From positions 1 to 33,207 of the IMG/VR virus record IMGVR_UViG_3300035211_000217: a stretch of 33,207 bases of DNA; one strand, written 5' to 3'. Position 1 is the first letter of the stretch, and the number at the start of each line of letters is the position of its first letter. Positions 1 to 33,207 of the stretch are shown in pieces. The notes under the pieces were generated by a model that searched no databases, had not been told where the DNA came from, and was given only the letters and a program-made list of their open reading frames with translations. A program made the translations under genes and the position numbers. This stretch comes from a virus.

Positions 1-2
1 AG

Positions 3-173
3 AAAAGACCTTTATTGCAAATCTTAAAGACAGAAGAATTAGACAAAATCGCACATGCCCTTATTTGGCCTATTGAATCAAATCGTAGGTATTTTGTTTG
101 TGAATGCTGTGGCTCTTATGTTAATCGTGGTTACTGCTTAAAGTGTAGAGGAAATCGTAAGGAAACTGAATAA
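3..173 (+). CDS. Partial zinc-ribbon protein, 5' end outside window
   Basis: An open frame enters from the left edge and ends at a TAA at 171-173 that shares its last base with the next ATG (TAATG), so the two genes are probably translationally coupled. About 56 codons are visible. The C-terminal part has CECCGSYVNRGYCLKCRG, a CxxC...CxxC zinc-knuckle or zinc-ribbon pattern, followed by a basic tail. No start is visible and the family cannot be named. Several other very small CxxC proteins occur in this window, so it fits a phage accessory or early gene block. Confidence 0.6.
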   Translation, partial: KRPLLQILKTEELDKIAHALIWPIESNRRYFVCECCGSYVNRGYCLKCRGNRKETE

Positions 174-1060
174 TGTCAGGGAAGCTACCTGAAAACCGGA
201 TGAAGATTAAGGCGATTTTACCGTACTTTGGAGGCAAGAGAAATTTGGCGCCGAGGATTGTCGAGATGCTGGGCGATCACCGGGTATACTGGGAGCCGTT
301 CTGCGGGTCCATGGCGGTCCTCATGGCAAAGCCGCCCTGTGTAATGGAGACGGTAAACGACCTTCATAAGGACCTGATTAATCTTGCTCGTGTCATCCAG
401 GACGTGAAATTAGCCAACAGACTATACAGGAAAATGCGGCGGACCTTAATGCACGAGCAGCTATTTCGTGAAGCGGCTGAAAGATATAAACAGAGAGGTT
501 ATTATAAAAATCTCGATTCGCCGGATTTCGACAGGGCCTATGAATATCTTTTACTTTCCTGGCTTGGCAGAAACGGTGTTACCGGCACACATAGTTACAA
601 TCAGGGATTCTGCGTCCGGTATACGGCAAACGGTGGACATGCAGCCAAAAGATTTCAGTCGGTCATCGATTCGATATATGCCTGGCGGAGAAGGCTCGCT
701 AATGTTACTATCCTTGACCGCGATGCCTTCGAGCTGCTGGAGCGCATCGATGACAAAAAAGGCACTGTAATATATATCGACCCGCCCTACATAAAAAAAG
801 GGGCTAAGTATATTCACGATTTTAAAGAGACCGACCATTGGCGATTGGCGGAATTGCTCAATAAATTTGATAAAGCTCGAATCGTTGTCAGCTATTATGA
901 TCATCCAAAGCTTTATGAGCTGTATCCCGACTGGCAGCGGGTTGAAATAAATATATCAAAATCATTAGTTAATCAGGGGATGAGGTATAAAAAAACCAAA
1001 ATAATAGCAAATGAAGTTCTGCTTGTTAATAAGAAAATTCAAAGTAAGGGACTGTTTTAA
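173..1060 (+). CDS. Dam-like N6-adenine DNA methyltransferase (D12 class)
   Basis: This protein should transfer a methyl group from S-adenosylmethionine to N6 of adenine in DNA. Residues 19-22 are FGGK, the expected N-terminal SAM-binding motif of the Dam/D12 family. EPFCGS follows at 41-46, and the catalytic DPPY is at 203-206 in the context YIDPPY. The length of 295 residues fits the family. The start is coupled to the upstream stop; Met10 (MKIKAILP) is a possible alternative start just before the motif. No restriction endonuclease is adjacent, so it looks like an orphan phage methylase used for restriction evasion or timing control. The target sequence cannot be read from the protein; GATC is only a family-based guess. 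Confidence 0.93.
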   Translation: MSGKLPENRMKIKAILPYFGGKRNLAPRIVEMLGDHRVYWEPFCGSMAVLMAKPPCVMETVNDLHKDLINLARVIQDVKLANRLYRKMRRTLMHEQLFREAAERYKQRGYYKNLDSPDFDRAYEYLLLSWLGRNGVTGTHSYNQGFCVRYTANGGHAAKRFQSVIDSIYAWRRRLANVTILDRDAFELLERIDDKKGTVIYIDPPYIKKGAKYIHDFKETDHWRLAELLNKFDKARIVVSYYDHPKLYELYPDWQRVEINISKSLVNQGMRYKKTKIIANEVLLVNKKIQSKGLF

Positions 1061-1063
1061 ATA

Positions 1064-1564
1064 ATGAGTAACTTGATTTTAGAAAAAGAAAAATTTCCAG
1101 CTGATATCGGCGGAGGCCTTGAAAATAATCTGTGCTGGGATGTGGTTGGTGGGCTTGGTAAATGTTCGATTGCTTTTGCCAACAACAGAAGATTAAAAAA
1201 GGCCGAATCGGAACGGTTCAAAAAAAAATTACAAGAATTAACTGGTATGAACTGGGAAGTTGACTCTGTAAGCAGATGGGTCTTTCATTGTGAAGGAGAA
1301 AATATTATGGCGAAGAAAAAACAGATGAAGCTGTCCGAGGAAAACGTGCAGGCGAGTGAGGACGAAGCGGAAGTGAAGACAGCTTTTCCGAAAATTGCGG
1401 CCAAGGCAAAAATACGGTCTATAACCAGAGAGATCGATCTGGTCAAGGTGAAGTTCAAGGACCTTACTTTTACCACCGGGCAGGAGAAACAGCTCGCCGA
1501 ATGGATGGACAATGAGGACGAGCTGCTCGTTACCGTAACGCTTTATCAGGCGAGGCTGATGTAA
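1064..1564 (+). CDS. Hypothetical protein with a possible internal start
   Basis: No family is recognised. The 166-residue frame reads as two parts. Residues 1-81 hold a Gly-rich start and a basic helical segment. Residues 82-166 begin with MAKKKQMKLSEEN and run into an acidic and basic helical protein. The second part has its own ATG at 1307 preceded by GAAGGAG at 1292-1298, a much better ribosome site than many real starts here. It could be one two-domain protein, a gene with a nested shorter product, or a fusion of two formerly separate genes. It starts 3 bases after the methylase stop and so is probably co-transcribed with it. Confidence 0.55.
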   Translation: MSNLILEKEKFPADIGGGLENNLCWDVVGGLGKCSIAFANNRRLKKAESERFKKKLQELTGMNWEVDSVSRWVFHCEGENIMAKKKQMKLSEENVQASEDEAEVKTAFPKIAAKAKIRSITREIDLVKVKFKDLTFTTGQEKQLAEWMDNEDELLVTVTLYQARLM

Positions 1565-1566
1565 TT

Positions 1567-1677
1567 ATGTTTGGGGCGGCTGTAGTTATTTATACGATTG
1601 TGATCTTCTGGTTTGGATATATATGTGGTGACATGAACAGAAAGAACAGCTCTAAAAAGAAAAAAGTCAACGGCTAA
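1567..1677 (+). CDS. Tiny single-pass membrane protein
   Basis: This 36-codon frame starts two bases after the preceding stop. Residues 2-20 form one hydrophobic segment (FGAAVVIYTIVIFWFGYIC), followed by a strongly basic tail (NRKNSSKKKKVNG). That layout predicts a single membrane helix with a cytoplasmic C-terminus by the positive-inside rule. No function can be assigned; small phage membrane proteins of this type include holin-like, superinfection-exclusion and unknown products. Support comes from its tight packing between two genes and its clear hydrophobic/basic partition rather than from any homology. Confidence 0.5.
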   Translation: MFGAAVVIYTIVIFWFGYICGDMNRKNSSKKKKVNG

Positions 1678-1683
1678 ATTCAT

Positions 1684-1697
1684 GTGCCTTAAGGCAC
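1684..1697 (+). promoter_or_regulatory. Palindrome GTGCCTTAAGGCAC upstream of a small gene
   Basis: A perfect 14-base palindrome lies in the 49-base gap before the gene at 1727. Its outer half-site GTGCC/GGCAC is shared with four other palindromes around the head genes. It may be an operator or a weak hairpin; there is no T-run behind it. Confidence 0.3.
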
Positions 1698-1726
1698 TTC
1701 GGGCGGCTTTGTGGAAGGAAATAATA

Positions 1727-2020
1727 ATGGAAACAATTCACGTAAAAGACCTTGAGAAATTTCATCCGGGATATAAGGACCGTAATATAATCTGGTGCCG
1801 GGTCCCGTTCGCAATGATCAACTCCGATCCGCGTTTCGAGATGCTGTGCGAGATAGATAAATGGCGTTTCATAGCCCTGGTAATGCTGGAGATTCAGATA
1901 AAAAGACCATTGCCGAACGATCCGCAATATCTAAAGAGAAAGGGGTTCGACTTCAATAAAAGGTCTTTTTCGAAGAGCCTGGATGCACTGAGTGAATTGA
2001 TAGAGGTAAGTGGGACATAA
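1727..2020 (+). CDS. Short protein resembling the N-terminal domain of phage replication-type proteins
   Basis: The frame is open from 1682, but ATG 1727 is preferred because GGAAGGAA sits 6-13 bases upstream and the earlier ATG lies inside the palindrome. The 97-residue product has the layout KFHPGYKDRNIIWCRVP, then a helical LCEIDKWRFIALVMLEIQ and PLPNDPQYLKRKGF. From memory this order (KDR..W, a W/L-rich helix, then P-D..L-R) recalls the N-terminal winged-helix part of phage replisome-organiser or DnaD-like replication proteins. The rest of such a protein is absent. It could be a stand-alone domain or a truncated remnant. Assignment is by pattern memory only. Confidence 0.5.
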   Translation: METIHVKDLEKFHPGYKDRNIIWCRVPFAMINSDPRFEMLCEIDKWRFIALVMLEIQIKRPLPNDPQYLKRKGFDFNKRSFSKSLDALSELIEVSGT

Positions 2021-2039
2021 TAGATCAAGGAAGATAAAT

Positions 2040-2402
2040 ATGGCTAAATGCAAGGAATGTAAAAAGGATTTTGCGGCAGGAGTAAAGGCCGCCTATAAAC
2101 TGGGACTGCAGGACGGCAGGGGCCAGTTGAATCATACAATCAATTTGATACACAAGACTAACCGGGCACTGTACGATGAGCTGCTGAGAATAGATAAATT
2201 TAATCCGTTGAGTGTGAATTCTGTAATTCTTTCGAGAGAGCAGGTAAAAGGAGTTATTACGGCCCTCAGGAAGGCCGGTAAGTTTTATCAGGCGAGGAAA
2301 TTAAAAAGAATCGAAACCTCACAGATCGGCGATCCGGATTCAGCAGAATCGAAACTTCGCGGAATACTTGAATATATCGACGAGGAAATAAATGAAAAAT
2401 AA
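2040..2402 (+). CDS. Hypothetical small protein with N-terminal CxxC
   Basis: The open frame begins at a GTG at 2010 that overlaps the previous gene, but ATG 2040 has AAGGAAG at 2028-2034 and gives a natural start, MAKCKECKKDF. The 120-residue product has one CxxC at residues 4-7 and is otherwise mostly helical and basic, with an acidic end (EYIDEEINEK). A single CxxC is not enough for a complete zinc site unless it dimerises or the metal is shared. No family is recognised. Confidence 0.6.
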   Translation: MAKCKECKKDFAAGVKAAYKLGLQDGRGQLNHTINLIHKTNRALYDELLRIDKFNPLSVNSVILSREQVKGVITALRKAGKFYQARKLKRIETSQIGDPDSAESKLRGILEYIDEEINEK

Positions 2403-2419
2403 GTAGATGGAGTTATAAA

Positions 2420-2557
2420 ATGAACAAAAACAAAACAGCCTGCAGTAACTGCAGTCACTTAAAGAGAGAACGGGAAAAAACGAAGGTTATTAAAGAATTA
2501 ACGGCCGCATTGAAGAGGACATTAAAAGCACTTCAGACGGCCGGGGAGGGCAGATGA
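2420..2557 (+). CDS. Very small CxxC protein, 45 residues
   Basis: ATG 2420 opens a 45-codon frame behind GATGGAG at 2406-2412. The product begins MNKNKTACSNCSHLKRERE and continues as a basic amphipathic helix. It resembles its upstream neighbour in having one CxxC near the start followed by a helix, so the two may be related in design. It ends 3 bases before the next gene. No function is recognised. Confidence 0.5.
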   Translation: MNKNKTACSNCSHLKREREKTKVIKELTAALKRTLKALQTAGEGR

Positions 2558-2560
2558 AAT

Positions 2561-2764
2561 ATGGCTAAAAAGAAGAAAACAACGATAACCATTAACGCGA
2601 AGAAAGTGCCTAAAGACAAGGTGCTTATGGCGATTATTAACAAATACGCGGATGAGGTATGTAAGGGGATGGAACCGAAAATAGCGCTTGGGTACTTTAT
2701 AAAGACTGAGATGACCGGCAAAATAGCGGAGCTGAAAAAAAAGAAAGCGGCAAATGGACTCTGA
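2561..2764 (+). CDS. Small basic hypothetical protein
   Basis: A 67-residue lysine-rich protein with a short beta-like start (KKTTITINAKKVP) followed by helical segments and a very basic end. It overlaps the next gene by 11 bases, which points to coupled translation in the run of small genes leading into the terminase. No family is recognised; the charge suggests nucleic-acid contact but that is only inference. Confidence 0.55.
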   Translation: MAKKKKTTITINAKKVPKDKVLMAIINKYADEVCKGMEPKIALGYFIKTEMTGKIAELKKKKAANGL

Positions 2765-2987
2765 CATTAAACAAATTTTAGATCTGGCCGAGAAAATGAA
2801 AGTGACTTTTAAGAAGCTGGAGGCCAGGCAGATGGTCTCCGACCGGCAGTATCAGGCGATCAGGTCGGCGGCTAATATGTATCGGTTCTTCGAGGGAACG
2901 AACTTATCGGAGCTGCGGGCGGCGTTCGACCCGGAGTACGCGGCACAAATGAAGCGGCTTACGAAAATAGCAAAAAACGGAGCATGA
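2754..2987 (+). CDS. Small helical hypothetical protein ahead of terminase
   Basis: A 77-residue, mainly helical protein. It overlaps the upstream gene by 11 bases and the small terminase gene by 4 bases (ATGA), so it is almost certainly translated from the packaging transcript. The sequence (QILDLAEKMKVTFKKLEA, then SDRQYQAIRSAANMYRFFEG) suggests two helices with a dimer-like pattern. Its position would suit a packaging accessory factor, but no family is recognised. Confidence 0.55.
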   Translation: MDSDIKQILDLAEKMKVTFKKLEARQMVSDRQYQAIRSAANMYRFFEGTNLSELRAAFDPEYAAQMKRLTKIAKNGA

Positions 2988-4009
2988 CAAAAACTCCAAA
3001 TAAAACTCGGTCCCGCCGAAAGGCGGGCTCAAAAGATAAGCCCCCGCGGCGCCTGAGCGGGGGTAAGCGTCTGCCCTTTACTCCCGTCTTCGCAAAGCGG
3101 CTCGGTTATGAATGTGCGGATATGGCGGCGGCGGATATCGAGCTGCATAAAGAAAGGCCGAGACTGCGCAGGACACTGGCAGAATATCTTGAGAGATATC
3201 AGCCGCTTCGCAGCGGCTGGGAAAGGGGCCAGCTGCTTCGCAATTTAAGGGCCTGTGCCGGTGCCATTATGACGGTCAGCCAGACGGCAAAGAAGCTGGG
3301 ATTCGAGCACAGTATGCAGCTCAGGGAGCTGCTCGACAGTGACGCCGAGATAAACAGTTTGTGGGAGCAGACGAGGATCGATACCGTTGCAAAGGCAAAG
3401 ACCGCACTGGTCAAGGTGGCCGAAGAGGGTAATCAGCAGGCGATAAAGGCGATAGAGAATTTTCTCTACGACGAGGGCGAAGGCCGCGGCGGGTCGGCCA
3501 ATATAAATTACGCGAAACTGACCGTAAGCCAGATGGCCGAGCTCTTCGATGTCAGCCGCCAGACGATACATGCCTGGTATACCAAAAACGGACTGCCCCG
3601 GGCGGGTGACGGTACCATCAATTTAAAAGATGCGATCAGATGGTTCGAGGGCTTTACGAAATCCAAGGTAACAGATACGGCGCCTCTGCCGTCAGACGCA
3701 CTGAGAAACCTGAAGGCCGAGCAGATGAAGCTGAACCTGGCCGAACGGCGTCACGACCTGCTGGACAGGGCCGAGGTGATCGGCGGCCTGGCGGCTCGAT
3801 GGCAGAAGATAACTTCCGGATTCCGCTACCGCACGCGTGAGCTGGCGACGATGGTGCATAGCCAGACGGTGGAAAAAACCACCGATATACTAAAACGGTT
3901 CTTCGGCGAGCTCCAGGAAGGATGGCTGGATGTGCCGGAGTTTCTGTACCTGCCCGCTGAAGCGGAACAAAAATATATCGAACTGCTTGAACTGATTAAG
4001 GAAAATTAA
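2984..4009 (+). CDS. terS: Terminase small subunit, Nu1-like
   Basis: The small terminase recognises phage DNA and loads the large subunit for packaging. Residues 179-222 read LTVSQMAELFDVSRQTIHAW followed by GLPRAGDGTINLKDAIRWFE, the winged HTH signature of the lambda Nu1 group. An upstream segment at about 85-160 (MTVSQTAKKLGF, then DTVAKAKTALVKVAEEG) resembles a second HTH-type region as in other small terminases, so the 341-residue protein is longer than Nu1 and may combine two DNA-binding parts. The C-terminal half is helical, suited to oligomerisation and large-subunit contact. Two strong GC hairpins lie within the first 27 codons (3012-3027 and 3041-3063). The large subunit follows after a repeat-bearing gap. 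Confidence 0.85.
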   Translation: MTKTPNKTRSRRKAGSKDKPPRRLSGGKRLPFTPVFAKRLGYECADMAAADIELHKERPRLRRTLAEYLERYQPLRSGWERGQLLRNLRACAGAIMTVSQTAKKLGFEHSMQLRELLDSDAEINSLWEQTRIDTVAKAKTALVKVAEEGNQQAIKAIENFLYDEGEGRGGSANINYAKLTVSQMAELFDVSRQTIHAWYTKNGLPRAGDGTINLKDAIRWFEGFTKSKVTDTAPLPSDALRNLKAEQMKLNLAERRHDLLDRAEVIGGLAARWQKITSGFRYRTRELATMVHSQTVEKTTDILKRFFGELQEGWLDVPEFLYLPAEAEQKYIELLELIKEN

Positions 4010-4123
4010 AATTAAAAATGCAAAATGCAAAATTAAGGACAAGCTCCGCCTGATATTTCAAAAGCCGCTTCGCGGAGCGAATCGTCGGTTTTAATATTTG
4101 ATATTAGATATTTGATATAATTA
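4010..4123 (+). repeat. Dispersed AT-rich intergenic repeat, copy A
   Basis: The gap begins with AAATGCAAAATGCAAAATT and ends with TTTGATATTAGATATTTGA-type sequence, with a GC-rich core holding the inverted pair GCTCCGC (4043-4049) and GCGGAGC (4072-4078). Related left and right arms recur in five other gaps between genes of this window. Confidence 0.7.
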
Positions 4124-6055
4124 ATGGTAGCGATAGCTGAAAAATTTATTGTATTACCCATCCAGCCGGAGGAGGAGGCGGTCTTAAAGGCCCGTACGAG
4201 GCCCGCCCTTATAGACTGGCTGGAGAATAACTATTACCTGACCGGCGGGACCAGCGCCGTCGAGGGCCTGTGGAGCCGTGAGTATACACCGTATTTCGTG
4301 CCGATAGCGGCGTGTCTGGATGATACTACTACGCGCGAGGTGTGGATATACGCCTGCAGCCAGTCGGGTAAATCGACATTTGGGACCGGCTTTACCGGTT
4401 ATATTACCGACTGTATGCCCGGCCCGACGATGGAGATAATGCCGACCAAGGACGATGTGAAGAACCGTATCGAGGCCAGGATCCGGCCGATGTTCGCCGC
4501 CAATGAGAGCCTGCTGGCCCATGTACGCGGTCACAACGTTAATAATATCTTCATAGGCAAGCAGACGGTGATGGACCATATGATCCTGTATATCGGATGG
4601 GCGACTACGGCTGAGGCGATGGCGGACAAGCCGGTCTGCTATGTCAAGGCGGATGAGACGGGTAAATACCCGCCGTATGTAGGAGAAGAGGCCGACCCAA
4701 TATCCTTATTGCGCAAACGCCAGAGGTGGTTTAAGGACCGCAGTAAGTTTCTGGCCATGACGACGCCGGTAACCGCCGGCGATATGAGCGACCAGAACTG
4801 GCAGAGAGGCGACTGCTGCGAGTGGTGGGCGCCGTGCCAGCACTGCGGCAAGTGGCATGAGATCAAATGGGAGAACGTAAAAATAGACCGGTACAGGGAC
4901 AATCGCGGTAAGTGGCGGTTCTACGCCGAAAGCGTATACAGCAAGGGCGGTCGGGCCCGGTACGTATGCCCGCGGTGTGGCACTTTTTGGTCGGAGGATG
5001 ACCGATGGAACACGGTCTGCCGCGGCAGGTTCGTACCGGATGGCTGCAGTGTTGACGATACGGGCCGGATAACCGGTACATCCAGAGAGTCCGCGTACAA
5101 GAGCTGCAGGATCCACGCGTTAATGCTGCACCCGATGGTAGAGACGGTAACGAACCTGGTCTGTGAGTTCGTCAATGCCCAGAAGCAGAAAGAGATGGGC
5201 AATATTCAGCCGCTGAAAGACTTCTGGAACTCTCAGCTCGCACGACCGTGGCGGCAGACACGGGCGGAGACCGATATCGAGCGGCTAAAGACCCATATCG
5301 GCTCATACGCCGCACAAATAGTGCCTGTGGGTGTGGAGCTGCTAACTGCTGGCCTGGACGTTCAGAAGGACCATTTGTTCCTGCGGGTACTTGGCTGGGG
5401 CTATCTGGGTGAGTTCTGGAGTATCTTCGAGCAGAGGATAGAGACCGGGCCTACCGACCGGCTGGATAATTTGGAGAAGGTTATACCGTTTCTTACCCGC
5501 AGATGGCCGGCCCTGGAGGGTAAGGATATCCAGTACCGGACGGCGGCGGCGGCAATCGACCGGGGCTATAATACCGAGGAGGTGGACGCGCTGTGCGTAA
5601 AGTATATCGGGACGGTGAACCTGATCCCGGTGGCCGGCGACGATACGGTAAAGAAGCGGCAGTGGCGAACCGGCTACGCCGCTGGCGGACGGATTAAAAG
5701 ATATGATTTGAACGTGACCAGCTATAAAGATGCACTGTTCAGGTCGTATTTCGAATCGACGGTGCCCGGTCCCGGCTACGGGCACCTGCATAAAGATACC
5801 CAGTACGAGGTACTGGAGCACCTGACCGCCGAGCATAAGGTGATAGAGACAAAGGGCAATAAGTTAATACGGGCCGGATGGAAGCTGAAAAAAGAGGGCC
5901 GGGCCAACCACTACTGGGACTGCGATGTATACGCACGGGCGGCGGCCGAGATAGCCGGACTCTGGTCCATACCCGGGCCGGAGGCCGGAGAGATTAAAGG
6001 GACGCCGGTAATCGGCAGACCGGTCGGAACGCGAAAGATAAGGACGAAATATTGA
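4124..6055 (+). CDS. terL: Terminase large subunit, GpA family
   Basis: This is the packaging motor and nuclease that pumps DNA into the prohead and cuts at genome ends. Residues 79-85 (SQSGKST) are the Walker A loop. VCYVKADE at 171-178 is the Walker B with D177-E178. Two zinc-type pairs, C238/C241 and C282/C285, lie between the ATPase and nuclease parts, as is common in lambda gpA-type terminases. The nuclease shows D412 (AGLDVQKD), D479 (AAAIDRGYN) and D599/D601 (YWDCDVYA) as likely metal ligands. The length of 643 residues matches lambda gpA. It is intact, and the small subunit lies directly upstream. Confidence 0.96.
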   Translation: MVAIAEKFIVLPIQPEEEAVLKARTRPALIDWLENNYYLTGGTSAVEGLWSREYTPYFVPIAACLDDTTTREVWIYACSQSGKSTFGTGFTGYITDCMPGPTMEIMPTKDDVKNRIEARIRPMFAANESLLAHVRGHNVNNIFIGKQTVMDHMILYIGWATTAEAMADKPVCYVKADETGKYPPYVGEEADPISLLRKRQRWFKDRSKFLAMTTPVTAGDMSDQNWQRGDCCEWWAPCQHCGKWHEIKWENVKIDRYRDNRGKWRFYAESVYSKGGRARYVCPRCGTFWSEDDRWNTVCRGRFVPDGCSVDDTGRITGTSRESAYKSCRIHALMLHPMVETVTNLVCEFVNAQKQKEMGNIQPLKDFWNSQLARPWRQTRAETDIERLKTHIGSYAAQIVPVGVELLTAGLDVQKDHLFLRVLGWGYLGEFWSIFEQRIETGPTDRLDNLEKVIPFLTRRWPALEGKDIQYRTAAAAIDRGYNTEEVDALCVKYIGTVNLIPVAGDDTVKKRQWRTGYAAGGRIKRYDLNVTSYKDALFRSYFESTVPGPGYGHLHKDTQYEVLEHLTAEHKVIETKGNKLIRAGWKLKKEGRANHYWDCDVYARAAAEIAGLWSIPGPEAGEIKGTPVIGRPVGTRKIRTKY

Positions 6056-6118
6056 TTAAAATTAAAAAAATCAAAACGCAAAGTGCAAAATTAAGGACTT
6101 AGAAAGGATTCGAATATT
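6056..6118 (+). repeat. Dispersed AT-rich intergenic repeat, copy B (left arm only)
   Basis: The gap holds the left arm of the repeat family (AAAATT...GTGCAAAATTAAGGAC) and lacks the GC core and right arm. It then runs into AGAAAGGA, which serves as the ribosome site of the next gene. Confidence 0.55.
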
Positions 6119-6628
6119 ATGACGAAAAAGAAAAAAGAAAGCGTACAGCGTACAGCACCTGAGGCACAGGCGGACAGCGCAGAGCAAGAAGACAGCGTAC
6201 AGCAAGAAGACAGCGGACAGCGTACAACGGACAGCGCCGGAATTAATAAGGATAATCAATCTGCAACAGTTATACCTTTACCTCAAATTGGACCGATAGT
6301 TATTCCTAACGATACGGACAAAGAAAAAGCTCCCGAAGATGAAAAAACCTGTTCTGATAAAGATCCCGATAAGACTAACGATACGGACAAAGAAAAACAT
6401 GAGCCTGTCCTGAGCGAAGTCGAAGGAAAGAAAGAAAGTGTCGCTCCGACACCCAAATGGCACTTTCCGGATGCCAGGCGGTGCACGAGGTGTAAGGGCA
6501 CCAATACCGAGGCCTATCATACCGACGTCAAAAAAGGCAGGCAGTACCGCCGCTGCCGGGCACCGATATGCCGAAAGAAATATTCGGTGAACGGGGTGAG
6601 GGCGGATGATCGGAATAAAAAATCATAA
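6119..6628 (+). CDS. Zinc-ribbon protein with repeat-derived N-terminal half
   Basis: The C-terminal 50 residues hold CTRC, then 20 residues, then CRAPIC, a C-x2-C-x20-C-x4-C zinc pattern. This spacing and the basic Y/R-rich run before the third Cys recall the Ogr/Delta phage late activators and Com-like zinc fingers, but identity is not proven. The N-terminal 115 residues look assembled from repeats: a Gln/Ser/Asp-rich stretch from heptamer repeats at 6141-6238, a 23-base direct repeat at 6306-6328 and 6375-6397 (NDTDKEK twice), and the dispersed repeat at 6404-6427 encoding PVLSEVEG. The N-terminal half is therefore probably disordered and recently expanded. It follows the terminase as the start of the accessory block. 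Confidence 0.7.
   Translation: MTKKKKESVQRTAPEAQADSAEQEDSVQQEDSGQRTTDSAGINKDNQSATVIPLPQIGPIVIPNDTDKEKAPEDEKTCSDKDPDKTNDTDKEKHEPVLSEVEGKKESVAPTPKWHFPDARRCTRCKGTNTEAYHTDVKKGRQYRRCRAPICRKKYSVNGVRADDRNKKS
6141..6238 (+). repeat. Degenerate 7-bp repeat cluster (AGCGNNN) inside a gene
   Basis: Units such as AGCGTAC, AGCGGAC and AGCAAGA recur at about 7-base spacing. Because 7 is not a multiple of 3, the encoded peptide changes unit by unit (QRTAPEAQADS, then QEDSVQQEDSGQRT). A cleaner copy lies at 8290-8320 and a third at 15029-15049. Confidence 0.65.
6404..6427 (+). repeat. Dispersed repeat CCTGTCCTGAGCGAAG-type inside a gene
   Basis: The 24-base stretch beginning CCTGTCCTGAGCGAAG encodes PVLSEVEG in the gene frame. 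I recognise this as a short repeat seen in many environmental bacterial genomes, where its other frames read FDFAQD and TSLRTG; both appear on the opposite strand here. Confidence 0.65.
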
Positions 6629-6709
6629 AAATATTTTCGTCAAAAGTCCGCATTTTCAGCCTTAAAACCGTGATTTGTAAAAAATCTTTAAAAAACACAA
6701 ATTTTTCTG

Positions 6710-6738
6710 TTGACGAAATACTATTAGGCTCGTATAAT
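6710..6738 (+). promoter_or_regulatory. Consensus sigma-70-type promoter
   Basis: TTGACG at 6710-6715 and TATAAT at 6733-6738 are separated by exactly 17 bases in an AT-rich 157-base gap. This is the best promoter in the window and sits 48 bases before the first of three cassette genes. Confidence 0.75.
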
Positions 6739-6771
6739 TATAATAGATTTACAAGTTAATAACAATTTTTA

Positions 6772-6788
6772 GAAAGGGTTGAAAAATG
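6772..6788 (+). promoter_or_regulatory. Shared cassette leader, copy 1
   Basis: GAAAGGGTTGAAAAATG, ending in the start codon, is identical at 6772-6788, 7474-7490 and 7839-7855. GAAAGGG is the ribosome site. In copies 1 and 3 the identity extends upstream through TTTTTA. Confidence 0.75.
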
Positions 6789-7406
6789 AAAACAGAAACA
6801 AAAAAACGAATTTATGAAAAAGCAAAGGCGGCAATATTAGCTGGTGACATTAGCTTAACTTATGTACGGGTGATTGATGACCGGCTTGCAGCCCCACACC
6901 CCGTCTATGGCTTTGGTCGAAGCAATATTATTTTTTTGCCGGACGAAATCTCGAAATTAGCAAGTGATGATTATATTGCCGAATTAAAATCAGCCCGCCA
7001 GGCTGAACTTGACCGCAATGCGGAACTCTCGCGAATACGGCGAGAAGAAGAAGAAAAAAAACTCGCCGCACACCGGGATGAAAGAGTCTGGGGATTAACC
7101 GGTTTATACATTGAAGAATCAACCGGCCCGCGTTGGACGTTAAGAGAGCTTGAGGCATTTCGTGATTGGAGCGGCTATTTGAGGCTTAAATACCCTGCGA
7201 GTTCTGAGATTCATTTTACACGTTTTACGCCGAATGGTGACGACATTGTTGAATCTTACGATGAATCTGCCCGGTGGGAGGATGTCTGCAACTATGGGCC
7301 GCCATATCACAGCTTTCGGGATTTTGTACGGGAACTCGAAAAATATACTAAGCGGCCATATCAACCGACGACCGACGAATCACTGGAGAAAGTTGGCTTA
7401 TTTTAA
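6786..7406 (+). CDS. Cassette gene 1, unknown function
   Basis: A 206-residue protein of unknown family, first gene behind the consensus promoter. It has a lysine-rich helical start, a segment VYGFGRSNIIFLPDEISKL, a charged helix at about 75-100 (RQAELDRNAELSRIRREEEE), and a C-terminal part rich in Trp, Tyr and Phe. There is no signal peptide or membrane helix. Its stop codon begins a 27-base sequence repeated exactly after cassette gene 2. Base composition is more AT-rich than the flanking late genes, and it has its own promoter and terminator, so it looks like a moron-type insertion. Confidence 0.7.
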   Translation: MKTETKKRIYEKAKAAILAGDISLTYVRVIDDRLAAPHPVYGFGRSNIIFLPDEISKLASDDYIAELKSARQAELDRNAELSRIRREEEEKKLAAHRDERVWGLTGLYIEESTGPRWTLRELEAFRDWSGYLRLKYPASSEIHFTRFTPNGDDIVESYDESARWEDVCNYGPPYHSFRDFVRELEKYTKRPYQPTTDESLEKVGLF

Positions 7407-7450
7407 CGATTTTTCAACCAGCCCCTTGCCTTGTGGCGGGGGCTGGCTTT
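7404..7450 (+). terminator. Cassette terminator, copy 1
   Basis: The stem CCAGCCCC at 7418-7425 pairs with GGGGCTGG at 7439-7446, followed by CTTTAATT, a weak U-tract. The first 27 bases, from the stop codon at 7404 to 7430, are identical to 7776-7802. Confidence 0.6.
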
Positions 7451-7473
7451 AATTGAAAATATTAACTTTTAAC

Positions 7474-7490
7474 GAAAGGGTTGAAAAATG
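7474..7490 (+). promoter_or_regulatory. Shared cassette leader, copy 2
   Basis: Identical 17-base leader ending in the start codon of cassette gene 2. It lies about 28 bases after the first terminator stem, and no clear promoter was found in that gap. Confidence 0.7.
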
Positions 7491-7778
7491 ATGCGAGAAA
7501 AAGATGTTCAAGACGCAGTTTCGGAAAACAAAGTAGTTTTTGACCGATGTGGTTCGCCTATAATAAAACATGTAGGCACAATTTCAGAACGATTTTATCA
7601 CTTGCTATCTAAGGAACACCAAAAAAGGTTGAAAGAAAACCCTCCTAAAATTATACACGGAGAGCCTGGAAAACCTTTTAGCCGGTCTCCGAGAGTTGGG
7701 GGTAAATTGCCATCTTCTGAGTTTGATGAAGATGTGGATAGGTGGAACTACGAAGAAGAAACTGGGACTGAAGATTAA
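7488..7778 (+). CDS. Cassette gene 2, unknown function
   Basis: A 96-residue charged protein beginning MMREKDVQDAVSENK and ending in an acidic tail (DEDVDRWNYEEETGTED). A tandem ATG pair at the start leaves Met1 or Met2 open; the shared leader ends exactly on the first. No motif or membrane segment is visible. It shares leader and terminator with gene 1, but the two proteins show no obvious similarity, so the flanks are conserved while the payload differs. Confidence 0.65.
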   Translation: MMREKDVQDAVSENKVVFDRCGSPIIKHVGTISERFYHLLSKEHQKRLKENPPKIIHGEPGKPFSRSPRVGGKLPSSEFDEDVDRWNYEEETGTED

Positions 7779-7824
7779 CGATTTTTCAACCAGCCCCTTG
7801 CCGGTGTTGGTGGGGCTGGGTTTT
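7776..7824 (+). terminator. Cassette terminator, copy 2
   Basis: CCAGCCCC at 7790-7797 pairs with GGGGCTGG at 7812-7819, followed by GTTTTAATA. The region from the stop codon to the loop is identical to copy 1 for 27 bases, while the loop interior differs. Confidence 0.65.
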
Positions 7825-7838
7825 AATAACAGTTTTTA

Positions 7839-7855
7839 GAAAGGGTTGAAAAATG
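7839..7855 (+). promoter_or_regulatory. Shared cassette leader, copy 3
   Basis: Third identical leader, ending in the ATG of a 57-codon gene. TTTTTA immediately upstream matches copy 1. Confidence 0.7.
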
Positions 7856-8026
7856 GCATTTGAACAAGTTATACCGACAAAAGAAGATAGATTTTTTGAA
7901 AGTTGTATAGGTCTTTGTCAGGATATCGTTAATCAATCAGATAACGAATTGATTGTTCAAAAAGCAAAAGAAATACTAAAAGAGTTTGAGGATGAAGGCA
8001 CCGCAAGCGGAGAGATTAAACAATGA
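7853..8026 (+). CDS. Cassette gene 3, small helical protein
   Basis: A 57-residue frame starting at the third copy of the shared leader. The product (MAFEQVIPTKEDRFFESCIG, then a helix DNELIVQKAKEILKEFEDEG) is acidic and helical, with two Cys near residues 18 and 22. Its stop overlaps the start of the HTH gene by 4 bases (ATGA), so the two are translationally coupled. This coupling and its small size would fit a partner or antidote of the HTH protein, but no known family is recognised. Confidence 0.65.
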   Translation: MAFEQVIPTKEDRFFESCIGLCQDIVNQSDNELIVQKAKEILKEFEDEGTASGEIKQ

Positions 8027-8208
8027 TCGACTTTCGTAAAGAGATAAAAAAGCTGATGAAAAAACAGAAAATCAATACGCCCGAACTGGCCAGGCGGGCC
8101 GGACTGAACGCGCAGACGCTGTATAATTTTCTGGCGGGCAAAAGCGAAATGACTGCCGGGAATCTCTCTGTAATTCTCGATATCCTGGGGATCAATAAAA
8201 TCAAATAA
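8023..8208 (+). CDS. Small XRE-type helix-turn-helix protein
   Basis: A 61-residue protein that is essentially one Cro/CI-type HTH domain. Residues 18-40 (NTPELARRAGLNAQTLYNFL) match the helix-turn-helix, followed by GKSEMTAGNLSVILDILG, the usual last two helices. It should bind operator DNA as a dimer. It is coupled by a 4-base overlap to cassette gene 3. It may regulate its own cassette promoter at 6710-6738 or the late genes. No partner repressor is seen in the window, so lysogeny control cannot be inferred from it alone. Confidence 0.85.
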   Translation: MIDFRKEIKKLMKKQKINTPELARRAGLNAQTLYNFLAGKSEMTAGNLSVILDILGINKIK

Positions 8209-8210
8209 CC

Positions 8211-8222
8211 GCCCTTCGGGGC
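8211..8222 (+). terminator. Short GC hairpin after HTH gene
   Basis: GCCC-TTCG-GGGC, a 4-base stem with a stable TTCG tetraloop, two bases after the HTH stop and followed by TTATTT. The stem is short and the T-run broken, so termination would be weak. Confidence 0.35.
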
Positions 8223-8242
8223 TTATTTAGGAAAGGAAATTT

Positions 8243-8602
8243 ATGAAAGATAAGAAACTGACGACCGCACTTGAAAAGGCCCAGGAAAACAGCATACAGC
8301 GTACAGCGGACAGCGGACAGGAAAAAGATATGCAGCCGGAGGCGAAGTTTTTGAATTTATTGAAAAATGAGCCTGGCCTGGCAGCCAGGCTGATCGAGGC
8401 GCTCGATACCGGCAGGTGGCTGGTGACTATACACTTTCAGAAGAAATACAAACCGGAGGACGAACATGATCTGCATCATTATTACTGCCAGAAAAATTAT
8501 CCGAAAAACGATGTACCCGTATCTCTGAAGAATACGGCGGCGGATTTCATAGCAAAGGAAATGCCGAACGCCGACCTGCCGGAAGACAGCCGGTGGCATT
8601 AA
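8243..8602 (+). CDS. Hypothetical protein with repeat-derived segment
   Basis: A 119-residue protein preceded by GGAAAGGAA. Residues 16-27 (SIQRTADSGQEK) are encoded by a clean heptamer array at 8290-8320, so this piece is repeat-derived. The rest has a leucine-rich helix (FLNLLKNEPGLAARLIEAL), a strand WLVTIHF, and a His/Tyr-rich stretch HDLHHYYCQKNYP. No family is recognised. It shares the heptamer insertion with the zinc protein at 6119, which shows that this repeat invades coding DNA in this genome. Confidence 0.6.
   Translation: MKDKKLTTALEKAQENSIQRTADSGQEKDMQPEAKFLNLLKNEPGLAARLIEALDTGRWLVTIHFQKKYKPEDEHDLHHYYCQKNYPKNDVPVSLKNTAADFIAKEMPNADLPEDSRWH
8290..8320 (+). repeat. Heptamer tandem array CAGCGKA, four units
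   Basis: The units are CAGCATA, CAGCGTA, CAGCGGA and CAGCGGA, then CAG. The array lies within the coding frame of the gene at 8243. Confidence 0.75.
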
Positions 8603-8710
8603 AGAAAATTAAAAATAAAAAATCAAAAATCAAAACGCAAAACGACATCAATCTATTTAAAAAATTTTATTTTTGATCTTTAATATTTGATATACTTTTG
8701 TGGTGACATT
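8603..8710 (+). repeat. Dispersed AT-rich intergenic repeat, copy C
   Basis: The gap is almost entirely A/T. The left part has AAAAATCAAAACGCAAAAC and the right part TTTTTGATCTTTAATATTTG, related to the arms of copy A. The GC core is missing. GTGGTGA at 8700-8706 may serve the next gene. Confidence 0.6.
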
Positions 8711-8971
8711 ATGAGAGACACAAGACAGGAGTCAGGAGAGATTGAATGTGGGCATTTTCATTCGATAGGCGAAAACGATTTTATTGTTCCGTATGAGGAT
8801 ATGAATACGGAAGGACTTCCGGACCATTATCAGACGCCTGGGAAAATAAAATATAACGACGATCCTTTCCAGTATTTTGTACCGATGCAAATGATGTCCG
8901 TCGCGCTGGCCGGTCTTTTTGTCTTTTTGTTATTTATAATAATATTATTCGCAGTGATTTCACTGAGATAG
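8711..8971 (+). CDS. Small protein with C-terminal membrane helix
   Basis: ATG 8711 is preferred over a TTG at 8687 that lies in repeat DNA. The 86-residue product has a soluble, acidic N-terminal part with a Cys and several His (IECGHFHSIGEND), then VPMQMMSVALAGLFVFLLFI and further hydrophobic residues to the end. This makes it a tail-anchored membrane protein. It could be a phage membrane accessory such as an exclusion factor. No family is recognised. Confidence 0.6.
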   Translation: MRDTRQESGEIECGHFHSIGENDFIVPYEDMNTEGLPDHYQTPGKIKYNDDPFQYFVPMQMMSVALAGLFVFLLFIIILFAVISLR

Positions 8972-9003
8972 AAAATGGTATCGGGAAAGGAGAAAACTGG
9001 ATT

Positions 9004-9180
9004 ATGAAGATAAATTTTTTAAAAGAAGGCAATAAGCTGATACCCGTTGCCGAAAAGGACGGCCGGCCGGACCGGAACGATCCTGTTGAAAATATAATAA
9101 AGACCACCGTTAGTTCGGGACAGGAAGAGCAGACTATAATGACCATAACCGTAACTGTTGCGGAAAAAGCCGGAGGTTAA
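9004..9180 (+). CDS. Small hypothetical protein, 58 residues
   Basis: ATG 9004 is preceded by GGGAAAGGAG at 8983-8993, though the spacing is a little long. The product MKINFLKEGNKLIPVAEKDG ends in an alternating Thr/Val strand (TIMTITVTVAEKAGG). It sits tightly between two other small genes. No family is recognised. Confidence 0.55.
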   Translation: MKINFLKEGNKLIPVAEKDGRPDRNDPVENIIKTTVSSGQEEQTIMTITVTVAEKAGG

Positions 9181-9182
9181 TT

Positions 9183-9389
9183 ATGGCAGTTTATCCATAT
9201 AAAGTAACAAGATGCCTTAAAGGCCATCAATTATATATTAGGAATGGCCTCGATTATTTTTGTAAGAAATGTGGTAATATTGATATAAATGATTTGCGCC
9301 TACAAATTTCAAAATACATTTTTCGAGTTCGGTCATTAAAAAGAAGAGGTATTAAAATTAAAAAATTAAGGGTTAAAAATAATGGCTGA
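9183..9389 (+). CDS. Small basic zinc-ribbon protein
   Basis: A 68-residue protein with CLKGHQLYIRNG, then YFCKKCGNIDIND, giving a C/H...CxxC knuckle, followed by a very basic tail (FRVRSLKRRGIKIKKLRVKN). The order fits an RNA- or DNA-binding zinc ribbon. It starts 3 bases after the previous stop and is markedly AT-rich. Confidence 0.6.
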   Translation: MAVYPYKVTRCLKGHQLYIRNGLDYFCKKCGNIDINDLRLQISKYIFRVRSLKRRGIKIKKLRVKNNG

Positions 9390-9432
9390 AAATAAAACCA
9401 TGACCGGTCCGTTATAGCAGAAAAAATCGCGA

Positions 9433-9738
9433 ATGCGAATCAAAGAAAATTATAATGTAGTAAGTGACATTATGGTGGATATAAAATTAGCTGAAGTTAG
9501 ATTGTTATTACAGATAGATGCGAAAAAATATTTAGGACTTAAAATCATATCGATATCAGCAAGTTCAGAATTTCGTAATCAATTGATTAAAGAGTGGGAA
9601 GATAAAGAGGGACAAAAATATGATGTTTTAATGGGTATGTTTTATTGGCTTGGTATACCATTAATCGAAGCTGAACATTTACCCGATGGATTCATTTTGC
9701 ATGTTTCAAATGGTTCACAAGAGTTTATGCATCAATAA
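9433..9738 (+). CDS. Hypothetical protein, AT-rich gene
   Basis: A 101-residue soluble protein of unknown family, with a helix NVVSDIMVDIKLAEVRLLLQ and an alternating C-terminal half (GMFYWLGIPLIEAEHLPDGF). Codon use is rich in A/T-ending codons compared with the head genes that follow, suggesting separate origin. It is the last gene before the non-coding boundary at 9739-9980. No clear ribosome site lies upstream (AAAAAATCGCGA), so the start is uncertain. Confidence 0.5.
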   Translation: MRIKENYNVVSDIMVDIKLAEVRLLLQIDAKKYLGLKIISISASSEFRNQLIKEWEDKEGQKYDVLMGMFYWLGIPLIEAEHLPDGFILHVSNGSQEFMHQ

Positions 9739-9769
9739 TCACCCGATTTATAGACACCCGAAAATAGAT

Positions 9770-9784
9770 GTGCCGATCCGGCAC
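9770..9784 (+). promoter_or_regulatory. Palindrome GTGCCGATCCGGCAC
   Basis: Perfect 6-base arms with a 3-base centre and no T-run behind. It is the first of two such palindromes in this 242-base gap. The 10-mer TCTGGTAAAA also occurs twice between them (from 9785 and 9806). Apart from these and the terminators downstream, no gene is seen in 9739-9980. Confidence 0.4.
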
Positions 9785-9818
9785 TCTGGTAAAACTTTCC
9801 CTTAATCTGGTAAAATTT

Positions 9819-9838
9819 GTGCCGAAACGGCACTTTTT
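9819..9838 (+). terminator. Hairpin GTGCCGAAACGGCAC plus TTTTT
   Basis: A 6-bp stem with AAA loop directly followed by five T, an acceptable intrinsic terminator for the accessory block. The 15-base palindrome is identical to that at 13649-13663. Confidence 0.6.
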
Positions 9839-9907
9839 ACTACAATTACCTTGAATTAATCATATCTTTTTAGTCGAATGTAGCTGTATAAAGTGATTAT
9901 TCGAAGA

Positions 9908-9946
9908 AGCTGTCGGCGGCGGATGATCTGCCGACAGCTTTTTTTT
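9908..9946 (+). terminator. Strong rho-independent terminator
   Basis: AGCTGTCGGC at 9908-9917 pairs perfectly with GCCGACAGCT at 9930-9939, and eight T follow. It is the strongest terminator in the window and separates accessory genes from the head module. Confidence 0.85.
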
Positions 9947-9947
9947 C

Positions 9948-9980
9948 GCCGCCGACTGCAAATTTAAGGCGGCTTTTTTT
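9948..9980 (+). terminator. Second hairpin with T-run ending at a start codon
   Basis: GCCGCC at 9948-9953 pairs with GGCGGC at 9968-9973, followed by seven T that run straight into the ATG of the first head gene. Its 5' side immediately follows the T-run of the previous terminator. Confidence 0.5.
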
Positions 9981-10250
9981 ATGTCACTTACAAGCTCATC
10001 GACAATAGACGATGCACTTAATCAATACAACGATAACCTTCTCTGGGAGGGCGATATCACAAAGGCCCAGAACGCGCTCGAGGCGGTGCGATATATCCTG
10101 GCCAACAGGCCGGTCAGGATAGCATCGGGTGAAAGGAATATCGACTTTGCGGAGCTCCAGCTCGAGAAAAATAAGCTCGAGCAGTTTGTAAGCAGCAGCG
10201 GTACCAGCGTCAACCGCGTCACGTTTACAAGGGGGAGAATGCTCACGTGA
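9981..10250 (+). CDS. gpW-like head-tail connector
   Basis: An 89-residue protein located where lambda gpW lies, between the terminase and portal genes. Residues 27-72 (KAQNALEAVRYILANRPVRI, then IDFAELQLEKNKLEQFV) align in layout with gpW: helix, a short beta hairpin carrying a basic or polar turn, then a helix. gpW seats under the portal and is needed to stabilise packaged heads. It overlaps the portal start by 4 bases. The start has no good ribosome site, only T7 and a hairpin; translation may depend on that structure or on upstream flow. Confidence 0.7.
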   Translation: MSLTSSSTIDDALNQYNDNLLWEGDITKAQNALEAVRYILANRPVRIASGERNIDFAELQLEKNKLEQFVSSSGTSVNRVTFTRGRMLT

Positions 10251-11761
10251 AAGTCAGACAGCCAACACCCGAAATCATGAATGCCAATAAGCTGATCGTC
10301 AAAGGACAGTTCGGGAAATACGGTGCCCTTGGCTACCGTTCGGCGAAACTGGCGGTAAGGGAAGGCCGCAGCTATAACGGCGGGTCCGGCGATATCCACA
10401 TGCGATATGACAGGCCACAGCTTATCAGGCAATCGAGGGCGTTCTATCGCGATAATCCCCTGTATAAAGGCATGATAGATACGGCGGTCGATTATATTAT
10501 GGCCGAGGGGTTTGAGCTGGATGTCAATACGACCAGTCCGCCGCTCAATAAAAAGATAGAAGGGCTCTGGAAATCGTTCTGGTCTCGTCCGGAGATAAGG
10601 GGCCTGCTATCGGGAGCCGATACGGCACAGATGATATGCAGAGAGCCGCTGCTCTGCGGCGACACGCTGGCAATAAAGACCGATAAGGGCCTGCTGCAGT
10701 TGATAGAGGCCGAGCAGATAGATGGAGGGAATAAGGGTGAGCAGGGAATTGAAAAAGACAAATACGGCACGCCGCAGCGGTTCTGGATATCGCCATGGGG
10801 CGACCACGGTGCGATTAAGATATCATCGGCCAGAAAATACGAGGCCAAAGATGTGCTTTTTCTAACCTGTCCGGACAGGCCGTCGTCAACGCGGGGCGTG
10901 CCGGCGGCGCAGGCGTCCTTTGCCATGCTGCACAGGATAAACGATATCTGCGATTCGGAGGCAATCGCATGGCAGATGCTCGCCAGACTGGCGGTATCGG
11001 TGAATAAAAAACAGGCCGACCAGGAGGGATTTAACCTTTCACGGCAGGACCCGAACAAGACATCATCACAGGCCGAAGGCGATATGGCGACCAGACTTAC
11101 GGAGCTGGACTACGCATTGATATTCTGGGGCCAGGATAACGATGAGATCAAGGGTATAGATCGTAATATTCCCGGCAAGAACTTCCCGGAGTCACTTCGA
11201 ATGTTTCTTCGACTGCTGGGCCTGCCGCTGGGCCTGCCGCTGGAGCTGGTACTGCTGGACTGGACGAAGAGTAATTATTCGCAAAGCCGGGCGGTACTCG
11301 AGCAGGCGTTCAAGAAGTTCAAGAAGCTGCAGAAAAAGGCGGAGGATTTTTTCTTTAATCCGGTATTCGAATGGAAGCTCGAGCAGTGGCGAAAGACGGA
11401 ATCACTGGGTAACAGAAAAGAGATCCAGTATTCGTGGATAAAGCCGACGTTCCCGTGGATAGACCAGCTCAAGGAGGCCCAGGCCCGGGGCGAGGCGGTG
11501 GACCGCGGCTTTATGTCGTATTCGGAGGTATGCAAGAGCCGGGGTCTGGACAGTGACGATGTCCTTGCCGCTCGTGAGCAGGAGGTAATTAAAGCGATAG
11601 AGATAGCCAGACGCATAGAGAATAAATACGAAGGCGGCATTTCGGTGCCGTGGCAGATATTCGCGGGACTCGAGGCCGGGGCCGGTAAGGGTGGCGGCAA
11701 GAACAGCGGGCAGGCCGACGGAAAAGAAGATAAAAAAGAGGAAGAAACGGAGAATCAATAA
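10247..11761 (+). CDS. Portal protein, lambda gpB family
   Basis: The portal forms the twelve-subunit ring for DNA entry and exit. The 504-residue protein has the family layout: an N-terminal YRSAKLAVREGRSYNGGSGD, the segment YDRPQLIRQSRAFYRDNPLY, a central part with QLIEAEQIDG, and DRPSSTRGVPAAQASFAMLH followed by long helices. IFWGQDNDEIKGIDRNIPGK and LRMFLRLLGLPLGLPLELVL, then a long basic helix (SRAVLEQAFKKFKKLQKKA), match lambda-type portals. The C-terminal 35 residues are Gly/Lys/Glu-rich and probably disordered. It overlaps both neighbours (ATGA upstream, TAATG downstream). Confidence 0.93.
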   Translation: MKVRQPTPEIMNANKLIVKGQFGKYGALGYRSAKLAVREGRSYNGGSGDIHMRYDRPQLIRQSRAFYRDNPLYKGMIDTAVDYIMAEGFELDVNTTSPPLNKKIEGLWKSFWSRPEIRGLLSGADTAQMICREPLLCGDTLAIKTDKGLLQLIEAEQIDGGNKGEQGIEKDKYGTPQRFWISPWGDHGAIKISSARKYEAKDVLFLTCPDRPSSTRGVPAAQASFAMLHRINDICDSEAIAWQMLARLAVSVNKKQADQEGFNLSRQDPNKTSSQAEGDMATRLTELDYALIFWGQDNDEIKGIDRNIPGKNFPESLRMFLRLLGLPLGLPLELVLLDWTKSNYSQSRAVLEQAFKKFKKLQKKAEDFFFNPVFEWKLEQWRKTESLGNRKEIQYSWIKPTFPWIDQLKEAQARGEAVDRGFMSYSEVCKSRGLDSDDVLAAREQEVIKAIEIARRIENKYEGGISVPWQIFAGLEAGAGKGGGKNSGQADGKEDKKEEETENQ

Positions 11762-13080
11762 TGGACCTTCAAATAATAAATATAGCCGGAAAGGTATTTT
11801 CTTTACTTACAATGCTGCAGACGAAGATGTGGGCGATGGAGCCGAAGGCACTGCAGGCCATGTTCGCGGATGTAATATCTATGGACACATGGCCGCCTAA
11901 AGATATCGAGATTGCCGAACCGGGGCAGCAGCTACGAATCGAGGGGAAAACGGCCGTTATCGATATTTCCGGGATACTTATGGACGAGGTGCCGAAGGCC
12001 TTTACATGGCGGGGTATAGAGGCGACCAGCTATTCACGGATAAAAGAGCAGATAGTGGAAGCGGTTAATAATGAGTCGGTGGACTCGATTTTGCTGCGTG
12101 TCGCGTCACCGGGCGGGGTCGCCGATGCGGGTATTATAGAGACCGTCGATACGATAAGGGCCGCGAGGGACCAAAAACCTGTTAAGGCGGTCGTTACCGA
12201 TCTGGGCGCCTCGGCGGCTTACTGGCTGGTATCACAGGCGGACGAGATAAGTATCGAGGCGAATTCGGAAATAGGATCTATCGGAGTATATACGGTCTAT
12301 TCCGATTCGAGCGGGCTGTATGAAAAGTTCGGGGTCCAGGTCAATGTTATTAAAAGTGGTGATTTGAAAGGAATGGGGATCCCGGGCGCGGCGATAACGG
12401 GCGATCAAATAACCGCCGTTAAGGAAATTGTCGACGGTATCGCCGAGAATTTCATAGCCGATGTGGCAGCCGGAAGGAAAAGGGACATTGCCGAGATCAG
12501 GGAACTGGCCGTGGGCAGGTTATGGCTTGCAAAAGAAGCGGTCAAACTGGGACTGGCGGACAGGGTCATAAGGACAAATTCAAAAACTGTAATCAATAAT
12601 TTGAAAGGTTCGAAAATGGAAAAAAATAAGCAGAACGGGGCCGGCGATCAGACTAAGGAGCTGGATGTCGCGGCCGAGGTAAAGAAAGCGGCCGAGGAGA
12701 TCAGGCAGGCTGACCAGCAGAGACTTTTCCAGCTCAAAGAAGCCTTCCCGGACGATCCGGGCTTTGCGCTCGAACAGTTCGCCGCCGGCCATAATGTAAC
12801 TGAGGCCAAGGCCGAATACTGTGACGTGCTCAAAAAGAGACTGGCGGATAAGGAAAAAGACAACGGTGGGGCACCGCCTCTTACCGGAAGCGGTGAGGGA
12901 AGTGCCGAAACGATCGATTTCAATCGGGCGGCGAAACAGCTTGCCAAAGAGGAAAAGATCACATTGGGCAAGGCCTATAAGCAAATCGCAAGAGAGCAGC
13001 CGGACGTCTATTACAACTATATCGAATCGATACCGCCCGTAAATATAAATACAGAGCGGAGAAAGAGACGGACCGGGTAA
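11761..13080 (+). CDS. S49-family prohead protease with C-terminal scaffold domain (gpC-like)
   Basis: A SppA/ClpP-fold serine protease that matures the capsid shell. SPGG lies at 116-119, the likely nucleophile is Ser151 in DLGASAAYW, and the likely catalytic Lys is in IKSGDLKGMG (K198 or K203). The protease part ends near residue 285, matching the family. Residues 286-439 are charged and helical (AAEVKKAAEEIRQADQQRLF), typical of a scaffold. As in lambda C/Nu3, this half begins at an in-frame ATG with its own ribosome site. The start overlaps the portal stop in TAATG. Gene order portal-protease-decoration-capsid is lambda-like. Confidence 0.93.
   Translation: MDLQIINIAGKVFSLLTMLQTKMWAMEPKALQAMFADVISMDTWPPKDIEIAEPGQQLRIEGKTAVIDISGILMDEVPKAFTWRGIEATSYSRIKEQIVEAVNNESVDSILLRVASPGGVADAGIIETVDTIRAARDQKPVKAVVTDLGASAAYWLVSQADEISIEANSEIGSIGVYTVYSDSSGLYEKFGVQVNVIKSGDLKGMGIPGAAITGDQITAVKEIVDGIAENFIADVAAGRKRDIAEIRELAVGRLWLAKEAVKLGLADRVIRTNSKTVINNLKGSKMEKNKQNGAGDQTKELDVAAEVKKAAEEIRQADQQRLFQLKEAFPDDPGFALEQFAAGHNVTEAKAEYCDVLKKRLADKEKDNGGAPPLTGSGEGSAETIDFNRAAKQLAKEEKITLGKAYKQIAREQPDVYYNYIESIPPVNINTERRKRRTG
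12616..13080 (+). CDS. Nested scaffolding protein (Nu3-like internal start)
   Basis: ATG 12616 is in frame with the protease gene at codon 286 and is preceded by GAAAGG at 12603-12608. The 154-residue product would be the scaffold domain alone: helical, charged, with an internal Gly/Pro-rich hinge (KDNGGAPPLTGSGEGS) and a basic C-terminus (NTERRKRRTG) suited to binding the inside of the capsid shell. Lambda makes Nu3 from an internal start in gene C, which is the precedent. The separate product is inferred from this start and from the domain boundary. Confidence 0.7.
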   Translation: MEKNKQNGAGDQTKELDVAAEVKKAAEEIRQADQQRLFQLKEAFPDDPGFALEQFAAGHNVTEAKAEYCDVLKKRLADKEKDNGGAPPLTGSGEGSAETIDFNRAAKQLAKEEKITLGKAYKQIAREQPDVYYNYIESIPPVNINTERRKRRTG

Positions 13081-13164
13081 GTGTCAGGATAGTAAAACAG
13101 CCTGAATAATTCGAATATTCGCTGAAAATAACAATCAAAAACAGTATTTGAAAGGATATCAATC

Positions 13165-13608
13165 ATGACAACACAAATGAACTCGCCGATGAACTTTACC
13201 GCCGGTGAGGACCTGTCGGCCTTTAGAAGGGTCAAGGTGACGGCCAGCAGGGTGGTATGGCTGGCCGATTCGGTGGACTTCGGGATAGGCGTGGTACAGG
13301 CGGCGGTGGACCAGTCGGAAGATGCAAGGGCGTGCGTTCGCGGCTATAACGATGGGACATGCAAGATGGTGGCCTCCGGGGCGATCAGTTCAGGAACACC
13401 GGTATATGCCGCCGACGACGGCAAGATAGCGTCCTCCGGGACGATCAAGGTCGGTACGGCACTGGATGTCGCGACGGCCAATAACGATGTGATCGAGGTT
13501 ATCCCGCAGCTCAATCTGAATAACCAGTCGTCAAGCTCATCGAGCAGCTCGTCTTCATCTTCATCATCGAGCAGCTCGTCTTCATCTTCATCATCGAGCA
13601 GCTCGTAA
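13165..13608 (+). CDS. Capsid decoration-type protein with polyserine tail
   Basis: Between protease and major capsid, where lambda gpD sits. The 121-residue body is a Gly/Val-rich beta protein (GEDLSAFRRVKVTASR, SGTPVYAADDGKIASSG, IKVGTALDVA), close in character to the DUF2190-type capsid-stabilising proteins of many phages. Residues 122-147 are 26 serines in a row. Ribosome site GAAAGGA is at 13150-13156. Decoration proteins are present in hundreds of copies on the capsid surface, so a serine tail here would coat the head if it points outward. The body is a full-length domain and the tail is simply added before the stop. Confidence 0.8.
   Translation: MTTQMNSPMNFTAGEDLSAFRRVKVTASRVVWLADSVDFGIGVVQAAVDQSEDARACVRGYNDGTCKMVASGAISSGTPVYAADDGKIASSGTIKVGTALDVATANNDVIEVIPQLNLNNQSSSSSSSSSSSSSSSSSSSSSSSSSS
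13528..13605 (+). repeat. Polyserine tract 1 (26 codons), with 27-bp tandem repeat
   Basis: Serine is spelled with mixed TCN and AGC codons. The 27-base unit starting AGCAGCTCGTCTTCATC occurs twice in perfect tandem (13543-13569 and 13570-13596). Confidence 0.9.
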
Positions 13609-13648
13609 ATCGGCGTAAAAATAAATTCGCCACGGGGCAATGAAAAAG

Positions 13649-13663
13649 GTGCCGAAACGGCAC
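13649..13663 (+). promoter_or_regulatory. Palindrome GTGCCGAAACGGCAC before the capsid gene
   Basis: Identical to 9819-9833 but without a T-run (ATCTATAAAAA follows). It lies in the 101-base gap between decoration and capsid genes and could be an operator, an RNA-stability hairpin or a weak terminator. Confidence 0.4.
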
Positions 13664-13709
13664 ATCTATAAAAAAAAAGTGTTTAACACAATTTACAGGG
13701 AGTAAAAAA

Positions 13710-14654
13710 ATGATTCAGCAAGCGACAAGAGCGGTTCCCAGGCTTGACCTGGGCGTCGCCTTCCACGAATACGATCCTTCGACGGACGGCTTTATCGCCG
13801 ACCAGGTACTACCTCCGCTGCCGGTCCAGAAAAAGGCGGCGACTCTGTCGGTAATTACCAGAGAGAACCGCAAGGTGCCTAATGTTGACCACGCGAACGG
13901 CGGGACGTTTAACAGGGTGGTACTGACAAGTGAGGACATGGATTATGTCTGCAAGGACCGCGGGCTCGAGGGCCAGCTTACCGATGAGGACAGGGGCAAT
14001 TACGCAAGTGATTACGACTCCGAGTACGAGACCACGCAGAATGTCACGCAGCTAATGTACCTGGCCAGGGAAAAGCGAGTAAAAGCGGCCGTTTTCAATA
14101 CGACCACGTTTACCGGCGCCAGTCTGTATAAGGACTATTCCGGAACGCCGTGGGATACCGTGACAACCAACGTAATCGTCCAGATAAATTACGCCAAGGA
14201 AAAGGTACGTCTTAATACCGGTGTAAAGCCGGACTCACTGCTCATAGGTGAGGCGGCTATGAATAATCTGCTGGCCAATACGGTTATACTGGCCAGGTTC
14301 CCGGGCGCTCCTATGATTTCCGAAGCCGATCTTCGTAATAATATGGCCAGGATATTCGGCCTATCCAACCTGATAGTGGGCGGCCAGGTAGAAGATTCGG
14401 CCAAAGAGGGCCAGAGTTTCTCGGCATCCGATATCTGGGGCGATGATTACGCCCTGATATTTAAGAGAGCGCAGGGCAGTATGGCATCCCCCGGACTGGG
14501 CAGACAGCCGGAATGGAGCGGAGTCGAGAACGGACTCGGCCGGGTTGTGCAGTATCGCGAAGAGCAGACGGAATCGGACATCTACAGGGTACGCGATTTC
14601 TCGACTGAAAAACTTTTCGATGAATATTTCGGATTCCTTCTGAAGATCGATTAG
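13710..14654 (+). CDS. Major capsid protein, lambda gpE family
   Basis: The shell subunit of HK97 fold. The 314-residue length fits lambda gpE-type capsids. Typical features are the N-terminal DGFIADQVLPPLPVQKKA, the acidic extended segment LEGQLTDEDRGNYASDYDSE, a long helix (TQNVTQLMYLAREKRVKAAV), and the spine region INYAKEKVRLNTGVKPDSLL. GEAAMNNLLANTVIL and the C-terminal IYRVRDFSTEKLFDEYFGFL complete it. GGGAG at 13698-13702 is the ribosome site. It has no polyserine tail, unlike the decoration protein. A stable palindrome follows the stop. Confidence 0.95.
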   Translation: MIQQATRAVPRLDLGVAFHEYDPSTDGFIADQVLPPLPVQKKAATLSVITRENRKVPNVDHANGGTFNRVVLTSEDMDYVCKDRGLEGQLTDEDRGNYASDYDSEYETTQNVTQLMYLAREKRVKAAVFNTTTFTGASLYKDYSGTPWDTVTTNVIVQINYAKEKVRLNTGVKPDSLLIGEAAMNNLLANTVILARFPGAPMISEADLRNNMARIFGLSNLIVGGQVEDSAKEGQSFSASDIWGDDYALIFKRAQGSMASPGLGRQPEWSGVENGLGRVVQYREEQTESDIYRVRDFSTEKLFDEYFGFLLKID

Positions 14655-14661
14655 TAATGTC

Positions 14662-14682
14662 AAGGTGCCGGACCGGCACCTT
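14662..14682 (+). terminator. Palindromic hairpin after capsid gene
   Basis: AAGGTGCCG-GAC-CGGCACCTT, a perfect 9-bp stem beginning 8 bases after the capsid stop and followed by GGTTTT. It shares the GTGCCG/CGGCAC core with three other sites. It could reduce downstream transcription or protect the capsid message end. Confidence 0.55.
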
Positions 14683-14698
14683 GGTTTTCGGATGCTTT

Positions 14699-15028
14699 AT
14701 GGTAAATGATAGCTTTGAGAGAACTCTGAAGCAGGCAGCCGATTCGTTCTTTTCACTGCCGGGTACGTGCTATGTGACTTATTTCCCTGCATTGGGACCG
14801 GCCCGGCGGATAAAGGCTGTTATAGATCACCAGGATGTCGAGGATGGCCGCGAGGCGGTCGAGATACTGGTTAAAAACGATTCGAGCTCGGGTATAGCAT
14901 CGGCGGAAATTAATACCGGCGGCGATAAAGTGGAAATCAGCCAGCGGATGAACAAACGGCCGGTCCGAATGAGTGTCGTCGAGATAATACACCATGATGC
15001 CGCGATGTTAAAACTAAAATTAGTGTAA
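14699..15028 (+). CDS. Head-tail joining protein candidate (gpFII position)
   Basis: ATG 14699 is chosen over 14657 because the earlier start would put the post-capsid hairpin inside the gene. The 109-residue product is beta-rich (TCYVTYFPALGPARRIKAVI, then AEINTGGDKVEISQRM) and ends in MLKLKLV. Position between capsid and a Z-like protein, and size, match the small lambda head-completion and joining proteins such as FII. Sequence resemblance is only general. It likely forms the ring between connector and tail. Confidence 0.6.
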   Translation: MVNDSFERTLKQAADSFFSLPGTCYVTYFPALGPARRIKAVIDHQDVEDGREAVEILVKNDSSSGIASAEINTGGDKVEISQRMNKRPVRMSVVEIIHHDAAMLKLKLV

Positions 15029-15049
15029 AGCGAATAGCGTGTAGCGTAT
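15029..15049 (+). repeat. Heptamer array overlapping a start codon
   Basis: Three units, AGCGAAT, AGCGTGT and AGCGTAT, fill the gap between genes. The ATG of the next gene at 15048 lies in the last unit, so no ordinary ribosome site is present. Confidence 0.65.
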
Positions 15050-15650
15050 GCTGGAAATTACGTATGACAAGGCGAAGTTAAAGAAGCTCGAAAGAGAGCT
15101 GCGGAGGTTTCCCAAATCGCTGCCGAAGGTAATGAGCCGCGGCCTTAACCGAACGGGCTCATCGGCCCGGACGCAGATAGCAAGGAGTTTGTCGAAAAAG
15201 ACCGGCCTTAAGGTAGGCGAGGTCCGCAGTAAACTGCATCTGCAGAAGGCGAATTACAGCTTCTGGCAGTCGTCGGTAACGGTATCGGCGAAGAGAATAT
15301 CACTCAAATACCTGAAACCCCGAAAGACCGCCAAAGGCTTATCCGTTAAACAGGGAAAAAAACGCGTTCGAATCACGAAGGCGTTCGAGGCACTGAAGGG
15401 GTGGTTTATAAGACTGCCGGCAGCCGGCGGGTACAAATCGACTATCGGGGTCGCCGAGGCGGTCGAGATTGATGCGGCGGTCAAGGAAAAGAGGCTGCCG
15501 GTCGGGCGGATAAAGGGGCCGGTGCTGTCGCAGGTGTTTAGCTCGGCACAGGATGAGGCGGACCGGATATATAACGAGTCGCTGGCCAGGCTCGAAAAGA
15601 ATATCGATGACCAGGTGAAACTGATTTTGAGCAAGCGTATTCCGGCATAA
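15048..15650 (+). CDS. Minor tail protein, gpZ-like
   Basis: A 200-residue basic protein matching the layout of lambda gpZ-type tail completion proteins: an N-terminal helix (KAKLKKLERELRRFPKSLPK), the typical ALNR-like turn seen here as MSRGLNRTGSSARTQIA, a beta section ISLKYLKPRKTAKGLSVKQG, then a C-terminal helical part with EADRIYNESLARLEKNIDDQ. These proteins finish tails so that they join to heads. The start codon lies inside a heptamer array with no obvious ribosome site, so it is probably read by coupling to the gene 20 bases upstream. Confidence 0.8.
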   Translation: MLEITYDKAKLKKLERELRRFPKSLPKVMSRGLNRTGSSARTQIARSLSKKTGLKVGEVRSKLHLQKANYSFWQSSVTVSAKRISLKYLKPRKTAKGLSVKQGKKRVRITKAFEALKGWFIRLPAAGGYKSTIGVAEAVEIDAAVKEKRLPVGRIKGPVLSQVFSSAQDEADRIYNESLARLEKNIDDQVKLILSKRIPA

Positions 15651-15702
15651 AAAATAAAAATGTAAAAAGCAAAATGCAAAGTTTTTGATATTTGATATTG
15701 AT
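15651..15702 (+). repeat. Dispersed AT-rich intergenic repeat, copy D (short)
   Basis: Left arm (AAAAATGTAAAAAGCAAAAT) joined directly to the right arm (TTTTTGATATTTGATATTGA) without the GC core. It fills the entire gap up to the next start. Confidence 0.65.
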
Positions 15703-16185
15703 ATGGCTGATCCGATTATTGAACTGATTGCGGTAAAGATAGAAGAGGCGATAAACGCCGTGACAACGGCGAATGGCTTCAATCAGGACCTTACCGCCGT
15801 GAGGCCGAAACGAATCGATCTGAAAAATGATCTCAATTCCGATAAGACGGTATTTATCCGGCAGGAAGCGGCGGCGGTCGATGAGGATGTTTCGACTACC
15901 GATGAGATTACATGGATGCAGGGATTTCTCCTGTCGGCGCTGGTGATAGATTCCGATACAGAGACCGATTCGATAGATATCCGCCTGAACAGGATAGTGG
16001 CCGATATCCTTAAACAGCTTCTAAGTGACACCTATTTCACTATGGGCGGTCTGGCTGAAGGCGTTTTTCCCCGCTCGACGGAGGTGGCGGCTTATATGTT
16101 CGGCCAGGACTATGCCGGTATCGATATAAGAATCGAGGTCCGGTACACGACGGACTTTGGTGATCCGTTCAGTCAAAATTATTAA
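15703..16185 (+). CDS. Tail terminator candidate (gpU-like)
   Basis: ATG 15703 is preferred to a TTG at 15685 lying in repeat DNA. The 160-residue acidic protein (MADPIIELIAVKIEEAINAV, then SDTETDSIDIRLNRIVADIL) has the helix-strand order of small tail-terminator proteins and sits between Z-like and tube genes exactly as lambda U does between Z and V. The terminator ring stops tube growth and binds the head. Direct sequence identity to gpU is not evident to me, so the call rests mainly on order and fold-like pattern. Confidence 0.7.
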   Translation: MADPIIELIAVKIEEAINAVTTANGFNQDLTAVRPKRIDLKNDLNSDKTVFIRQEAAAVDEDVSTTDEITWMQGFLLSALVIDSDTETDSIDIRLNRIVADILKQLLSDTYFTMGGLAEGVFPRSTEVAAYMFGQDYAGIDIRIEVRYTTDFGDPFSQNY

Positions 16186-16212
16186 AAAAAATAAATGTAA
16201 AAGGAGCCAATT

Positions 16213-16644
16213 ATGATTGGACATGGAACTACATTATCCGGTGCCTCGCTCGGGACGATAGGCAAGCTGACTAATCTCGACTGGTCAGGGATCATTAACG
16301 ACGATGTCGAGATTACTGATTTCGATTCTCCGGACCTGTTTCGCGAGTTCGAGCCCGGTCTGAAGGATGCCGGTGAGATAACGGCGGACCTCAAATATGA
16401 TGCGACCCTGTTCAAGACACTGTTCGATGAAGTCAAATCGCCGACCACCCAGCAGTTTACGATAACAAGGGGCAGTAATTCGCTAATTGTGCCGGGCTAT
16501 CTCAAAAGCACTAATCTGGGCGTCCCGATGGGCGATACGATGATGTCACCGATTACCATCAAATGTACGGGAAAGCCGTACTATCCTTCGTCCAGCTCGT
16601 CTTCCAGCAGCTCATCGAGCAGCTCATCGTCAAGCAGCTCGTAA
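16213..16644 (+). CDS. Tail tube protein (gpV position) with polyserine tail
   Basis: The 125-residue body is a beta protein with Asp/Gly turns (INDDVEITDFDSPDLFREFE, LKDAGEITADLKYD, GSNSLIVPGYLKSTNLGVPM), as in tube proteins that stack as hexamer rings. Residues 126-143 are 18 serines. In lambda gpV the same C-terminal position holds a surface Ig-like domain that is dispensable for tail assembly, so the serine tail replaces a surface appendage. AAAAGGAGC at 16199-16207 is a good ribosome site. The following genes are the tail chaperones, as expected. Confidence 0.82.
   Translation: MIGHGTTLSGASLGTIGKLTNLDWSGIINDDVEITDFDSPDLFREFEPGLKDAGEITADLKYDATLFKTLFDEVKSPTTQQFTITRGSNSLIVPGYLKSTNLGVPMGDTMMSPITIKCTGKPYYPSSSSSSSSSSSSSSSSSS
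16588..16641 (+). repeat. Polyserine tract 2 (18 codons)
   Basis: An uninterrupted serine run of mixed TCN/AGC codons ending at the tail tube stop. AGCAGCTC and TCATCGAGC sub-motifs are shared with tract 1. Confidence 0.9.
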
Positions 16645-16747
16645 AAGAAAAATAAAAATGTAAAAAGCAAAATGCAAAATTAAGCAGGCTTCGCAGGACG
16701 AAACATTAATTTTGATATTTGTTTTTTGATTTTACTGAAAGGATTTT
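16645..16747 (+). repeat. Dispersed AT-rich intergenic repeat, copy E
   Basis: Left arm AAAATGTAAAAAGCAAAATG, GC core with GCAGGCTTCGCAGGACG, and right arm TTTTGATATTTGTTTTTTGA. CTGAAAGGA at its end is the ribosome site of the chaperone gene. Confidence 0.7.
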
Positions 16748-17143
16748 ATGGACTGGGCAAAAAAGGAAGCGTTTTTCTCCGCGAAGGTACCGTTCGAGGA
16801 AATGGAGTCACCTCAGATCGGCAGATTCAAGGTGTACGGTCTTACCGTGGGCGAAAAGGACGAGTTCGAAAATACAACGCTGAAGCTGGAAGGCAAGAGG
16901 ACATTCCGGCTGGCGAACGCACGCGCGCAGCTAATGCTCAACTGTGTTCGTGACAAGAACGGAGTTCGGCTTTTTGACGAAGCGGATATGGGCAGACTGC
17001 TGGCAATGCCGGCATTAACGGCCGAGCCGATAATCGACTGCGCACGCAGGCTCTCCGGAATGAACGCCGGCGAGCTGGAGGAGCTGGTAAAAAACTCACC
17101 GACGGACCCGGGGCCGAAGAGCGGAGATTCCGCCACCGGTTAG
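16748..17143 (+). CDS. Tail assembly chaperone (gpG-like)
   Basis: A 131-residue protein located between tail tube and tape measure genes, the fixed place of tail chaperones. It begins with a strand-rich part (FSAKVPFEEMESPQIGRFKV) and continues with helices (FRLANARAQLMLNCVRDKNG, then ALTAEPIIDCARRLSGMNAG). In lambda the G and GT chaperones coat the tape measure during tail assembly. Near its end, codons GTA AAA AAC contain the slippery heptamer A AAA AAC at 17089-17095, and the -1 frame continues into the T-like frame downstream. Without slippage the ribosome stops at 17141-17143. Confidence 0.85.
   Translation: MDWAKKEAFFSAKVPFEEMESPQIGRFKVYGLTVGEKDEFENTTLKLEGKRTFRLANARAQLMLNCVRDKNGVRLFDEADMGRLLAMPALTAEPIIDCARRLSGMNAGELEELVKNSPTDPGPKSGDSATG
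17089..17095 (+). other. Programmed -1 frameshift site A AAA AAC
   Basis: In the G-like frame the codons are GTA AAA AAC, so both tRNAs can re-pair one base back on AAA AAA. The -1 frame then runs open through 17388. A possible stimulatory stem GCGGA/TCCGC lies at 17121-17133, somewhat far downstream. The fusion would span 16748-17388. Confidence 0.85.
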
Positions 17144-17184
17144 CCGGCTGGCTGGGCTGGACGGTAGCCGAGCTCGAAGAGCGG

Positions 17185-17388
17185 ATGAGTGCCTACGAGC
17201 TGCAGGAGAAGAGGCTGCTGGAAGAGATAGAGCCGTGGGGCGTTAAGGCGATGGCCAAGGCGGCCTGGCTGGTCTGCTGCTCGATGGGCTATAAAAAGAG
17301 CTTTAATAAATTTTATGAATTTTTCTGTAAATATGATAATCAGCACAGCGAAGAGCAGGAAGACGGGTTCTTCGAGCAGTTCAGATAA
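17185..17388 (+). CDS. Tail assembly chaperone T-like frame, expressed by -1 frameshift
   Basis: An ATG opens this frame at 17185, but the conserved part begins before it: from 17095 the same frame reads ...RFRHRLAGWLGWTVAELEER, then MSAYELQEKRLLEEIEPWGV. The LG.TV.EL..RMSA.EL and EPWG pattern is the usual signature of gpT-type tail proteins, so the real product should be a G-T fusion made by slippage at 17089-17095. The frame relation is -1 and the frame is open across the junction. Internal starting at 17185 would remove part of the domain and has no good ribosome site. Confidence 0.82.
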   Translation: MSAYELQEKRLLEEIEPWGVKAMAKAAWLVCCSMGYKKSFNKFYEFFCKYDNQHSEEQEDGFFEQFR

Positions 17389-17471
17389 GAAAATCATAAT
17401 GCAAAATTCAAAATGCAAAATTAAGGACATGCTTCGCCTGATATTTTAAGAGTAGTTTCGCGGATTTGATC
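17389..17471 (+). repeat. Dispersed AT-rich intergenic repeat, copy F
   Basis: Left arm AATTCAAAATGCAAAATTAA followed by GGACATGCTTCGCCTGATAT, closely matching copy A (GGACAAGCTCCGCCTGATAT). The right arm is replaced by TTTCGCGGATTTGATC. Confidence 0.7.
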
Positions 17472-19178
17472 ATGGGAATAATGACAAAGGTCGGAGTCAG
17501 GTTCGTGGCCGATAACAGGTCGGCCAGGGGATTCAATTCGTTTAACCGGTCGCTGGCCAGGACGGGCAGGCAGCTTCTGACAATGGTGGGAGTTGGCGGG
17601 GGGCTTTACGGATTCAAGAGGTTAATGGAAGGCGCTGTATCGGCGGCGGGCAAACAGGAAGAGGCTGAACGTGCGCTGATAGCGGCGGTAAAGGGCAGGA
17701 TAGACCAGTATAAGACATTCGCAGCCGAGATGCAGAAGCAGACAAAATACGGCGACGAGCTGATACTTAACCAGATGGCCTATGCAACCAATCTGGGCGT
17801 GACGACGGACAAGCTTAAAGAGGCGACCGTTGCGGCGATAGGACTGGCCGCGAGGTTCAAGATAGACCTGGCCTCGGCCATGATGCTGGTGGGAAGAGCA
17901 TCGCAGGGCCAGACGCAGTTACTTACCCGTTACGGTATTGTTATCGACCAGACACTTTCCGACCAGGACAAGTTCAATGCCCTTCTCAAGATAGGCGCCG
18001 GTTCGTTCCGGCTGGCACAGGAAGAGGCAAAGACATCGGTCGGTATATACGAGCAGTATAAAAACGCCATGGGCGATATCGCCGAGGTGGTCGGCGAGCC
18101 GCTGATGAAGAACCTTACGGACCTGGCCAAGTGGATGACGAACAATAAAAAGCAGATACTGGATTTCATCGAGACGGTCGAGAGACCAATCAAGGCATTA
18201 ATCGAGCTTCATAGAATAGCTTCCGCTTTGCCGGATTTAAACCAATACGAAGAAAATTCAGCCGCAGCTTTAAGACAACAGAGAATGCCTGCCTGGGGAC
18301 CAAATGGTTTTTATTTTACCAATCCCCAGGAACAAGGATTACCTGTCGGCACGCTGGACATCCCGCCGGAGCGGATGCAGCATCTGGCCGAGATGCGGGC
18401 CCGGCTGAGAAGGATGGATGAGGCAGGAAAGATGTCACAGGGCTGGCTGAAAGAGCCGATGGAACCGGCCACTTATTCGGTCAAGCCGTTATCTGCCGAG
18501 CAGAAAAAGGCGGCGGAGATTCGAGGTAAGTATATACCGCTTATCGAAAAAGAGATCGCACTTACCGGCAAGGTGGGAGAGGCACACTGGCACGCGGCCA
18601 AGATGATAGAGCTCGAGACGGCCCTGCAAAAGGCCAATATTCAGAATACGGCCGAGGGGATCGAACTTCGGGAGGAAATGGTGCAGACCATTGACAGACT
18701 CTCGGAGGCACAGAAACTGGCACGGATAGCGGACGATATAGGCGATTCGTTCGCCAGTGCGTTCGAGACTATAATTACCAGGGGCGGCGAGGCCAGGGAC
18801 GTTATAAAGGCCCTGCTACGCGATATAGCCAGCAGTGTGCTTCGCAACCTGATCATTCAGCCGCTTGCCGCCGGTATAAGCGCGGGGATCGGCGGGGCGA
18901 TGGGTATTAAGCCTCCGAGCGGTCAACACGGCGGTGAGGTATTAAGGACGGGACTGGCGGTGATCCATAAGGGCGAGACGCTTTCGGGCGTCAATAACAG
19001 CTACGGCGGGCGGGGCGATGTGGTGATTAATTTCCAGAATCTGGGCACGCCGCAGGGGATGGTCAGCTATGATCAGCAGATAGCAGAGAACAAGAGAATT
19101 ATAACCGTGGTCGTAAACGATGCCATAAGGGGCGGAGCGGTCAAGGGAATGGTCAAGGAGATCATTGCCAGCAGTTAA
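17472..19178 (+). CDS. Tail tape measure protein
   Basis: The tape measure sets tail length and is ejected ahead of DNA. ATG 17472 is chosen over a TTG at 17466. The 568-residue protein starts with a basic segment (VGVRFVADNRSARGFNSFNR), then a Gly-rich hydrophobic stretch (LLTMVGVGGGLYGFKRL) and long helices (EAERALIAAVKGRIDQYKTF, VTTDKLKEATVAAIGLAARF). A C-terminal glycine-rich amphipathic part (LIIQPLAAGISAGIGGAMGI) and HGGEVLRTGLAVIHKGETLS follow, common in tape measures. At about 1.5 angstrom per residue this predicts a tail near 85 nm. An AT-rich insertion-like patch lies at about 18208-18350. No lytic domain is visible. Confidence 0.9.
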   Translation: MGIMTKVGVRFVADNRSARGFNSFNRSLARTGRQLLTMVGVGGGLYGFKRLMEGAVSAAGKQEEAERALIAAVKGRIDQYKTFAAEMQKQTKYGDELILNQMAYATNLGVTTDKLKEATVAAIGLAARFKIDLASAMMLVGRASQGQTQLLTRYGIVIDQTLSDQDKFNALLKIGAGSFRLAQEEAKTSVGIYEQYKNAMGDIAEVVGEPLMKNLTDLAKWMTNNKKQILDFIETVERPIKALIELHRIASALPDLNQYEENSAAALRQQRMPAWGPNGFYFTNPQEQGLPVGTLDIPPERMQHLAEMRARLRRMDEAGKMSQGWLKEPMEPATYSVKPLSAEQKKAAEIRGKYIPLIEKEIALTGKVGEAHWHAAKMIELETALQKANIQNTAEGIELREEMVQTIDRLSEAQKLARIADDIGDSFASAFETIITRGGEARDVIKALLRDIASSVLRNLIIQPLAAGISAGIGGAMGIKPPSGQHGGEVLRTGLAVIHKGETLSGVNNSYGGRGDVVINFQNLGTPQGMVSYDQQIAENKRIITVVVNDAIRGGAVKGMVKEIIASS

Positions 19179-19188
19179 GGTGACATAA

Positions 19189-19689
19189 ATGTGGTACAGA
19201 TTTCCGCAGCTCGAAGGAAGAATGGTTATCGAGGGTTATTCGAAGGGTAAGGCCTTCGATCCTACTTACCGGTCCGATTTTACGGCCGGTTATCAGGTCC
19301 GCCGCTCGCGGGCGACCTGGGTACCTGACCAGTACGAATGTACATTGCGGGTGCTGACGGAAACGGATCGAGCGGCACTGGAGACACTGCAGGAAAATGT
19401 AAACTACGGGGCGGACAAGTTCTGGTGGTATAACCGGAAAGAGGGCAGGACGATTTTCGTATGCTTCGCCGAAGGATGCCTGCCGCTCAAATTCAATATT
19501 GAGCCCAAAAACCCCAATAAGTATCAGACCAAACTGATACTTCGACAAGTGGATACGGTCGAATCGGAAAGCTCGTCACTGTCAAGCTCATCGAGCAGCT
19601 CGTCTTCGTCTTCATCGTCGAGCAGCTCGTCTTCCGAATCTTCCAGCAGCTCGTTTTCGTCTTCTTCTTCTTCTTCAAGCAGTGCTTAG
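19189..19689 (+). CDS. Minor tail protein, gpM-like, with polyserine tail
   Basis: A protein of 166 residues whose first 127 form a beta-rich domain (MWYRFPQLEGRMVIEGYSKG, YQVRRSRATWVPDQYECTLR, FWWYNRKEGRTIFVCFAEGC). The order tape measure, M, L, K, then J supports an M-like tail-tip protein. Residues 128-165 are serine broken only by Leu, Glu and Phe, and the protein ends in Ala. The tail is again attached at the C-terminus of a complete domain. The gene starts 10 bases after the tape measure with GGTGA as a modest ribosome site. Confidence 0.78.
   Translation: MWYRFPQLEGRMVIEGYSKGKAFDPTYRSDFTAGYQVRRSRATWVPDQYECTLRVLTETDRAALETLQENVNYGADKFWWYNRKEGRTIFVCFAEGCLPLKFNIEPKNPNKYQTKLILRQVDTVESESSSLSSSSSSSSSSSSSSSSSSESSSSSFSSSSSSSSSA
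19570..19683 (+). repeat. Polyserine tract 3 (38 codons, few interruptions)
   Basis: Mixed TCN/AGC serine codons interrupted by single Leu, Glu and Phe codons, each one base away from a serine codon or nearly so. The end contains a plain TCTTCTTCTTCTTC run. Confidence 0.88.
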
Positions 19690-19700
19690 AAAGGAATATT

Positions 19701-20333
19701 ATGCCGGCGGATCTGGATGGTAAAATTATAGCCGAGTCGCGAAAGCTTGGAAGCTCATCGTCGTGGCTGTGGCTGCTGGCGGTAACGATAAACGGAGTGG
19801 CCGAGACTATACGGCTGGTTAATAATACCGAGAATATCGAATATTTCGGGTATACGTATACGCGGTGCAATTTCGAACTGGGGCCGTGGCAGTATACCGA
19901 ATCGGGGGAGCTGCCGACCAGGGAGCTGAAGATAACCAATATAGACCTGGTGAATTACCTGCTGCCTTACGTCGAGGACTACGACGGTATCATCGGAGCG
20001 CAGGTGATTACCGTACCGGTCAATTCAAATCATCTGGATGTGGATATGTCCGCAAAGGCGATGGACTTTATGGTGCTCGCCGGATCATCCAGTGAGCAGT
20101 GGATAGTATTCACGCTCGGAGCGCCCAATCCTCTTATCCAGTGGATACAAAGAAACAAATATTTCGCGGACTACTGCCCGTTCGTCTCGCGGTTCAAGGG
20201 CGCCGAGTGCGGATACGCGGGCGAAGAGACCGTATGCAACGGCCTGCTGTCACAGTGCAGGCAGTACGGCAACCAGACACGGTTCGGGGGTGAGCCGGGA
20301 TTAAGGTCGAAGACGGTGAGATTCACATGGTGA
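19701..20333 (+). CDS. Minor tail protein, gpL-like, with four-Cys metal site
   Basis: A 210-residue tail-tip protein. The C-terminal third has Cys159, Cys170, Cys179 and Cys186 (DYCPF, AECGY, VCNG, SQCRQ) before RFGGEPGL. Lambda gpL carries a [4Fe-4S] cluster on four C-terminal cysteines, so an iron-sulfur site is expected here by family. The N-terminal half is beta-rich with the typical RCNFELGPWQYTESGELPTR. It is preceded by AGAAAGGAA and overlaps the K-like gene by 7 bases. Confidence 0.88.
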   Translation: MPADLDGKIIAESRKLGSSSSWLWLLAVTINGVAETIRLVNNTENIEYFGYTYTRCNFELGPWQYTESGELPTRELKITNIDLVNYLLPYVEDYDGIIGAQVITVPVNSNHLDVDMSAKAMDFMVLAGSSSEQWIVFTLGAPNPLIQWIQRNKYFADYCPFVSRFKGAECGYAGEETVCNGLLSQCRQYGNQTRFGGEPGLRSKTVRFTW

Positions 20334-20734
20334 CGGCAATCGATATAGATATAACGGACCTGATGAACAAGCCTTATGCGGACAACGGGAGAGGGCCGGA
20401 CTCTTACGACTGCGCCGGATTGTTTTATGAGATTGCCGGAAGGCTGGGCCGGCTGATGCCAAATCCGGATACTCCCGCCGATCAGGATGGAAAGAACAGA
20501 ATATTCGAGGCGGTACTTAAAAATCATTTCGAGCGGATAGAAGGGCCGCGGGACTGGTGCGCTGCCGTGTTCCGGATATGGGATGAGGAAGATATGGAGA
20601 AGTGGCATATAGGTCATGTCCTGCCCGGATGCACGAGATTTATTCATATTACGGAAAAGACCTGCGTATGCACAACGTCACTAAACCACAGACACTGGCG
20701 GTTGATGCTGGAGGGGTTCTATAAATATGGCTGA
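20327..20734 (+). CDS. NlpC/P60-type tail-tip peptidase (gpK-like)
   Basis: A 135-residue cysteine peptidase domain predicted to cut cell-wall peptide cross-links at infection. The catalytic Cys is probably Cys29 in DSYDCAGLF, the His probably His94 in KWHIGHVL, and a third polar residue probably His107 in RFIHIT. Lambda gpK has an N-terminal JAMM domain before its NlpC/P60 part; that domain is missing here, so the protein is short. It overlaps the L-like and J-like genes on both sides, indicating coupled expression. Confidence 0.85.
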   Translation: MVTAIDIDITDLMNKPYADNGRGPDSYDCAGLFYEIAGRLGRLMPNPDTPADQDGKNRIFEAVLKNHFERIEGPRDWCAAVFRIWDEEDMEKWHIGHVLPGCTRFIHITEKTCVCTTSLNHRHWRLMLEGFYKYG

Positions 20735-23144
20735 GCCGATAAGATTAATCCTTATAGACCACCCCCTGGACAACAGCAAGCGGCGGATAGAACATATATC
20801 GCCGCACGGCCAGAAGATAACTACACTGGCGAAAAGGTTCATGCGAGGCGAAAAAGACCTGATCGTAAGGGTAAATCAGGAGATATTGAGCGGGGAAAGA
20901 CTCGATAGTTACCGGGCCTCGGCCGGTGATGAGATAATAATGGTCCCGGCCGCCAGGTGGGGGATCGTTCAGGGGATCGGTACTATTTTGACTACGGTTA
21001 CCGGCCAGGCGACCTGGCATGCGGCGCTGTGGGCTATCGCCGTAAATGTAGCGGTGGCGGTCGGAGCCGGCTATCTAATAAGTATGCTGGGGCCGAAACC
21101 CGAATCGCCGAAGCTGGAGGGGATAACGCAGTCGCAGTCGTTTAGCTGGCAGCCGCATACCCTGCAGGCGCAGGGACTGGTGAGGCCGAGGGGATACGGA
21201 AAGGTAAAGCATCACGGCAATCTGGTATCGTGCTATACGGTGGCGGACGGTGAGGATGAGACGATATTTATGATAGCCGGCCTGTCGGAGGGGCCGGTCG
21301 AGGGGATAGTAACCGGGTCGATACGCATTAACGACCAGCCGGTGGGTAATTTCGATAATGTCACTACCTACGAGCGGCGCGGACTGATGGACCAGGCGGC
21401 CATACAGGACCAGGCCCGCCCGGAATACAGGCCGAACCGCAAGATGACATATGACGGAGGGGCCGAGACCTTTACTACGGCGGCCAACGATTACGATGAT
21501 CTTGAGATTACCATCGAGTACAGACTGGCCTGGCTCAACGATTCGGGTGGCTATTCGAGCAGTACGATGGGGGTAAAGATAGAGATATCAGAGGTGGGGC
21601 TTGGGGCATGGTCGACGCTGGTCAATACGACGCTGACAAACGGGGATTCCAATCCTCAGAAAAAGACCTATACGGCATCCGGCAGCTACGACGGCGGCTC
21701 GCCGGTTTCTATCGATTACGGCACGCGGTACGAATTCAGGGTCACCAAGACGACAGCGGATAAGGGTGCGAGATACCTGGATGAGCTGAGAATTGTAGCG
21801 GTCCGCGAGGTCATCGATATACCATTCATTCGGCCGGGGCTTTCACAGGTGGGCGTGGAAGCCCTGGCGACCGAGCAAATATCTGGCAGTATAAATATTT
21901 CATGTATTCAGCAGGAACGGATTATCAACGTCTTCAACGGTACGAGCTGGAATTTGCAGTATAACAATAATCCGGCATGGGTGATATGGGACCTGCTGAC
22001 ACTGCCGGTAATTAGCGGGGACGGTGACGGGACGCCTTACGCAATCGAAAGATATGATGGCGTTAATCCGTCGAGACTGACACCGTATCTGAACGATTAT
22101 TATCTGGCCGCCGAGTGGTTCGACGATATGGTACCGGACGGCGAGGGGGGGACGGAAAAGAGGATAGAGTTCAACGGCCTGTTCGATGCAGGCATAAAGG
22201 TATGGGACGCGGTAAATGAGGTCTGCCGTATGGCCCGCTGCGAGGTGGTACCGGTCGGTCTCAATTATAAACTGATAGTCGACAAAATATGGTCCGAAGA
22301 TCCGGTACAGCTGTTTACCGCGGGCAATATAAAGCCGGGTACGTTCCGGAGAGATTATCTGCCGTTCGACCAGAGGGCCTCGGAGATAGAGACGCATTTT
22401 CTGGATGCCGATCAGGATTACGAGCGGTCGCCGCTGGTGCTGTATACATCGGATATAAATAATCCTAACAATAAAATCACACTCAAGAAAATCGGGATAG
22501 CCGGCAGGTCGCAGGCCTGGCGGGATGCCTATTACGAGCTGGCGAAGAACCGCTACATAAAATCGGCGGAGACTTTCGATGCGGATATAGACGCCATCGT
22601 ATGCCTTAAGGGTGAGGTTATAGCGGTGGTATCACCGTGGAAGAAAGACGGACGGATCGTTTCGGTTCCCGCGACCAATAAGGTGATACTGGACAGGGAG
22701 CCGACGGTTACCGGAAGCGATTCCCTTATTATTACCAGCTACGATAAGGCAAGCGAAACGACGAAGGTAAAGGTCTATACGGTCGCTTCGGTCGACGGCG
22801 CGGAGGTGACTATATCGGGCAGCTTTACATACAGGCCGGCGGCGGAGGATGTTTACGCCTTCGGGCCGACGGATAAGGTGATCGAAAAGTTCCGCATCAT
22901 AGGCATTATCGAAAAGGCGGACCTGAGCCATACGATAATAGCGGGCGAATATCACGATGAAATTTATACGGGTGATGACGATGAGCCGGTATTGCCTATG
23001 GCCGGCTACAGCTCCCCGCCGGTGGTAACGGACCAGACCAGGCCCATTACACTGGCGGACCTGAGGGCGGAGTACCCAAAGGAGGTGCTCGGTCTGCCGA
23101 ATATAGATGCGCCGATCACGACGGGAATAGTATTCAGCTCATAA
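20727..23144 (+). CDS. Central tail-tip protein with gpI-like N-terminus fused to a gpJ-like body
   Basis: An 805-residue hub of the tail tip. Residues 1-75 form a ThiS/MoaD-like small beta-grasp domain as in lambda gpI, and 79-122 are strongly hydrophobic (WAIAVNVAVAVGAGYLISML), as in gpI. From about 125 the gpJ core begins: QSQSFSWQPHTLQAQGLVRP and RGYGKVKHHGNLVS, DETIFMIAGLSEGPVEGI, SRLTPYLNDYYLAAEWFDD, and the phage-tail hub section GINVWD-like GIKVWDAVNEVCRMARCEV. The protein is about 300 residues shorter than lambda gpJ and lacks a long C-terminal host-recognition part; the next gene presumably supplies it. It overlaps the K-like gene by 8 bases. Confidence 0.88.
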   Translation: MAEPIRLILIDHPLDNSKRRIEHISPHGQKITTLAKRFMRGEKDLIVRVNQEILSGERLDSYRASAGDEIIMVPAARWGIVQGIGTILTTVTGQATWHAALWAIAVNVAVAVGAGYLISMLGPKPESPKLEGITQSQSFSWQPHTLQAQGLVRPRGYGKVKHHGNLVSCYTVADGEDETIFMIAGLSEGPVEGIVTGSIRINDQPVGNFDNVTTYERRGLMDQAAIQDQARPEYRPNRKMTYDGGAETFTTAANDYDDLEITIEYRLAWLNDSGGYSSSTMGVKIEISEVGLGAWSTLVNTTLTNGDSNPQKKTYTASGSYDGGSPVSIDYGTRYEFRVTKTTADKGARYLDELRIVAVREVIDIPFIRPGLSQVGVEALATEQISGSINISCIQQERIINVFNGTSWNLQYNNNPAWVIWDLLTLPVISGDGDGTPYAIERYDGVNPSRLTPYLNDYYLAAEWFDDMVPDGEGGTEKRIEFNGLFDAGIKVWDAVNEVCRMARCEVVPVGLNYKLIVDKIWSEDPVQLFTAGNIKPGTFRRDYLPFDQRASEIETHFLDADQDYERSPLVLYTSDINNPNNKITLKKIGIAGRSQAWRDAYYELAKNRYIKSAETFDADIDAIVCLKGEVIAVVSPWKKDGRIVSVPATNKVILDREPTVTGSDSLIITSYDKASETTKVKVYTVASVDGAEVTISGSFTYRPAAEDVYAFGPTDKVIEKFRIIGIIEKADLSHTIIAGEYHDEIYTGDDDEPVLPMAGYSSPPVVTDQTRPITLADLRAEYPKEVLGLPNIDAPITTGIVFSS

Positions 23145-23154
23145 GAAGAAATAC

Positions 23155-24987
23155 ATGGCCGACTGGATTGGAATAAATAATTCACATTATCACGACCACT
23201 GTGGGGACGAACCGGAAGGTTTAATCGAGGATGGTTTGGATGGCAGTGATGTTTGGTCTCATCTGGAAAACGAAACACATTGGCTGATTTTGGACTTGGG
23301 GGCAATTTACAATGTACAAAAAATTAGAGCCAGATCACTTGGTAGTTATGATCCTATTGATGTTGATGTATATGTAAATAATACCGGTTCTGCCCCGTGG
23401 GGAGATGCTGTTGCGTCCGGTATAACTACATGGCAGGATTGCGATCCATTTAATTGGGTTGAAACTGAGCTTACTCATAAAAATGGTAGATATATTTATA
23501 TAGTAATTAACGATACAGAAAACAATCACAACTTGATTTTTGGAAAATCTGGTGGACCTTATGATACAATCTTAGATGTCTATGTAGATACGTCATCCTC
23601 CAGCTCCAGCAGTTCTTCGTCCAGTTCATCATCCTCCAGTTCGCAGTCATCATCGAGCAGCTCATCGTCTTCCAGCTCATCATCCTCAAGCTCTTCCTGG
23701 TCGTCTTCGTCATCGTCACTTAGTTCATCATCATCGTCCAGCTCGTCCCAGTCGTCATCATCAAGCTCGCTATCTTTAAGTTCATCGAGCAGTTCGTCGC
23801 AGTCATCATCATCCAGCTCGCAGTCATCATCGAGCAGTTCATCGAGCAGCTCATCGTTTTCCAGCTCAAGCTCGTCGCTGTCGAGCAGCTCGTCATCTTC
23901 GAGCTCATCGTCTTCCAGCTCATCATCATCCAGCTCATCATCTTCCAGCTCATCGTCATCGAGCTCGTTTTCTTCGTCTTCGAGCAGCTCATCGAGCGAG
24001 GCCGGTAATGTAATAGACTGGACGGCGGGGCTGCTGACCTATAAAGGCGTGACATATAACATCGCCGCCGGCGCCACCGACAAGAAGTATATCTACTGGG
24101 ACCCGAATTATACGACTATATTTCGTGACACCAACGATCTTAATGACGTATTTAATTCTAACGGGTGGGTGATGTGCATAAACGATGAAGGATCGTCCCA
24201 TCCGGTCTACGGCCTGCCGGTCATACACGCCCGGCTGATACAGGCGGCGACTATAACAGCGGATTTATACGCCCAGCTTCGCCAGACTTACGTATATACT
24301 TATAACGAGCCCGGCCTGGATTCATCTCATCCCGCCGAATTTCCCTTCAAGATCGTATCGGAGATGACCTCGATAATATCGGTGCTGCTGTCGTTTCGAA
24401 TAATGCCGTACAGGGCTTATTCAACGGCGGCGGCATCGGGGGGTGGTTCGACGCCTACAACCGATACCTCTTACGCTGTTACACAAAGTGCCACGGTCAC
24501 TATAAATTCAGGCGGAACGTCTAATACTAATACCGGCTCCGGTTCCGGGACAGGTTCAAGTACTCCGTCAATATCAATTCAAAGCACTTACATCAGCAGT
24601 GTGCCGGGCTCACATGGTCACGGCACTACGGGAGGCAGCCATACACATACCGAATCAAGTCATTCGCATGGAATTAATTCTCACACGCATACTGCCAATG
24701 GGCATACTCATGTTATGAACGGTCACTATCATAATGTAACTATTGCACCGCACTCGCATGGCATAACTTACGGTCTGCATGAGGAGAGCAATTCGCCGAC
24801 GGTCAATTTCAATATAAACAACGGCTCCGGCTTCGGAGGGGCATCGGGCAATTATACGACGGACCAGCTCGATATCGATATTACCTCGGACATAACGGGG
24901 ACCGGGTGGAAGGCGATAAGATTCAATACGGACTTGCGGTGCCGGATTGCAGCAATAATAGAATGCAAGCTGGACGTTACAGCTTAG
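23155..24987 (+). CDS. Large tail fiber: discoidin-like domain, polyserine linker, HxH-rich tip
   Basis: A 610-residue probable receptor-binding fiber. Residues 1-146 look like a galactose-binding or F5/8-type (discoidin) beta domain (THWLILDLGAIYNVQKIRAR, then GRYIYIVINDTE). Residues 147-281 are a polyserine run of about 135 codons broken by Gln, Trp, Leu and Phe. A second domain follows (IDWTAGLLTYKGVTYNIAAG). The C-terminus carries seven HxH motifs in about 50 residues (HGH, HTH, HSH, HTH, HTH, HYH, HSH), the arrangement used in the T4 gp37 tip to hold iron ions, then an Asn/Gly-rich part. The N-terminal domain DNA is more AT-rich than the C-terminal part, suggesting domain exchange. It follows the J-like hub. 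Confidence 0.82.
   Translation: MADWIGINNSHYHDHCGDEPEGLIEDGLDGSDVWSHLENETHWLILDLGAIYNVQKIRARSLGSYDPIDVDVYVNNTGSAPWGDAVASGITTWQDCDPFNWVETELTHKNGRYIYIVINDTENNHNLIFGKSGGPYDTILDVYVDTSSSSSSSSSSSSSSSSSQSSSSSSSSSSSSSSSSSWSSSSSSLSSSSSSSSSQSSSSSSLSLSSSSSSSQSSSSSSQSSSSSSSSSSSFSSSSSSLSSSSSSSSSSSSSSSSSSSSSSSSSSSSSFSSSSSSSSSEAGNVIDWTAGLLTYKGVTYNIAAGATDKKYIYWDPNYTTIFRDTNDLNDVFNSNGWVMCINDEGSSHPVYGLPVIHARLIQAATITADLYAQLRQTYVYTYNEPGLDSSHPAEFPFKIVSEMTSIISVLLSFRIMPYRAYSTAAASGGGSTPTTDTSYAVTQSATVTINSGGTSNTNTGSGSGTGSSTPSISIQSTYISSVPGSHGHGTTGGSHTHTESSHSHGINSHTHTANGHTHVMNGHYHNVTIAPHSHGITYGLHEESNSPTVNFNINNGSGFGGASGNYTTDQLDIDITSDITGTGWKAIRFNTDLRCRIAAIIECKLDVTA
23593..23997 (+). repeat. Polyserine tract 4 (about 135 codons)
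   Basis: Short modules such as TCATCATCCTCCAGC, TCATCGAGCAGC and TCGTCTTCC recur without one regular period. Interrupting codons are CAG, TGG, CTT/CTA/TTA-type Leu and TTT/TTC, mostly one base from Ser codons. Confidence 0.9.
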
Positions 24988-24996
24988 GAGAAATTT

Positions 24997-25236
24997 ATGG
25001 CGGACGGAAAAACGGATTTCTGGATATTAGGGGCGATTATAACGGCATTGACCGGATTATATTATTTCTTTGTACGCCACGTATTCGGGCATGTCACTCC
25101 GGCGGAGTTCAGTGACTTTAAGAACAAGGTCCAGCTAAAGGAAAACTGCAAAGAGATAGTAAAACGGCTGGATGAAAATCACGTGAATGTATGTCAAAAA
25201 CTGGACCGAATATGGGATAAGCTTAACGGAGAATAA
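24997..25236 (+). CDS. Small holin- or XhlA-like membrane protein
   Basis: A 79-residue protein with one N-terminal membrane helix (FWILGAIITALTGLYYFFVR) followed by a charged helical part (FKNKVQLKENCKEIVKRLDE). That order recalls XhlA-type or other single-pass holin-related proteins, and its place after the tail genes fits a lysis role, but no endolysin is next to it in the window. AGGAGAAATTT precedes the start. Confidence 0.62.
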   Translation: MADGKTDFWILGAIITALTGLYYFFVRHVFGHVTPAEFSDFKNKVQLKENCKEIVKRLDENHVNVCQKLDRIWDKLNGE

Positions 25237-25239
25237 CTA

Positions 25240-25824
25240 ATGGATTTTCCTGATTATCTATGGTGGGCGGATAATATTGTTCACGCCGGCGACGAGCAGT
25301 CTCGCAGGAGGCATTATTACGATTATTACTTCGAGAAGTATATGATCGCGAATCTGTTCGAGCCGCTGGTCATCTGCGAAATCGGTGTACGGTGGGGATA
25401 TTCGGCGTACAGTTTTTTATGTGCCTCGGCCCGGGCCGATTATACCGGTTACGATATCGTAAACGGAGGGCACGGTGGAGTAAAGACGGACACCTTCGCC
25501 CATGTCAATCTTATGCTCAGGCAGAATTTCCCCGGCGCTAATATAAATCTGATCCACGCCGATACGCAGATGCTGGACCGGCTGGCGGGGCCTTACGATT
25601 TCGTGCACGTGGACGGCGATCATACAGAGGCCGGATGCCTGCACGATATCAACCTGGCCTTCGAGGCCTGCGTAAGCGGAGGGATTATTCTGGTGGATGA
25701 CTATACGTATATAGCCGGTGTTAAAAGGGCGGTCGACGGATTTGTAAAAACGAACGAAAAGGACATAAGGAATTATCACAGTATCGCCTCTTTGAGGGGC
25801 GAATTTCTGATTATCAAGAAATAA
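25240..25824 (+). CDS. Class I SAM-dependent methyltransferase, first copy
   Basis: A 194-residue methyltransferase of the type often found with sugar-modification genes. The SAM-binding motif lies at about residues 46-58 (CEIGVRWGYSAYSF), the acidic second strand in YTGYDIVNGG, and the motif near 120 is YDFVHVDGDHTEAG, followed by SGGIILVDDYTYIAGVKRAV. DGDH and DDY match methyltransferase-24-type proteins that act on small molecules or sugars. The substrate is unknown; sugar O-methylation is inferred from the adjacent glycosyltransferases. It starts 3 bases after the holin-like gene. Confidence 0.82.
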   Translation: MDFPDYLWWADNIVHAGDEQSRRRHYYDYYFEKYMIANLFEPLVICEIGVRWGYSAYSFLCASARADYTGYDIVNGGHGGVKTDTFAHVNLMLRQNFPGANINLIHADTQMLDRLAGPYDFVHVDGDHTEAGCLHDINLAFEACVSGGIILVDDYTYIAGVKRAVDGFVKTNEKDIRNYHSIASLRGEFLIIKK

Positions 25825-25840
25825 ATACGAGGTGGACATA

Positions 25841-26437
25841 ATGGATTTGATAGATCTGGGTAAAGTCGTATTGCAGAGCAAGAGCAGGATAACGGTCGAG
25901 GATCTGGAGCTGCTGCAGAGGTGCTGCGACAAAATAGGTGCGGCATATATATTGGAGATCGGCTCGGCGGACGGCGGCTCGTCGGTCATATTGGGGGCAA
26001 AGGCCAAGGAAAGGAAGGGACATCTGTACTGCATAGAGCCTAATCCGAAACAAAAGATGGTGGATAATATGAAGCTGTATGATCTTGAAAATTATTACAG
26101 CCTGTTCAAGCTCGCCAGTCCCTGGGTACCGGATGGAGTTGTGCCGGACAATCTGGATATATTGTTTATAGACGGATATCACGAGGTAAGGTGGGCATTG
26201 GCGGATTATCATTATTTCGAGCCGAAGGTCCGGGCGGGCGGGATCATCATCTTTCACGATTATGAGGGCAACTGCGCAGAGGATAAGCGACGTGCCGGTT
26301 ACGGCAGGCCGGGATATAGGGGACTGGTCCGCAGGGCGGTGCATATCATACTCGAAACGGACGGCGATAAACTCGAAGAGAACGACAGGTCGTATTCTAA
26401 GCTCGGAGGAGCGATTGCGTTTTTAAAAAAAGGTTAA
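25841..26437 (+). CDS. Class I SAM-dependent methyltransferase, second copy
   Basis: A 198-residue enzyme with motif I at about residues 37-48 (LEIGSADGGSSVILG), then GHLYCIEPNPKQKM, the segment NLDILFIDGYHEVRWALADY, and RAGGIIIFHDYEG. It is built like the preceding gene but clearly divergent, so it probably comes from an older duplication or separate acquisition. GAGGTGGA precedes ATG 25841; a GTG at 25832 is an alternative start. Two methyltransferases side by side suggest two positions or two sugars are methylated. Confidence 0.82.
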   Translation: MDLIDLGKVVLQSKSRITVEDLELLQRCCDKIGAAYILEIGSADGGSSVILGAKAKERKGHLYCIEPNPKQKMVDNMKLYDLENYYSLFKLASPWVPDGVVPDNLDILFIDGYHEVRWALADYHYFEPKVRAGGIIIFHDYEGNCAEDKRRAGYGRPGYRGLVRRAVHIILETDGDKLEENDRSYSKLGGAIAFLKKG

Positions 26438-26458
26438 AAGAATTTGAAGGGAGTCATT

Positions 26459-27340
26459 ATGAAGATTGTGGTTACCGGCGGGGCCGGCTTTATCGGCAGA
26501 TACGTATGTCAAAAACTCATAAGGGCCGGGCATAAGGTGGTTGTATACGATAATGTATCGCCGCAATTCGACGGAGTTATTCACTGCCCGGGTATGATTC
26601 AGGACAAGATAAAGATTACCGCTTTGATAAAGAACAGTGATGCGGTGATGCACCTGGCGGGATTACTGGGGACGGCGGAGACTATAGATGAGCCGGAAAA
26701 GCCTGCGGCGGTCAATATTACCGGCTCACTTTACGTATTCGAGGCCTGCAGGAAGTACCAGAAACGGTGCTGTTATATCGCCGTCGGAAATCATTTCATG
26801 CTCAATACATACGCCATCACCAAGACGGCCGCTGAAAAATTCGCGCTAATGTATAACGCCGAGCACGGGACAAAGATAGCGGTGGTGCGGGGCCTGAACG
26901 CCTACGGGCCGTACCAGAAGCATAAGCCGGTCCGCAAGGTGATACCGAATTTCGTTATACCGGCCCTGAAAAACGAGCCGCTTACTGTTTATGGGTCGGG
27001 CGAACAGATAATGGACTTTATCTATGCCGAAGACCTGGCGGAGATATTGTGCAGGGCGCTGCTTTGCGAGCATAACGTATACGATAAGGTGTTCGAGGCG
27101 GGCAGCGGGCGGAGGACCTCGATTAATTATATAGCAAAAAAGGTGATCAAGCTGGCCGGATCGAGCTCGGAAATTAGGCGTGAGCCAATGCGCCCGGGTG
27201 AGATTGCGGAAAGCGTGGTAATTGCCAATACAGCGACCCTGATACCGCTGGACTATAAGCTGTCGGAGATGGTGTCGCTCGCCGAAGGGCTTGAAAAGAC
27301 AATTCGATATTACAGGGAAAATCTGGAGCATTATAACTGA
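26459..27340 (+). CDS. NAD-dependent sugar-nucleotide epimerase/dehydratase-like protein
   Basis: An extended short-chain dehydrogenase with a Rossmann motif TGGAGFIG at residues 6-13 and the catalytic-type Tyr118-x3-Lys122 (YAITKTAAEKFALMYN). The C-terminal part has RGLNAYGPYQKHKP and DFIYAEDLAEILC, as in UDP-glucose 4-epimerase-like enzymes. The start at ATG 26459 follows AAGGGAG. At 293 residues it is short, and between the central strand (CCYIAVGNHF) and Tyr118 the usual SS..YG and proline-rich segment is missing, so the expected catalytic Ser/Thr is not evident. It may have altered or lost activity. It probably supplies a nucleotide sugar to the transferases. Confidence 0.85.
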   Translation: MKIVVTGGAGFIGRYVCQKLIRAGHKVVVYDNVSPQFDGVIHCPGMIQDKIKITALIKNSDAVMHLAGLLGTAETIDEPEKPAAVNITGSLYVFEACRKYQKRCCYIAVGNHFMLNTYAITKTAAEKFALMYNAEHGTKIAVVRGLNAYGPYQKHKPVRKVIPNFVIPALKNEPLTVYGSGEQIMDFIYAEDLAEILCRALLCEHNVYDKVFEAGSGRRTSINYIAKKVIKLAGSSSEIRREPMRPGEIAESVVIANTATLIPLDYKLSEMVSLAEGLEKTIRYYRENLEHYN

Positions 27341-27552
27341 TGAAAATATTACATGAAAACCAAAATCCATCAAATGATCCAGTTTTAAATCGTCCTGTAA
27401 AATTTTGCGTAGATTGGTTTTGTGTTAACCAAAATTGTGAGTCTCATAAAATAAAAGGATTTGGTGATGGAGGCTCTCTTTATCCTCCCGGAAAAGTTGA
27501 ATTTACGTGCGAATATTGCGGAAAACAAGAAACAGTTCTTATCTTTATATAA
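27340..27552 (+). CDS. Small AT-rich zinc-ribbon protein in the sugar island
   Basis: A 70-residue protein with FCVDWFCVNQNCES and FTCEYCGKQETV, giving two Cys pairs of zinc-ribbon type. Its start overlaps the epimerase stop by 1 base (TGATG). The DNA is more AT-rich than its neighbours, so it may have been inserted into the sugar gene run. Function is unknown. Confidence 0.62.
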   Translation: MKILHENQNPSNDPVLNRPVKFCVDWFCVNQNCESHKIKGFGDGGSLYPPGKVEFTCEYCGKQETVLIFI

Positions 27553-27564
27553 AGTGAAATATAT

Positions 27565-28254
27565 ATGAATATCTATTTTTTTACGGCGGTCGATGACAAC
27601 ACGGTATATCGGAAAGAGGCCGAAATACTTCTGGCCTCCGGCCGTAAATACGGGCGAAAAATACAACTTTACGATATTCCCAAAACAGAGAAGTGGAACC
27701 GGTACAAAGTAAAGCTGCTAAGCGGCACACTGCCGCCGGCGGACCGGTACGTATATCTGGATTCGGACTGTGTTCTTACCTGTCACGGTGACTGGGAGGC
27801 ATGGGATTGCCAGGGCGGCTCGGACATACTTTATTACTGTCCGAAAGAGCGGATAAAACATACACAGGGTTTTATACGCAATCATACGGTGTGCGACGGT
27901 GATCCGGGGGCTTATGATTTTATAATGAAGACATGGCGGAATTTTTACTGCCCATCTTGGCGGAACTCCGGAGTTGTTGTGCTCGATGCGGAAATGCGAC
28001 AGCGATTCATGCCTATATGGACCGATTGGCAAAATGTTATGGACCGGCATTCAGATAAAGGTGAAGTGGTCGGCGACGAGGCGGCGTTTATGTTCGCGGC
28101 GGCCGAGTTCGGCCTGCCTTTTCTGCCGCAGCGGTTCAACGGATTATGCAAGTGGCAGACGATCTACGACTGGCACGTGCTTATACATGCCGACGGTAAT
28201 GTCACCGGCGATAAAAGAAAATCTTACAACAAAGCGGTAAAGGAGCTCGGATGA
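27565..28254 (+). CDS. Glycosyltransferase, GT-A fold (GT8-like)
   Basis: A 229-residue protein beginning MNIYFFTAVDDNTVYRKEAE. RYVYLDSDCVL at about residues 62-72 supplies the DxD metal and nucleotide-sugar motif. FIRNHTVCDGDPGAYDF and PSWRNSGVVVLDAEM, then GDEAAFMFAAAEFGLPFLPQ, follow the usual order of GT8-like or related retaining transferases. It should transfer a sugar from a nucleotide donor. The acceptor cannot be read from the sequence. It overlaps the next gene by 4 bases. Confidence 0.75.
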   Translation: MNIYFFTAVDDNTVYRKEAEILLASGRKYGRKIQLYDIPKTEKWNRYKVKLLSGTLPPADRYVYLDSDCVLTCHGDWEAWDCQGGSDILYYCPKERIKHTQGFIRNHTVCDGDPGAYDFIMKTWRNFYCPSWRNSGVVVLDAEMRQRFMPIWTDWQNVMDRHSDKGEVVGDEAAFMFAAAEFGLPFLPQRFNGLCKWQTIYDWHVLIHADGNVTGDKRKSYNKAVKELG

Positions 28255-28898
28255 GTATTTTAGAAAAAACGCCTATATTAATGACTGCCCATCCGAAACA
28301 GCAGAAATGGTGGCGGTCGGTTCTGCTTTCCCTGGAGAATTACCCGGGACCGCTAATACTGAGCTATGACGATATCGATACCGAACAGATACCGCCGGAC
28401 ATATTTGAGCGATTCGAGAGTTGTGTTACTACCGGAGTGCCGGCGGGTACCTTGGGACATGCCAGGGGCGAACTGATATGTATCAAGAACGGGCTGGATA
28501 TTATCGTCAGGCACTGGCCGGATTGCCATTTCCTTAAGCTTGGTTTCGACGAACCGGTATGGCGGTGGCGTAATATTCAGAAGCTTTACAGCGAGTTGGC
28601 TCATCACCGTATGAACGTGATCGATAATAATACCCGCCTGATCTTCGGACCGGCAAAATTACTACATAAGGCGTTCAGTTTATACGACCTGATAAAACTG
28701 CCAGCCAAACCGGCCGAATCGCATTATAAAAGTATTATTACGGAGATCGGGATTAAAAATAAAACAATTAAAGATTACGAATGGTGGAGATGGTTTCTGG
28801 GACTGACACATCTGCAGGGCGAATATGCGGCGAATCTGGGAAAACCGAACAGATATTCATGGGAGATCGGAGAGCTATGGGAACGGGAAAAAAGTTAA
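28251..28898 (+). CDS. Glycosyltransferase-like protein, uncertain family
   Basis: A 215-residue protein with TPILMTAHPKQQKWWRSVLL at the start, reminiscent of small transferases that begin with a strand and then a sugar-nucleotide site, and LGHARGELICIKNGLDIIVR, then WPDCHFLKLGFDEPVWRWRN. A standard DxD is not seen; HFLKLGFDE may be a degenerate form. It lies between two transferase genes and overlaps both, so a role in the same pathway is likely. Without the context I would call it hypothetical. Confidence 0.58.
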   Translation: MSILEKTPILMTAHPKQQKWWRSVLLSLENYPGPLILSYDDIDTEQIPPDIFERFESCVTTGVPAGTLGHARGELICIKNGLDIIVRHWPDCHFLKLGFDEPVWRWRNIQKLYSELAHHRMNVIDNNTRLIFGPAKLLHKAFSLYDLIKLPAKPAESHYKSIITEIGIKNKTIKDYEWWRWFLGLTHLQGEYAANLGKPNRYSWEIGELWEREKS

Positions 28899-29596
28899 TA
28901 CTGCCCGAATGGACCGGTGAGTTGGGCTGGGAGGTCATGAGCTGGGTTCCTTTATGCCGCAGGATGGCCCAGGGGTATGATCAAATAATAGCGACGAGTT
29001 TCGAAGGGATGCAGGCCCTGTATGCCGATTTCGCTACGGAGTTCAGGGTTAATAATTCGGATGGCAGGTCGCTGGATTACCCGAAACAATACCGTCACGA
29101 TGGCATATACTACAGGTACGGAGACGCCAATAAAGCGGATTATGCGCCGGATATACTGATTCATGCCAGGGGGATCCGGAGAAAGAACAGTATAAATTAC
29201 CGCAGGTGGCCTGAGCTGGTAAAGATGATAAACGCTGTGGGAATGAGCTGCGCTTTTATAGGCTCGAAAAATGATTATCATCAGCCGGGGTATCTGGACC
29301 TGCGTGGAATTGCGTTACAGCGGCTTATGGACACGATCTCGGCGGCAAGGGTGGTAATCGGCGTATCGAGCGGAATTATGCATATGGCGGCTGCGTGCGG
29401 GGCGAATTTGGTGGTCTGGGGGGATGATCGAACCTATTTCGGAGAGACGCTGGAAAAACGCTATAAAATGACATGGAACCCGTTCGAGGTAAGGGTCGGA
29501 TGGATAACGGCGACCGACTGGCAGCCGGAGCCGGAAATAATTATCAAAAAAATAGAATTAATTTCGCCGGTAAAAAAATACAAGGAAGTTGTTTAA
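28877..29596 (+). CDS. Glycosyltransferase-like protein, GT9 type
   Basis: ATG 28877 is preferred to the open-frame start at 28781: GGAGAG lies 3-8 bases upstream and the overlap with the previous gene falls to 22 bases. The 239-residue product starts KLILPEWTGELGWEVMSWVP and has near residues 159-185 AARVVIGVSSGIMHMAAACG followed by ANLVVWGDDRTYFGETLEKR. This is the nucleotide-sugar end of GT9 (heptosyltransferase-type) enzymes. The protein is shorter than typical GT9 enzymes, so part of the acceptor domain may be missing. Confidence 0.7.
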   Translation: MGTGKKLILPEWTGELGWEVMSWVPLCRRMAQGYDQIIATSFEGMQALYADFATEFRVNNSDGRSLDYPKQYRHDGIYYRYGDANKADYAPDILIHARGIRRKNSINYRRWPELVKMINAVGMSCAFIGSKNDYHQPGYLDLRGIALQRLMDTISAARVVIGVSSGIMHMAAACGANLVVWGDDRTYFGETLEKRYKMTWNPFEVRVGWITATDWQPEPEIIIKKIELISPVKKYKEVV

Positions 29597-31491
29597 TGAA
29601 GGTAAAGCTTATAAATACGCAGTCGATGCTGGGGGACCGGCTAATGTTTACGCCGGTGGTCCGCGATCTTAAGGCGGCACATCCGGACTGGGAGATAGCG
29701 GTCGAATCGATAGGCCCCGAGATATGGTACAACAATCCGCATATATCGCATAATATGACAAAGCCGGACAAAAGCTTTAAAATCGGACCGGGAAAGGTAA
29801 CGCACGGCTCGAAAACTAATGGGCTGCATATAACCGATGCGTTCAGGATTTCACTGCAGGAGAACCTCGGTGAGCAGATAAAACAGGGGCCATATAAGCC
29901 GGAGATATTTTTAAGTGAAGAGGAAAAAAACAATAAGCTTATAGATGGAAATTACTGGGTGATTAATACCGATACGGGGCCGTTTTCGGCGAAGCGGTGG
30001 TATAACCAGAGATTCCAGGCCGTTGTGGAAAGATTATATGATATTACTTTTGTCCAGGTCGGACTTCAGGCGGATAACGATTACAGGCTTAAAGGTCCGA
30101 ATGTAATAGATCTCATCGGCAAGACCAAGATCAGGGAGCTGTTCAGTCTGGTATATAATGCCGATGGGTGCATCAGTCTCGTTAGTTCGCTTATGCATGT
30201 GGCGGCGGCGTTCGATAAGCCGTGCGTAGTATTGGCAGGTGGACGTGAGCCATCTACGTTCGAGCGCTATCAGAATCATAGATTTATCGATCAAATAGGA
30301 TGCCTGCCGTGCTGTTCTAAATTGGCCTGCTGGAAAAATTCCATAACGGCATGTAAAAACAAAGTTCAGGTTACTAAAAACGAATTTAACGAGCGGGAAG
30401 AAATCGCCCGTTGTATGGATATGATTAATGTCCAGAATGTCGTGTACGCGGTTAACAGCTATTACGAGGGGGGAGTTCTGCAGAGACCTGAGCGGATAGA
30501 AATTGCAAAGAAAAAACCGCTTATAAGGATTATAACCAATGCCAAATGTCTGGGAGGGGCCGAACGATCCGTTATCGAGATAACAAAATTATTCGCAGAT
30601 AATAAATGGCGGGTGGAGATATCGACGGCAGGAACCATGTGCGAAGAGTTCAGACAGGCAATGCCTGCAGGTACTATAGTAAGCAATCATGTTACCAGAG
30701 AATGCGATATTTTTCTGCTATACGCCTCGGATATGGTATTTAATTTTAATCAACCGCAATTTGCAGTATTTACTAATATAAAGGCCCGACGAAAAGTGAT
30801 GGCCCTGACTTATAAAATCGGTAAGGCCGGTCAGGTGGATTGGACCAAGGGCTGGGACAAATATCTATTTTTATCGAGCGATCTTCGTGACGGATTTTTG
30901 AAAAAAGTATCGAATGCAGAAACGGAAGTATTAGCACCTGCGGTGGACATAGAACCATTTCTAAGGATCCAGCCGGATTATAATCAGTCACTGCGAATAG
31001 TAAGGCACAGCAGTCAGGGCGATAAAAAGTTTCCGGCGGATATTATTGATATATGCAGAAAAAGTCCGGCACATTTTTTCTTTATGCCGGCGGCAAGCTG
31101 GATGGGGATCGAGCGGAATATCAGTATTTCACCGTATCAATCGAATATTGAAAAAGTGGCTGAGTTCCTGAGTAAAGGAAATCTTTTCTGGTACCTTTTA
31201 CCTGAAGGATATACAGATCAGGGGCCGCGAGTAATAGTAGAGGCTATGGCGGCGGGACTTCCTGTTATAGCGGAAAATAAAGATGGGGCAAAGGACAGGG
31301 TGACAACCGAGACCGGATGGCTTATAGACAGTCATGAAGAGGTGATTGATTTATTACATTCGATTGATTACGAAACATTGAAACGAAAAGGTAAAGCAGC
31401 CAAAGAGCGGGCAGAAAATATGTTTGTAGCCAATAAATGGTACGAATTGATTTCGGGGGGCATTAATTATGGCGACGTTAACACAAAATGA
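29596..31491 (+). CDS. Two-domain glycosyltransferase: GT9-like plus GT4-like
   Basis: A 631-residue protein whose ATG overlaps the previous stop (TAATG); an earlier in-frame start at 29473 is rejected. Residues 1 to about 290 resemble a GT9 enzyme (NTQSMLGDRLMFTPVVRDLK, then GCISLVSSLMHVAAAFDKPC near 193-210), ending in a Cys-rich loop (CLPCCSKLACWKNSITACK). From about residue 305 a second transferase begins with ITNAKCLGGAERSVIEITKL and ends near 549-575 with VEAMAAGLPVIAENKDGAKD, the GT4 donor-site signature. Two activities in one chain would link consecutive sugars. Its acceptor is unknown. Confidence 0.8.
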   Translation: MKVKLINTQSMLGDRLMFTPVVRDLKAAHPDWEIAVESIGPEIWYNNPHISHNMTKPDKSFKIGPGKVTHGSKTNGLHITDAFRISLQENLGEQIKQGPYKPEIFLSEEEKNNKLIDGNYWVINTDTGPFSAKRWYNQRFQAVVERLYDITFVQVGLQADNDYRLKGPNVIDLIGKTKIRELFSLVYNADGCISLVSSLMHVAAAFDKPCVVLAGGREPSTFERYQNHRFIDQIGCLPCCSKLACWKNSITACKNKVQVTKNEFNEREEIARCMDMINVQNVVYAVNSYYEGGVLQRPERIEIAKKKPLIRIITNAKCLGGAERSVIEITKLFADNKWRVEISTAGTMCEEFRQAMPAGTIVSNHVTRECDIFLLYASDMVFNFNQPQFAVFTNIKARRKVMALTYKIGKAGQVDWTKGWDKYLFLSSDLRDGFLKKVSNAETEVLAPAVDIEPFLRIQPDYNQSLRIVRHSSQGDKKFPADIIDICRKSPAHFFFMPAASWMGIERNISISPYQSNIEKVAEFLSKGNLFWYLLPEGYTDQGPRVIVEAMAAGLPVIAENKDGAKDRVTTETGWLIDSHEEVIDLLHSIDYETLKRKGKAAKERAENMFVANKWYELISGGINYGDVNTK

Positions 31492-31729
31492 AAAAGCCAA
31501 AGTAAGACAATTTATGCAAGCAAAAGCTAACATAGAAAATGTACCAATAACTTGGGACAAAGACGAGGTAGATACGGCATCACAAGCATTTGAAAACAGT
31601 TTTGCGGCGGACAAACCTGATTTGGCGGCGGCTATAGAAAATGCCGCACCGGGAGTATTTAACGGAACTCAAAAAAAGTGGATTGGAGCAATAGTGCTTT
31701 ATATTAATTATGTAAAGGATATAGTTTAA
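31469..31729 (+). CDS. Small hypothetical protein, start of distal module
   Basis: An 86-residue helical protein (NEKAKVRQFMQAKANIENVP, then DTASQAFENSFAADKPDL). It overlaps the previous gene by 23 bases and the next by 1 base (TAATG), so it is co-expressed, but its AT-rich DNA marks a composition change from the sugar genes. It resembles small proteins encoded near phage tail fibers. No family is recognised. Confidence 0.6.
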   Translation: MATLTQNEKAKVRQFMQAKANIENVPITWDKDEVDTASQAFENSFAADKPDLAAAIENAAPGVFNGTQKKWIGAIVLYINYVKDIV

Positions 31730-32247
31730 TGGCTAATTTTTATTTACCGATTTTTAATAGCAGTGTTAAACCCGATTCAACAGGAAATGCAACTTTTGGG
31801 CCTCCGACTGATGCCGGCTTTACTAATGCATCTGAGCTAGCATTAATATTAAAGGACGATGCCTCTGAGTGTGGCGTATATTATAACGTTCCTGTGTTTA
31901 TAGGTGGACTAACCGCGAGTGCCGCATCACTTGAAATATTATGGGGGATTAATTCCGGGACAACAGAAGAAGTTGCATTTCGTCATGATTACAAATGTGT
32001 TGCCGAGGATGAAGATCTGGATTTCGACCCTAAAAGCAGCAGTGATGAAAGCCATACCGGTCAATTAAGTGCAGCGCATGCGACAGCAAAAAGACTAAGA
32101 AAAAAATCTATATCATTAACTTACGGCAATTTTGTTGACGGCAAGATTTCTCGTGGTTGGTTCGGACGTGACAATGACGACGCGGATGACGATATCGCAG
32201 CTGATGTAGTTGTATTTGCGGCGTATATAAAGGTAACGGCTTCTTAA
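31729..32247 (+). CDS. Probable virion-associated beta protein
   Basis: A 172-residue protein with mostly beta and loop character (MANFYLPIFNSSVKPDSTGN, PVFIGGLTASAASLEILWGI, FVDGKISRGWFGRDNDDADD). The layout suits a fiber or baseplate accessory. It sits between the preceding helical protein and the LamG-like fiber gene, starting by 1-base overlap with the former. No catalytic motif or membrane segment is seen. Family is not recognised. Confidence 0.55.
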   Translation: MANFYLPIFNSSVKPDSTGNATFGPPTDAGFTNASELALILKDDASECGVYYNVPVFIGGLTASAASLEILWGINSGTTEEVAFRHDYKCVAEDEDLDFDPKSSSDESHTGQLSAAHATAKRLRKKSISLTYGNFVDGKISRGWFGRDNDDADDDIAADVVVFAAYIKVTAS

Positions 32248-32248
32248 T

Positions 32249-33207
32249 ATGTCATTATTATTTGATGCAGCTAACGAGTATGTGGATTGTGGCAATAGTT
32301 CTGCCATAAACAACCTGTCTGCCGGTACTGTTTGTGTAGGTATTAATATTAACACTTTAGCCTCAGACGGTCATCTACTTGACAAAATGACCGCCTGGCC
32401 CGGTACGGAAGATTTTAATATGTGGTATGACGGTTCCGGTGACATAATTTTCACTGTTGGACGTGCAACCACAACGCTTGAAATTAAAAGCAATACAGGA
32501 CCAATCTCGACAGGTTCATGGTATATAGTCGCCGGTGTTTGGGATATAGCCGGAGCTAATACTGACCAGAAAATATACATTGGCAACCAGTCTACCCCGA
32601 TGGCCGAGGTAGGGGGTTATTCGGCGCAAACTGCGGGGGCTGGTAACCGAAATACTGGGACATCGGATTTAGGTATTGGTGCGCACGTAGGCGGCGACCC
32701 GGTGTGGGCTAACCAGGATCATATCATAGCTTTTGTCGGCATCTGGGATAGTGTCTTGTCATTGAACCAACTCAAACACCTCCAACGTCGCCCTCAAAAC
32801 ATCTGGGGCTGCAAAGGTTTATGGTTCCCCGGCAAGCACGGGACATCGACTGTGCCGGATTTAAGCGGACAGGGCAACAACGGCACAGTATCGAACGCAA
32901 CGGCAAGCACAACAAATTTATCTCTTGGCCCATTATTTGGATATGATGAATTAATATATGAAGCATCATCATCCAGTAGCTCATCGAGCAGCTCGTCCAG
33001 TTCATCCTCCAGCAGCTCTTCGAGCAATTCCAGTTCGCAAAGCTCATCATCGAGCTCCAGTTCCCTATCATCGAGTTCGTCAAGTTCATCGAGCTCCAGC
33101 TCACTATCATCGAGTTCGTCAAGTTCGTCGAGCTCCAGCTCACTATCATCGAGTTCGTCAAGTTCGTCGAGCTCCAGCTCACTATCATCGAGTTCGTCAA
33201 GTTCGTC
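32249..33207 (+). CDS. LamG-like fiber protein with polyserine tract, 3' end outside window
   Basis: ATG 32249 opens a frame that is still open at the right edge (319 codons seen). Residues 1-200 look like a concanavalin/LamG-type jelly roll: LLFDAANEYVDCGNSSAINN, GTVCVGININTLASDGHLLD, FNMWYDGSGDIIFTVGR, SWYIVAGVWDIAGANTDQ, KIYIGNQ and HIIAFVGIWDSVLSLNQLKH. That is the usual order of strand motifs in LamG-3-type domains, which bind sugars or act as fiber heads. Residues 202-239 are a spacer, and from 240 on the protein is polyserine with Asn, Gln and Leu breaks. Only 2 bases separate it from the previous stop. What lies beyond the serines is unknown. Confidence 0.8.
   Translation, partial: MSLLFDAANEYVDCGNSSAINNLSAGTVCVGININTLASDGHLLDKMTAWPGTEDFNMWYDGSGDIIFTVGRATTTLEIKSNTGPISTGSWYIVAGVWDIAGANTDQKIYIGNQSTPMAEVGGYSAQTAGAGNRNTGTSDLGIGAHVGGDPVWANQDHIIAFVGIWDSVLSLNQLKHLQRRPQNIWGCKGLWFPGKHGTSTVPDLSGQGNNGTVSNATASTTNLSLGPLFGYDELIYEASSSSSSSSSSSSSSSSSSSSNSSSQSSSSSSSSLSSSSSSSSSSSSLSSSSSSSSSSSSLSSSSSSSSSSSSLSSSSSSS
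32966..33207 (+). repeat. Polyserine tract 5 with 39-bp tandem repeats, cut by window end
   Basis: About 80 codons, nearly all serine. From 33062 a 39-base (13-codon) unit repeats: 33062-33100, 33101-33139, 33140-33178 and a partial copy 33179-33207. Each full unit carries one CTA Leu and the later copies are identical, pointing to recent expansion. Confidence 0.9.

Follow-up and report, generated by a model that had tools for sequence, protein, structure and literature searches.

The window (the whole stretch of DNA that we analysed, 33,207 nucleotides of viral record IMGVR_UViG_3300035211_000217) contains, next to the terminase genes, what appears to be an accessory (moron) operon, which ends in a gene for a small DNA-binding protein. 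Its parts and the genes that border it are:

6119-6628 (+): left border gene, after the terminase; C-terminal zinc-ribbon-like; kept where the operon is missing.
6710-6738 (+): sigma-70-like promoter TTGACG-17-TATAAT, which would drive the operon; 11 of 12 consensus bases.
6772-6788 (+): leader 1, with the Shine-Dalgarno (SD) sequence GAAAGGG, spacer, and ATG; its arm at 6777-6787, GGTTGAAAAAT, is complementary to the tails.
6786-7406 (+): payload gene A, 206 amino acids.
7409-7419 (+): tail 1, the antisense arm ATTTTTCAACC, immediately 3' of the stop codon.
7418-7446 (+): hairpin 1, CCAGCCCC...GGGGGCTGG, 3' of tail 1; resembles a terminator; T run weak.
7474-7490 (+): leader 2, arm at 7479-7489.
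7488-7778 (+): payload gene B, 96 amino acids; a search gave no relatives.
7781-7791 (+): tail 2, again with the antisense arm ATTTTTCAACC.
7790-7819 (+): hairpin 2, CCAGCCCC...GGGGCTGG, 3' of tail 2 and followed by GTTTTAA.
7839-7855 (+): leader 3, arm at 7844-7854.
7853-8026 (+): payload gene C, 57 amino acids; lacks its own tail, and its stop codon overlaps the start of the next gene.
8023-8208 (+): HTH_26 (Cro/CI) regulator, 61 amino acids, the fourth gene of the operon.
8243-8602 (+): right border gene, which adjoins the left one where the site is empty (L035 and L261).

A preliminary description had reported identical leaders and identical tails around unrelated genes, with the first leader behind the window's best promoter, and these observations are correct. 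The 17-nt leader GAAAGGGTTGAAAAATG is identical at three starts (6772, 7474, and 7839), and no further site with up to 3 mismatches is present in the window (shuffle mean 0.19). The tail TTAACGATTTTTCAACCAGCCCCTTGCC is identical behind the first two genes (7403 and 7775) over 28 nt, and it runs into a hairpin and a short T run. Proteins A, B, and C are mutually unrelated (Pfam, PHROGs, NCBIfam), and none of them matches a family, including known anti-CRISPRs. (The predicted structure of A is a poor model, with a pLDDT of 42.) The promoter is the best of the sigma-70-like sites in the scanned stretch 6000-10400, and leader 1 lies downstream of it. A promoter of this type is found at the same position in phage L030, and promoter-like TTGAC(A/T) motifs precede the leaders in L031, L223, L244, L246, L249, and L202. 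The window promoter also includes CTATTA-14-TAATAG, a candidate operator for the HTH protein, which is not found in all of the promoters that we compared.

The preliminary description overlooked the HTH gene, the missing tail of gene C, and the fact that the leader and tail arms form perfect 11-nt inverted repeats. As RNA, the tail is antisense to a stretch that extends from the end of the SD sequence through the spacer to the AU of the start codon.

Elsewhere in the window, AT-rich dispersed intergenic repeats (AAAATTAAAAATCAAAA...TTTTTGATATTT; 4003-4122, 6059-6098, 8588-8713, and 17386-17464) lie at gene borders and are common to L030 and L035. Long poly-serine tracts, C-terminal or in mid-protein, are encoded by near-repetitive DNA in proteins of the structural region (13165-13608, 16213-16644, 19189-19689, and 23155-24987). 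By reading, the late region (25240-31491) has a run of methyltransferase-, epimerase-, and glycosyltransferase-like genes.

Comparison with three other phages implies that the operon is an optional insert whose content is variable. In L030, whose terminase is 98% identical, the match to the window stops at 6798, a little way into gene A, and resumes at 8005, shortly before the HTH gene. A single other gene occupies the gap; the promoter, the leader, and the HTH gene are retained, and both the antisense arm of the tail and the ATG of the leader are lost. L035, also with a terminase that is 98% identical, lacks the promoter, leader, and HTH gene. In L261, a prophage in a Phycisphaerae-class genome (terminase 66% identical), the site is empty and the border genes are adjacent. 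Nor do the three payload genes always occur together, as L244 has gene A without B and C. So, the proposal of a cassette platform holds insofar as payloads are swapped at a fixed locus, but the type of flank follows the operon and not the gene.

We searched for related operons in three ways: with the leader (which found L007 and L015), with a loose pattern for the tail and no condition on the leader (L202, L217, L223, L031, and L237/L248), and with homologs of the HTH protein, ignoring the flanks (which added L244, L246, and L249). All seven of the loci found via the HTH gene alone have a leader-tail pair, and three of the seven are new. Most of the IMG/VR matches to the leader or to the loose tail are due to chance. 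The related operons share a layout beside the terminase: first a promoter and one or more leaders, then small genes that are unrelated to each other, a complementary tail that leads into a hairpin, and last a small gene of the HTH or RHH type. The letters of the flanks vary (GGATC..., GGGTC..., GGGTTA..., or GGGGTA...), with leader and tail changing together:

L244: leader GATCGAAAAATG, tail CATTTTTCGATC.
L223: leader GGATCAAAAAATG, tail TATTTTTTGATCC.
L202: leader GGGTAAAAAATG, tail CATTTTTTACCC.
L217 and L249: leader GGGTTAAAAAAT, tail ATTTTTTAACCC.
L246: leader GGTCGAAAAAT, tail ATTTTTCGACC.
L007: leader AAGGGTTGAAAAAT, tail ATTTTTCAACCCTT, with about 870 nt between them.

Thus, the expectation that related phages would have the same flanks around other genes was borne out in part: cassette content varies and the exact leader is found with other genes (in L007 and L015), but the flank letters differ among phages. 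Where an operon has several cistrons, a common leader stands at most of the payload starts, and a single tail serves these; cistrons 2-3 of L246 and cistron 3 of L248 do not match the tail. In L027, the tail is present and the leader is complementary just in part (by reading), and the duplexes of L080 and L197 have a bulge or are shorter. Hairpins are present in nearly all members, with T runs of none to six that are often poor. The last gene encodes an HTH protein, or in L015 and L202 an RHH-like protein (assigned by reading; no Pfam match). The HTH protein of the window is 98% identical to that of L030, 69-78% identical to those of L244, L031, L223, and L246, and 47-49% identical to those of L237, L248, and L249.

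The carriers are phages of different types, and the operon's placement differs: in the window, L030, L031, and L223, it follows terL; in L244 and L246, it follows the border gene that comes after the terminase; in L015, terL and terS lie on either side of it; and in L007 and L217, it diverges from the terminase genes. L217 also has a possible 11-codon leader peptide (MKHTDLVVVNN, positions 959-991, minus strand) immediately 5' of the payload leader. L080, which has a different terminase type, contains an array of small genes (1400-2520) with near-identical intergenic hairpins and TTTATTAACTTTTATTTGAAAGG spacers.

Across 13 operons, the leader and tail pair over about 11-14 nt. The energies of the cognate duplexes sum to −193.6 kcal/mol, as compared to a mean of −143.7 (standard deviation 8.7) if the tails are permuted, and none of 200,000 permutations reached the observed value. 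In a 13-column alignment of the 13 pairs, 92.9% of cells are paired and the covariation score is 0.298, versus 0.169 if shuffled (reached in 0 of 500 shuffles); the aligned rows are related and some have a common tail, so these counts are not of independent events and the shuffles are a guide rather than a probability. Four columns show compensatory double changes, and pairing collapses in slid registers. (The A/T run of the arm is invariant and contributes no covariation.) As background, in 1.96 Mb of other phage DNA, just 5 of 2,934 SD-ATG leaders are followed within 2 kb by a 12-nt complement, and none of those five complements sits behind a stop codon with a hairpin. In predicted minimum-energy folds of the payload mRNA, the duplex is present for 11 of 13 operons, spanning 300-965 nt, and shuffling the arm mostly abolishes it. 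For L244 and L249, the predicted fold leaves the last cistron unpaired. In several phages, the C-rich end of the arm also contributes to the base of the hairpin, and this role could be a partial source of the constraint.

The preliminary description had suggested that the flanks might be used for recombination. Leader and tail would then act at the DNA level, as terminal inverted repeats or as homology arms, in the capture and exchange of unrelated genes, which would fit with genes bracketed by inverted repeats, with a swap of payload between near-identical phages that breaks just inside the leader, and with exact leaders in phages as unrelated as L007 and L015. However, flanks that vary among phages, and vary as pairs, do not behave as recombination sites, and one operon's different payloads have a common leader. 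Conversely, the second cistron of L244 is a homolog of the window's gene A (75% identity), yet both the leader and the tail of this gene differ between these phages, with the partners remaining complementary in each. Flank type is a property of the operon, not of the gene: the repeat did not travel with this cassette, which argues against travelling recombination sites and for selection on the pairing. Also, the non-Watson-Crick cells of the alignment include nine G-U and no A-C, with the other mismatches at duplex ends. As G-U is tolerated and A-C is not, the constraint seems to be on the sense RNA; a constraint on a DNA repeat would permit both. Several cistrons are served by one tail, the promoter is outside the repeat, and we did not see a recombinase or a target duplication on reading the locus. 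This use of the flanks therefore seems quite unlikely to us. The reverse strand offers no better account, as the complement of an ATG that could start an antisense gene is not conserved in the window, L007, L249, and L217.

Another possibility is that pairing between 5' and 3' regions loops the mRNA, shields its ends from nucleases, and raises output. The same pairing and covariation would be expected, and the duplex does adjoin a stable hairpin and form in predicted folds of the whole mRNA. We consider this explanation unlikely because the duplex lies on the SD sequence, spacer, and AUG (reaching the AUG in several phages) rather than at the 5' end, and because internal cistrons have the arm too, where it is not needed to protect an end. 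Or, the pairing could have no function, if the leader is the standard strong start of this phage group and both leader and tail mimic the 3' arm of the terminator. Indeed, the C-rich end of the tail pairs with the 3' arm of its own hairpin in L202, L217, L223, L244, and others. But the T-rich half of the arm pairs with the A run of the leader and cannot pair with the 3' T run of a terminator, and cognate pairing is above chance. Nor is the leader a common start in the host: none of 397 Phycisphaerae-class genomes contains the extended leader (four matches in genome contigs were non-members), and the window has no near match to the 17-nt leader elsewhere. We give a functionless pairing little chance. 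A search of Rfam gave no relevant match.

On the sequence comparisons above, the best explanation of the flanks is an RNA pair in which the operon is antisense to itself, as a variant of two known kinds of regulation, fold-back and autoregulation by 3'UTRs. We propose that this is an accessory operon with variable payload whose 3' tail probably represses the cistrons of the same operon by pairing with their SD sequence and AUG. The complementarity, its covariation and sense-strand character, its location, the exchange of payloads, and the constant regulator can be read from the genomes; repression and its timing are what we infer from them. The tail would be an antisense copy of the operon's own translation starts, placed behind the last payload stop and before the hairpin, and in the sense RNA the transcribed tail would pair with the SD-spacer-AUG region of the payload cistrons. 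It might fold back in cis (like the fbi/tac elements of hok) or act in trans as a released 3' fragment (like OppZ or CarZ). Either way, pairing would block further initiation, so that a burst of product from the strong promoter would be followed by a quick shut-off, alongside repression by the HTH protein. Because the T runs are often weak, read-through into the HTH gene is likely.

The payloads give some indication of what such an operon may be for. A stand-alone, type II-like Cas2 is the second cistron in L031 (3270-3590) and L223 (10885-11205; PADLOC Cas2_II, 8.5e-22); its nearest solved chain is 6qxf, and Cas1 was not found in the L223 contig. A family of 150-156 amino acids is always the first cistron, in five operons (L223:10397-10864, L031:2778-3242, L244:441-905, L246:802-1263, and L249:2896-3345). 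This 155-aa family matches no known family, its AlphaFold model (pLDDT 80) has no match in the PDB, and a search of 392 Planctomycetota genomes and of annotated phages did not find it. The payload of the L007 operon (L185:2066-2761, minus strand) has a YkyB-like domain (PF14177, 4e-9). By analogy to acr-aca operons, the payloads might be anti-defense proteins.

Phage counter-defense genes need to be produced fast and then stopped, and the known brakes are mainly Aca-type proteins. If our proposal is true, then the co-varying antisense tail is an RNA brake that is built into the operon. We can also imagine, more tentatively, a phage-specific device in which each operon has its own leader "word" and a 3' antisense copy of it, so that any gene that gains the leader would come under built-in RNA feedback as well as repression by the terminal HTH or RHH protein; such operons would probably be for anti-defense. 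The combination of leader, complementary tail, hairpin, and HTH or RHH gene would then be a protein-independent signature for new accessory or anti-defense genes in uncultured phages, with the stand-alone Cas2 as a first candidate found via this signature.

Several known systems have features in common with this operon. In hok/Sok-type toxin mRNAs, which encode a toxic membrane peptide and have an antisense antitoxin RNA, the 3' end folds back on the translation start in cis (fbi/tac). Similarly, predicted full-length folds for most of our operons have the 3' end paired with the start region, but the payloads are not small membrane toxins (by reading), and several cistrons have a common leader. 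A 5'-3' fold-back is also part of the folding of the aapA1 mRNA of Helicobacter (PMC6733600). OppZ and CarZ of Vibrio cholerae are autoregulatory small RNAs derived from 3'UTRs that feed back on translation initiation (PMC7398697). RNAs of this kind are discrete molecules that RNase E releases, end in a strong intrinsic terminator, depend on Hfq, and repress in trans. As with OppZ and CarZ, the 3'UTR near the terminator is complementary to the start site of the same operon. In contrast to them, the arm is immediately 3' of the stop codon and fits most payload cistrons via one leader word, and the pair co-varies between phages and belongs to phage accessory operons.

In cluster K mycobacteriophages, a short repeat, SAS, is found at the starts of a subset of unrelated genes, and both inverted-repeat arms of the related ESAS lie upstream of the start with a spacer of 4-13 bp (PMC3203893). 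Here too, a short sequence is repeated at the translation starts of unrelated phage genes, but the first arm is at the start and the second is behind the stop codon. Finally, anti-CRISPR operons end in aca genes (PMC9410906). Such operons also have, in the core promoter, an inverted-repeat operator for the HTH protein. Our operons are likewise built from a promoter, a set of small unrelated genes that changes among close relatives, and a conserved small HTH gene at the end, and one payload is a stand-alone Cas2. They differ in lacking a payload with a match to known anti-CRISPRs, in an HTH protein that matches none of the Aca proteins that we found, and in the RNA pair that has been added between the payload and the regulator.
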